From Isoetes taiwanensis (taxonomy: Eukaryota > Streptophyta > Lycopodiopsida > Isoetales > Isoetaceae): a DNA stretch of 64,000 nucleotides. The stretch covers positions 307,640 through 371,639 of the forward strand of contig JAJEKV010000196.1 of the NCBI GenBank assembly GCA_021234155.1, read 5' to 3'. Below are positions 1-64,000 of this stretch, in pieces. Both the position numbers and the translations under genes were made by a program. The notes beneath the pieces were generated by a model. It searched no databases. It was not told where the DNA came from and saw only the letters and a list, made by a program, of their open reading frames with translations. Numbering within the stretch: the stretch's first letter is position 1; the number at the start of each line of letters is the position of its first letter.

Positions 1-2040
1 TTGCTATAATTCTTTGATTGTTTAAATCTTAGCTTCATTTTGCACCCTTTGGCCATTTTAAACACTATCTTTTTGCCATACATTTTATGATCTATATATA
101 CTTGCGATTTGTTTCCTTTTAACTTTTTTATTTCTCCCAATCGTATCCTCATGGCTTTAAGACCACTTTCTCGAGTGGTCAACACACTGTAGGTTTTGGA
201 CAATTTCTAGAGCTCTCATGAACATTTAAAGGTCAGTACTCAGTAGTATGTGGAATCAGTTTAGCCAGATCAAATATACTCATTGCCATTGGGTAGCAGG
301 AATGATGGCGAAGGTCTGTTTTGAAATGATGGCAGCATGCTAATCAGCAGCAGTAGTGCAGGGCTTTGTTGATCATAAATGAAAAATGAGTGATTAGCAC
401 TCCTGCATATGCAAGGGTCTGACTCTATGATCTTCCCATGTGGCTACCATTATGTTGAGCTAAGTTGAACTTTCATTATGGGCGCAACACTACTAAGCGC
501 TGAGCTAAGTTGTAATTTTATTGCGGGCTTGGCACTTAACAACACTATATTTGAGCTTTGAGAATGCTTTTAGATATTTGCAGGATGAGTTGGGAGGGCA
601 CTTTGCAATAAATTTTAAAAGTGGTTCCTATTTGGTGCATTGGTTTTCTTTCCAAGCTATAAGTTAGTTTAGAAGCGGTTGTGTAACATGCAACATCAAT
701 GATGGCATCAATGGTCGCTTTTTTGCTACTGAGGAGAGTCGAGAGCAAGGAATAAGCGGCGACTATTATCTCTGGCTGAAGCACTGCAGACACCACCAGA
801 AAAAGCTTCAATCTTTGTGGTTGGTTCACATAAATCCATCTTTCAGTGTACTTTGCAAGCTTAACAGTTCGGCAGGTCATACCATTAATTTGTGGAATGG
901 TTCGAAGGTTGGAAATGGGGATAAGATGGTTGAACGATGGACATCAGTTTTTAGTTTGTTTAGGTAGACTACTAAATTGCAATGAGGCAAATTAATACTT
1001 CAATAGATTGTTTAACCATTAGATATGGAGACCTTATAAGCCTTTTCCCTAACAATGCTTTGAGACCTTATAAGCTCTTAATAATAGTAAGATTTACAAT
1101 GCTAACTAGATAATATTCGTACGTGGAGGTAACTGGTCCCTGCAATAGGAAAAGAAAATTCACTAACAAGATTGTAATAGAAAGTCTGGAGCAGGATATT
1201 TAAATGAAACATCTAGAAGATTCCAGCTCTAAACGAAACGGATTGTGAATGAAGCACCCAGGTGGAGAAGTGTGATACATTCACAAGAACAATATCGATT
1301 TGGGACACACTTGATTAATTGAGTAGCATGATATGCTTCGTCACTCTTTATCCAATATTCACATGCAATCTTAGCAATCTTCGGTTTATAGCGCAAATAT
1401 CTAAACTCCTGATGCAGCTAAGTTTGTTATGAATGTACAATTCTATTAATGTTGTTAACATGTACTTTGTATGATTCTTTAATGTTGGCCACATGTATTA
1501 GCTTCAGAGAATTGCAACTAGGGTCTTGGGAACGTTGCGAGTTAGAAGCCGTGCAGGTCTGGAAAAGCAGTGCAGATCCCTAGAAGCCCTGCAGATAGCT
1601 GGAGCGATTCTAGAGTCCAGGAGAAGCCTGAATACAGGGCCGGTTTGGGACTGAAGGAGTTGGAGTTCGGAAATTGAACGGTGGAATCACGGATCAACTG
1701 CTTCATCCGTTTGCCTAGTTGGGTTCTGCTGATGCAACAGCCATGGCTAATCAGGATCTCCGGTTTTGGGCTGGGTAGCCGTTACATCAAAGGTCTTGTA
1801 AATATGTGATTTACATATAATAATAATCGTAATAAAGTTTTTGGAACCATATGTTCGATTTGGAAGTTGTGTGTTGATTTGTGTTGGAAATGTTTATATC
1901 CATTGATGATCTGGCACAATATAGGGAATATGCCACAGATAACGACTCAAGACAAAAAAGATGGAAACAAACCCATAATCCAATATATGCACGTTGAGGC
2001 GGGTTAGGCGATGTGTAAACTACACCAGGTAGGTAGTGCC
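1..2040. other. No recognisable gene; AT-rich intergenic DNA
   Basis: No family, RNA gene or clear repeat structure was recognised. The longest open frame is 111 codons on the minus strand (545-880). It has a hydrophobic middle but no motif I know and no supporting splice or promoter signal, so I do not call it a gene. Confidence 0.5.
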
Positions 2041-2105
2041 CATTGGTACATGGGCAAAGTTTTAGTCTTTGTTACGTTCGCATAGGAAAGATCATTTCGA
2101 TTTCC

Positions 2106-2223
2106 TTTGTCTTAGAAATAAAAAATGGCCTTACAAACTTTTTCCCCCTTTTTGTCTTAGAAATAAAAAATGGCCTTACAAACTTTTTCCCCCTTTTTGT
2201 CTTAGAAATAAAAAATGGCCTTA
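2106..2223 (+). repeat. 45-bp tandem repeat, about 2.5 copies
   Basis: Units start at 2111, 2156 and 2201, the last one cut at about 2223. Copies are identical by eye. The unit is a multiple of three, so a frame stays open through the array and reads a 15-residue repeat. This looks like a recent minisatellite expansion rather than a protein gene, because the surrounding frame has no recognisable domain. Confidence 0.85.
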
Positions 2224-2359
2224 ATGGGCTCTCTGCTTTAAGCTGAATATGCCTGCCTTATTAAGGTTCAATGTTTACAAACTGAATAGAAGCAATTCTA
2301 GTAAAGCATGCTACAAAAAGTACTATAATAAGCTTTTTTTAATCATAAATTGATTTCAT

Positions 2360-2776
2360 GGTTTGGTGTTCCAACCATTCTTTGTTTTGACCGGGGAGCC
2401 TATTTCATGGGAAAAGTAGTGGTTCAGTTAACAAAAAGGATTGGTGTTCCCACGTGTACAAGCTTTTGCTTTATCCACAGGCCAGGCTGAGTGTACCAAC
2501 AAAAATTTGAAAGCAATTTTGGCTAAAACAGTGAAGGATAATCAAAGAAATTGGCATGAGGCTTCAACAGGTGCCTTATGGAGTTTCAGGTGTATTTACA
2601 AGTTGGCTACACCATTTGAATTGGTCTATGGGGTGCAAGTTGTGATGCCTATTCATTTGGTTATTCCTTTGTGTTCATTTGTGGAGCTACCTTATTATGA
2701 GAATTTAGTGCAAATTCTGACTCCAAATCAGCTACATAATAGGATGGATATGATTTGCTGTAGTTACAAGAAATGA
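2360..2776 (+). pseudogene. Ty3/gypsy integrase remnant
   Basis: Relic of an LTR-retrotransposon integrase core. The DRG motif that follows the second catalytic Asp is near 2389. The GQAE(C/S)TNK motif with the catalytic Glu is near 2480, in another frame, so there is a frameshift near 2450. Downstream the frame reads the NWHEA, LW and FELVYGV blocks seen in the complete element at 16.4-16.7 kb, to which it is clearly related. No LTRs are visible around it. A SINE has inserted at its 3' side. Confidence 0.75.
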
Positions 2777-2785
2777 GACAAGAAG

Positions 2786-3039
2786 CCCTTCAGGGTGCGG
2801 TCCAGTGGTAGGATCTTAAACTTGCCATGCAGCAAGGTCAGGAGTTCGGGACTGGCCAATATTGGTCTTGTGGTTGGGAGTGTAAATCTGCCACATGTAA
2901 TGTATATAATCACATGCAGTAGCTCCTTGCATAAGGGATCGCGGCTTGGCGTGCATTAGCTCCATGTGATAAGTTGTGTATGTAATCGTGAGTTGATGAT
3001 GAATATAAGATTGGCGTCCTTCAAAAAAAAAAAAAAAAA
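2786..3039 (+). mobile_element. tRNA-derived SINE with poly(A) tail
   Basis: The 5' part has a pol III A-box-like stretch (GTCCAGTGGTAGGATC, near 2800) and a B-box-like stretch (GAGTTCGGGAC, near 2841) at tRNA-like spacing. The body ends in a run of about 17 A. The 11-bp sequence GAGACAAGAAG occurs directly before the element (2775-2785) and directly after the A tail (3040-3050), a target-site duplication typical of LINE-mobilised SINEs. The target is the gypsy relic. The family name is unknown to me. Confidence 0.8.
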
Positions 3040-3275
3040 GAGACAAGAAGTAGTAGACTTCAGTATGAGGCATAAACAAAAAGTAGCCGATCAAGGACAA
3101 GTTACAGGTTGTCAATCCATTTGAAGGAGGACAATTGGTTTTGTGCAAGACCACAAAGAAGCATCTAACAAAATGAGTTGATGATGAATATAAGACTGGC
3201 GTCGTTCAAAAAGAAGAAAATGAGACAAGAAGCAAGAGACTTCAGTATGAGGCATAAACAAAAAGTAAAGCCTGC
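2989..3275 (+). repeat. Local tandem duplication of SINE 3' end plus flank
   Basis: The block 2989-3173 (last ~50 bp of the SINE, A tail and gypsy-derived flank) recurs, diverged, from 3174 to about 3275. The second copy also starts with GAGTTGATGATGAATATAAG and continues through GAGACAAGAAG into the same flank. This is a tandem duplication made after the SINE inserted, not a second insertion. The second copy's A tail has decayed. Confidence 0.7.
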
Positions 3276-3394
3276 ATCTCCATCATTAGCAGTTGAGGAC
3301 AGCTTCTTCTGTCCTATCACTACCCCGCTCTGGACGAACTTGATCCGCTTCTTTGGGGACCCTAGTTAATTGAGAACTTTTATGGCAAAATGTC

Positions 3395-3560
3395 GAGGAA
3401 AATGTTGGAGAATCTTTGCTGACGCTCATGTTCTGTCTCTCTGGTAGCCTGTTGCAACTTTCTTTTCTTGTAATACTCTCTTTGCTTTTGCAATCGAGTT
3501 TCACGGTCCTGAGGCGTCTCTCTAGCACGTTTCTCCCTGTAGTTATTTCTCGCGGATGCA
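3395..3560 (-). pseudogene. STPR-like basic repeat fragment
   Basis: The minus frame reads a basic region with ARETPQDRETRLQKQREYY followed by a second similar unit, ATRETEHERQQR. The spacing and the A-x-E-T-x-x-x-R-x-x-R-L pattern resemble the ~23-residue STPR repeats of FMBP-1-type DNA-binding proteins, also seen in proteins linked to helicase-bearing mobile elements. Only about two units remain, with no helicase or other domain next to them. The assignment rests on this pattern alone. Confidence 0.3.
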
Positions 3561-4890
3561 AGCCTCATTGTTTGATTAGCAGCTGTTGCGAACCGGAGGA
3601 CCCACAATGTGCAGCTACAAAGCTCCTCTAAAATGATGTTAAATATTGTGAGTCCTTGCTCCTCTATGGAACTTTTTAAACCTAGTGAAATGGAGAAAAG
3701 GCTAAAGTGGAAATGGCTAAAGGGCAAAAGGGTAAAGGCGAGAAAGGCCAAAGGGAAAAAGGCTAAAGGTTTCAAAAGGTGTTTTTTTTGTTGCTAGAAG
3801 GGGAAAAGTGGTATTTTGAAAGGCAAAAGGTGAAGAAGATAGCAAAAGGTGGTATTAAGCTATTTGAAGTTCAAAAGGTTTTTTTTGTGCTTTGTGCTTT
3901 TAAAGTAACTCACGAATTTTATGAAAGTTATTTCTCGCGGATGCAAGCCTCATTGTTTGATTAGCAGCTGATGCAGACCGGAGGACCCACAATGTGCAGC
4001 TACAAAGCTCCTCCAAAATGATGTTAAATATTGTGAGTCCTTGCTCCTCTATGGAACTTTTTAAACCTAGTGAAAGGGGGAAATGGCTAAAGTGGAAATG
4101 GCTAAAGGGCAAAAGGGTAAAGGCGAAAAAGGCTAAAGGTGGAAAAGGTGGTATTAGAAAAGGCTAAGGGGTGGAAAAGGTAGCAAAACGTGGTATTATG
4201 CTTTTTGAAGTTCAAAAGGTGTTTTTTTTTTGTTGCTAGAAGGGGAAAAGTGGTATTTTGAAAGGCAAAAGGTGAAGAAGATAGCAAAAGGTGGTATTAC
4301 GCTATTTGAAGTTCAAAAGGTATTTTTTGTGCTTTGTGCTTTCTAAAGTAACTCACGAATTTTATGAACCTGTGATAGCAGCCCTGAGAAATTTAGCCTA
4401 AGTTTTGCATCTTACCTATTGGCTCTGGCACAGGAACATCTCGATTGCTATCGGCCATCTCCATTGCTATCTGCGTTCGTCTGTGGTAAGGAGGCCGCTC
4501 CTTTCTGTTCAACAACAACAGGTAGATTAGGGCTAGTTGTAATCTAAAAACAAAAAACAAATCTTAGCCGTCCAATGTTAGGGTCCAATCTTAGCTCTCT
4601 GATTTAAGGGAAAAAGGCTAAAGTGGAAATGCCGGGTAAAGGCGAAAAAGGCCAAAGGGGAAAAAGCTAAAGGTGGAAAAGGTAGTAAAAGGTGGTATTA
4701 TAAAAGGCTAAGGGCGAAAAAGGTAGCAAAACGTGGTATTATGCTTTTTGAAGTTCAAAATGTGTTTTTTTTTGTTGCTAGAAAGGGGAAAAGTGGTATT
4801 TTGAAAGGCAAAAGGTGAAGAAGATAGCAAAAGGTGGTATTACGCTATTTGAAATTCAAAAGGTATTTATTGTGCTTTGGGTAGGTTGCA
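3539..4890. repeat. Direct segmental duplications, ~390-450 bp units
   Basis: A block starting TTATTTCTCGCGGATGCAAG occurs at about 3541-3926 and again at 3929-4370. Its second half (G/A-rich AAAGG and GGTGGTATTA motifs) recurs a third time at about 4600-4890. Copies are close in sequence, so the duplication is fairly recent. The G/A-rich half is low complexity; the long frames on it are compositional. No function is visible. Confidence 0.8.
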
Positions 4891-4965
4891 AGCGCTAAAA
4901 AGGAAATTGCCTTTTTCTAAAATAGTTACCCTTTAGAAAGTATTGAAAAAGGACCTTTCCTTGTT

Positions 4966-5143
4966 AGGTGTAAGTTGTGTAAGTTGTGTTAAGTTCTTCG
5001 TCACAGCTAACAATTGTGTATCTTTGTGAAAGAGAACTTATATCCTTCCTTATTTTGTCAGCAGCTTGAGTAGCCTCATTCATTTCAAGTTTTAATTCCT
5101 CAATATTGCTCTTATACTCCTCCAAAGCTTTAGATATTTCCTC
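4966..5143 (-). CDS. Exon of coiled-coil protein gene (3' part)
   Basis: The minus strand has a strong splice acceptor (TCTGTCTGCAG) ending at 5144, then an open frame beginning EEISKALEEYKSNIEELKL with clear heptad spacing, i.e. a coiled coil. It runs to a stop near 4966, possibly after reading past a donor. It continues the gene that starts at 7224. The family is not recognised. SMC-hinge or microtubule-associated coiled-coil proteins are possible, but no diagnostic motif is visible. Confidence 0.55.
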
Positions 5144-5504
5144 CTGCAGACAGAAGATTGGCAAAACAATTTTCAAAATGCTAAGATGCCAAGATCTAGC
5201 AATTGAATAGCTTTAGTACCTCAAATCCAGATGCACCACACTGATGACAAACATCTCATCAATCACCTTTTCAATTGACAAAGATGCAAGATGTAACCTT
5301 CATCACACTAAAGGTTTCATGCAAAAAGGAAAATGGAGATCAGCTGAGCAACCCAGTTCCTTTGCAGTTCAATTGGTGCATTTCTTTTGCAGTTTTGGCA
5401 ACTAAAAGCTCCAGAAATGACATACCAGCGAATAAGAATAGATATAATGAAATAGCCGCAATCATGTTAAGGAAAAAAAAAGAGTGACTATAATTTTGGC
5501 ATAC

Positions 5505-5575
5505 CCACTGCGCACACAGATCTCTTGCAGCCATGCTTCTGGCAGGTTTTGCATTTTCTAGCTGGGTGCCAAGCT
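5505..5575 (-). CDS. Candidate exon of the coiled-coil gene
   Basis: The minus frame reads ELGTQLENAKPARSMAARDL and ends at a good donor (CAGTGG, then GTATGC). The acceptor (TCAAG at 5576-5580) is weak. The segment lies between the firmer exons at 6375-6434 and 4966-5143. Its phase relative to them is unproven. Confidence 0.35.
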
Positions 5576-6374
5576 CTTGACTGTGTATCAGCCGTATTTG
5601 GAAAAGCTAGTGGCCTATGCAGCTCATGTGCTTCCTGAATCCTGATTCCTGAATTATGATCTGCTACAAAGGCATTGATGTGTCAGGAAGATAAAGTAGC
5701 GGTGACAATAATGTGATCCCATCAAACTGCAATCTCATCAATTCTATAATGTTGGCAAGAGTAGGGCAAGTGCTAAAATCTACGTGAGCATTATGAAGCA
5801 AAGTGATGGCAAATAGGGTGATTGGATTTGAATAGAGCATCCGGATTTCATAACCAAGCTCATGGTACTAATGCATAATCTAACTCTGGAAAAATGATAT
5901 CTACTATACGGAAAATAACCTTACCATCAAAAGCAATAAAAGAAAAAACAAATATGCAGACATGCTGCAGAAAATCAAAGATCCTGTCATCATCATCAAG
6001 CTTAGACGACCTTAGAAGACAGCCTGTGAAGATGAACATAGAAGACTGATAATGGGAAAATATACTTTATGAAAAAATATACTGGTTATATAGAGATGAG
6101 CTGGGACCAATCAAGTATTTAAAAGCTAACCTAGTAAATCTTTTGAGATAATCTTACTTTGGATGAGGTGGGAATCAGAATACACATTTTCATCCATAAA
6201 ATAAATTATTATTTTCGATAGTATGCTGCAGAAAATGTGTGAAAGAAGATGTTGTCCTTCAGCAGATATCTGTATGTTGTCTGGAACAGCATATTGCACA
6301 CTCAATGTACATATATCCATGCAGTTAGAATAAGCAGATAATTTGAACAGGTGGGCAAAAATTTGTTCTCGTAC

Positions 6375-6434
6375 CTCAAAAGGTGCTAGACTTAGATCCC
6401 ATAGATATGCATTTGGCTCCGCTTCCAGCATATT
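6375..6434 (-). CDS. Exon 4 of coiled-coil gene (20 codons)
   Basis: Sixty bases between an AG acceptor (TTTAAG) and a GTACGA donor, phase 0, coding NMLEAEPNAYLWDLSLAPFE. Phase and strand agree with the exon at 6544-6609. The acceptor sits in a 22-bp tandem duplication (6426-6469), so two equivalent acceptors exist and the exon may be extended by one repeat unit in some transcripts. Confidence 0.5.
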
Positions 6435-6543
6435 CTTAAATGTGTTACAGCATATTCTTAAATGTGTTAAGCTGATGTAGTTCCATTGTCCCATAGAACG
6501 ATTCTAAAGTTTTAATTGAGTAGCTAAGAAAAGCTATGTTCAC

Positions 6544-6609
6544 CTTACGAAGTTCACGATCATAGTGCGCAACAGTAGCCATCACTTCTCGGCCCTGGAG
6601 CTCCTTCAC
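6544..6609 (-). CDS. Exon 3 of coiled-coil gene (22 codons)
   Basis: Exactly 66 bases between acceptor TTTCATTAG and donor GTGAAC, both phase 0. It reads VKELQGREVMATVAHYDREL plus RK. It joins in phase to the exon at 6901-7122, which also ends on a codon boundary before a GT. The joined protein is charged and helical. Confidence 0.65.
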
Positions 6610-6900
6610 CTAATGAAACAAAGCAATTAATCTCCCAGCATCTCATTTAAGCATCAAGTTATTTAATTTTAAAATGTTTGGTGCCAAGAGCTCCTCCTGA
6701 TATTTGCAGTAGCAATGACATTAAGAAACTGGTTTCAACATATGATGAGAATTTTTAGATCAGCCAGCTGGTTGCTTGTAGGCCAACTGCCAATTACTGT
6801 ACATATATGTTTGTTACACAGGTAACTTTATTCATGGGATCTAACATCTGTAACGTCAGGCAAGATGCAAAGGCATAATTTAACAGACAAAACCACAAAC

Positions 6901-7122
6901 CTGTTGCTCGAGCAGTTCGTTCTGAAAGGTGATCTCATTCTTTCCAAGTTCCATATCCTCTAGTCGACGTTCTAAACTTTTTGTCCTCTTTTTTGCTAGC
7001 TCAAGAGCCTCCGTTAGTTTTATGCTTTGTAAAGTCTTCAACACTGTAACTTGATATGCCGGATTCTTCAGAGACAATATTTTCACCATTGTTCGTGGAC
7101 GGATAGACCAAATTTGTTTTGT
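6901..7122 (-). CDS. Exon 2 of coiled-coil gene, with a frameshift
   Basis: Starts after acceptor ACCTGTAG and ends in CAACAG before GTTTGTGG. The frame set by the ATG exon opens with HKTNLVYPSTNNGENIVSEE and is Ser/Asn/Glu-rich. The 3' half in the next frame is a strong coiled coil (KLTEALELAKKRTKSLERRL). The two halves need a one-base shift near 7020-7040, so the copy is either a pseudogene or has a sequence error there. Confidence 0.6.
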
Positions 7123-7214
7123 CTACAGGTGATGGCCGCCATTGATCATCCAAATTAAGGGTCAGTCAACAGAAAACCAAAGGAAGAAAGCAGACTTTAT
7201 ATGCCTGTACTTAC

Positions 7215-7224
7215 GATTTTCCAT
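7215..7224 (-). CDS. First coding exon (ATG) of coiled-coil gene
   Basis: ATGGAAAATC followed by a perfect GTAAGT donor. The last base joins with AC at the start of the next exon to give a His codon, so the phase fits. This marks the 5' end of the minus-strand gene; transcription should start somewhere above 7230. No TATA box was picked out with confidence. Confidence 0.55.
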
Positions 7225-9188
7225 GTTATAAGCGCCTTGTGTCTTCTAATCTTCGACAAAAACTTTCTTCAAGGCGAGATCCAAGATTCAAAAAAGACCT
7301 AACCATTGGCAGATTGCTTCAAAAGAAAAGACGCAACATTCCAAAAAGGCCCCCCTTTTTTTCCCTACCGCCATTAGATCTTAGCCCGAGATTTCAGCCG
7401 TTGGATCTAGGGCTAGATACAACACCACAAAACATTATAATATAAGGATTAGGTATTCTCTACTTGCAGGGCTTTATGAAGGAAAAGGAAAATGGGTTGA
7501 ATGGGAAAAGGAGAGATTATTTTCCTAAAGTTCCAGTCTCTCTACAAGTTGCTGGAGGGCATATGGAATCATCATACCCTTACTCGTTCCCGAATTGTGG
7601 GCGGCTCTTCTAGCTTTAACCGGAGTCGGAAAGGCTTTTTTTGGCTGGCTCTTGCTGCGAAATCTGCCATGGCGAGGAGCTTCGCCAATCTACCACAGAC
7701 CAAGGCAAAAGCAAGGCCTGTAGAAGCGCCCTCTAATCGACGAAATTGTTGGGACTGGTGCGATTTCTTTCTTCTTGTGTTGGATCTTGGTTGGATTAGA
7801 TCTGATGCATCTTGGGCAAGTGTATGACTTATGATGTTAACACATCCTGCGATTATGCTCTCTGATTGTTTATCTGTTAATAGCTCATTTCCAAACCTTG
7901 TGGATTTGATAATAATCCAGCTTAGGTAGGTTTTACACCTTAGCGCAGGCTCTTTTGCTTCAAACTTTATATCATAATGAAACTGGGAATGTTTATGCTC
8001 ATAGATTCTGTTCAAAGTTGCATGCTGAATATGTACCTTTTGTAATCGTGCTTCATTTTCTTATCCATCTAGATGTGGCCAAAATCGTTGGATTGATGAA
8101 GATTTCTGGCCCCTTTTGCTCAAGCAAAGTTTTCGCTGATAAGGGGTACTCCACATTGTTTTGCATGTTCTTTCTGCTATATAATCTTAGAGTAATTGTC
8201 CCTTCAGCTTGTATACATATACAAGTAGTTTTTTATTTAATAAATTATCGTAGGTCATTTTTTTGAATAAAATGGCGGAGGATAAGTCAGATATGAAGAA
8301 AGTGATTTAGTGCATGACTAAAGTATCCACTTTGGGTATAATGCACAATATATGGTTAAAATGGGGTTCAAATCCTCATAACTTTGATTTATTTGTTTTT
8401 ATTATTTTTTTATCTTGCAAGCTTATGGAATTTGGGACTATCTTTTAGAAACCACTAGTCATATACACCTAGGCTTTGGAAAACAAGACGGTAGTGATAT
8501 ATGCTTCAGATAACACACCAATTATGAAGGGTTTGAACAAAGAAACCACTACAAGTTAAGAAAATAAAATTATGTATGGTGTTATAAAGTATCTTAATCT
8601 GGTTTCAAAAACAAAACACTAGTGATTTATGACCTTTAACCACTCCATAAAAAACTTACTAAACCATCGTCCCATATTAAAAGCATTACGGGTTTGATGC
8701 ATAAATATGCAAGGCTTTAGGCCATTAAACAATCATGATCTATGACATGTAAACACAAGGAGAACCATATAAATTTACCATATCAATAAGTCATGCTATT
8801 TTAGCATTCTAAAAACCACGTATATATAACAATATATTAAACCACGTCTTATTACCACCATACCACACCACATTCACAAACCATGTATATAAAGCATTAT
8901 ATTTAATTATTGCCTTTAAACATGTTAGAAAACCACCTTGGTGAACACCATATAAAATTCATATAAGGTTTTTAATGATATCAACCCACAAAGATGTATT
9001 GGTTTTATTAAGCGGTTTTATATATATAACTAGGGTAAAAACCCATCTTATATTATAATGTTATGTAATGGACCACGCCCTAAATCGGACGGCTGAGATC
9101 GTTCAATGAAATTGGACGGCTTGGATGCTATGTTTTAACTTGCTTTAGGTTTTTCTGTTAGGTTTCTTATGCAAGAGCACCGTGGGCC
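7225..9188. other. Intergenic; promoter side of the minus gene, then AT-rich DNA
   Basis: Two overlapping frames of 108 (plus) and 147 (minus) codons lie at 7501-8015. Neither has a recognisable domain. From about 8270 the DNA is AT-rich with no frames of interest. Short GGACGGCT motifs near 9090 and 9115 recall the palindromic repeats at 29.5 and 37.97 kb. Confidence 0.5.
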
Positions 9189-11674
9189 TGTTGCCCATTT
9201 TTGGCAACATGGACCAGCATCTATGTTTCAAAACCTTTGTTCCATTTACATTTCCTTTAAGGAAAAGTTCCAGGCTATTGTGATCCCATCAGAGTTTGGA
9301 AGACATTTGACCAAGATTGGAAGACATTGGGGATCTCCTATTATGGCCTAGTCTTTTCCTTGAGGTAAAACACCTTTCTAGACACATTCCTATTAGCTTA
9401 ACATTTTCCTTTGATTTGAAGACCAGGCAAAGGCTATAGCAAGTTTATCAAGGAGGCACAAGACATTTTACCAAAGCTCAAAACCTTATGAAGCTTGCTT
9501 GAGAAGTTTGAAGTCACACACATGAGGATGCTACCCTAGAAGTGAAATTTGCTCTTATTCTAGCCTTGAAGTTTGGAAGACCCTTATAGAAGTTTGGAAG
9601 ACCTTAGGCTTTGAGCAAATCTATCTTCACTAGGAGGTATGAATTGAGCCCTAGAAACAATTTGAGATAAGATCAAGTGCTACAGAGGTACCCATCTCTT
9701 CTTCATTCCATTCATCTTACATCCCCCTTTCTATATCCCAAGAGCCTTCAAGACTTTTCCTTCACCATTGTTTCCACTTTTGAGACCTTTTCTCATCATT
9801 CTACTACTTATCTTTTATGAATCCCACCTTCATTTGAGAATTGTCCCCTAGTGATCTTGAAAACCTTCAAAGGCAAGAAGGCTTCTTTCTCATTCTCATT
9901 TCATCTTCCTAAACCCTAGTATAGCCTATTTACACCCTTTTCCCATCTTTTTCCTATGACTTTTTCACCATCCTTATGTTCCAACATTCATTGACCATGG
10001 GTCAAAAGGGACCAAAAATTCAAATGTTTTAGTTTGACCTAAAAACCCTCTAGATGGGAAGCTGGGAAAAAAAGAGCTGACTTGGTCTTTTAAAATTCAA
10101 AAAAAACCTTTGGGAAAGACCTTCAAAATTGGATTCTTGGGATGCGTGCCAAAAAAAAAAAAAAAAAAAAAAAAAACCTATTCTAGCCTATCTACCCTAT
10201 CTATTTCTGCATAGTTCCAGGTCACCTTCCCCCCCTTTTTTTTCCACGTGGCAGCAGGGCGTGGGGGCCAGACACGGGCTGGGTGTCCCCTCTGCGTGGC
10301 ACGCAAATTTAATAGTGGGTCTGCATTTTTCCTTATATACCTTAGCCTCCAGAACCACTTCGGCCTGTGGGATATATCACCCTTAAGAATTTTCGATGAA
10401 CCCTAAGAAATAGGGGAACATGCTAAATCCGGCCAATTCGTACCTAAACTTGATTGAATCCCGCCAATTTCCGCCCGAAATTAGCTCCTAAACCTTTTCC
10501 GAAACCATGGGGATCCTTTGTGGCATTTGATTCGATGGAAATTGCTAAATTTGGGCCTCAAATCACTCAACCGAGCTAGCTTTTGGGAAGAACAGTTCTT
10601 AAACCAGCATCACAGACCAAATCGACACGCCCCTCGGGAGACATACCCTCGTGGATTTTGGCGCATTGAATTTTTGATATCCTTTTGCTCGCCTCATTTC
10701 GGATTCCAGCTCCATTTCGTTCGAGATTGAAGTCCCTGTTCGTTGTGACTTGTTCAGCATCGAAGCACCTCGTTGGCAAACTTAAATAATCACTCCATAT
10801 TACTTCATTGGTATTTTTGAAGCTCTCGAAAGGCTCAAGCAGTCTTGAATTTTCTCTCAAGCATTATTATTTTCAAAACTTTGGTAATACCCTGTTGACA
10901 TTGTCATACCTTCTCAGATCACATTGCTATAATGCATAGTCTTTGCCCGAAAAATCATTGTCTTCATTGTACATCCCTTTTTTGTAGTTCTGCATTGCCC
11001 TTTTAAAAGAAAAAAAAAAAAAAAAAAAAAACAAAAACAAGACCAAAAATATTTACTCAGAGATTATATCTTCTTCAGGTAGTTGTATCTCATCCTTATA
11101 GAAATCCTAGACACCTATACATTCGGGAGAAAACATATAAAAGATTTCTTTTCATAATCCCATTACATGAGTTTGTTCTTTTCTTGAGGTTTTGTTTACT
11201 TGAGAAAAACTAAAACATCCTTTTGCTATTCAAACCTTTTGCACGTGATCTAGAGGTTATTTTGAAGTTGCCCGCACGTATCCCAACCCAAAATTCCCCA
11301 TCAAACTCCATCCGCAAAATTTGGCTCTCTGTTTTTTGGCATCGCCAACTTTTTGACCTGCCTTTGACCTCGATTTTCTTGACCTTCCTTTATTCAAATC
11401 AAGTCAAGTCTTCTCCACCATTTTTCCTCGCTTGTTGACCACCGATAACACCAATCAGACCTTCAAAATCTCAAAGGTGTGTCTGCAAGTTCAGTTTTGC
11501 TCGACGTTTTTTTTCGGTTTGTGGACTCTAGTGATTTTGAAAAAACTAGCACTTAAAAATGAATTTTTGGTTTCATATGACAAGGATTGATCACCCTAAG
11601 TGGTCTGGAGGTTCTAACCACTTTGTTTAAGATTCCTTTGAGGTTAGGCTAAAATTCCGTGTTTTAGGCTAACA
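9189..11674 (+). repeat. 5' LTR (2486 bp)
   Basis: Matches 17676-20165 along its whole length and has TG...CA ends. It holds a CACGTG box near 10243, a probable TATA box at 10333-10339 and two long A runs (near 10149 and 11008). Its length is large compared with chromovirus LTRs but normal for the Tat/Ogre group. Confidence 0.93.
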
Positions 11675-11677
11675 TTT

Positions 11678-11697
11678 TGGAGGTTCTACCGAGATTT
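11678..11697 (+). promoter_or_regulatory. Primer binding site, probably tRNA-Gln
   Basis: TGGAGGTTCTACCGAGATTT lies three bases after the 5' LTR. Read in reverse it matches, as I recall it, the CCA-tailed 3' end of plant tRNA-Gln(CUG). This differs from the tRNA-iMet type site (TGGTATCAGAGC) of the other elements in this window. The tRNA identity is from memory and should be confirmed by alignment. Confidence 0.7.
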
Positions 11698-11940
11698 TCA
11701 CCGGGAGTTGAACTCCATGGCACCAAGAAAGACCGGCCGAGCCTCTTTGAGCAACCCGAGGTAGCAGTCAACCGAGCTAGTAGGGGTAAGCATGAAAGTG
11801 GCTACCAGTTCCACAAACAAATATTACAAATGTTTCGCTTTGCCTTTTCCTCCACAAGCCCCTTACCAATTTGAGCTCACTATACATTGCCTTCCCCTTG
11901 TTATGATTCTTCCATGAATGCTAACCATTTCTGAAGAATT

Positions 11941-12440
11941 TTGAAGAATATTATGAGGAGCATGGAAAGAAGAAAGGTACCAGTGTTTGCTTTGAAGTTT
12001 ATCAAATGCATGAAAGGTGATGAGGCCGGATCCTGGTTGGATTTCGAACCGTCAATAGGTACTAAGTGGGATGAATTGGAACAAAAGTTTACATCAAGGT
12101 TTGGTAAGACTACCTCACCCCTGTGATCTTGTCTTTGAGCTAAATTCCTTTTCTATTAAAACCGGGTGAAAGTGTGAAACAAGATGTGGAAAGATTTAAC
12201 TCTTACTTGCTGGTTTGTAATAGGAACCATGTTTCCCACCCAACTTTGCATCTGGTTGCTTCCTTTATCGAGGTCCGATGTCCGTGCCTAAGATTTATAG
12301 AAAGTTATTAAAACTTCAAAAGTTTGGTGAGCTAGATTCAATCCATAAGACATTTGTAAAGGTCAGTAGATTTAGTAGAAATGCTAAGCTATCCGCCTCA
12401 CCGATGATGAAATCGAGATCCATTCTACCCTCCTCATCAT
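11941..12440 (+). pseudogene. gag: gag capsid region (broken)
   Basis: The first frame (61 codons from 11941) shows the retrotransposon gag signature: FIKCMKGDEAGSWLDFEP, then a WDELEQKF block. After a stop at 12124 the homology continues in other frames (a ...PGESVKQDVERFNSYL-type block) to about 12440. Gag would form the cytoplasmic particle. At least two frame breaks are present. Confidence 0.7.
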
Positions 12441-12704
12441 GATAATCGAAAGCACGAAGTCACACTATGCTAATGCTGCCTCGCGGTATGCGCCGTAAGG
12501 AGGAAAAAGAAGCCAAAAGTCGAAGAGCTAGACCCTCGTGTTTTAAATGAAATCTCGAGATAAGTAAGGTATCTGAAGCTCTCTTAGAAGTTACCAAACA
12601 ACTCATGGAGTTAAAAAATAGTAATAATGCCCCTTCTTCTAGCTCGCCATACCTGAATGCACAAACCGTGGTAAACCCTATCATAGAGCTGAAAATTGCT
12701 TTGC

Positions 12705-12978
12705 AAGATCCTCGTCCTAAATGCCACAAAGGGGCCATTTTGGTAGAGAATGTCCTGTTTGTTCTTTTTGCAAAGAGATAGGTCATGAAGAGAAGTTTCA
12801 AGTAGTTGTCAAGAATTACCTTGCAAAGCAAGAAAAAGGCAAACAGTGTCCAATATTAGTTTTATTGAGGCTTGTGCGTAAGAACAAGAAGAACAAGATG
12901 TTATGGTTGTGCAAACACGTGCTAGGGCTCCATTCAGTACATCCGCAAGTTTCCGTCCCCACCAAGTGTAGCTCCTAA
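12705..12978 (+). pseudogene. gag zinc-knuckle region (broken)
   Basis: The frame from 12721 shows RGHFGREC followed by CSFCKEIGHEEKF. This is two CCHC-type knuckles run together, the first Cys lying one frame away at about 12719 and the last position of the second being Gln instead of Cys. Such knuckles bind the element's RNA. The frameshift just upstream separates it from the capsid part. Confidence 0.6.
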
Positions 12979-13219
12979 GGTAACATTTCAGCCAAATCCT
13001 CGTGATATAGCTCCTCCCCTACTCAAAGGTATAAACGTAAAGATTTCGAGCTTGATGAATTTGACTTGCTTATGAAAAACTCCAAGGTTATGTAGACTTA
13101 CTAACTTTATTGAGGATTGCACCATCATACAGGGAAAAGCTTATCAAAAATACCCAAAATGTTGAAGAAATTGCTGAAGAAACTTGCAATAACATTTTCA
13201 GAAGTTTTACCCGAGCACA

Positions 13220-13640
13220 ATCAAGATCCGTGTGCTTTTATTTGTAGTGCTACTATAGGGACCTCCCATTTAGATAAGGTTTTCTTTGGATGGAGGTTCT
13301 TCCCTAAATGTCATGCCTTATCATGTTATGAAAACATTGAATCTCAAAGTAGAAGACAACACTTCTATTGTTCTAAAAATCCTTTTCCAATGCTAAGGTA
13401 GTACCAAAGGGAGTAGTGAGAAATGTGTCCTTATTATGTGGGGAATCATTGTCTTAGCTACATTTGTGGTTGTTGATTTTGAGAATGTTAACCATGCTAA
13501 CATCTATGATTTATTATTGGGAAGAAGGTGGATGAAAACAGTAGATGCTAGGCCTATATGGTCTGAAGCATTTGCACTATTTCAAATGGAACAACTTCCA
13601 TTAAACTGGTAAACAAGACTGACCCTTCTGCTAACATTGG
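13220..13640 (+). pseudogene. Aspartic protease (broken)
   Basis: The active-site block DGGSSLNVMP begins at 13289. DGGSS is the form typical of Tat and Athila proteases, where the loop is DGGSS rather than DTGA. A later block near 13490-13520 (a DLLLGRRWM-like stretch) corresponds to the family's second conserved segment. An extra base lies just before the active site, and stops and shifts lie between the blocks. It would process the polyprotein. Confidence 0.65.
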
Positions 13641-13650
13641 ATTCATAGAT

Positions 13651-14190
13651 GTGGATATTTTGCAGGAAAAAGAGTTAGGAGTCTACAGTTTAGGTCCGGA
13701 TGTTGATATGAATGCGAAGGTTATCAACTTTGCTCATGTAGAGTTCCCCGATCCAAACGAAAACAAGGCCTACCTTTGGTTTGATGGAGGTATGTCTAAA
13801 AAATTAGGGATTGCTTCTTCTGCCGCTATTCAAGGATGCAGATCTTAAGCTGATGACTAAGATAGGGAGAATTCATCCTAATATTTCTTCTAATGCAGCA
13901 GAGTATAGGGCCCTCATTGCAGGCCTACAGAAGCAAGATTCATGAATATTTCCCATATTGTTATCTATGGAGACTCACAACTTGTTTGCAAACAGATTTT
14001 GGGGGAATACCAAACAAAACATCAAGATATGGAGGATCTGAACACACAAGCTCAAGAATTGCTAACTTTTTTTGATCATTGGGAAATTTATCATATTCCA
14101 AGGTCTAAAAACTTTGAGGCTGATTCTTTGTGTGCAGGGAAAACACTCTTAGAGCATCTCTCCGAGGGAGCTATCAAGGAAGATGTCCTA
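13651..14190 (+). pseudogene. Additional RNase H (aRNH) upstream of RT
   Basis: All four catalytic acidic positions of an RNase H can be placed: Asp in WFDGG (13783-13785), Glu in AEYRAL (13901-13903), Asp in GDSQLV (13972-13974) and Asp in FEADSL (14122-14124). The GDSQLV and EAD blocks are in one frame (13942-14265); the first two are in others, because of short frameshifts. This is the archaeal/plant-like RNase H that Tat elements acquired. Here it lies between protease and reverse transcriptase, before the RT instead of after the native RNase H. Confidence 0.72.
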
Positions 14191-14191
14191 G

Positions 14192-15099
14192 ATGAAGATG
14201 AACTCTCTCGCCCATCCTATCTTGACCATCAACCTGGCACAAGAAGAATCACACCAAGAACTTGAAGTGCACAAGGGAGGTATGTCCAGGACTTTGCAAA
14301 TGGGAGATCTATATGATGAAGATTGCAAAGGTAAAATGATTAAGTACTTTGAAGATTGGGTGGATGTTTTTGCATGGGAATATTCAGAATTGAAAGGGGT
14401 TGATAGGAGCATTTGTGAGTTTGAGATAAAAGTTCGTGAAGATACTAAACCTGTCATGCAGAGATTGAGAAGAATTAATTCCTCACTTTTAGATCTTATC
14501 AAGGTGAATTATTCAAAATGCAGGAGTCAGGTTTGATAGTTGACATTGTGAACCCCTCTTGGGTTTCTTGTATTGTTCCAGTTCTAAAAAAGAATGGTTC
14601 TCTAAGAATATGTGTGGATTATAGAGATCTAAATAAAGCTACTGTTAAAGATTGTTACCCTTTGCCTTTTTTGGAAGAAATCCTTTATGCAGTGGCTGGC
14701 AAGTCTATGTACTCATTTTTGGATGGTTTCTCTGGTTTTAATCAGATTAGCATCAAAAAGGAAGATCAGCCAAAGACATCCTTCATTACTCCATGGGGAA
14801 CTTATGCAATGAAAAGGATGCCTTTTGGCTTAATGAATGCCCCTGCCACATTTCGTAGAGCTATGGATACCGCCTTTGCAAATATGACTCCTGAGCAATT
14901 CAGAGTTTATCTTGATGATTTATGCTTGGGTACTGGTACAAGTGTTCATATTTCAGAGCTAACAAGGATATTTACATTGTGCAGACAAACTGGAGTTAAT
15001 CTAAACCCAAAGAAGTGCATCTTTTTGGCATCCAAAGGCCAGCTCTTAGGCCATGAGGTTTTCGCTAAAGGCCTTCAAGTAGTGAAGAGAAGATCATAG
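14192..15099 (+). pseudogene. Reverse transcriptase (two frames)
   Basis: The N-terminal part (14192-14510) carries the FAWEYSELKG block. The main part (14518-15099) has ICVDYRDLNKAT, FLDGFSGFNQI, MPFGLMNAPATF and the catalytic YLDD at 14908-14919, then LNPKKCIF. It copies element RNA into DNA in the particle. One frameshift at about 14510 separates fingers from palm; motifs are otherwise intact. Confidence 0.9.
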
Positions 15100-15121
15100 C
15101 TTTAAAAAGCTTCAAACACCC

Positions 15122-15730
15122 GTGACAATTAAAGAAGTCAAGGGATTTATGGGAATGACCTCTTTCTTAAGAGTGTATGTGCCTAATTTCTCTCACCTTA
15201 TTAGTCCTATCTCTAAGTTGACTAGAGTAGGCCAAGTTAGTAAAAGAGAAAGTAAATATAGGCCTGTTGTTTGGACTGATGAGTGTGAAAAAGCTTTTTT
15301 GCAGATCATAGAGGCTATTTGCCATTCTACACTTTTAAAAACTCCAGACCTTTCATTACCATTTAAAGTTTACATAACTATCACTAAAAAGGTCTTTGGA
15401 GTTGCCATTTTGCAAGATAGACACCCTATTGCTTTTGCAAGCAAACAATGGTCTCAAACTGAAGAGAAGTATGCTAAGATAGAAAGGAGTGCTGCTTCTC
15501 TCATCTTTTTGATCGAGAGACATGGTCATCTTTTACAAAAATCCCAAGCCACTATCTACATGCAGCAGAACCCCATGCCTTTTTTGTATGGTAAGAAATT
15601 AGAAAAACCTAAGCTTCATAGGTGGGCTTGTAGGCTTCAGTCTTATGATTTAAAGGTAAAGGTTATTCATGTATTGAACAACCCGAGTTTATACTTGCCT
15701 GCTGCCTACTTTGAACATGAGGAGTTGATA
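15122..15730 (+). pseudogene. Native RNase H, catalytic residues lost
   Basis: After the RT connection block (KGFMGMTSFLRVYVPNFS) comes an RNase H fold domain. The usual D of the YxDAS block is replaced (FKVYITITKKV). The usual D of the TDHKPL block is replaced (TIYMQQNPMPFL), and the usual ADALSR end reads LYLPAAY. The Glu-bearing block (KIERSAASLIF) persists. The frame itself is open (15122-16324), so the losses are substitutions, as expected of a domain kept as a spacer after the extra RNase H took over. Confidence 0.7.
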
Positions 15731-15769
15731 CAAGAAGAAGAAATGACTAACCTTGTTGTAAATGAGCAG

Positions 15770-17106
15770 GACTTGTTAACTATACCAGCTCAAGGTTGGC
15801 AACAACCTATTAGGAGGTTCCTTCAGTATCAGGAGATACCTTCTAAATTTTCAAAAAGCCAAGCTTACAAGTTTAAGTTAAAATGTTTGACTTACTCATT
15901 GGTTGGTGACATCTTGTGCAAGGTAAATAGGGATGGTGTACTCTTAAGATGTGTTGATGAAGATGAAGCTGCCCTGGTACTTGCTGAAAATCACAAAGGT
16001 GTTTGTGGTGGTCATTTTGCAGCAGACACAACTGCCAAGAAAATATTGAGGTCTGGTTATTTCTGGCCTCATTTATTTAAAGATTGTTATGATATTATAA
16101 AGACTTGTCATCAATGCCAGATCTTTGGCAAAAGAATCTTGCATCCTGCTCCTCTTACAGGAATTGTCTCCCCTGGTCCATTTCAAGTTTGGGGATTGGA
16201 CTATGTTGGCCCTATCAATCCCCCATCCTCAGCTCAGCATGAATACATTGTTGTGGCTACAGATCTGTTCACTAAGTGGTCGGCAAAGACCTTTAAGGAA
16301 AGCAAATGCCCATACCATCGCTAGATTTTTGCATGAGAATATTTGCTCTAGGTTTGGCATTCCTTTTAAAATTTTGACTGATAGAGGCTCCACTTTTATT
16401 AATGAAGTTATTAATTTCCTTGTTTCAAGCCTCAAGATCAAGCATGTGAAAAGCTCAGCCTATTATCCTCAAGGAAATGGCCAAGCTGAGTCTACTAACA
16501 AAGTGCTTAAGAGTATTTTGCAGAAAACAGTTTGCCAAAACCAAAGGGATTGGCACTTGAAATTATATAATGCTCTTTGGGCTCATAGAATTACTTCTAA
16601 AGCAGCTACTAATGCCTCACCTTTCAGTTTAGTATATGGAGTAGAGGCTGTTATTCCAAATGAAAGTTAGAAATACCTTCTTTAAGGATGGCACTCAAGC
16701 TTGAGTTGGAGTTTTTCAAGCCTTGAAGCAATGTGTGTATGAAGTTCTGTTAAAATTAGATGAGGAAAGGTTTGTTGCAGAGAATTACAACTTGCTGAAG
16801 AAGGCTAAGAGTGCAGCAGCTTTCAAGGCTGCTCACAAACTGCAAGACAAGTTTGCACCTATGGAATTAGTTTTAAAGTGGAATGCTGCAGATGAAGGGA
16901 AGCTTTCAAAGTTTGAAAATCCCTGGGAGGGTCCCTATCAGATTTTAGGAGATGCTGGCTGCTCATCTTATAGGTTGGCAGATCTTAGTACAGGATTAGA
17001 GTTGCCAAATCCCATTAATATTCAACACCTTAAAAGATATTGGCCTCAAAGATGCCCGCTTGAGCCCCTTCACTTCTATATAAGCATTTGTTCTAGCTTA
17101 GAATAG
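15770..17106 (+). pseudogene. Integrase (broken by frameshifts)
   Basis: The N-terminal HHCC zinc domain is seen at 15990-16117. The core triad is Asp near 16199 (GLDYVGP), Asp at 16380-16382 (LTDRG) and Glu at 16488-16490 (GQAESTNK); the last two are 35 residues apart as in DD35E integrases. A frameshift lies near 16310. The C-terminal GPY/F-type block (WEGPYQI...HLKRYWP) is in a separate frame at 16723-17106. No chromodomain is visible. Confidence 0.85.
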
Positions 17107-17675
17107 TTTAGTCTATAATTTCAAAGTCGAGGTTTTAATATTTCTTTTGATTAGCATATTTCCTTTGAGGTTTAATATTGTGTCTTTTTCTGTTTAGTCT
17201 GCGGGAATGTGACCACAAGGGATGAAGACTTTGATTATTACCTATTAATGAGTTCTATGTTGTCATGACAGATCATTTGTTAAAACATTTCATCTCTGTT
17301 TTCTAAAGCTGGCCTATTCTTCATAAGACCTTGCTTCTCCATTGGAGTTCTAGAGTGCTATCCATATATCATTTTCCACATCTTGCTTTGGCACTCATGC
17401 TAACCTTGATTTTATCATCATATGTGTTCATTCTTTTCTCCTCCATTTTCATCCGCCTATAAGTTGCCTTTTACATTCCATTTCAACCTTCTATCCTTTT
17501 ATTTTCACTCCCTACAATGCTCGCACCACATTTCCACCATAGCGAGTTCATCTCACACTCATACCACTCACTTCATTGCTCTACATCATTCTCACACCGC
17601 ACCAAGATTTGAAGATCCTCGGCCTAAGTTTACATCTGTAATGAGGGGACCAGCCCATTCTTTCCTTTGAGGAGA
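17107..17675 (+). other. 3' untranslated region and purine tract of the Tat-like element
   Basis: About 570 bp between integrase and the 3' LTR with no protein motif. The last bases before the LTR (GAGGAGA, 17669-17675) form a short polypurine tract for plus-strand priming. Confidence 0.6.
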
Positions 17676-18633
17676 TGTTGCCCATTTTTGGCAACATGGA
17701 CCAGCATCTATGTTTCAAAACCTTTGTTCCATTTACATTTCCTTTAAGGAAAAGTTCCAGGCTATTGTGATCCCATCAGAGTTTGGAAGACATTTGACCA
17801 AGATTGGAAGACATTGGGGATCTCCTATTATGGCCTAGTCTTTTCCTTGAGGTAAAACACCTTTCTAGACACATTCCTATTAGCTTAACATTTTCCTTTG
17901 ATTTGAAGACCAGGCAAAGGCTATAGCAAGTTTATCAAGGAGGCACAAGACATTTTACCAAAGCTCAAAACCTTATGAAGCTTGCTTGAGAAGTTTGAAG
18001 TCACACACATGAGGATGCTACCCTAGAAGTGAAATTTGCTCTTATTCTAGCCTTGAAGTTTGGAAGACCCTTATAGAAGTTTGGAAGACCTTAGGCTTTG
18101 AGCAAATCTATCTTCACTAGGAGGTATGAATTGAGCCCTAGAAACAATTTGAGATAAGATCAAGTGCTACAGAGGTACCCATCTCTTCTTCATTCCATTC
18201 ATCTTACATCCCCTTTCTATATCCCAAGAGCCTTCAAGACTTTTCCTTCACCATTGTTTCCACTTTTTGAGACCTTTTCTCATCATTCTACTACTTATCT
18301 TTTATGAATCCCACCTTCATTTGAGAATTGTCCCCTAGTGATCTTGAAAACCTTCAAAGGCAAGAAGGCTTCTTTCTCATTCTCATTTCATCTTCCTAAA
18401 CCCTAGTATAGCCTATTACACCCTTTTCCCATCTTTTTTCCTATGACTTTTTTTCACCATCCTTATGTTCCAACATTCATTGACCATGGGTCAAAAGGGA
18501 CCAAAAATTCAAATGTTTTAGTTTGACCTAAAAACCCTCTAGATGGGAAAGTTGGAAAAAAAGAGCTGACTTGGTCTTTTAAAATTCAAAAAACCTTTGG
18601 GAAAGACCTTCAAAATTGATTCTTGGGATGCGT

Positions 18634-18667
<34 letters not shown>

Positions 18668-20165
18668 ATTCTAGCCTATCTACCCTATCTATTTCTCAAG
18701 ATAGTTCCGTGTCACCTTCCCCCTTTTTTTCCACGTGGCGGCAGGGTGGGGGCGGTGACACGGCTGGCCAGGTCCCCTCTGCGTGGCACGCAAATTTAAT
18801 AGTGGGTCTGCATTTTTCCTTATATACCTTAGCCTCCGAACCACTTCGGCCTGTGGGATATATCACCCTTAAGAATTTTCGATGAACCCTAAGAAATAGG
18901 GGAACATGCTAAATCCGCCAATTTGCACCTAAACTTGATTGAATCCCGCCATTTTTCCCCAAATTAGCTCCTAAACCTTTTCCCAAACCATGGGGATCCT
19001 TTGTGGCATTTGATTCGATGGAAATTGCTAAATTTGGGCCTCAAATCACTCAACCGAAGCTAGCTTTTGGGAAGAAACGGTTCTTAAACCAGCATCACAG
19101 ACCAAATCGACACGCCCTCGAGACATACCTGCGTGGATTTTGGCGCATTGAATTTTTGATATCCTTTTGCTCTGCTCCGCCTCGGATTCCAGCTCCATTT
19201 CGTTCGAGATTGAAGTCCCCGCTCGTTAGTGACTTGTTCAAGATCAAGCACCTCGATTGGCAAACTTAAATAATCACTCCATATTACTTCATTGGTATTT
19301 TTGAAGCTCGAAAGGCTCAAGCAGTCTTGAATTTTCTCTCAAGCATTATTATTTTCAAAACTTTGGTAATACCCCTGTTGACATTGTCATACCTTCAGTA
19401 TCACATTGCTATAATGCATAGTCTTTGCCCCGAAAAATCATTGTCTTCATTGTACATCCTTTTTTTTTGTAGTTCACGCATTGCCCTTTTAAAAGAAAAA
19501 AAAAAGAGCAAAAAAAAAAAAAAAAAAAAGACCAAAAATATTTACTCGAGATTATATCTTCTTCGTGTAGTTGTATCTCATCCTTATAGAAATCCTAGAC
19601 ACCTATACATTCGGAGAAAACATATAAAAAGATTTCTTTTCATAACTATTTATGAGTTTGTTCTTTTCTTGAGGTTTTGTTTACTTACGTAAAAAACTAA
19701 AACATCCTTTTGCTATTCAAACCTTTTGCACGTGATCTAGAGGTTATTTTGAAGTTGCCTGCACAGATCCCAACCCAAAATTCCCCATCAAACTCCATCT
19801 GCAAAATTTGGCTCTCTGTTTTGGCACTGGCCAACTTTTTGACCTGCCTTTGACCTCGATTTTCTTGACCTTCCTTTATTCAAATCAAGTCAAGTCTTCT
19901 CCACCATTTTCCTCTGCTTGTTGACCACTGATAACACCAATCAGACCTTCAAAATCTCTCAAGGTGCGTCTGCAAGTTCAGTTTTTGCTCTGACAGTTTT
20001 TTCAGTTTCAGGGACTCTAGTGATTTTGAAAAAACTAGCACTTAAAAAATGAATTTTTTGGTTTCATATGACAAGGATTGATCACCCTAAGTGGTCTGGA
20101 GGTTCTAACCACTTTGTTTAAGATTCCTTTGAGGTTAGGCTAAAATTCCAGGTTTTAGGCTAACA
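17676..20165 (+). repeat. 3' LTR (2490 bp)
   Basis: Direct repeat of 9189-11674, TGTTGCCC...GGCTAACA, followed by the GGGCC target duplication. The TATA-like box is at 18820-18826. Differences from the 5' copy are mostly one- or two-base changes in CAG/CTG/CG contexts and homopolymer lengths. Confidence 0.93.
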
Positions 20166-20170
20166 GGGCC

Positions 20171-22998
20171 GCCTGTTCTGATCCCTACTCTGGTTGATCA
20201 ACTGCTGCTTATGGCTTGGACGTGGCGATGGCGGAAGCGAAGTCGGAGGTAACTGTTGCTAACTGTTCCGCCATCGAAACAGCAGCTGGTAGATCACAAG
20301 GGGCCATCGACTGGGAAGGCAAAGGGCAAAGGCTAAGGCTAAGGCAGGGTAATGGCTAATGCATGGCGCAAACCAAATCCGGCTATCGATGCATCAGGCC
20401 AGACTTCTGTTGCCCACATCTCTTCATCTCATCAGAACGAAGCGCTATATTCATAGGCTTTTCACTTTGGAGCTAGCCGAACCTATCCTTCGTTCCTTCA
20501 GGCAATGCTGGAAAGCTCAAAAAATGAACGACAACCTTCCAGATATTCATAAGAATTTCCAAGTTTCTGTCAAATATTTTCAGCTATCTTCTCTTTGATT
20601 TATCACCAGAGTAATTTACTTTGTTGTTTCGTTTGAGGAAACGACTGCATGTGCATGTATAACAAGAATGCTACATTTCACTAGAGAAGTGTATTTTTGG
20701 CCAAGATCTTTGTTTCGAAGTTGAAGTGTTTAAGAAGGATTTGAGGTCGATGCCATGGTATTGGACTAAAATCTATCCAAAATCTTCACTTTCTGACAGA
20801 AATAATCTGTAATGCTGCCGGGACCAAAAGGGGGAAATGGTTATTTTTCTGCGATGGACCTGCGGAACAAAGGAACGGTAAATGAATTGTGCGGATTTTA
20901 GAATTTAAGAGACCTGGAAACATCGACCATTCATGCCTTTAGAAACTTTATTCACGTGATGACAGAGAAATTAAAGATTCCGAAAGAGAGGTCCAAACAC
21001 TGTTTGTTAGGCACATGGGAAAATGGTTCATAGATCATCCAAAATATGGGTCCACTTCTAATTTGAATAAGTAAAAGTATTTAGACGTCTATAAAATAGC
21101 ATAGCAACACTGTAACAGCATGCAACGGATCTTCCTGCAGTGATTCTTCATCGATTCTTAATGTGGGAATATAGAACGATATCCCATCCAGCTTTAAGGA
21201 TGCCCATAACCAGAATCTTCACACAAACAAAGGATTTCAACTTCTGTGCTATTGACGAGGCAAGACATAAATGCAGTTTCGTCCTTTTTCCATTTTCCTT
21301 CCACATTTAGAAACACGCAAAATGCAGTTTTTTCCACTTTGGCTATTTAGGAACAAGAAAGCAACCTTGGATCGGTGCTAGAATCGTGATTCATTTCATT
21401 TCTATGGTCAACTATAGACGTTGATGGCAGACATATGGAAGTGTACAAAGACAGGTGAATATAGTTCACCGAACAGTTGAAAATATCAAGAACATATCCC
21501 TGTTTTTATTTCATCATTGCTAATTATCTGCATTTTTTTCTAATTCTTATGCTTCTTACTGCATCTAAGAGCTTTTAGAATTTTTTGCTTGGCTTTCATT
21601 GCTCAGGTTAATCTGGCATCTGCAGGGATATGACTCTGATCTGGCCCCTCTATTGTGGCCAAAAATTCTATAATAAACTCCTATGGCTTTTCCATTAGCA
21701 TTCATCAAAATAGTCCTAAACCATGGGTCTGTTTAGTTGCAAGACGTGGCATCTTGCAAAAATTTTATGCTTGGTGAAGCATGGCATTTCAAAATCTGGG
21801 AGATATTTATAGTTCCATTTTCAATTCAGTAATGTCTGTTTGTGTTTTTTCATCCCTAGATGGTAAGATGTATAAGACGGTAAGATGTATAAAGAGATGT
21901 GACTTCCATATACTTAGAATTCTCTATTATTTGCAGGCAGTGAAATTCTCTGGTCAGTCGTGTGAAATATAGCGTGTGAAGTAGCATGAGGGAGCGGAAG
22001 AGATGAGGCTAATGAGTATGCTGGTACCGACCATCTTTGTAAAGCGCTTTGATAAATCTCAAGAAGAGGAAGAGGTGTGCCTGTTACTTTATTGTTAATT
22101 TCTTAAATAAAATCTAATACAATGGTCCTTTTTCCCGATTTTAAAATTCTCAGATCCGCACATCATATCTGAGACACTTCAATGATTGTGGTCCAATGTG
22201 TGCGATTAGGATTTCTATTGATCTGGAATATGGATGTATTAAAGAGCATGATAAATTTTTGAACGAATATTCTTGAAGTTTTGAGTACTAATGCATTATT
22301 TGCAAGGGTATTTGGTCTGCACCTCCTGTGCTCCAGATGGTATAACTTTTGTCCATTTTTAGAAACACTTGGCATGCATTTGTTGGCCACGAATGACACA
22401 ACATTTTGCTTGACTGGATTCTTATATATTCTCGCTATAATTTAATAAACATTATAGCATTATGCCTCATAAAATGCTGTTTAATACAGAAATACATTTG
22501 TTTCCAGGTTGATATTGAATCTGGCCACTAGGAGGGTATCCCCTGTTTAATGGATGCATTGAAAGCGGCCAAATTTTGCCTTGAGCAGTTACATTGGTGG
22601 GATTATAACATTTCTGGCAAAGAAATCCCACCAAGAACAAACAGAGAACAAACAGATATACACCCCAGCGTTCAATCAAGCACGCTAATCCAATAGCGTA
22701 TAAGCATACTTGCTGATGTGGCCTATATTAGTGGCCTATATTATAATGGCACGTCATGTCACACTTTGATTAGTCCACCTGCCATTCCATTTTGGTCACC
22801 AGCTTAGAGTAGGATGGTGTTCAGTAGCAAGATATATTAGAGAATGAACATCAAAGCAACTAAGAATGAACATGAAGAGAATGCATGTGAGGGTAGAATA
22901 GCTATATGGGACCAGCTTTTGAACACAGAGAAAAAATATTAAACTACACTATTCATTTTGACTTTCATACACCGATATGTGCTCTACCTATTTGTCAT
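20171..22998. other. Intergenic; no recognisable gene
   Basis: Just after the element the DNA is GC-richer (20.17-20.36 kb) and could be the edge of a host gene's first exon split from 9.1-9.18 kb by the insertion, but no domain is recognisable. The rest is AT-rich with short frames only. Confidence 0.45.
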
Positions 22999-23868
22999 AT
23001 TTAATTATTTGGACCTTATGTATGCAATAAAAATATATCGGATTCCATGGTCAATCATAACTTCAAGACACTAAATAGTTACACGTATATAGAAAAGTTC
23101 TACAATTTGATATGAATATATTGTTTTGGTAAGTGGTTGTCTGTGATCTTGAATGTAGTTAGTATATGACACATGAATATTCTATGTTCCATACATGCTT
23201 TAAAAGGAAACCATTTAGATCGCACATTTATAGCTCAGAATCCAGTTCAGATAACCATCTAGATCGCACATATAACTCATGAAGAATCCAGTTCAGATAA
23301 CCATTTAGATCGCACATATAACTCATGAAGAATTCGGTTCACATAATTGCCTAACTCATTGCTTAACTTTGGCTCTTGATCAAGGAATATACTAGGTGAT
23401 ATTCTCTCTCTAAGAACTAAAACCTTTGAATACAATCAAGGCATAAAACATTGTTGGAATTAAGCAGTTAATATTTAGCCTACGTGTCTAAGCACGCACT
23501 TATGACATTGACATAAAATGCCATTCATACGGTGGTACCCAAGCAATGCAACAATAATTCCGTCAACACAGTAATCGCAAGGTTTGAGATAATCAGGCTG
23601 CTCCAAAACAAGATGTTTGGTCAGTCCTAACAAAGAACAGTCACTGAAGGTGGGCAATTTGCTATAGTTAGTAAAGCACAAAGGTTTTGAGAGCCCTTAC
23701 GCACAACTTAAACTTGGAGTACTGAGTTATGTGACAACCAATGATAATTTCTCTATGGATTTGATTAATTATATTAGATTTATGAAAAAGAGTCTGAGAT
23801 GAACAAGTGCCAGTTCACACAGGTCCGCAACTTATGCCCGGCAATGCTGGGCACCATTACTATAAGCA
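22999..23868 (+). repeat. Left arm of a ~0.9-kb inverted repeat
   Basis: Diverged inverted copy of 28524-29436. Matching blocks include TTTAATTATTTGG at the outer end (~23000 against ~29430), GGTACCCAAGCAATGCAACAATAATT near 23534 against ~29080, and GGGCACCATTACTA at the inner end (~23845 against ~28540). The arm also contains a 46-bp tandem expansion that the other arm lacks. Confidence 0.75.
23209..23345 (+). repeat. 46-bp tandem repeat, about 3 copies
   Basis: Units centred on TAGATCGCACATATAACTCA begin near 23209, 23252 and 23298. The opposite inverted-repeat arm has only one copy (near 29175-29225), so the array expanded in this arm only. Confidence 0.8.
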
Positions 23869-24116
23869 TATATTTTTGTATCTGTAAACAAGGCACCAAG
23901 AACCTTACTCTGCCTAAGTTGTTGTAGTTGCTTGGAGATAATATGACGCATGGCAACAAAATGAGAAAGGTATTATCTGCTGATACCATCAGCAAGGAGG
24001 ATTGTTGCATTACTGCTGACGGGTAGAATAGCCACATGGGAGTATTGTTTGTGTTACTCAGGTTTAAACAAAAATGAGATGAAGTAAAGTCACAAACTAC
24101 AAACACACTCCTTATA

Positions 24117-24491
24117 TTAGAAACCAAAAGCCACAATCCTTATATTAGAAAACCTAAAGCCCACCGAAGGTGGGCACTTTTCTAGTATTGGTTTTAATTT
24201 TGGGTGCCTTGTGAGTACTTGCAGCACATCTTCCACATTGGAGAGTTGCATTGATGACCATATACCAACACAACACTTCTGTAACAAAGTCTTCAAGAAG
24301 AACACTGCTTTTGGTCTGAATATCACTTTCTTTCTGCTAGTGTATGTCATTGTCAATCCTGCTTCCAAGCGTATGTGTTCATTTGCACCAAATGTTTTTA
24401 CCAACACGCCATTTAAATCCAAGACAATGAGTTTATCTTTGGCTGGCAAATCAATATTTAGTACGTTGGAACATCCTGAATACCAACACAA
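24117..24491 (-). pseudogene. FCP1/NIF-like HAD phosphatase exon fragment
   Basis: The minus frame reads KLIVLDLNGVLV, the first HAD motif of plant NLI-interacting-factor (FCP1-homology) phosphatases. Later come FRPKAVFFLKTLL and VGIWSSMQLSNVEDVL, which match the FRP..FL and GIWSS blocks of that family. An acceptor-like GGTATTCAG precedes it, so it looks like one exon. The second Asp of the DxD motif is Asn, as in some plant members. The rest of the phosphatase, including the WDQ-type block, is missing nearby, so this is a captured or decayed fragment. Confidence 0.6.
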
Positions 24492-24661
24492 CAGGAATTA
24501 CTACATGAATAAATAGATGAAGATGAAAATGAAAAATGGGTTGAATGTGGAAACCTTTTCGTATCAACGGCAGGATTTCTCGACCTAAATGAATCAGCTG
24601 GTAATCCTACAGATTGAATGCAACAAAAGAAAATCAATAATATTCAATGTTTTAAGCAACA

Positions 24662-26830
24662 CTAAGTTGTGGCCTTCTTGCCCAACAATGCCCATACCCC
24701 CCTTTCGGGGTTAGTAATGGCGGCAATCACTTGTTGAAGATCGGGCTCACGAAACTTGAGGGGCTGATTCGCATTTTCTTGAGAACACACTTCGATATGT
24801 GTGGTGTCATGATTGAGGCTGCGTCCTGCATCTTTTGCATAGCTACTTCTTGTTCTCTTTCTTGTAGCTTTGAACAACTTGTTTGCTATCCTCCGGCTTA
24901 CCCCTCTTTGTTCTTCGCCCTTTCCTTTACGCAAATATTGACCAAGTTGCCCTCATCCGATGGAATTACTCCCTCAACTTCCTTAGGTGCTTGATTAGTG
25001 TACAATGGTCTGTTGTTTTTTCCACAACTTGTCTTTGTGTTTACAACCGGTCTGTGTGTTTATAACCGGTCTTTGTGTTTCTGACTTCTTCTATAGCTTC
25101 TTGGGCGACTTCTTGGTGGTGGTGGTGGTTCTCATTGTTGCAATCAAATCAGTCACAATTGATGTACTCCTATAGGACTTTGCAGGTGTTGTGCATCTTC
25201 AAATGACACCATTGTCCTTCTTTGAACCACGAAGCGGTGAGACCTCAATTGCGGGACGGATTAACACATCCTTTTTGGTGTACTATTTGAAGCACCCCGC
25301 AACATGGCCAAAACCTAGCTCGTCAAATATACCCTCTGGCACCTTTCCAGGGCAACCATGAATACATTGTCCTCCTCTCAACAATGAACAACAAGCTATA
25401 TGATACTCATGTTGGCAATTCAGTGCTAGTGAATTCCAGACCACATGCCGAACATGTATAAAATGGATCTTCCACTAGCAACTTATCTCGTATAATAGTA
25501 GAGATGCTAAATGTTGCAGGAGTATCCATTTTCAGCTTCCACAAATTGTTTATGTAGAAATGCAGAAGTCTCTGTTCTTCTTCGAGAACTTTTAACTCCT
25601 CCTCAAGTTTGAGTTTACGTTTGACCTGCTCATTAACAGATGTAGGGTTCATTGCTTTTTGTACCTTGTTCCTGTGCCAAGTTTTCATCTGGACAGTCTG
25701 CTCCAAATCTTTAATTTCTGCCTCCAACTCACATGTTGGATTAAGCTTGAACTCCTCCTGTTTTGTAGCCAAATCATCTGTGGGGTGAAAGCATGCTAGG
25801 GTGTACCATCTAAAGTACTTTTTAGGGAGTGCAAAACTACCCAGAAAAGTACCCAGCACTGGGTACTGGGAACTTGCATAAATGCTGCAATAAATAATAA
25901 GTTTGAGAGTTAATCCATTTATATTAGTCTCTAATAGTATTGTTATCCTCTAATACTATAGATTGACATGTTATTGACCTTCAATTCAAAAAATTTCGAT
26001 TGATTTTAATGGAAAGAAAAAACAGAAAGTACCAGTTTTAAAAGTACCCAGTGTAAGTACTTTTGAGGGTTCCAAAAGTGGTACACCGTAGCATGCTTTT
26101 ACCCTGTGGCCTGTCTTAAACTGTTTTCAGCCTCTTCCAACATCATTTTCTGTAATTCAGAGGCCTTCTCATTGCCTTTCAGCTCACTTCCTACTGCTTC
26201 CAGATTCTTTGTGATAAGTAAAACTGATTTTCCAATCTCCTGTACTGCATTCTCTAAGGTTTTTATGTTTTCATCACATGCACTGACCTCATTTGATCCA
26301 GCTGCCACCTTTGGCTTTGCCTTCATTTCAGTTTTCCTAACATGTGCTACAATATCTGCCTCTGTTTTTACTTGTCTATTGTTGTGGTATCTTTGACATT
26401 GCACAGCAAATGCAGCCCAGTTTACTTTGTGTTCCTCAGGTGCAAGTATTGATCTAGTGCAATTTTCAAACGCAAAAGCAAGGGCCAGTTGCTTTCTTAC
26501 TTCTTTGTTGTGACAATTCTTGTAGATTTTTCGGCAGAGTGTTTCCAACTTCTCTTGAAGATGCTCCTTTGCACAGTGCCATTTTATCTTTCCCTTGTTC
26601 AACTTCTTTGTCCAAACAGAATCCCAATCTCGATCCGTGACATTATTTTCCAACCAAGCTTCTTCCTCGTGGGGCTTCACCCCCGAATTGCACAGACCTC
26701 TGATGGTGTGAAAATCATCCGCGCCCCATGCCTCCATCGTCAACAGTAAAACACTGATCTGAGTTTTCGCGCCCAGAGGAAAAGGAGGGAGAAGGGCGTG
26801 ACGGGCTTCGACGTCCGCGAGTTTCAGCAC
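24662..26830 (-). pseudogene. Coiled-coil protein with RING-like zinc motif, split by a MITE
   Basis: The first open part (26830-26104) is 243 codons, rich in Lys/Glu, with a coiled coil near its C-terminus (AVQEIGKSVLLITKNLEAVG). The second part (25783-25407) is also coiled coil (ELEAEIKDLEQTVQ...KLKLEEELKVLEEEQRLL) and ends CSACGLEF. A one-base shift near 25420 then opens CQHEYHIACC and a C-x3-C pair, so the Cys/His order resembles a RING-type finger. Further basic, Thr/Lys-rich frames lie downstream to 24662. Removing the MITE and one 6-bp duplicate restores the frame exactly. The family is not recognised; a transposon-borne gene is possible. Confidence 0.55.
25784..26103. mobile_element. 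320-bp MITE inside an ORF
   Basis: Terminal inverted repeats of about 25 bp: the left end starts GGTGAAAGCATGCTA and the right end, reversed, starts GGTAAAAGCATGCTA. A 6-bp target duplication CTGTGG flanks it (25778-25783 and 26104-26109). It has no coding capacity. Internal GTACCCAG/CTGGGTAC palindromes add further hairpin potential. The superfamily is not assigned. Confidence 0.85.
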
Positions 26831-26939
26831 TTAAAGTGCTTAAACGCTTCGCCAAATGTTGTACCCCACTAGCGATTTTACACCCAAGATGCGTCAGACA
26901 TTACTAGAAAATGAACAGACATGGGGCTGCAATGAAGAA

Positions 26940-28420
26940 TAGCATAAGAACATGCAAAACTACAAGGAATTGAATTCATTATTCGTTCACGCGCACTGCG
27001 CGTGAACCTACTTTCTCCTTATAGCATAAATACTTATAAGCATAAGAACAGAAAAATCCACAAGGACTTAAATTCATTATTCGTTCACACGCAGTGCGCG
27101 TCGAGTAGGTATTCACAATTCGTTCACGCGCTGGCGCAGAGATGCTAAAGCTAACACCAGCACCTGGTCTCTGATCTAGTATTCCACATGCATACTAATC
27201 TTGCAGGTGAAGTTTTTTTCAGACCAGGAACCAGGTGCTGATAGCTTGCACTCAACACACCCTCAGAGCAGAAACTCACTACATCACATAAACTTAGCCT
27301 GAAGCATAATAGCTATTCTTAATCGGTGAATTGATCATAGATCACTTCCAAATCAATTATGATCAATTCAATTATTAAGCAAAGACACTATGCTTCAACC
27401 CAAAGTTTATGGGATGTAGTATTTTACCTGAAAGGTGCTGCATGTGAACGAATTGTGAATACCTGCTCGACGCGCATTGCGGGTGAACTTACTTTCTCCT
27501 TATAGCATAAATACTTATAAAAATATGGACATGAAAAACCACAAGGATGAATTCATTATTCGATCCCATAATGCAATCTTGCTGGAGCGGTATTCGAGAA
27601 TTCGTTCACGCTAAGCAGCGATTACGCGGAACAATTGTGAATACTCGCCGACGCCAAGACCGCTAGCTCGAACCTACTTTACGCCGCGTGAATGAATTGT
27701 GAATACCGCCGACGCCAAGATCACAAGATGAACCTACTTTATCCTTATAGCATAAATACTTATAAGCATAAGGACAGGAAAAACCACAAGGTCTTAAATT
27801 CATTATTCGTTCACGCGCAGTGCGCGTCGAGTAGGTATTCACAATTCGTTCACGCGCTGGCACGGAGATGCTAAAGCTAGGACCAGCACCTGGTATCTGA
27901 TCTGGAAAAGTACTCCACATGCATACTAATCTTGCAGGTAAAGTTTTTTTCCAGACCAGGAACCAGGTGCTGATAGGTTGCACTAAACACACCCTTAGAG
28001 CAGAAACTCACTACATCACATAAACTTAGCCTGAAGCATAATAGCTGTGCTTAATCGGTGAATTGATCATAGATCACTCCCAAATCAATTATGATCAATT
28101 CAATTATTAAGCAAAGACACTATGCTTCAACCCAAAGTTTATGGGATGTAATATTTTACCTGAAAGATGCTGCGTGTGAACGAATTGTGAATACCTGCTC
28201 GACGTGCATTGCGTGTGAACCTACTTTCTCCTTATAGCATAAATAAATACTTATAAAAATATGGACATGAAAAACCACAAGGACGAATTCATTATTTCGC
28301 CCACGCGGAAGTCTTGGCGTCTAGCGGTCTTGAGAATTGCTCACGCCAAGACCGCACGCGGAAATGAGCAATTCAGAATACCGCTTGACTAAGACCGCAG
28401 ACGTGGACCTAATTTCTCCT
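26940..28420. repeat. Cluster of palindromic foldback elements, two main direct copies
   Basis: Copies at about 27040-27560 and 27780-28300 are near identical. Each has nested inverted repeats: an outer pair (TATTCACAATTCGTTCA with TGAACGAATTGTGAATA), a middle pair (CAGCACCTGGT with ACCAGGTGCTG) and an inner pair (CTACATCACATAAACTT with AAGTTTATGGGATGTAG). Diverged ends of the same element occur near 27560-27720 and 28300-28400. A 23-bp near-perfect palindrome is at 26985-27007. They are probably non-autonomous hairpin-forming DNA elements. Confidence 0.75.
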
Positions 28421-28523
28421 TATCTTATCTTAATAAGGCAGGTAAACAAGTTGCATTTGCGGACGAAGGTCACAAGGAGAAGCAAAAGTTACAAATTGCT
28501 TATATGAAATAGTTAAGCTGTTA

Positions 28524-29436
28524 TTGTGTTACTAGTAATGGTGCCCAGCGTTGCTGGGCATAAGTTAAGAATGTGTAAATGATATTCAAGAGAATGAATG
28601 ATATGCTCTAATGGATTGGGTTTAGCTCATTATTCCTTAATCAATAAGCTAAGTGAGGCTGGGCATAATTTGGTAACTTGCAAATGTTGGGAACTTTTCA
28701 TTGCATTGATATAACTTGCAAATGTTGGAAACTTGTAATTGCATTTCTTTGATATAACTAAGGGCTTTTTGGCCTTCTCCAAGTTTGGCATGTACCACGA
28801 TAATGGCAAACCCTATATGTTCCCTTGGGGGTTATCAACATTTAAGCATATTGTCAATAGTAGGCTTTTGAAACTATTGTATAGTTTGATATATATGAAT
28901 GAAAATAGTATTAAACATTGTGTGTTTCTTTTAAAATTTAACACTATATTGTGTATACATTCCTAGACCCAGGAAGGTCACTTAGATCGAGCAAACATCT
29001 TGTTTTGTGGCAATTTAGTTGTCTCATTTATACCTTTTAAAGCATACCTTGCAATTAGAATTATTGTTGCATTGCTTGGGTACCACCAGATATATGAGTG
29101 GCATTTTATGCCCATGCCATAAGGAACCAACTAACGATCTTTTTAAGTCTTGATTATTGTTAAAAAGGTTAGCATGTGAATTGGATTCTTCATGCTATAA
29201 ATGTGGTAGCTAAATGGTTTGCTTTTAACACACATACGGAGCATATATTATTTGTGTATTATATTGTAACTATGTACAGGATCACAGCCAAGGAAAACAA
29301 AATCTAAGCCATGAATTAGATGAAAATCTTTCTTACTACAAAAGGAAATCACATCCTTGTGTAACTGTTTCGTGTATTGAAATTAATCATGCAATCCAAT
29401 ATCTTTTATTGCATATAAACTCCAAATAATTAAATT
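28524..29436 (-). repeat. Right arm of the ~0.9-kb inverted repeat
   Basis: Inverted, diverged partner of 22999-23868. The 4.65 kb between the arms contains the phosphatase exon, the MITE-split ORF and the foldback cluster. The arms could be long terminal inverted repeats of one large element or two separate copies of a repeat family. Confidence 0.7.
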
Positions 29437-29515
29437 GATATATCTATTCTATTATATTATCCTTATATTTATACAATTATATGGAGGTCTGGATCATGGT
29501 GTAGAGATTGATCTC

Positions 29516-29542
29516 GGCCGTCCATCTCTGAGATGGACGGCC
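29516..29542. repeat. 27-bp near-perfect palindrome (copy 1)
   Basis: Half-site GGCCGTCCATCTC followed by its complement with one central mismatch. It sits in a block shared with 37971-37997, including the downstream CAGACGGTG and CCCCCTTTATTTGG stretches. The shared block marks a dispersed repeat family. Confidence 0.8.
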
Positions 29543-31780
29543 CAGACGGTGCCACCTCGTAACACCCCAAGCATTCCCCCTTTATTTGGGGCTTTTAATC
29601 TGGGCCCTTGAAATTGGGGCATTTCATCTAAACCGTCGATCCCAAATATTTAGGGCTTTTAATCTTGGGCCTTAGAATTTGGGGCATTTTATCTGGAGCG
29701 TCCATTTACGCTTGGTGTATCTTTTGATCTTTTGATGTTTTGATCTCTACTGGCCCGCCTCGGATCTCGACGGCCCACGCCAAAAGCCCCAATTTGATTT
29801 CTCCATTGAATCTCGATCTCTGGCCGATCATGTGTTGTGGCTTGTGGCAGGGTTTTGATCGGCTAAGCTTACCGGGTGCGTGTGGATTGTGTGGCTTTCT
29901 AGGTGTGGTTTGTTTGATCGGCACGCCACCGTGGTGTTTGATCGGTTGTTGATGGTCTTTCCGTGGTTCATGGTCGAGCTTATCATTCCTACGATCCTCC
30001 ATTTTCCAAAAGTCTTAGCCCTTATGAGGCGGCGTACCATCTAGAGATAATGTTGGGTCCGAAACCTATGTTATTGGATGTGTTTCATGTATACTCTTAT
30101 TATTGCAAATTAGTTTTGGACAAAGCAAGCTATAAACAGGTTTAAATTTTATTCCTTTGATGTTTGTTGAGTTCTAGTCTTCGAATGCCCAATTTCATTT
30201 TTTCGTGAAATGAGGTTATTTTGAGAGTGCATACTCCAAGTGGACACTATTCCACATTGTGTGTCCAAAACAGTATGCCAATGGAGAAGTATGCCATTAT
30301 TATGTCACTATTAGGACTTCTTTTGTGAAAAGATTGACATTATCGAAGTCTCAATTTTCTAATCAATGCTTATTTAACTCTATAAACCGCTCATATCTCA
30401 TAGGAGATACAAATTTCTAGTGTGTATCCGTTAGCTTAATCTACGCCATATGGCTAATAAGCTACATCCACGCTTGATGCCGATCACCTTGATGGTTATA
30501 TTGTTGGAGATTTATTGGTATCCGCATGGTCTGCGGATCGCCTCTCTTTTCCACGGCCAAGTTATTATCAAGTTCGTATTTTCATCCGCTTTTAAATGAC
30601 TCTATTTTTATTTAGGTTTGGGATTTTGCACCTGTTGCCCCGCTATTGCTCGGGTATTTCGTTGTTCATTAGAATTGACCTGCTCGCTTTGGCTTTCTTT
30701 CTCATGTAAGACATGAATCCTAGTTTGTGGTGTGAACAAAGGTAAAGCCGACCAAACCAATTGTGTTGCCATTGTTACGGTGTTTCGTTGTTCCGCCAGA
30801 TGCAAATTCTTCAAATGCCTTTGCATGTAAATGCCGACATTCCAAGACAAATGCGACTTGGGTGGTTTATGTGAATAACTAAAGTGGAATAACTAAAGGT
30901 AAACAACCTGTTCTTTTGTCAATCCTTTTGTATGTTATAATGTTTTTGCTTTTGAACGCCAACAATAGAGTATCTATTTTTAGAGAATAATTTGAGAGTT
31001 TTATACCTTAGCGTTTGTTGCATTTGGATAGACCTTGGGAAATGTTTCCATCTATAGAGTTTGCAGCCTTTTACCTCGGGCGTTTCAAGATCTTTACATA
31101 ATATTCTAGTTTCCACGCCTTATATTTGTTGTTTGCAACATCTTTGTGAGTCCTTGGAAGTCAAGATGTTTATGCCGTTGTTATTTCATTGGGGTAAGTT
31201 GTTCTTACCATTTGCGTTCTCAGAATTCTAGAATAGCATTTTTGCAAAATTTGTTCTAAAAGAGATAAAAGCTTTAGATAAGCTATTTTGGTTTAATAGA
31301 TATTGCAATTCCCAACTAGAAAGACTTGAGTGCATTTAGTTATGCACCGATTAGATCATGTTGATCAAGCAAAGATGTTTGGATCATACATAGGCGAATT
31401 TTGTTTCTTGGATTTAATTCATGATAGCTGCATGTTCATGCTTTGATGACATCGGGTTTATATTTTGACAAAGTTGCGCCTACCCGTGACATGCAAAGGG
31501 TGTGTTAATCATCACGTGGTATGGCTTTTACTAGAGATACTAGAAAAATGGCGTCTTCTAGTCAAAAAATGAGATTAGAGGGTAGGTTATTATATGGTTC
31601 AAAATGATTGAGCAAAGTTGTTCGAGAATAATGGAAACTTAGGGAATTATGTTTTACCTTTGTTTGTGGAATGTGGCAAGATATCGATGGTCAACAGCTT
31701 TCAACGGATTACTTCATCTAAATGAGCATTCCCGGACTTCCTCCGATTTTAGGATGTATTAAAATTGGACAGCACCGATC
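29543..31780. other. Intergenic; no recognisable gene
   Basis: Includes the rest of the dispersed repeat after the palindrome (to about 29.7 kb). Frames up to 98 codons lack known motifs. Nothing else stands out. Confidence 0.45.
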
Positions 31781-31784
31781 GTGC

Positions 31785-33145
31785 TTTTTAAGGTCTACGA
31801 GAGGATGCAAAGGGATAGCATAGAACCTAGTCTGTTACACACTTATAGCTTTGCCGCAGCAGTTTGTGCAAGATTGAAAGATATTGAAAGAGGACGCTGG
31901 TTTCATATTCACATTAGTAAAATCAAACTTGGCAAAGACATCTCATATCAATGCATTAATGGACATGTATATCAAATGTAGTTGCCTAACAGAGGCACCC
32001 GGATGTCTTTAACCACCGTCTGTTAGAGATGTTTTGTCCTACAACTTTTACTTGCGGGATATGTTGAAAATGGGTGCAATCGTGAAGCAACGCGCGATGC
32101 TATCAACAAACGCAAGATGAATGCTTATCTCCTAATGCCCTCACATTTGTTTACATCCTATGCAAGATATTCTCCGAAATGGGATTTGAGAAGGATATTT
32201 ACATTGGAAATAGTTTGGTTGACATGTATGCCAAATGCAAACTCATTTAGAGAAGTACACTAAGTTTTTTGACAAGTCGTTGTTCCAAAGTGTAGTTTCA
32301 TGGACAGCAATAATTGGAGGATATGCCAACCGCCAATGTGATCAATGGCATCTTGATTGCTTTGAGCAGATGGAACAGAATGGCATATCCCCGGATGTTG
32401 TTACATTTATTTGTTGCTTGAAGCACCAAGCAGTAGCTCGGGGACCATAACCGGGGCGTAAGGATTCATGCGATATTGTACAAAAGGGATCCGAAAGACA
32501 ACTTTCTACTTGCAATGCTTTGATTGACATGTATTCAAAATGTGGCTCTCTTTAGAAGCACAAGAAGTGTTTGACAATCTCCCCGTTGGGGATGTGGTGT
32601 CATGGACAAGATTAATGTCCGCTATGCATTAATGTCTCCTTATGCAGAAAAACAGTTTAACTGAAGCACCGAGAGTGGAAGGCATATCTCCAAACGCAAA
32701 GAACATAGAATAAGCCATATGCAAAGGTCGAGAAACTCATGTCAAGATTTTACTGCATGGGGGTTTGAGAAGATTGTTCGCTTAGCAACAACTTTGTCGG
32801 GGAATGTATGCTAAGTGTGGATCTCTTCCCAAGCCTGGGAGATCCTTGACAAGCTTCCAGCTCGAGACGATGTCTCTTGGACACAAGTTATGGTGGGTTT
32901 TGTTGAAGGTGAGTTTGGACACAAAGCAACGGGTTATTTGAAGAAATGGACCGGAGGATGTTTTCTCCGATGAACCTTTGCAGGAGCATAGGAGCCATAG
33001 AGAAGGGTCGAGAAATCCACTCTCGCCTTATCCAAAGAAGCGTTTGAAAGCAATTTATCTCTTGGCAACTCCCTAATTGGTATGTATGCCGATTGTGGTT
33101 CACTTATAGAGGCATTTGTAGTTTTTGACAGCCTACCAGTTCTAC
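31785..33145 (+). pseudogene. PLS-class PPR protein pseudogene
   Basis: Pieces of pentatricopeptide repeats run in order on the plus strand: TYSFAAAVCARLKDIERGR; VVSWTAIIGGYANRQ; NGISPDVVTFICCLK; ALIDMYSKCGSL and EVFDNLPVGDVVSWTRLMS; AIEKGREIHSRLIQRS; NSLIGMYADCGSLIEAFVVF. VVSW, MYSKCG and PDVVTF are hallmarks of plant organelle RNA-editing PPR proteins. Many frameshifts and stops break it, and no E or DYW domain follows after 33145. There are no introns, as is usual for PPR genes. It is a dead or badly resolved copy. Confidence 0.85.
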
Positions 33146-36100
33146 CAGGCCGTGACAGTTTACCACTTTCAGGCCATATATCAGCTGGACGCCACTTTCT
33201 TAACTTTATTCAAACCCGGCGGGCTTTTGAAATATCTAAGAGGGTTTTGAAAAATCGATCTCGGTTAATCACCGCCGGCCAAAGATTCATTGATGATGAG
33301 GTGGCAACTACAGTTTGATGGCGTTCTACTTGTGTGCAAGAGGTTATGTCTACTTGTGTGCAAGAGCTTATGTCCAGGCGCACTATTTCTAGATGCGTCC
33401 CTTTCTTTTTGCTCGTTGCTCAATTTAGGATAGTTTAAATTTATTTTAGACCTCATCAGAAAAATGGGCATAACTCCCATAAACAAGCTCCATTTTTGGT
33501 GCGAGAACATGCGTTGGAAAGGTTGGAGAAAGATCTACAAATGGTCTTAGGTGTATATTTTTCAGATTCAGAGCGTAAATGGTGCAAAACAGAGAAAACG
33601 TCTATGCTATATCCAGATAGTTCTTGCAGCAAAACTTTGATAGCTGATTGGCATTACTTCTCTATAATGATCTCCTATGCTTTCATAAGTTCACGCCTTT
33701 TTACGATGAAGTCCCGAGCCTCCTCTTGAAATGGACCGAGCTTTGATCTATGAAATCGATGATGTCTATATGCTTGCCTTCCTTTTGAACTTTGCCAATC
33801 ATTGTATGTGAGCTTCGGCAATGGATCCACAAGGCAATGGATCCACAAGTTCAAGTGGGCCGTGAACTTATGTTCAATGCATATGGTTTTGTTCTTGCAG
33901 GATGTCGGGTTGTTCTTGGAGCATGTCGGGTTTTATGTTCCAAAGCAAAGATGTCCACGTGATCACGTATAATTAAAGTTGATGATCTATCTTCTATTTC
34001 ATGGCAAAGGACAAGGATGATGCGATAAGCACATGGAAGTTGCAGAAATGTATTGTGCCCGGACTTGACATCCTCTCCACGTTTTTGGGGATGAGATACT
34101 TCCGATTTTAATGCCTCCGGGTCCGGTGGTTATGTTTTTAAGCTTCAATATTTATTACGCATTTTTCCAGAACTTCGTCATAATACAAGCTCACAAATAG
34201 TATGAAAACAACAAATCATGTTGTAGACGTTGTTGAGGAAGTATATGTCATTTGCAAGGGAAAGCATAGCATTTTGTATGGTGTAATAATGGCTATTTAG
34301 AAAATAACGCACAAGGTTCTATTACAACAACTTTTGCTTTAAGTGCGTTCGGATAACCACCCTCATGCTTTAAGTCGGCTATTTTTTAACCTATGGAGAG
34401 GTGAGGTGACAGAACCGAAGCTTTTTTCTGCTCGAAATCCATGTCCTAATTCTTTATTTTACATGTGTAATTAACTTCTTTGGCTGGAATTTGCCAAAGA
34501 ACTCTAAATCCAAAGATGCTCACATGCGTAATGGTCAAGCTTGATTCCCAGATCATTTTGTATCCAATTCTCAAATCCATGTGCTACTATAACATGTTCT
34601 TTATAGTACAAGCGACCAAGGCTCCATTTTGCAAAATAAAGCTAATTCGTGATGGGTCAATCATTCTTCACATTTGCAATTGCTCGTTATTTATGCTTCA
34701 AGGCGACATAACCATGTATTTGCTTCCGAAATCCACGTGCTAATGTGACATGTTCGTTGTTTTTCAAGTATCCAAATTCTCTTTCTATCTTTGGGGCTGC
34801 ATTTTGCAAGATAGCAAGGAGTTCTCTTTTGAATGTTATTGTTCAGAGTTACCGATTTCGACATGCTCACTTAAGCTAGAAAGTCACCAAGAGGGTCATC
34901 ATTTCTTCTTGCTTTCGTTGTTTTATATATGAGAGTGTTGAATACCATATTAGAACCGAAAAAATTTGCATGTTTAGCCTATTTTCCCAAAGAACAGATA
35001 GTCATGCAACATTTATGTGCAAAATGTCAGAATCAAAATGCCAAAGATATATCATGTTCAATATCCGTGGGTCTAATAATGGGCTATTCAAATGTATCAC
35101 ATTACCTTGAAGGTTCCGCCAGGTTCCACGTCCATGATACTAGTGTAGAACGGTTATTCTAGACCGAGATTTTTTGTCCAAGTTAAAAAGATAGATAAGA
35201 TTGTTATAATGTGTTGACAGGTTGGAGGAGAGGACACCACTTCGGGAATGAAGCCATCGGATTTTAAACAAATTGATCCATATGTCGCTTATACAAGATG
35301 GGCATCCGATTTTAAACAAATTGATGTATATGCCGCTTTTAACAAGATGGGGAGGAGCAAGATAACGCTCATGAATATGCAGATGACGCGGTAGCTCATA
35401 AAAATGACTTCTTTCTTCTAAGTGAACCCAAGCATTCTTTGTCAATTAGAGACTTTGAAATCATTTGACGTACATATATATGGTATTAAAATCATGGCAT
35501 TGACTTTAGTTGTTTACCACCTGACATTAAAGCCAACGAGTTGTGTCCACCCCGGTTTATGCAACCTATGTGAAGAGAAGCATTGAGTTGATTTTTGCTG
35601 AGGGTGCTCGCTCTAATTCGAGGTCTTCTTCTCCTTGCAAATTGCACTTTGTATTTGGAAGGATGTGTGGAAGGAGAAAGTTGCACCATTAGGCAACGCC
35701 ATTATAACCTAAATTGGTTTGTCCATATTCATCCATAAGTGTCACTCTATGGTTTTTGTTAAAAGTATAGCCCGAAGAAATACTTGAAACTTACACATTT
35801 CTAAATGGGAGGAAGTGTCCCTACATCGCCCCTGATGAGTAACAAAATAATAGTACTACACAGAGAAGTTCCAAGTTAATGTTAGATATGTTTTATGTAG
35901 GGGAAAAAATGCTTCTAGTTGCAACTATTCCTATTTGCAGTCAAATTGGAGGTAAAGTTGCTATTCCACAGGGGATGGAGCTCATGATGCTACATCTAGG
36001 TCATATGCTAGCCATATCCTGTAAGATGACCAAAAGTTCAATATTAAATTATGTTGTGTAAGAGCTAAAGTATATTATTCACCCTGATTCATTGTATTAC

Positions 36101-36740
36101 ATCCATGTGTTCATTGCAATTCAAAATAATGCTTGGATCACAATGCCTGGAAAGTTATTAAAAGCTATTTTTGCTCTTCACAAACTTTTAGTTTGATGTA
36201 TGTGTTCTCAATGCTATGCTTTTGCAACTTAGACCTCCCAATATTGATAGTTTGGAAGATATAAAGGAATCCTACAGGATGTGAGAGAATAGGGTTGGGA
36301 AGTTTTTTACATTTAAAACTTTTAGAGCAGTGACTAGCACATACAAAAAATGAAGCATAGATGACCACAATTTCATCAATTCAAATGCCAAACCCATACA
36401 CACAATTTCATCAATTCAATGCTAAACACAAATTGGTCTTTTTTTGCTCTTATGTTGACATTCATGTAGAAAGCTATCTATAATGGAAGCTAGATACTTA
36501 TGTCAATAGTGCATGGATGAGGCCTACCATATCCGGATAAGCAACAACAAAATCAATCGCCCTTGGGCAAAGGGCAATTTTTCAAGCACGAAATTTTACC
36601 TAGTGAAATTGTAACTGGAGATGTGTCATTCAGATTTCCAATGATTGGAAAAGAAATTTGAGATTTCATTGCTGTGGTTGGTTATGGTATTTTTTTTTCC
36701 CCTTTTATTTATTTCTTAACCAAAATAATATCCCCATAAA
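33146..36740. other. Intergenic; no recognisable gene
   Basis: Frames of 60-100 codons on both strands lack motifs. A short duplicated block (GGATTTTAAACAAATTGATC/G) occurs near 35255 and 35308. Nothing else was supported. Confidence 0.45.
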
Positions 36741-36744
36741 TAAT

Positions 36745-37475
36745 ACTGAGCTTCATTGAATGGCTATTGGGCAAAGAGTTTAGCTTAAAACTTCATGACT
36801 TTGGGATAGATGCATATTGTCCTTTGTGCTATTCTTAGTCTTGGATTTTGCTCCTAGATGTTCACAAACCACGTTGGAAACAAGATTTCAGCATGGCGCT
36901 TTTATGCAAAGATTGGATCATTTTTATTTTTGTTGATGAAAAAGTTCTAATAAACAATTGTGAGCTTATGGCTGCTAGAAGTTTTAATAAACAATGGTGA
37001 GCTTGCCTGCCCTACCGAACCAAATTGATAGCTATTCACCTAAAGTTAGGATTCAAGATAGTGGGGATTTTGATGGAGATACACTCCATGTATTTGTTCC
37101 GCAATCAGTGAAAACTAGGGCAAGAGTATCAGAGTTATTGCCTTTACAAAACCAGTTTAGTTCTTGCCAGATGGGACCACGTATCAAACATAGTTTCATT
37201 CAACAATGTCTCAAATAATGATGTGGAGTGCAAGAGATGTACCAATTCCAGCAATTTTGAAGTTTCTAAAAGGACTATTATGGATTGCGAAACAAGCTTT
37301 CAGCGTGGCACTTCCACTGGCATTGAATCATTCATATTATGTGGATGAAGAAGTTCTAATAAATAGTGGTGGACTTCTGACTACTAGAAGTTCTAATAAA
37401 CAATGGTGAGCTTCATCTAATGGCTATCAGTCAAGAGATTTGGCTTAAAACATCATGATTTTGGGTTAGATGGAT
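36745..37475 (+). pseudogene. Pol IV/V largest-subunit-like fragments, duplicated
   Basis: The frame 36994-37218 contains DFDGD (37066-37080), the metal-A motif of multisubunit RNA polymerase largest subunits. Next is LHVFVPQSVKTRARVSELL, closest in my reading to NRPD1/NRPE1 (plant Pol IV/V), where DFDGD is followed by xxHxFxPQS. The next frame (37206-37409) reads PAILKFLKGLLW and KQAFSVALP, like the PAxxKP..LWTGKQxFS block downstream in the same subunit. A related copy of the latter lies at about 36875-37000. Intervening sequence is missing and frames shift, so these are gene fragments, not a working polymerase. Confidence 0.6.
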
Positions 37476-39819
37476 ACTTCCATTTCTGTAACAGGACAAT
37501 TGAGAGGGTAAAAATCTCAAACAAGATGCACATTAAAGACATTAATAGGTCACCATATAAATTAACTGATATGATACTTGAATTTAACTTGAGCAAACGA
37601 AACTTTGGGATTTACCTATGACATATGATAAGAGAGACTACTAAATTATACGAAACTATATGGCAATGTCGACCGATTCGGCTTCCACTACGAGTTGTTC
37701 TTCCACTATGAAGTCACCCATTGATAGTACAAAGACTTGTATATATATATACAATTATATTATGGGTCCTATGGGGGGGTAGAGATTATTCCTGGCCGTC
37801 GATTTTTTGAGGTGTCGCGACAATAGCCGTTGGATTTGATGGGGGGCATGCATGAGGCATGGATAGGTCATGCACCCCATCCCTGGGCCGTCGATCGGGC
37901 AAGTGAGAAATCGTGGCCCTTGATTTTAAGCTTAAGGAAGGTGCAAGGAAATTGTTGAAAGATTGATCTCGGCCGTCCATCTCTGAGATGGACGGCCCAG
38001 ACGGTGACACTTCAATCAACCCCAAGCAGCCCCCTTTATTTGGAGCTTTTGATGTGGCCCGTTAGATCTAGGGATTCAATTGGGGCATTTTATGTAGACC
38101 GTCCATCCTTGAAATTAGGGCATTTTATATTTAATGTTTATTAAATATGGGCCGTTGGATTTAAAGATTTCATCTCGGCCATCGATTAGTAACCCATTGA
38201 AGTTAATGCACCATTAATGGATATGCCAAAAGAGCCGATCTTCATTTGTTGGAGGCGGCTTCTTCGTCTGGGCTCCCGCGCTTAAACCAGGTCCAGGGAT
38301 TTTCGAGCTCCTCAATCTCCAGCGCAAGAAGAAAGCCTAGCTTTTTTCCTTCTATCCAGCCATTTCTTCGATCAATTCATTCTGCTGCAGCGCTACAGAG
38401 GTGTTCGATGCCATGAGCTTCTTATTGTAGTCCGAGCGTCTGTCAGTTATGGCGCCATGGCCATGAGCTTCTTCTTCTTTCCGGGCGCATGTAAGCGGAG
38501 CTGCTGGATCGCCACCACATACGGCAGTGTTAGTGTTGCATGAAATTTGTGCTTATTTTTTACTCGTGGAATTGCACATGTGTTCATGTTAGGAATTTCT
38601 CTGTTTTTCAGCAATGGCATTGGCCAGCAACATGGCTGCTTGCATCAGTGGATTGGTTTTTGTAGGTTTGTGTAGAATGTCTATGTATTCCGGAGCCATG
38701 GCTGCCTTTGTCTTGGATTTCAGTTTTGGATATCCACTATGTAGACTCCTTCTAAAAGCTATCGATTTCTTGCAGGGTTTTGATACTAGCTCGAGGAGAA
38801 GTATGTATGCACATCAAGGCTTCGCTGGTGTGGGAAAGATAAGGTCAGAAATACTTTCAGTTCTTTTCTGTTGAGTTAGTTACAATCCGCAGGAGATAGT
38901 AAAGTTTGGTTAAATATTTGTTGCCTGATCGTGCTTTGATTTGACCAGGTTTTTAAATGCATGTCTTTGCACGAGATTGAAGAGTTTCTCTTGATCTTCA
39001 GTACGCTTCTAATCCATCCAGGTAATGCAATGCTATATTGTGATAGTTTATGGATGAATTTGGTTAATTCATCTGAGTGTCCTTTGGTTCTTGAATGTGT
39101 TTAAAATATGAGTGCAACGTGATCTATATTTTTATCAGAGCGCTCAAGGAAATTTAGCTTTATTGATCTATATGCTGGTTGCAAGTTGAAGACCCATCAA
39201 GGAAATTTAGCTTTATTGATGTAAGTTATAATTTCTGCGATATCTGACTATGTTCTGGTAGTGAAGCACTTCTCTTTCGCAGAATGTGGCCCGTGCAATG
39301 CAATCGTTGCTGAATCTCATATTCGTAGTATTTTCTTAAAAGCATCTCTACATGTATGAATTCTGTGGCCTGCTTGTGAATGCTCCATATTGGATTATCT
39401 GCTTAGTGTTCATAGGACGTTGTTCCAGTTTCATAAATATGGGCGACCCCAATTGAGTTAACTGTCTTATTTAAATAATGTTTCAGGCCATTGGCACTCT
39501 GATCATCCACATTTGTACTACTTAGTATAGAAATATCATTCTCATGCCTGCCAATGTTCTGAAGATAAGAATTTTGCATTTTGGCTTCTCATAACTCAAC
39601 ATCAGGTAGCAAATTAGGCTTCAGATTTGTAAAGCTATAGTTTTTTTTTTAAAATAACATTTTTCCAACAAGATTATTTGATATTGGGTGTCAGACTAAA
39701 TGTACATCTATCACTTTCTAACAACAGATGGCAGAGTGTTGTTTGTATATTAAAAGCTCTGTTCTACTACTTTCTTACATGTAGTTGATGTCGCCAGTTA
39801 AGGTATTGAACACGGAGAT
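37476..39819. other. Mostly non-coding; dispersed repeat and possible leader exons
   Basis: Holds the second copy of the palindromic repeat block (37971-37997). From 38.25 kb the DNA is pyrimidine-rich with ATGs near 38450 and 38614; an 86-codon frame at 38614-38874 is hydrophobic but matches nothing I know. It could be 5' exons of a gene ending in the carboxylesterase-like exon at 39820, but no splice chain was established. Confidence 0.4.
37971..37997. repeat. 27-bp near-perfect palindrome (copy 2)
   Basis: Same GGCCGTCCATCTC half-site and flanks as at 29516-29542. Several related ACGGCC-type motifs lie upstream (37795-37920). Confidence 0.8.
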
Positions 39820-40326
39820 ATGCTGAACATTGGGATCAAGATCGCAAGCTGGAGATATAAGTATACATTAAAACACTCCATTAGCACTAAAGATGGCAAA
39901 ACAGTCGTTACTAGATGTTCCCTAAGTAAAGTGCCGCCTAATGCTTCCTTTATGGATGGTGTGGCAACCAAAGATTGTATTATAGATCCTATAACAGCTT
40001 TATCAATTCGTATTTTTATTCCACAACAGTGTCTTGGCACTGACAACGACACAGGAAACAGGGCCTTCAGCAGGCTACCTGAATGTACAGTTCTTGCAGA
40101 CGGTCTTACTTCAGATTTTAAAACCTTTTCGGAAGCTTCTGATGGTAGCTCTGTCAGCAATGGCTGTGGGAGTTGTGAATATGATAAGCTAGATGACTTT
40201 TTGAAGTTTGGGGGTGCATATTGCCCTCGGAAGGAAATTCATCAAGTGAAGTTACCTTTAATTATTCAGTTCCATGATGGTGCTTTTGTCAACGACAGTA
40301 AGGATTCAGTATCATTGAATGGATTA
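39820..40326 (+). pseudogene. Carboxylesterase 11/16-like N-terminal fragment
   Basis: A 169-codon frame matches the start of plant CXE-type alpha/beta hydrolases. NASFMDGVATKDCIIDPITA and LSIRIFIPQQCL correspond to the conserved NPSFxDGVATKDIHIDPFxSLxIRIFLP region of the CXE 11/16 group. Near the end is LIIQFHDGAFVNDSKDSVS, the oxyanion-hole block, where the family has HGG and this copy has HDG. Homology stops at about 40312, before the catalytic Ser, Asp and His, so it cannot be an active esterase. It ends at a junction with an ARM/TPR fragment on the opposite strand. Confidence 0.75.
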
Positions 40327-41031
40327 TGAAGACACAGGGCTCTTGTTGCATCACTAACAGCAGCTCCTGGATTCTGCATAAGAAGGTGACACGAAGCTCT
40401 ATTACTGTAAAGAGGCACCCTTGCTTTTCTTGCTTTGAAAGGACATAACATTAAGCCCTCAGTATACTTGCAAGCTGCTCCACAAATGTCTCCAGAAAAA
40501 AAACTTGGCATTGACTTCCAATTTAATAACAAGAGCAGCTGCTCTTCTTATCTGAATGTCCTCCATGGTCATGCATTTCTCTTGCTGAATCCGCTTCAAT
40601 TGGCTAGATAACTCACTTAGGATTGCCTTTGTAGTGGGAGACATGGATGCTGGTCCAAGAGAAATGCAACATCTGAATAATAAGCCAGCAATTTTCTTTG
40701 CAACTTTCCTATGGTCCCTTGATGAATCAGCTCTGCCAAATCTGCTAATGCAGCTATGACTTTGTCTAGAACGTGAATCCGGGTTGCCTGGTCCTCAACA
40801 AGGCATAATAAACAATCAACAGCCATATACTGACAGTCATCAGAAGACCTAGCAAGATTGCACAGTGACATGGTAATATCCAATAAAACCTGTTAGTGGA
40901 ATCGCTATATACTCTGTGATTTTCTTTAAAGCTTCAGGGCCAGAGTATGCTGAGCTAACTGAACTACAATGCATGGATTTTTGCATGGGACAGTGACTAT
41001 GGGTTCTACTTTTATTATAATACTCACACAT
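40327..41031 (-). pseudogene. ARM/TPR-repeat protein fragment
   Basis: On the minus strand, ARM-like sequence (SGPEALKKITEYIAIPL; LCNLARSSDDCQYMAVDCLL; LVEDQATR) is followed by a linker (SPTTKAILSELSSQL) and a TPR motif (KYTEGLMLCPFKAR, LYSNRASCHLLMQNP, ATRALCLHNPFN). This order matches a plant family with armadillo repeats followed by a C-terminal TPR domain. At least three frameshifts separate the blocks. No introns interrupt about 700 bp, and the N-terminal and C-terminal parts are missing. It abuts the carboxylesterase fragment, so both look captured or rearranged. Confidence 0.65.
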
Positions 41032-43066
41032 GAGTCAACCTGAACTGCTCCAGATTGCATGAAGTTTTGTGATCAGCGGGTTTATTTGCCTGAAAGGTAT
41101 TGTAATACACATGGAGAGCAACAAAAGCTTGAAAATGAAGGTAATACATCACCAGCGGAGTAGGAAATGCATTATCAGATGCAATCCTCAGATTATGAGC
41201 CGGTAGTAGAGATTTTGAATGTTGAAGAAATCAACAGTGAGCTGCGTGATAATGAGACTGTAAATATCGAGAATAGAAATGAAATGGTAGAAACCATGAT
41301 CTAAAATCTGATAGACACATGACTGCTTATAGTGATGATAGATCAGTAAGGTGGTTGTACAGGAGGGCCGTAACTCTCTAGCAGCAGTAAGATGTCTGAT
41401 GCCTTAGACAATGTGAATTTATTGATATTGTGGTGGTGTTTTTATAGGTTCCATGATCTTCCACTGCCTCGTGGATCTCATATATGGTTTGAAGATTCTG
41501 AAGAAAGTACTGAAGAAGAGAGAGAGACGGGCATGAGGAGGATGCTACACTAGTGACAAGCCAGTTGGGCCTTAAAACCATCCAGCAAGATTTGGATCTA
41601 GGCTATGATTGCTTCTGAGAGTGAAAACCAGGAGATTTAGGAATCCTTTAGTATTTCATCAAATACACGAGAGGCAATAAGATGGGAAAAAGGGGTTTAC
41701 CCATGCAAGATCCAGTTACAAGTTACAAGTTACAGTATACACTGGACAGATATAATAAATGGATCAGTATCTCGAAAATCTAACTTTAATCCCCAATCTT
41801 ATAGCAAGCAGGTGATCGAGGCATGGTCATTGGTGGGCAAAAAACTCCGGTAAAGTTGAACAATTCAAGATATTCTTTGTGCATTATAATCTGATTGACT
41901 ATGATGAAAGATCCAGTGATCCTATCCTCTGGAGTGACAGAATTTAACATGCCCTATCATAAGGCATAAAACGAGGCATTCTAAATCATGCATCGCACAA
42001 AATGATCGGGGGCAGAAAGAACAAAACATAGATGGACCCCAATCTTCTGTGGGATATTGGGCTTTGATTTTCAAAAAGAAATGAAAGATCTGCTTGCTTA
42101 TAGGCAGTTTGTCACCATTTTTTGTTTTCCATGCCATAGAAGATTGAGACCAAGGTGAATGCATCTTTTTCTTTGGAGTAAGTATTATTTCGGCTTGCTT
42201 AAACAGGATCAAAGAAAGAGGCAAGCCCTTATGCATAATGGAACAGTATTTCGAATTTTAGATATGGTTCCAGAGGCGTCTATTGATGCAGGACTGTCTC
42301 TGTTTCAAAATTCCTTGTGTACATGCTTTTCTGCTCGCATTTCAGCTGATGTGCATCCTGTTATAGACACTAGCTTCCCTATATTGGTTGAGAACAAGAC
42401 CACTCATTCTGCAATTGCACAAGATAGATGACAGTTCTGACTATGCTGAGTTTCTCCATTTATGTAGGAAGAGGTTCACATATATTTGTGAGTTATTTAT
42501 CCTTAACACCCTGCTTTTCTCCATTCTTGCCGGTTTTGCTGTTTTGGTCTCTTTACTTGGAATCCAAGCTTGGTGCCCTTTCCAAATTCCTTGAACCTTG
42601 CATTGTTTGCATGATTTAACACTTTCATTTCCCTTTCCCAATTAATATTGCACAGTAGAGAGCAACGTGTTGTTGCAATTCTGGCATTGAAAGGTGTAAA
42701 CTTAGCAGGTCCTCCCCATTTCCTAGCCACAGTCTATCTCATACATCATTTAATGCTTTGCTGGCATGTGGCAGTGCCCCCTTTTTTTGGCTTATGTTCT
42801 TTGTGGTCCAAACATTTCTAATCGTGATAGCGGCTGTTTTACATAGGTTTGGAGCTTGCTCCGCCCTAAGATGGTCGGAGTGCAATGTTTTTGTCGAAGG
42901 GTTTGTGTTAACGACTTTTTCCCCTCAGATGTCTTAAAGTCTCTGCAAACCTTATTGCTAGTTGGATTAGAACAACTGCTTCAATCTTGGCTAGATCTGT
43001 TGCAATACCTTCCGCTTTGAAATTATATGGCGGAGGTAGTCTACCTTTGGTGTAGCAAAATGACAC
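41032..43066. other. Non-coding or unassigned; one coding-like stretch
   Basis: At about 41075-41290 the plus strand reads an acidic, coding-looking stretch (VYLPERYCNTHGEQQKLENE ... VVEILNVEEINSELRDN) with one stop. A similar stretch (LPLPRGSHIWFEDSEESTEE) lies near 41460-41530. Neither matches a family I know. The rest shows nothing. Confidence 0.35.
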
Positions 43067-44301
43067 TTACTCGACCGCATACAATTGGTGTCGTCTCAAC
43101 TTCTGCAAGGCCTTCTTTAGATGCTCCACGTGCTCTTCCAAAGTCTTGCTATAGATCAAGATGGCATCAAAGAAAATGATAACAAATTCATCTAGGAACT
43201 CACAAAAAATATCGTTCATGAGTCTCATAAAGGTTGCGGGAGCATTAGATAAACCAAAGGGCATAACTGTGAACTCATAATGCCAATATCTGGTTCTGAA
43301 GGCTGTCTTGTGAACATCTTCTTCCTTGATCCTTGAAGCTGATCCATGAGGTCGTCTGCTCTAGGTAAGGCGTACTTATTCTTTATGGTATGCTTATTCA
43401 ACTGTCGATAACCAATGCACATCCGCATACTACCATCTTTCTTCTTGACAAATAAAATAGGTGCCCCAAAAGGAGACACACTTGGCCTTATAAACCCTAG
43501 ATCTAAGAGCTCTTTCAACTGTTTCTTGAGCTCTACCAACTCCTCACCAGTCATCCGGTAAGGTGCCTTGCTGCTAGGCTTGGTCCCTGTTTCGAGTGCT
43601 ATTTCACACTCTACTCCTCTGTATGGCAGAAGCTTCTCGATCTCGTCTGGAAAGACGTCGTGAAACTCCTTAATTAAGTCCACTACAGACTCAGGCAACC
43701 TTGCAAATAATGATTCCTTCTCGCCTTCCTCTTCAGGTTCGTCTATTGCTTGGAGCTTAAACACATATGTTATTTGTTGCCTCTTAATGCTTTTCAACAA
43801 TTTCTCAATAGACATACATCGATTACTTTCCTTGTCGTGAGGATTACTTTCCTTGCCGCTGTCGATGAAAGCTTTCTTAGGGATAAGATATTCCATCCCG
43901 ACTATGAGGTCGTACTTTCCCATATCCATGATCTCTGCTCCCATACTTACTTCAACCCCCGGCAACTCAATGTTGAAGTTCACTCTTCTCCCTTCGGTAT
44001 ATCTGACTTTCCCATTAGCCAATACAACTGGCCTAGGGTTTAACCGAAGGGTCTGAAGCTTAAGCAACTCTACTATGCGTGGCGAGGCAAAATTATGGGA
44101 TGGCCCCGTATAAAAAAGAACTACGAATGGCTTAGCCTTAATTTTTCCCACTGTGGAAATGATATTATACTGACTCTCTGCCTTCTCAGAATCTATAGCA
44201 GCTAGAATGTGACAATTACCTTGGATATAATCCTGCGCCTCCTCGTCATCATCCCTCTGAGGGGTTTCCCAACCTTCGAGCTCCATAAAGCATTTGCGCA
44301 T
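43067..44301 (-). pseudogene. Protease and partial reverse transcriptase, active sites damaged
   Basis: A 358-codon frame (44301-43225) begins with the protease, whose active-site block reads [12 protein letters not shown]: Tyr replaces the catalytic Asp of D(S/T/C)G. The RT fingers follow ([20 protein letters not shown], with Gly for Asp in IDYR). A frameshift near 43260 leads to [12 protein letters not shown] and [12 protein letters not shown], where the FFDD catalytic pair reads FFDA. The element stops soon after KLRRHQLY. It is dead by substitution and truncation. Confidence 0.85.
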
Positions 44302-44464
44302 TCATCACATGAGGGCAATTATGTGTCTTATGGCCTGGTTGAAAACACCTGAAGTATAAGTTCTTATCGATACATTCCTGTTTCTTCTCTCTCGGCATAA
44401 CTGTTAGAAAATTCTTTACTGCCTCAGAGTAGCCTGCTTTTTGTTGCCCACCTTGACGATGCGG

Positions 44465-45415
44465 CTAGAACTGGGGCCTATCCTTGAAGGTCACCTGCTT
44501 CCTTTCCTGCCTCGGATAGGGAGGAGTATAGGGTGTCCTTGCCGGCGCTGGACTACCCGGCCTTGGGCTATACGCTCCAGGAGATCTGTTCCTGTCAAAA
44601 TAGTTCTGCTTTGGCCCAGTGCCTTGCAGGCTTACTGCTTTGGCTTCTTCTTCTGAGACTGAAGTTGGGCAAATTGCCTTCACCAAGCGTCAAATCTCTT
44701 CATTTAGGCCCTCTATGTAGCCATCCACTGCATCCTTCTCACTGAGCCTGGGAACATACATGCGAAGGCGCATAAACTCTTCCATGTACCTCTGTACTGA
44801 CATGTTCCCTTGTTGCAACCTGTGAAACTTCTGCATCATGTTGGTCTTATGCTCTCTCGGAACATACTGCTTCTTGAAGGCTTTCTTGAACTTGCTGAAC
44901 CTAACGGACCGTTTGCTCAACCCATTGCTCTTTGCATAGCTGGTCCACCAAACCTTAGCAACCCCTTTGAGGTTTGTGATTGCTACTTTTCCTTTGTCCT
45001 TCTCGTTCAGGTTATAATTCTTTGCATAATCCTGCATCTCCTCAAGCCAAGCCTCGGCTTCTAGCCCTGACCTGCTTTCTCCTGAAAACATCTCCAACTT
45101 TTGTGCCTTCCAAATGTTCCTCATGGCGGAGTCTAACTTCTTTTGGTAGTTGGCATCGGCCCTATCATTGCCTGGCCTATTGTTTCCGGCCCTGTCATTC
45201 TGAGCTCTTACATTTCTTTCTGGCTCGCTACTATCCTGCTTTGTCTCTGACTCAGTGCCAAAGGAGCCTGAACTGCTATCTGAGGATGAGTGATATCTCC
45301 TGTGCCTCTTCCTACCTCTATGTTCCCGGTCTCGGTTCCGCTCTCGGCCCCTCTGAGGTGTGACGTTCCTCTCCTTGGGGTATCTCGGGTTGTGGGGGCG
45401 ATCTGATGACATCAT
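44465..45415 (-). pseudogene. gag: gag of the truncated chromovirus-like element
   Basis: The N-terminal ~80 residues are Arg/Ser/Asp-rich. Then comes the Retrotrans_gag domain (KLEMFSGESRSGLEAEAWLE, VWWTSYAKS, FKKAFKKQYVP, EFMRLRMYVP). A frameshift at about 44690 leads to a Pro/Arg-rich C-terminal frame (44686-44465). A CCHC knuckle follows near 44330-44360, where the first Cys position is Tyr (YFRCFQPGHKTHNC). This loss would weaken RNA binding. Confidence 0.8.
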
Positions 45416-45499
45416 ATAAATGGGTAGGAGTGACTATCCATAAACGTCCGGACGGTTTTGCCCCAGTGGTTAAGGGGATATGATTTAGGATCGTCTCAG

Positions 45500-45511
45500 T
45501 GGTATCAGAGC
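45500..45511 (+). promoter_or_regulatory. Primer binding site, tRNA-iMet type
   Basis: TGGTATCAGAGC, the standard plant site complementary to initiator tRNA-Met. The following ~250 bp (CATGGCACTTACCATGGCCA, GTAGAGTAGGAATTTGC, GACCCGAGTCAACGC) match, in reverse orientation, the leader next to the primer site at 56931-56942. This confirms it is a genuine retroelement leader. Confidence 0.85.
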
Positions 45512-46454
45512 AATGATCTCGTAAATCCCGGATCATGGCACTTACCATGGCCAATTAGTACTAATGAGGATTAGTTATAGTTGACCTAGAATTTTATTAG
45601 TATTTGGTATGCTACTAACTTCTTGTAGAGTAGGAATTTGCTAAATTGGAGTGCACCATCGAATTCCCGGGACCCAAATTAGCCAAGGTGGACCCGAGTC
45701 AACGCATGAAAAAGTCAATGCACCCCAAGTCAACGATGGGTGCGCGAATGGGCTTTCGTAATTTTAAAATTAAAAAATAAAAATCCAGATGCCCAGAAGC
45801 GCAACCCGTAGAAAATATTTTCCGTCCGTTTTTTTTATACGTATAAAATAAAAAAAAAAAAACTTTTTAAATACATTCTTTTTATATGTTATTTCCGGGT
45901 TGTTTATCTTTCATCCGCTCAAGTTTTTCGCCACCATCGCCAACTCGGAGATGCTCTTGCGCCATCGCCATATCTCAAAACCGAGCTACATCGCCGGACT
46001 TCATCGCTAAACCGCCATAGCATAGCGCCTTGATTTGTCTAGCCGCTTTGCCCTAGCGCCTACATCCATGGCGAACTAGAAACCGTTTCTCTTTCTACCC
46101 GGACCGTCAATGAGCTACTTCTCTTCCTCGTGATGGGTCTTACGGAACCAGTTGCTGAGCAAGACCCTTACCTTGAGGAGTCCGCCGGTTCTTCCTAGAT
46201 GAGCCAATCCCTTTTCCCCTTTTCCATTACTCTGCTCTCTTTTTGCTTAGACTCAACGCCAGAGGGGCCAACTATACCTTACAAGATCGTCCCGACCTGA
46301 CTCAAGTCATTGTCCGGTACATGCCCCATTCAGATATCCTGCTCACACCAGAGGAATTGAATGCCCTGAATCGACGGGAAAGCGGGGCGGGGGTATCGCC
46401 ATAGCGAAGCCCATGACATTGCGAAGCGGGCGAGCAGACGAAGCGACGCGTAGC

Positions 46455-46537
46455 GGGGCTTCTACTACTTAGGTGATGGGAAGTGCCTCTTCCAGCAGGA
46501 TTTAGTCACTATTCCCCGTTACACTTTTCTCGCTCCT
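46455..46537 (+). other. Open upstream extension of the histone-like ORF
   Basis: The H3-like frame is open from just after a TAG at about 46454, reading [20 protein letters not shown] before the first ATG at 46538. Protein-like sequence in another frame (LNARGANYTLQDRPDLTQVI) precedes it from about 46250, right after an intron-like TTTTTGCTTAG end. The true N-terminus may therefore lie upstream, reached by splicing or lost to a frameshift near 46380. Confidence 0.45.
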
Positions 46538-47236
46538 ATGAACCAGTTCATATGGGATCCGAGCGTGAACGAGGGCTTGGAGCCCCTTCTGCTTGCCATT
46601 GGACGGGACATGCTTGCTCACCCTGACAGGTACCACGCTGAGCTTCGCCGCCGTGCACATGATCCTCCGGTGATTCCTGACCGCGTTCCCCAAGCACCTG
46701 TTGATCCTGATCCAGTAGTACCTGATCCAGCGGTAACGTCTACGTCTTCCCCAAGAGTCTCCAACTGCAGACGGAAGCAAACTAACGTCAAGAGACAGAG
46801 GAGGACAAATATCGCCGACCGCCTGCAAGATTTGGGGCAACGAACAGGTGAAGAGTCGCGTAAGTTTCGGGAAGACTTGGCCTATTCACGTCGTGTGCCT
46901 CCAGTATATCCTGCCAAAACAATCCGGAAGAATAGGAAGCCGCATCGCTATAGGCCGGGTACGGTAGCATTGCGGGAGATTCGGAAATATCAGAAGTCGA
47001 CAGAGCTTTTGATCCGCAAGTTACCTTTCCAGCGACGTGTGCGGGAGATAGCACAGGAATTTAAGACCGATCTTCGGTTCCAGTTGCTCGGGGTTCTAGC
47101 TTTACAGGAGGCCGCCGAGGCATACCTAGTCTCGATGTTCGAGGATGCGAACCTGTGCGCTATCCACGCCAAGCGCGTCACCATTATGCCGAAGGATCTT
47201 CATCTTGCTCGCAGGATTCGCGGCGAGACGCGTTGA
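46538..47236 (+). CDS. Histone H3.3-like fold fused to a unique N-terminal region
   Basis: An unbroken 232-codon ORF. Residues 134-232 align without a gap to canonical H3 residues 37-135, from [20 protein letters not shown] through [14 protein letters not shown] to RRIRGETR. Tyr at H3 position 41 and Leu at 90 are the plant H3.3 states; loop 1 has canonical length, so it is not a CENH3. Changes include L70R, D77E, SSA(86-88) to LLG, G102S, L103M, T107A and Q125H. The H3 tail (K4, K9, K27 region) is absent. Instead there are 133 residues: a helical N-terminal part ([20 protein letters not shown]), a Pro/Val/Asp repeat and a basic stretch ([12 protein letters not shown]) that could be a nuclear signal. 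It lies between primer site and gag of a chromovirus. I infer capture from a host H3.3 mRNA, since there are no introns. Confidence 0.88.
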
Positions 47237-47384
47237 CGTCTTTTTGTTGTAACACATTCGTGTGTAACATCATTTTTTTGTACAAACTTAGGTATATACA
47301 GTTTTTCAAAAAATATATGCGTATAAAAATTTTGAAAAATTGCAATACGTTTTTTTTTTGAATATTATATTATTAAGGTTGATG

Positions 47385-47440
47385 TCACTTTTAGGGTTTC
47401 GCCTTTTAAAAGGAGGATTTCGTTTTAGGGTTTCATTTTT
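47385..47440 (+). promoter_or_regulatory. Two telo-box motifs before the acidic ORF
   Basis: TTAGGGTTT occurs at about 47391 and 47426, with TTTTAAAAGG between. AAACCCTAA (telo-box) motifs near transcription starts are known in plant housekeeping gene promoters. Here they precede a pyrimidine-rich leader and the acidic ORF, so an internal promoter is possible but unproven. Confidence 0.35.
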
Positions 47441-47497
47441 TCCCCTTCCTTCTTTTTCAGTCTTCCTCCTCCTTTGCTTCTTTCGCTTCTTGCTATC

Positions 47498-48922
47498 ATG
47501 GCCTTTTCAGCACCTCTTACCTTTGATGACCGCCTTAGATGGTATGCAGCTGGAGAGCATTGGGATCCCCAGATTCCATATCCTCTCTTGGATCATCAGT
47601 TGTTGTTCTCCATTGACCTCATTGCCAATATGCAGGCTCATTCTGCCTGCGCAGAGTGGTTAGAGTTTTACTTGCACGATATTGTTCCCCTTTGTGTTAC
47701 CATGGGAGAACCTCCAGCACTTTACCTAAGCCACAATCATCGGTGGAGATCTTTGGGTGGAGATCGAGCAACCGAGCAAACTCACAGTATGGCATTATTG
47801 GCCCGTGCCATTCAGCCGCCTACCCTTGCTTTTGGGGACAACCTTCATTTTGAGGCCACTTTTGCTCTTGCCATCCTTATGGACCGGTTTGTTCCAGACG
47901 AACCGCTTCTTCCGGGACAAGGGTCACACGAGGATGACGATGAAGACGATGAGGAAGTCGACCTCACTGATTTCCAGCATTTGCACCAGCTAGCACACGA
48001 AATACCTGAACGAAGTCGGCATCACCTCCGTTTTGGTAGTTTGGAGGCCTTGCCCGTTGTTTGGGTCAATGGTAAGGATTATTTACTTTTTGAGGATATC
48101 CTCGCCATCTATCATGCTTGTGGTATCAAAAAAGGGGGTCATACTCACCTCAAGGTTGAGATTCTTTATCAATTGGCAGAATACTGTATGGATCCTTTTA
48201 TTGACTACACGGATCCTCAGTTACCACCACCAGTCCAGCATGCCTTAAGTTAGCATGCTGAGGGTTTTGATCCCGCTCGCACTCTTTTAGAATTGCGGGA
48301 TTATTTCCTGGAAAATGCACCTCCGGAACCTGATGCTTCTGAGTTTGCCAGCCGCGGACCTCATGTTCGTCCAATGCATCTGGTGGAGGTAGTTGATGTC
48401 CCAGATGATACTGAAGAATCCCTCACAGAGATTTCGCAACAAGAGCGAAGAGAAATCAAGGAAGAAGAGGACGAAGATGCTCTTCCTATGGATCTCGAGA
48501 AGGAAATTCAGCACTTTCGGCCCGATCCTGCGATCTTCGCTTGGGGTAATGCACTTACCCGTTTCTTTCTCTCGACTTTCGACAAGACCAGGTCTTGTTT
48601 TGTGCCCAAAGGTTATCCAAGGAAGCTGAGGCCCGCGTGGTGGGCATTGCGGGCTTTATCGATTCTGGCGGGCCATTTCGAATTTGGCAGCGGCGGGCGG
48701 CCGTCGTTACGGTACATTTTTGCCCGTCATACGGCATTAGGCGCCTTGTGCCGAGGATCGCCGGGCCCCTTATCTATGAGGGTGCTCACGCGGCGCACCG
48801 TTGGCCACTTTTGTCCTCGAGGACTTCACCACCGGCGGGTTTTGCTGCTCATCCGGCCCGGTTGCCTTGCCGCTATCGCCCTCCGGTGGATGCTCCTCCC
48901 AATTCATCGAGGCGGGACCTAG
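47498..48922 (+). pseudogene. Acidic accessory ORF of unknown function
   Basis: Start chosen at ATCATGGCC, a good plant start context; the frame is also open from 47474. It reads 251 codons to an in-frame TAG (48251-48253) and continues in the same frame to 48922; after about 48600 a neighbouring frame (to 48942, Pro/Arg-rich, ending at TAA) looks more protein-like, suggesting a frameshift. Features: an acidic patch (EDDDEDDEEVDL) near residue 150, a second (EEEDEDALPMDLEKE) later, no membrane segment. The NGKDYLLFEDILAIYHACGI block and the PPPVQHALS...TLLELRDYF block resemble the upstream region of the histone-like ORF ([31 protein letters not shown]), hinting at a shared module. No known family was recognised. 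Confidence 0.55.
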
Positions 48923-48944
48923 TTCACGAAAATCTTTTGTAATT

Positions 48945-49156
48945 TCTTAAGTTTACGGATGTAGCCTTCGGGCAATTTTGTTGATTACTAAATACGTTTA
49001 TTTTATATCATCAAACTTATGCCGTACTTTGTGCCCTTCTTTTCTGAGTAATTAGTTGTTCTAGATCATTGCTGTATATGTTGTTTCAATTTTCGTGAAC
49101 TTTGAATACTGCATATACAAGTTCTATCTAAATACAACTACTTCTCTTTTGTATAG
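48945..49156 (+). promoter_or_regulatory. 3' end of a proposed intron and splice acceptor before gag
   Basis: The AT-rich stretch ends in CTTCTCTTTTGTATAG (AG at 49155-49156), a strong plant acceptor. The next bases GC CAT CCA GAT GAA are in frame with gag. The partner donor would be CAG then GTGAGT in the LTR (copy seen at 59222-59223). The phase fits exactly: one leftover G from the LTR exon plus GC gives a Gly codon. Confidence 0.65.
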
Positions 49157-50377
49157 GCCATCCAGATGAACGCTTGTTTCGGCAACAACTTGCCGATATA
49201 CACGCCTACGTGCTTCAACAACCACGGGCGTCGGAAGGCATGCCAAATATTGGACCTTTGGACAGATATCAGCCTCCTAGCCAGGGGGAGAACGTGGTCC
49301 AGCCACCGCCATCACCACGTGCTAGCAATGTCAGTCACCGTGGGCATCATCGCCATCAGGACCGCCGACATGATGGGGATCACAGCAGACACCACCGTCA
49401 GCACCGTCATCACGATGGTAACCAGGATCAGTACAATCCAGATGGTCGTCGGCTTAGGCATGCTGATGCGGGTGGAGATGGAGATGGTGATGGGTCCGAC
49501 GATGAAAGGCGTCACCGACATGGAAGGGACCATAGACGGCCTCACAGGGATGGTCGTCGTGACAGAAGACGATGTGGTCAAGTTCCAGTTCAGATTCTTC
49601 CGACTCAAATGTTTCCACAGATTTGGAATCTGATGCTACTCGTGCAGGCCACGGGGACTATCGAGGAAGAATGTGAATCTTTGCCATGGCCAATGCGGAA
49701 GAAACGAAAAAACTTTCACAGTTCACAGGAGACGGCCGCACAGGAATCCAAGCCGAAGCATGGTTGGATGAGATGCGAGAGTTTGGCCAGTTCCACAGGA
49801 TGACGGATGCAGATATGGGTAGGGTCGCAACGGCTAATCTAACCTTTGCTTGCTTTCGTGATCGGTGGAAGGGGAAGCTTCGGCGCTCTCGAGTCTCTAG
49901 GACAAAGTGTCCATTTAAGAGGTTTGGCAAGGCATTTAAGCATCACTTTGTTCCTCGTGCCAAAGAGATGCCGGCGATTCGAGGCTCTACGAGGTTCGAC
50001 AAAAGAACATGTCGGTACAGGAGTACACTAATGAGTTTATGCGGCTGCGTCTGTATGAGCCCAAAATGACAGAGCGCCGTGCAGTGGAAGGCTATGTGGA
50101 GGGGTTATCAGATAACTTGCGTAGCATGGTTCGTGCTTTGGGCCCCAGAACTGTTGCGGATGCCGAGGAGAAGGCTTTGAGCTTGGCGGAAGGGCCGGGA
50201 CAATCATCCCGGGGTAAAGCTCCTGATTACACTCCCACCACCAGTAAGCCTTATGTTCCCTATCGGCAAAGGTCTCCAGGGCCGAATTATGCACAGCAAG
50301 CTCCGCCAGCTCCAGAAAAGCGGGTCACTTTTAATGCACCTCCTAGGGTGCCATTGGATCATTTGCTTTCGGGCTGA
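49157..50377 (+). pseudogene. gag: gag of the accessory-ORF chromovirus
   Basis: After the acceptor the frame reads HPDERLFRQQLADIHAYVLQ, then a long His/Arg/Asp-rich region (49310-49570). A shift near 49650 leads to the Retrotrans_gag domain (KLSQFTGDGRTGIQAEAWLD, 49686-). A further shift near 50000 leads to EFMRLRLYEPKMTERRAVEG and a Pro-rich tail to 50377. Gag builds the particle. It is closely related to the gag at 44.5-45.4 kb. The lack of a gag ATG at the start of the homology supports translation beginning in the LTR exon. Confidence 0.8.
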
Positions 50378-50386
50378 GCGGAACGG

Positions 50387-51149
50387 ATGAGGAATTTGAT
50401 ACAGACAGTCACTTCCGAAGATAGAGCCCGGGGTTGTGAGAACAACTCCTGTTTCCGTTGTTTTCAACCAGGCCACAGGATGCAGGAATGTCCACGGCTC
50501 ACGGCTATGGCACAAGCGGCGCTTGTTCGAATGGATTTTGATAATTACGCCGACTTTGCTGATATTCCTCAATACGAGCCCGAAGATTATATACAAGGTC
50601 AGTGTAAAATTTTTGCTGCTATTGGCCCGACCAAGCGAGAAAGTCAACTGCGATTATTTTCACTTTGTTGGCACCATAGATTCCAAGCCCTTTGTTGTTT
50701 TGTTGGATTGTGGTAGTACCCACAATTTTGTCTCTCCACGAGTTTCCAATATTTTACAGTTTAGGGTCCTGCATTCTAAACTGCGACCTGTGATGTTGGC
50801 AAGTGGTGCTATCCGTTATACAAGGGGACAGCGTCTGAATTTGGATGTTCAGTTGCCCAATGCATCCACTTCTTTTGGTGCCGAAGTCATGGATATTGGT
50901 GGTTATGACTTGATCATTGGCATGGAATTCTTGACTCTAGCAAATGCTATCATTGACTGTGCAAAACACACGGTGACGTTTGATACAGCTGAAGGCAAAC
51001 GCGTCACTATTGCAGGTAAGCCGCTTACGCCTGTCATGCAATGTATTTCTATGAGGCAATTATGCAAGGCATTTAAAAAGAACCAGGTTGCTTATTTGGT
51101 TAAGCTTAATGCTATTGCTGCCCCATCCAAGCATGCCTCAACCTATTAG
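50387..51149 (+). pseudogene. Zinc knuckle and aspartic protease
   Basis: A complete CCHC knuckle (CFRCFQPGHRMQEC, near 50452-50493) is in one frame. After a frameshift near 50660 the protease follows, with active-site block FVVLLDCGSTHNFVSP near 50690 (DCG in place of the commoner DSG/DTG) and the family's second block GGYDLIIGMEFL near 50902. The catalytic Asp is kept, unlike the related element at 44 kb. Confidence 0.8.
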
Positions 51150-52497
51150 GGACTTGTTGCATGAGTTTCAGGATTTGTTTCCTGACAACATACATCAGTT
51201 GCCACCATTCCGTGGAGTGGAATGCGAGATCACCTTGGAGCCGCACACTCAACCTCCAAGTAAGGCACCTTACAGATTATCTTCCCCGGAGTTAGCGGAG
51301 TTAAAGAAGCAGTTGCAAGAACTTCTTGACTTGGGATTTATTTGACCGAGTGTCTCACCTTTTGGGGCACCGATTCTTTTTGTCAAGAAGAAGGATGGTT
51401 CTATGAGGATGTGTATTGATTATCGCCAGCTTAATAAGCATACCATCAAGAACCGTTACGCTCTGCCTCGTCCTGATGACCTCATGGATCAGTTGCAAGG
51501 TGCTAAGTATTTTTCAAAGATTGATTTGCGATCGGGATATCATCAGATTCACATTAAAGAAGACGACATCCATAAGTCGGCTTTCAGAACACGGTATGGC
51601 CATTATGAGTTCACAGTTATGCCTTTTGGTCTTACTAATGCTCCCGCGGTTTTCATGCGGTTGATGAATGATGTGTTCCGTCAGTATTTGGATGATTTCA
51701 TCGTTATCTTCTTTGATGATATTCTAATCTACAGTAAGACTCTTGAAGAGCATACTCATCACCTGCGGTTAGCTCTTCAGAAGCTTCGGAGACATCAGCT
51801 CTTTGCTAAGTTCTCCAAATGTAAGTTTGCAGCCACGGAAGTGGAGTATCTTGGTCATATTGTCTCTGCTGAGGTCATTTCTACAGATCCCTCTAAGATT
51901 GAAGCTGTTCAGGGATGGCCTGCTCCTCAGAATGTCTCGGAAGTCAGAAGCTTCTTAGGCTTGGCAGGTTATTATCGCAAATTTGTAAAGGGGTTTGCTG
52001 AGTTAGTTGCACCTTTGACAAATTTGACCAAGAACCAACTGGTTCGGGATTGGGCTTTGCATTGGAGAGAGAATGTTCAATCCTGTTTTCAGAAATTGAA
52101 GGATGCTTTGATTTCTGCGCCAGTCCTTACACTTCCAGATCCGGAACTCGATAAGTTGGTTGCCACAGATGCTAGCGATGTTGCTACAGGTGGAGTTCTT
52201 ATGCAGGAAAGTCGGGTGATTGCTTATGATTCCAAGAAGTTAAATCCTGCACATCAGAACTACCCCACACATGACAAGGAGCTTTTGGCTATTGTCCATG
52301 CCTTGCGTATCTGGCGCCATTACTTATTGGGTCGGCCATTTCAACTGGATACTGATCATCAGAGTCTCCAGTATATCTTCACTCAGCCCAACTTGAATTT
52401 GCGGCAGCGGAGATGGATGGAGTTCCTTGAAGAGTATGAATTTCAGATAGTCTATAAGCCTGGTAAGCACAATGTCTATAAGCCTGGTAAGCACACT
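51150..52497 (+). pseudogene. Reverse transcriptase and RNase H
   Basis: The connecting and finger region (51088-51345) is followed by an in-frame TGA at 51345 where the related element codes Arg ([12 protein letters not shown]): a single CGA to TGA change. From 51403 a 360-codon open frame carries [35 protein letters not shown], the catalytic FFDD (near 51711) and the RNase H blocks [13 protein letters not shown] and DTDHQSL, i.e. three of the four RNase H acidic residues. The frame ends at YKPGKHN, just before the last block, at a 24-bp tandem duplication and the nested insertion. Confidence 0.9.
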
Positions 52498-52498
52498 G
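52451..52498 (+). repeat. 24-bp tandem duplication at an insertion/deletion junction
   Basis: TCTATAAGCCTGGTAAGCAC plus four bases occurs twice in a row (52451-52474, 52475-52498). It marks the exact edge where the chromovirus stops and the truncated LTR of the nested element begins. Such short filler duplications are typical of end-joining repair. Confidence 0.8.
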
Positions 52499-53181
52499 AA
52501 CCTTCATCAAAGAGGAACAGCCCGGGAGGGCTCTTATGCACAGGCTGCATAGGGATCTACAGGGATCTATCTAGGCTAGAACCTACTCCTAATAAGCTTT
52601 CAGGCCTCTACCCATCCCTTACCCCATTAACTAAGGAAAGGTGCAACAGCAATACCAACAGAATAGAACAGAGAACATCATCATCATCATAGAATAGAAT
52701 AGCGAAATACTCCATAAAACGAATACAAGGGTCAGTGTAAAGACAAAGAATCATGACAAACTAACCGGAACATCCACTGGATGCATGGAGACTAGATCAG
52801 AGGATGGAGAAGAGCTCGAATCTGCTGATCCAGGTGATGGCAAGCGCCAGAGTTCTCGAACCCTTGGCTGGGTGCTGGGTGCTGGCGCCAGAGCTCTGCT
52901 GCCCAAGTCGAAATTGGGGCAAAAAGGCAGATCTAGGATCTGGTCCCTTTTATGCATGCTCCTGGCCCTTCGATTGGGCCACGTGTCACCACCTTAATTA
53001 ATTAAGTGTCACCACATTAATTAATTAAGTGTAACAAACCTAACATGTTAGTACAATGTTAATGTTAACATATCAAGTTAGACTAACATGTTAACATAAC
53101 AAGTACCTCTTGGGCCGTAGGTCGGTGACGTGTCACGTATGATACAGTATTTATACCCGTATACTTACGGGGAACGTCACA
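52498..53181 (-). repeat. Truncated 3' LTR of the nested element
   Basis: Matches 57789-58474 closely (GAACCTTCATCAAAGAGGAAC through TACTTACGGGGAACGTC). About 845 bp of the LTR's distal part is missing at the 52498 junction. Confidence 0.85.
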
Positions 53182-53194
53182 TTCTCCCCCCCTT

Positions 53195-56100
53195 AAAAAA
53201 AATAATGTTGTCCTCAGCATTAGGAAGGGTCTACCACTGTTAGGGGGTCAAGAGCCGTATAACCACACAAAGTGATTGTAACAAGGGATAAAGAAATTAA
53301 ATTAAGATTATGAATGCCAACCCAAAGGTGAGGCGAAGAAAAAGACACGCTTACGCACAACCACCAAGAGTGCTTAACTCAAAGGTCAAGATAAGGTAAA
53401 AAAAAATTGGGTAACGAGAAGGCCAATTATAGACATAGGAATTAAGCACAGGGATAGAAAAAGTATATACAGAACGGAAGCATGAGAGAACTAACTGTAA
53501 TTACTTAATAAGGTCTAGACCCGTTAGTATCGATAACATATTACATGTTACCATAAGGGAAAATTGTTGGCATATTGAAAAGGCGAAACATATTGGAAGA
53601 AGTCCAATATGAGTTGTGGATATGACTCAATAAAGTGAGGGAAATAAAACAATTCCCAGATTCTGAAAAGAATAGGATGGTGAAATCATTAGCTGCACAA
53701 AAGTATCATCGTCAAAGTGATCAATTTTGAAAATGACGTTCGTGTGCAGGGAGATTTTAAATTACACAAAAAAATACCATGTTCAAAATGAGCAGTTTTG
53801 AAAATGATATTCATGTACAATTCATAAGTGCTATTTTGATTTTGATATTACTACACCTAGCGTAAAACACTGAATTTATACAGGAGTGTATAAGACAAGA
53901 TGTAGATGAGTGGTTGGTACTATGTATGTTATAACGTAACATACCTATGATACAATTAACTTGATATACATTTCTAAAGGATGAGGGTTGAATGGAATAT
54001 TTAATATCCCAATCATGGACAGAGTTTGAGAGAAACAATGGGAATGTAATCTTATTATAGATACATGCCGAGACAAGGAGTAAAAACAAAGGGGCGATGT
54101 ATGATGACGGGTCCGAAGAAAGTAGTGACCCGGGAAGATGGGTAACAATGTTGGTCAATTGTATGCCCAACATACGTGGTAAGCAAGAAGGCATGGTTGG
54201 CATGCGATCTCCTATTTAGATCGAACAATTTCCTAAAGAAGACAGGGTAACATGATTATGGTGCTATTGTTCAGAATGAGATGCCAACAATATCACCTGA
54301 GGATTCCTAGAATAGGCAATTACATTTTCTATTAAGCCTTGGAAGGATTAAGAATCTCAAGAGATTCCGAATATTGAGGGAAATTTTAGTTTCCCTACAG
54401 GACAGAGGTTGATTATGAATGGTGACATCACAGTAAGAGCTGACACGGGTAGACGCTACTAGGTGATAACCTTCCATTCACATGGATTGTATGATAGAAG
54501 AAGAAATTTTAAGATTTATTAAACACAACATGTTATATACACAAGATGTGCGTAATATATCTATCGGTTTCTTCAGAAGACTGTCAGGGTGGCTGCATGA
54601 TTGAGGTAACAAGAATCATAAATTCTTGTACTACGAGCAATTAAAGGTTAGCGAAACTTCGAAGATAAGGATCATGTCATGTCCATACCTAGACATGCCG
54701 ACGGAGATAGGGGTTGCCTAGAGAGTCGTGTCTAAGATAATACATTATAGTTACACGGCCGCGTGTAACCCATAAAAGATAAGGTAGAGACTACACTCAA
54801 GTCTGGATAGGAGTCAAGACGAAAGGTATCGGTTCGAATAGATAACAAATAACTTATCTCAAGTATTTGGTTTGGGCTCTATTCAAGGGTTCCGATAATG
54901 GCAGAAAGAAGAGATTAAGGACGACTCTTATAATTATACCCTGAGGTATAATCCCAAAGAGATGAGGTCATACTAGATTGAAGTGCCAGAATAACATTCC
55001 CTAGGGAACCATAGGGTAGATGTCAGAATGGATGGCGATCACACGTTATATAACGTGCAAAAAAAAAAAAAAAGGACATATAGAAGGGACCAAGTAAGAA
55101 TTAGGGTCCGCATTACAAGAGAAATAACAGGCCCATAACAAAATTCAAGGCGCATTACTTTAGAAAAGATGGCAAGAGCGAGGCCGCAATTGGTTCTGAG
55201 GGATTGGTTACGAAATCCCAATAAGGATTTAGAATGACGGCTATGAAAATGCGAGCAGATGTTGGCTACAACATCGAGTTGATACCAAGAGGGCAGGATA
55301 ACCATTAACGAATGCATCCAAAAAGAATGTCGTATGGTAGGTGACGGGTAGAATGACTCAGGGTCAAAGTGCCAACTCCAAGAGATAATAATAGACTTTC
55401 CTCAAGGTTACAAAAGGGCAAGGAAAGAGAATGAAGGGATCTCATAAAACTAGGTGGAAGTGGACCGAAAAAGCGGATTCACGACATACCGAAGGAAGGA
55501 GAATCCCAGACAAGAGAGACGACCAATATCGAACAAGAAGTTCGATGACAGAAACTTGGGTGTTCTATTGGAGCATACCTCATTGTTGACGAAGCGAAGC
55601 CAGCATACCTCGTTAATAATGAAGCAAGGCCAAGACAAAGGGCTTATCACGTTGTAATTCTTAAGGACAATATAGAATTTAGTCAGTGGGTTATCCACAT
55701 CATTTACAGGTTGTGGTAGACTGGCAGAAAGTATACCCCATGTACCATAGGGAATACCCACTAGGTATGGTAACTGACCGAGCCATCGAGAGCACGGCAA
55801 CGGTACCAGAAAGACACGACAGTGGCTATAGGTTGGTTCATCGAAAAACCAACGCTTGGTCAGCGGTGGTGTAAAATTCACGGTGGTTCTTCCACAGTAA
55901 TCCAGGAGTGGCAGACATGACAAAGTACTGGTAAAATACCAAGTACAGACTGGAGAGACGTGTAGTTGACATTTGTAACAAATGACAACAACAGCTAACG
56001 TAAAGTGACTTCCTAAAAAGTCAATTGCATGAACACTGCTGGGTCACGAGGATAGTATAACCATGGTAAATAACCTGGTTAATAAGACTGGAGACTTGCA

Positions 56101-56930
56101 CGTAGAAGTGTTCATGTGAAGACATAGTTCACCAGAGAGATGTGGTCCCTGACAAGATGTAAGGTTGGAACAAGATAATACCCCTAGGTAATCAAAGAAA
56201 CGACACATTCTCTCCCCCTTGACAGGAATGATATAGACAAGGACTACTAAAGCAGATTTAGCCCATCCTTAGAAGGGTTATTCTATACGCGAGAAGTAGG
56301 TGACTATGGGAAAGCGAGCTTTCAAGCTCGGTGGTTATCCTTGCACTGAGTGCTGATGGAAAGATCCCTTCTTCACGGTATAAGGAGTTGACGAGGAATA
56401 GAGGAGGACACTCACCTAGGTAAACGAAGCTATGGGTACGTCGGCTATGGCAGGCGAAGCTCAAGGTATGCCGGCTATGGACGCCACAAGCCGCTGCTGC
56501 ATTACCTGAAGTTCGGCACTCCAACAACTTGGGTCTGATTAAGAACAACAAGAGACATTCAATTGGAAAATAAATCCGGGGTTAGACTTAAAAGAAACAA
56601 GCGGACAGAAAAAAAAATTTAATTTTTTTTTTTTTTTTTATTCAGAGTTGGGGATTTCGATTTTTATTTTTTTATTTTAAAATTCGGATTCCCCATCTGC
56701 GAATAACTTTGACTTTAACCCAGCTGACTTTGTCCAGCGTTGACTCGGGTCTCCCTTAGCTAAATCAGGTACTGGGAACTCGATGGTGACCTCCAATTTG
56801 GCAAATTCCTACTCTACAAGGGGTTAGTAGCATACAAGACACTAAGAAAACTCTAGGTCAATTCTAACTAACGGAAATTAGTACTACTTGGCCATGGTAA
56901 GTGCCATGATCTTGGTCTACCAAGATCATC
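53195..56930 (-). other. Non-coding interior of the nested element
   Basis: No recognised protein domain. The longest frame (157 codons, minus, 55450-55923) has no known motif. A second purine-tract-like block, the reverse of ACACATTCTCTCCCCCTTGA at about 56203, resembles the LTR/purine-tract junction at 53178-53193 and could mark an internal LTR relic. Confidence 0.55.
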
Positions 56931-56942
56931 GCTCTGATACCA
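56931..56942 (-). promoter_or_regulatory. Primer binding site of the nested element
   Basis: GCTCTGATACCA on the plus strand, i.e. TGGTATCAGAGC on the element strand (tRNA-iMet type), one base from the LTR end. Confidence 0.85.
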
Positions 56943-56943
56943 C

Positions 56944-58474
56944 TGTGATGCTCCCTGACGATATACGATGCTCCCATCGTATAAGCCCAGAAAATCCCCC
57001 TTCCCAATGCACTCAATGCACCATTGAGTCACTGAGTCGGGCCCTCCATATACCCTGGAACACTCGTGATGGGCGAGCTTCCAAGGGAAGGGCACGGAGG
57101 TGTCTTGGCCTTCCATCCCTTCATAGGAACCTATACAGCGGAAGCAAACACGTTAGCACATACCAATAAGCCAATAAATAATATGCCACCTCCAGGGGTG
57201 GCCCCTCCATCAATACACAACATAACATAGAATATGCAACTATGATGCAAGGCCTTACCCCCGGCTCAGTATCAAGGGAAGATGACTGTCGGTCAAGGCT
57301 CAAAAAACAGCAAGAAGAAGAAGAACAATGGCAAATGGCTGGCACAAGAAGTATAGACCACAGGTATCCACTCCATCCGCCCCTCCTGTGCATACTTTGC
57401 AGAATGGATTGTTCCAACTTCTGATCAGACTCTAGGTCTTCTCGGAAACGCAAACCTCAGGGAATCACCCTCTGAGATCTACTCCGGGGTTCATAATCCC
57501 TCCGACCAAAGACCATGAACTAGAAGTGTTCCAGAGAATGGGGTATCCATGTGCCACAGAAAGATCGTCACCCGGATCACCGGCATCCGACCATACCCGA
57601 CTGAACCCATCTCTCCGCATAGCCAGAGCTAGGGCGTTAGACCTTATACCCAGGGCTCCCTGAGTCTCTAAGTATTAGGCTTAGCAGCTGAAATAGGGAA
57701 CAAGCCAAGATCACTTGGCGAGGCCCCGTACCACTTCTCCCCACCTCCTTCTCGTGAATCCATGGGGTGCAATGACACCACATGGACGAACCTTCATCAA
57801 AGAGGAACATCCCGGGAGGGCTCTTATGCACAGGCCGCATAGGGATCTACAGGGATCTATCTAGGCTAGAACCTACTCCTAATAAGCTTTCAGGCCTCTA
57901 CCCATCCCTTACTCCATTAACTAAGGAAAGGTGCAACAGCAATACCAACAGAATAGAACAGAGAACATCATCATCATCATAGAATAGAATAGCGAAGTAC
58001 TCCATAAAACAAATACAAGGGTCAGCGTAAAGACAAAGAATCATGACAAACTAACCGGAACATCCACTGGATGCATGGAGACCAGATCAGAGGATGGAGA
58101 AGAGCTCGAATCTGCTGATCCAGGTGATGGCAAGCGCCAGAGTTCTCGAACCCTTGGTCATTTGGTCTTTGGGGCGAGCTCTGCTGCCCAAGTCGAAATT
58201 GGGGCAAAAAGGCAGATCTAGGATCTGGTCCCTTTTATGCATGCTCCTGGCCCTTCGATTGGGCCACGTGTCACCACCTTAATTAATTAAGTGTCACCAC
58301 ATTAATTAATTAAGTGTAACAAACCTAACATGTTAGTTAGTACAATGTTAATGTTAACATATCAAGTTAGACTAACATGTTAACATAACAAAAGTACCTC
58401 TTGGGCGTGGGTCGGTGGCGTGTCACGCGTATGATCACGGTATTTATACCCCGTATACTTACGGGGAACGTCCA
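56944..58474 (-). repeat. 5' LTR of the nested element (~1531 bp)
   Basis: On the element strand it begins TG(T)GACGTTCCCCGTAAG, with one base apparently missing at the very end, and finishes CGTCAGGGAGCATCACA. It has a TATAAATA box 30-40 bp inside the left end and a second GCATAAAAGGG further on. Near 58053-58073 the element strand reads ATGCATCCAGTGGATGTTCC, then G and GTTAGT: a short ATG exon with a donor, the same design as in the chromovirus LTR. The 3' half matches the LTR pieces at 59.4-62.3 kb. Confidence 0.8.
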
Positions 58475-58937
58475 CGGTCAACGAGATCTTGCGACATGCG
58501 GGCTTTGGTTGAAGAAATGCGTGCTTACTTATTGGTCGCTCGTAGTCGGTGAAGACTATTGAGATAAGCACCGTACGGATCGTCAATTTCAGGTTGGCGA
58601 AACAGTTTGGCTTAAGATTAAGGTCAAGCAAGCTAAGTTGCGCATTGGCAATTGTAAGAAGTTGGCACCCAGATGGGCGGGTCCCTTTAAGATTAAGGAG
58701 CGTTTGGGATCCCAGGCCTATAAGTTGGAATTGCCATCTCGACTTAAGATACATGATGTTTTCCATGTTAGCTTGTTAAAGCAGCACACTCCGAATCCTC
58801 ATGAGGTTATAGATACTCAAGTCCTGTTGGAGATGACTGAGGAACAGTTGGAAATTGTGCCAGAGGCTTTATTAGAAAAGTCTCTTAAGAAGACTCGTCG
58901 TACTCAACTTACCCAATTTTTGGTTAAGTGGACTTAA
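58475..58937 (+). pseudogene. Integrase C-terminus with chromodomain
   Basis: The first ~80 bp read DMRALVEEMRAYLLVARSR, the helix after the integrase core. After a frameshift, QFQVGETVWLKIK, APRWAGPFKI (GPF/Y motif), LPSRLKIHDVFHVSLLKQH follow, and then a C-terminal LEKSLKKTRRTQLTQFLVKW, which has the form of a chromovirus chromodomain, a module that targets integration to marked chromatin. The zinc domain and DDE core are absent, lost together with the nested insertion. Confidence 0.85.
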
Positions 58938-58939
58938 TT

Positions 58940-59400
58940 AGTTAATAGTTAGCTATGGTTGGGGATTTCCACGTGGCACAACCTAATTGGCCAAGTGAAA
59001 CCCCAAGCCCTCTAAATAGGGCCAACGTCCAATTCTCTCCTTTTTGGAAGGAGGATTTGTTGCAGCGCCTACATCAGCGCCCAGGGAGCTCGACCTGCAC
59101 CAAGCTTGCTCTTGCTTGCTCAGGATTTTCCCAAACTCACTCTCCGATTCTTCCTTTGCCCTTTGTCGCGCCATCATGAGCCGCCGAAGCCGGACCAGGG
59201 ATGTTTCCAATCAGTCAGGTGAGTTGTGAGGGTTTTGCTGATGCTTGTGAGGTTTTTGCTTCATAGATTCTTGTGGTTACGCTAACCCTTGTATGATCTG
59301 GAGCTCGTTATGTTGTTATTCAAGTTATGATTGTATCTCTATGTTTTTGTATTTTTGCCTCTCTCGAGGGTAAGGGATGGGTAGAGGCCTAAAAGCTTGA
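58940..59400 (+). repeat. Partial 3' LTR of the chromovirus, with ATG exon and splice donor
   Basis: Follows the pol stop codon. It contains a CACGTGG box (58970-58976), a TCTAAATAGGG TATA-like box near 59011, and an ATG in good context (GCCATCATGAGCC, ATG at 59177). Fourteen codons (MSRRSRTRDVSNQS) and one extra base later comes CAG then GTGAGT. Without splicing the frame ends three codons on (GEL, stop). The LTR is cut at about 59400 by an inverted LTR fragment. A related LTR start lies at 59.97-60.45 kb. Confidence 0.7.
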
Positions 59401-59930
59401 TTGTGGCGGCTCCGACGACATCACGATGCTCCCATCATTATACTTGTAGGGGACTTTCCCCTTCCCAACCATTGGGTGGACCCCTCGGGACACGTGGAAC
59501 ACTCAGGAGGGCTGAGCATCCAAGTGAAAAGGCACAGAGGTGTCATTGGCCGTCCCTCCTTTCATGGAAAAACACCTATAACGTAGCGGAAGCATAAACG
59601 TTAGCACATACCATAAAACATCAATATGCCACCTCAAGGGGTGGCCCCTCCTTCATATAAGATGCAAGACAAAGAAATGCATCTAAGCTACTATGAGTGC
59701 ATATCTTACCGAGGGCTGGGTCAAAGGAAGATGACCTGTTGGTGCGAGCTCGAGATAACGCGAGAAAGAAGAAAGAACAATGGCAAAATAGGTGGCACAA
59801 GAGATATAGACCACAAGTATCCCTCCATCCGCCCCTCCTGTGCACACTTTGCAGTGGGACTGAAACTTGCTATGCTCAAGCTCTGGATCTCTCAGAAACG
59901 CAAATCACATGGAAGCCCCATTGTCCGGGA
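59401..59930 (-). repeat. Inverted LTR fragment
   Basis: Reverse-oriented copy of the LTR 3' half, matching about 60885-61394. It ends in CAGAAACGCAAAT and then switches abruptly to CACATGGAAGCCCCATTGTC in plus orientation, a block also at about 60797. That switch point is a rearrangement junction. Confidence 0.75.
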
Positions 59931-59959
59931 TACTTCTCTAGGGGTACTAACATTGGACG

Positions 59960-61394
59960 TTGTCCTAACATTGTCTAATTGGTGGTTAATTAATTAGCTA
60001 AGGATTGGGTTTTTCCGTGGCATCATCCTATTGGTAGGTGAAACCCCAATCTCATAAAAAGGCCAAGCTTCCAAAACCCCTCTTTTTGGGCGTGATCAGA
60101 TCAGCCCTTTGACCCGGCCGCCCGGGGCTCGACCAGTTGTTCGTGTCTCCGTTTTTCCACCTAAACTCACCCCTTGATTCGTCTTTGTTCCCTGTTGCTA
60201 TCATGAGCCACTCCGGGAACTCGAATCGGTCGAGGGTTCGTTTGTAGGGTTTGATTCTTTGTTATCTTTCTATTGATTTCAGTTCATGATTCTTGTAATA
60301 CGGATTAACCCTTGGTTGAGATGGAGCTCAATTATATTGTTCTTTCAAGTTATGGTTGTATTCTTTGTATTTTCTGCTGTTTTGCCTCTCTTTGAGGGTA
60401 AGGAATTATTAGAGGCCTGGAAGCTTCATAGAGGCTAGAATTTCAGCCTAGAATAGATCCCTATAGATCCCTTTAGGCACGTGCATAAACCCCTTGTTGT
60501 TTCTGCTATGGAAAGCTCAAGGTCCATGTTGATCTTTGCTGCATCCTTGGGCTTGCAACAAGGAGATGGGATGGAAGTGGTGCGGGGCCCATGGGATGAT
60601 GGACGGAGCCCATGGCCTCTGTTTGGATGCTCAACTTTGGTGGTCAGAGCGAACCCTCACGGGGGGGATACTCTAGGTATGGGGTGAACCTCTCGGAGGG
60701 GGATACTCTGGTTGTGGGTCTGACACCCTAGGCGACAGTACTGCAAATGGGTTAAGTCGAGTACGGGAGATCGATTACGGGACCCCTTGAGCATCACATG
60801 GAAGCCCCATTGTCCGGGATACTTCTTGTCTCTGATTTCAATCCAAACGGGCTCATAACCTGGCAAGTAGATCTCTGAGGGTGATTCCTTGGGATTTGCG
60901 TTTCTGAGAGATCCAGAGCTTGAGCATAGCAAGTTTCAGTTTGCCAAAGTGTGCCGCAGGGAGGGGCGGATGGAGTGGATACTTGTGGTCTATATCTCTT
61001 GTGGCAGCTATTTTGCCATTGTTCTTTCTTCTTTCTGCTGTTATCTGAGCCCAGACCAACAGTCATCTTCCCTTTGGACCGAGCCTGGGTAAGATATGCA
61101 CTCATAGTAGCTTAGATGCATTTCTTTGTCTTTGCATCTTATATGAAGGAGGGGCCACCCCTTGAGGTGGCATATTGATGTTTATGGTATGTGCTAACGT
61201 TTATGCTTCCGCTACGTTATAGGTGTTTTCCCATGAAAGGAGGACTGACCAATGACACCTCGGGTGCCTTTTCACTGGATGCTCAGCCCTCCTGAGTGTT
61301 CCACGTGTCCGGAGGGCCCGACCCAATGGTTGGGAAGGGGAAAGTCCCCGGCGTTATACGGTGGGAGCATCGTATGCCGTCAGGGAGCGTCACA
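59960..61394 (+). repeat. LTR copy in plus orientation
   Basis: Begins with sequence related to 58920-59400 (a short ATG frame with MSHSGNSNRSRVRL at about 60203, with no good donor) and ends CGTCAGGGAGCGTCACA at 61394. It is not followed by a primer site but by another LTR piece. Confidence 0.75.
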
Positions 61395-62346
61395 TTGATT
61401 AGAGTTTAGGTTCTAGCCTAGATAGATCCCTGTAGATCCCTTTACGGCCTGTGCACAACCCCAGCCGACTGTTCTTGCTATGGGAAAGCTCAAGGTCCGT
61501 GTTGGTGTTGCTGCACCCCTGGATTTGCAATAAGGAGGTGGGATGGAAGTGGTACGGGGCCCATGGGCTAAAGTGTGTCCCCGTTTTGGATGCTCAGCCT
61601 ATGGCCGGAGAGAACCTTCGAAGGGGGAGATTCCGGGTATGGGTCTGACACCCTAGGTGGCTGATTGAAATAGAGTACCCACGAATGGGTTTGTGAAAGT
61701 CGGGTACGGGATGACTGATTACAGTGTCCCTTGAGTGTCACATGGAATTCCCATTCTCCGGGATACTTCTTGTCTCTGATCTCATTCCAGACCGGAGTAA
61801 TGAACCGGCGAGTAGATCTCTGAGGGTGATTCCTTGGGATTTGCGTTTCTGAGAGATCTAGAGCTTGAGCATAGCAAGGTTCAGTCCCTCTGCAAAGTGT
61901 GCACAGGAGGGGCGGATGGAGTGGATACTGTGGTCTATACTTCTTGTGCCAGCCATTTGCCATTGTTCTTCTTCTTCTTTCTGGCGATTTCGAGCCTTGA
62001 CCAGGTGTCGTCTTTCCTCAAGGCGAGGCACAGGTAAGGATCGCACTCATAGTAGCTTAGATGCATTTCTTTGTCTTTGCATCTTATGTGAAGGAGGGGC
62101 CACCCCTTGAGGTGGCATATTGTTGATTTGTGGTTTGTGCTAACGTTTATGCTTCCGCTATAGGTATTTGTCCCCATGAAGGGAGGGGTGGCCAATGACA
62201 CCTCCGTGCCCTTTCACCTAGATGCTCAGCCCTCCTGAGTGTTCCACGTGTCCGGAGGGCCCGACCCAATGGTTCGATCCGTTGGGGAGGGGAAAGTCCC
62301 CGGCGTTATACGATGGGAGCATCGTATGCCGTCAGGGAGCGTCACA
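61395..62346 (+). repeat. Tandem duplicate of the LTR 3' two thirds
   Basis: Repeats 60425-61394 with divergence, from GCCTAGATAGATCCCTGTAG to CGTCAGGGAGCGTCACA at 62346. It gives an LTR with its R/U5 part doubled. Confidence 0.75.
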
Positions 62347-62347
62347 G

Positions 62348-62359
62348 TGGTATCAGAGC
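62348..62359 (+). promoter_or_regulatory. Primer binding site after the duplicated LTR
   Basis: TGGTATCAGAGC, one base after the LTR end. It is followed by GGGTTCGAATCTC, a pol III B-box-like stretch often seen next to this type of primer site in plant elements. Confidence 0.85.
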
Positions 62360-62870
62360 ATAGGCCCAGGGTTCGAATCTCACCTTGTACGGGGTGGGAG
62401 GAGAATTTCAAGGGTTATTTCACACTCATTCCATCTGTTTGGGAACGTTGCACACTGACCCCAATTTTTGGTCCACAGTTGTTTTTTACTTGTACGGAAG
62501 TGTTGTTTTATGCCAAAAACAACACCGAAATGGCCCCAAAAGTCCACGTGGCCCGTTTATCCGGATTTGCACAAAGAGACGCGGTTGGTTTTGGCGAAAA
62601 TTTCTCTTGTGGTTTTTGCTGACTTTTTTTTTTTTTGGTCAACGTGTCCTTTTTTCATTGTTGTTTTTGCAAATTTTGTCAACGCGTGTGGTTTTTCTTA
62701 TTCGTGGTTTTTTCACGAGCCATACGTTGTTGTTCATCAAAATAACACGCGTTGGTGTAGATATTACTACACGTATAAACTTAAATTACAACGTCAAAGT
62801 AAGATGGTTTGTTAAAAATAATTACATGTCGTTTAACCAAGTACCACCTGTTACTTAAATCTAGCTATTG
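62360..62870 (+). other. Truncated retroelement leader
   Basis: About 500 bp of T- and G-rich leader without gag or pol. Overlapping frames of 115-157 codons are T-rich and have no motif. The element breaks off near 62.87 kb where AT-rich host-like DNA begins. Confidence 0.5.
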
Positions 62871-64000
62871 TTTTTAATGCTACTATCTATTGTTTTTCTA
62901 AAATAAAGACATGTAAAAAGCACTATTAGTACACATAGAAAAAAAAAAAAAAAAGATGTTTCAATGTGTCTTTAGGCCAATGAAATATCGACCACGTGGC
63001 ATACTTTAAAAAAATATAACTTGAATACAATATAATACAATATTGGTACGTGTCATAATTTGTTAAAATAAAAACATTTTTTCGACACATTATTACTTTT
63101 TAAATGTGATTTTTAACCAATGAAATATTAACACATGGCATACTTTTTTAAATAACAAAGCACTATTTTAACTAATGAAATGTAGACACGTGGTGCACAA
63201 TTGAAAAAAAAATTAGTATATACCACAATTTAAAAGTCAATATATCTATGGATCTGTTTATTTCAAAATAAAGAAGCCTTTTGGGAATCGAACCCAAACA
63301 AACCCACATGGCATAATAATATTAGATTGTAAGATTCTATCACTAATTAATAAGGTAATGGAGGTATCAACCATTAGATACAAATAATTTAGATGCCACT
63401 GAAACCATTGAAATTCATAGAATTCATAATTTTGAAAGCAGAAAATGCATTACAATGCTTTAGATGGAATGATGTTCCACTTTTGCTTAATTTTGATAAG
63501 AAACGGGTCTTTGGATCCATTACTTTCAAGACTACTTCAGGATCTGCATAAGGAAAAAATAATCATGTTCAAAAATGCCTAGATCATACAAAAAATGAAA
63601 CAAGTTCAATGATTTTTACCTGTTTTAGAATCTACACTAATGTTAAGCTTCATCTGCATGCCTGTTGTTTAGAGAACAACGATTTACCTGCTCTGTTTAC
63701 TTCAACAGATTTTGGAACGGGTTTTTTGAAGCTGGTCTAATAGCTTGTCCCTTTAGTTTCATTTCGCAGCATCTAGCAGGTGTCACATTTACTATCGTCC
63801 CTGTAGACATAGATTCAATCCTTCATGAGGTAAGTTGCAAGCCCTGATTCCCAAAACAAGACAGCACCTGCAAACAGAGTCACCTATCATTTAAAGAACA
63901 ACCTCAAATCTAACACAAGGTCAATTACTCTAAAGACAAAAACTAGCCGAGATCTTACTGTTCTATCTCTTAAGCTTTGGTTTACAGAATCGAGCTTCCA
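62871..64000. other. AT-rich DNA with a possible SINE relic
   Basis: No gene recognised. Long A and T runs and repeated ACACATGGCATA/ACGTGGCATA motifs occur at 62.99-63.2 kb. Confidence 0.45.
63270..63365 (-). repeat. Possible tRNA-derived SINE relic
   Basis: On the minus strand TGGGTTCGATTCCC is a perfect B box, preceded about 60 bases upstream by TTAGTGATAGAATC, an A-box-like stretch with the spacing of plant SINEs. No A tail or target duplication was found, and a cloverleaf cannot be drawn, so it is not called a tRNA gene. Confidence 0.35.

Follow-up and report, generated by a model that had tools for sequence, protein, structure and literature searches.

Results

A histone H3 core within a chromovirus

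The window analysed here is a stretch of 64,000 nucleotides of the Isoetes taiwanensis genome (contig JAJEKV010000196.1). On its plus strand the open reading frame list gives, with exact ends, a frame of 232 codons that begins with ATG and closes with a histone H3 core (Table 1). The core scored 137.6 bits against the Pfam model (cut-off 26.4; E 3e-40), and in the PDB the frame matched histone H3.3 (7ux9_E, E 4e-52). The 99 C-terminal residues (KPHRY...GETR) align to H3 37-135 without a gap. Counted from position 36, 13 of 100 residues differ from a hand-typed plant H3.3 reference, and one of these differences, E77, is the state in all 15 host-type H3 genes that we fetched. The longest stop-free run is 260 codons, and in 300 shuffles the maximum was also 260 (reached at least once, exceeded in none; mean 116), so the length alone proves little, and it is the H3 match that counts. 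The sequence-only reading had described an H3 core frame lying between a primer site and a chromovirus gag, amid broken gag and pol frames. We confirmed each of these points: the primer site is present as TGGTATCAGAGC, gag is recognised by homology, and gag, protease, reverse transcriptase (RT) and RNase H all lie in broken frames.

Table 1. Features of the H3-carrying copy in the window (positions are those of the window)
Feature	Position	Strand	Basis
tRNA-iMet-type primer binding site TGGTATCAGAGC	45500..45511	+	sequence
Retroelement leader	45488..45795	+	78% identical, inverted, to 56954-56649
ORF-A N-terminal domain remnant, out of frame with H3	46180..46359	+	tblastn
ORF-A N-terminal domain remnant, in frame with H3	46460..46654	+	tblastn, about 37% identity to L018
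Uninterrupted 232 codons of ORF-A, 3' half of the ancestral frame	46538..47236	+	
Histone H3 core, H3 residues 37-135	46937..47233	+	Pfam PF00125, PDB
ORF-B, conserved orphan ORF of the family	47498..48676	+	tblastn with L016 ORF-B
Chromovirus gag region, ends approximate, frames broken	49157..50377	+	homology to other gags
Protease, reverse transcriptase, RNase H; broken	50436..52497	+	Pfam RVP_2, RVT_1, RT_RNaseH
Nested LTR element interrupting pol	52498..58472	-	95% direct repeat
Resumption of pol: integrase C-terminal region	58474..58935	+	homology to L034; chromodomain start by eye

An LTR-end-like sequence, GGATCGTCTCAG, precedes the primer site, an arrangement that recurs in copies L033, L035 and L087. 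No 5' LTR was recognised upstream of the primer site of the window copy. A related chromovirus fragment (gag, protease, RT) lies on the minus strand at 43021-45415, and the start of its gag frame is 85 bases upstream of the primer site, in the place that a 5' LTR of the H3 element should occupy. The gag of the window copy resembles this minus-strand gag (44690-45415) and that of L032; its Pfam match to Ty3_capsid is weak and below the cut-off. ORF-B of L016 aligned by tblastn to 47537-48676 (38% identity, E 1e-64); by eye, ORF-B of the window has one in-frame TAG and loses its frame near the 3' end. The inverted counterpart of the leader is the post-primer leader of the nested LTR element, whose LTR pieces lie at 52498-53178 and 57788-58472 and in which we recognised no coding frame. 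Beyond it, 58487-58868 is 72% identical to L034:2955-3337, the C-terminal part of the integrase of a full-length relative. The integrase core of the window copy was not found; it is missing together with part of the 3' LTR of the nested element, which suggests one deletion.

In this family ORF-A is the long reading frame that comes first behind the primer site. In the window, some of its N-terminal domain lies in a different frame from H3, as detected by tblastn with the N-terminal parts of L018, L083, L054, L049 and L085. The frame at 46538-47236 corresponds to the 3' half of ORF-A and does not make up a whole gene. A GC-rich segment of about 90 bases (46380-46470) lies where the ORF-A frame of the window copy breaks. 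The suggestion that the intact frame was itself a sign of selection is not supported, because the copy is broken and some of its N-terminal domain is out of frame; evidence for selection comes from the family and not from this open frame. The window copy is a decayed member of a large family.

H3 is amplified in the genome

We searched the whole genome, which comprises 1110 contigs and 1,658,258,908 bases. With the Pfam histone model as query, a first look yielded 8,705 candidates, the best 150 of which were scored. Fifteen of the 150 are full-length H3 frames, which we took as the host's. The other 135 contain an H3 core whose tail part is altered or missing, in open frames of 108 to 494 codons (at least 400 codons in 36). 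Union of three best-150 lists, drawn with the Pfam histone model, the window ORF-A and the N-terminal domain, gave 363 separate loci, spread over 133 contigs and including 15 of host type; at least about 345 places are thus related to the H3 element (three matches from the window ORF-A search are possibly host-like). The window ORF-A query alone yielded 8,756 first-look candidates. A control search with H4 yielded 69 (43 matches, 16 of them full length), a figure that compares only roughly with the former because the ORF-A query is longer. H3 has been amplified in this genome and H4 has not, so that any H4 partner of the element's H3 would have to be host H4. The search for further copies, proposed from the sequence alone, thereby found members with H3 between primer site and gag, and the fear that all others would lack the frame did not come true.

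The element H3s have a median identity to the nearest host H3 of 72% in DNA (range 69-76%) and 86.5% in protein (range 81-91%; 63 copies). Low DNA identity next to high protein identity indicates constraint and not gene conversion; with DNA identities of only 69-76%, recent conversion by host H3 was rejected. A codon tree is compatible with a split that separates all element H3s from the host genes, the window branching off early among the former. In an unrooted protein tree the window H3 stands next to the host clade (support 86/82), and for the window subfamily a second, later capture may fit this tree. The shared ORF-A/ORF-B layout, together with T107A and, in most copies, I124L, speaks for a single capture of a host H3. 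The earlier interpretation, that a chromovirus captured a host H3.3 mRNA, is partly supported: a chromovirus does carry H3, while the H3.3 type and the mRNA route are unproven. All 15 host-type H3 genes that we fetched have Y41, L90 and uninterrupted frames, so that these features neither separate an H3.3 from an H3.1 source nor mark a passage through mRNA.

ORF-A joins an orphan domain to a conserved H3 core

In its better-preserved copies ORF-A reaches about 490 codons and consists of an N-terminal domain of about 200 residues, followed by a Q/E-rich linker, a basic stretch in which tail-like motifs occur, and finally the H3 core. Of 65 copies, 32 join the core and at least 200 upstream codons in one open frame (total length 301 to 494 codons); many of the other 33 are short stretches. 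Core-histone was the sole Pfam model above cut-off in ORF-A, and the N-terminal part matched nothing in the PDB at E 1. No homologue elsewhere was found among 178 candidates with residues 1-130 of the window protein (a decayed copy) as query, nor among 325 candidates with the window ORF-B; neither scan of viral contigs (IMG/VR) found a relative. When the full-length window protein was used, ordinary H3s dominated the best 120 of 7,981 matches. Single-sequence AlphaFold models were of low confidence (pLDDT 48 for ORF-A and 39 for the window ORF-B). By eye the C terminus of ORF-B looked H2A/H2B-like; a PDB scan with an ORF-B profile gave no match at E 10, and this second histone was rejected. 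On four real histones and 200 shuffled sequences the best-scoring entries of the profile were all shuffled sequences. The N-terminal part of ORF-A and ORF-B were likewise rejected as paralogues (hhalign probability 0.2%).

By sequence, the core has the H3 histone fold with the alphaN region and aligns to H3 without a gap. Its conservation was scored in the window and 64 further copies, some of them incomplete; L077, which duplicates the window, was left out. At 66 of 96 core positions the host residue is kept in at least 97% of copies. These positions include R83, F84, R116, T118 and M120, which we take to be DNA contacts of H3, and C110, H113, D123, L126 and R129, presumably part of the H3-H3' bundle. 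T107A is present in all 64 scored copies and I124L in 48 of 64, the window included. Much-changed sites are 41, 57, 60, 64, 86, 87, 89, 101-105 and 124. Centromeric CENH3 has a longer loop 1 and a strongly divergent core. We rejected this identity for the element H3, which is gap-free to canonical H3 and whose best host identity is 81-91%.

Residues 87-90 read FAIL in 39, HAIL in 13 and otherwise in 11 of 63 copies, against SAVL in 11, TAVL in three and HAVL in one of the 15 host H3 genes. A review of viral H3s describes this alpha2 site as the chaperone recognition site, and three viral H3s have TAIL or SAIL there (PMC9145170). The chaperone site is altered in the element H3. An altered site, and a long N-terminal domain that could hinder assembly, would suit a decoy that stays out of nucleosomes but binds to host H4 or to H3 chaperones, upsetting host chromatin assembly. 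We regard such a decoy as improbable, since it would have no need of the presumed DNA-contact and H3-H3' residues that at least 97% of copies keep.

The tail of ORF-A differs from that of H3. None of the 63 copies with a readable tail has ARTKQ, and the canonical ARTKQTARKS with K4, K9 and K27 is not present. TGGK is kept in 32 and STGGK in 15 of 43 subfamily-a copies. Judged from these residues, the canonical H3 tail is replaced in ORF-A. In the N-terminus of the window protein an H3 tail was rejected, as 387 of 2000 shuffles scored as high. ARKS, the K9/K27 context, occurs in the basic stretch of two of six subfamily-c copies (L054, L079), and ARKSG or PRKSG in that of five of 12 subfamily-b copies. 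These motifs lie about 60 residues before the H3 core and may either have remained from the H3 tail or have arisen later as mimics of it.

H3 is part of the mobile unit

Five copies, named by their contigs (C1019, subfamily c and subfamily b on C1018, C101 and C907), were read apart in pieces. The order in C1019 is 5' LTR, primer site, ORF-A, gag, protease, RT, RNase H, integrase, chromodomain and 3' LTR, with an interrupted pol frame. Its LTRs (C1019:5367715-5369398 and 5377127-5378883; 1684 and 1757 bp) differ at 63 of 1654 aligned sites (K2P 0.039; 133 gap columns), and the target duplication CAATC is found on both sides. The subfamily-c copy on C1018 has a similar order, with ORF-B and ORF-C added between ORF-A and gag, LTRs of about 1585 bp (K2P 0.043) and the duplication GTGACC on both sides. 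Both copies therefore have paired TG...CA LTRs with target duplications of 5-6 bp. The LTR pieces of the subfamily-b copy on C1018 have a K2P of 0.040; the sequence retrieved stops short of its 3' end and showed no exact match to the primer pattern. The C101 copy has the primer site and is a mosaic with nested LTRs. The pieces fetched of the C907 copy showed neither the primer pattern nor an LTR pair. In L033, L035 and L087 the primer site TGGTATCAGAGC follows the 5' LTR, and purine-rich tracts (AAAGAGGAGAAAA and AAGGAGGGGAGAA) precede 3' LTRs.

Two copies, one of subfamily a and one of subfamily c, combine LTR pairs, a primer site and target duplications with an ORF-A between the 5' LTR and gag, which makes H3 a component of the mobile unit. 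A processed H3 retrogene, which the sequence-only reading had named as an outcome that would speak against it, is rejected by the same two copies, where the duplications flank the whole element and not H3 alone. Placed between the 5' LTR and gag, ORF-A would be present on the genomic RNA, and the DNA-contact residues are kept in its core, as would befit a histone-like packaging of element cDNA in the particle or the pre-integration complex. H4, however, is not amplified in the genome and host H4 would have to enter the particle; we think packaging at least as improbable as the decoy.

Among 24 loci with sufficient sequence, ORF-B stands behind ORF-A in 20. In another three (L026, L027, L082) gag directly follows H3, with ORF-B and ORF-C absent and H3 kept, and in the remaining locus a non-LTR element intervenes behind ORF-A. 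Directly downstream of H3 in L020, a frame resembles by eye the RT of a non-LTR retrotransposon. ORF-C was seen in three copies and is preceded in two by T-rich sites ending in AG (L032:221, L088:1840); TATAG precedes gag in four copies and the window (for example, L026:2156, L032:928, window 49157). Sites of this kind make spliced element messages likely.

Pfam models RVP_2, RVT_1, RT_RNaseH, Integrase_H2C2 and Chromo were above cut-off in L034, and rve was slightly below. The order protease, RT, RNase H and integrase, with a chromodomain at the integrase C terminus, makes the element a chromovirus (Ty3/Gypsy), and the chromodomain attributed to this element type from the window alone is borne out in this family copy. 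By our own reading of the residues, the middle aromatic of the chromodomain is kept and the first and third cage aromatics are missing. Group II chromodomains are described as also lacking the first and third cage aromatics, and their activity is little known (PMC3350952). On this reading the chromodomain of the H3 element would belong to group II.

A chromodomain of this kind at the integrase C terminus, as well as an element-specific domain in place of the H3 tail, would agree with ORF-A acting as an integration tether: ORF-A would sit in host nucleosomes, and its N-terminal domain, ORF-B or the chromodomain would recognise them and steer insertions. The absence of ORF-B beside ORF-A in L026, L027 and L082 counts against it. 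Integration targeting, although on the unlikely side, is the main rival of an escape from silencing, the reading that we favour below.

The H3 core is under very strong purifying selection

Median dN/dS (NG86) of the H3 core was 0.033, 0.014 and 0.031 in the three subfamilies (845 of 903, 65 of 66 and 11 of 15 pairs usable), next to 0.012 for host H3 (54 of 105). The corresponding medians were 0.152, 0.167 and 0.137 for the N-terminal part of ORF-A (123 of 210, 15 of 15 and three of six pairs usable) and 0.124 for ORF-B (38 of 45); L073, L076 and L077 were left out of this comparison. A maximum-likelihood codon model gave 0.029 (six copies) and 0.039 (12 copies) for the H3 core; in these two sets of copies the N-terminal part reached 0.228 and 0.198. 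Host H3 came to 0.009 and the H3 of 12 representatives of all subfamilies to 0.033. Between subfamilies, synonymous sites of the core are saturated while pN is near 0.1.

Ranking by H3 score, as in the other samples, favours conserved copies, and for that reason a list was drawn with the N-terminal domain alone. H3 sequence was present in all 15 of its best copies, uninterrupted in 11 and broken in four, and the 11 uninterrupted H3s gave a median dN/dS of 0.048 over 55 pairs; these 15 are the best matches of the list, partly shared with the H3 lists, and not a random sample. The H3 core is thus shown to be under very strong purifying selection as a protein, held nearly as strictly as the plant's own histones, and a dN/dS near 1, the remaining outcome that would have spoken against the sequence-only reading, was not seen. 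An H3 fragment transduced by chance and now decaying would be a mere passenger. H3-core medians of 0.014-0.048, saturation of pS between subfamilies at a pN of about 0.1, and the presence of H3 in 15 of 15 copies picked by another domain all contradict it and make a passenger very improbable.

For the RT core, the window and two near-identical subfamily-a copies gave a pN of 0.067 at a pS of 0.84-0.85. The H3 core at similar divergence gave a pN of 0.113 at a pS of 0.82, and H3 is therefore constrained like the element's enzymes and not more. The RT of a decayed subfamily-b copy gave a dN/dS of about 0.16. H3 behaves like one of the essential domains of the element.

Discussion

We consider it fairly probable that the captured H3, which has a replaced tail and a changed chaperone site, forms nucleosomes together with host H4, and that the likely benefit is escape from silencing. 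A chromovirus lineage would have captured a host histone H3, which became fused behind an element-specific N-terminal domain to form ORF-A. The conserved core suggests that the ORF-A protein could pair with host H4 and enter host-type nucleosomes, provided that its N-terminal domain allows their assembly. With the tail replaced, such nucleosomes would be without the canonical K4, K9 and K27 sites; with the chaperone site changed, they may be loaded outside the normal route. The most likely benefit would be that the element's own chromatin escapes silencing. DDM1 is reported to favour the exchange of H3.3 for H3.1, and ddm1 mutants that have also lost HIRA, an H3.3 chaperone, regain some of their DNA methylation (PMC10529913), so that an element could plausibly resist silencing by changing the H3 that packages its DNA. 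The ARKS, ARKSG and PRKSG motifs of some copies weaken an anti-silencing benefit. More specifically, ORF-A may replace host H3 on element chromatin or at target sites, display an element-specific domain where the modifiable canonical tail would be, mark the element's own DNA and hinder H3K9/K27 silencing, and so create a chromatin state that is inherited with the element; this fuller version we propose tentatively, as possible and short of probable.

On paper, the nearest functional analogues of the element H3 are the single H3s of viruses. These occur in Manila clam xenomavirus, Dishui Lake phycodnavirus and NCLDV MAGs, and consist likewise of one host-like H3 without other histones; they share 73-87% identity with a host H3 in the histone fold, some have altered or longer N-terminal tails and several a changed alpha2 chaperone site (PMC9145170). 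Viral H3s are few and are carried by DNA viruses, whereas the Isoetes element is an LTR retrotransposon with hundreds of copies, a fused orphan domain and measured constraint. We rejected viral single H3 as a class for it, as the carrier is a retrotransposon and two scans of IMG/VR contigs found no relative. Bracovirus CvBV-H4, likewise taken from a host, has a lengthened tail and is built into the nucleosomes of the host (PMC9145170); it differs in being an H4 and in its polydnavirus carrier. Group II chromodomain chromoviruses share with the Isoetes element the order gag, protease, RT, RNase H, integrase and chromodomain, the LTRs and an iMet-type primer site, and differ from it by lacking ORF-A, ORF-B and ORF-C upstream of gag.

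Additional reading frames are familiar from other plant retrotransposons. Ogre is a plant LTR retrotransposon with an additional ORF, and Retand and Bs1 have, like the Isoetes element, extra reading frames or host gene pieces beside gag-pol. Such ORFs lie more often between pol and the 3' LTR (PMC7264820). Unlike these, the extra ORFs of the Isoetes element precede gag, and one of them is a histone, a word that does not occur in the same review (PMC7264820). In a lineage of orchid Ty3/Gypsy elements an AlkB m6A demethylase is likewise a host-type domain fixed as an additional ORF, proposed to counter host control (PMC9289625); the domain there is AlkB and here H3. The same study gives 15 non-canonical domains from 121 angiosperm genomes and names no histone among those in its text (PMC9289625).

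Core histones are known in DNA viruses. In the titles and abstract openings of open-licence PubMed Central literature on retroelement histones, Isoetes and lycophytes we found no described retroelement with one and no LTR element with a histone, in line with the earlier remark that no LTR element with an H3 is known to have been described. The present family suggests that H3-carrying elements make part of their own chromatin. If ORF-A enters nucleosomes, a parasite would be altering the basic unit of chromatin from within, and the family would amount to an experiment of nature on the parts of H3 that nucleosomes require, with the core long selected and the tail exchanged. Questions about the H3 tail, chaperone choice and transposon silencing become directly testable, and the group II chromodomain, with its little-known role, gains a candidate partner.

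Elsewhere in the window, a direct repeat of 2.5 kb (9189-11674 and 17676-20165, 95% identical) surrounds open reading frames at 14518-17106 and marks another LTR element, the first ORF of which aligns to the RT of the H3 element with 39% identity. On the minus strand, an ORF at 24117-24491 resembles by eye an FCP1/HAD phosphatase (VLDLNGVLV).
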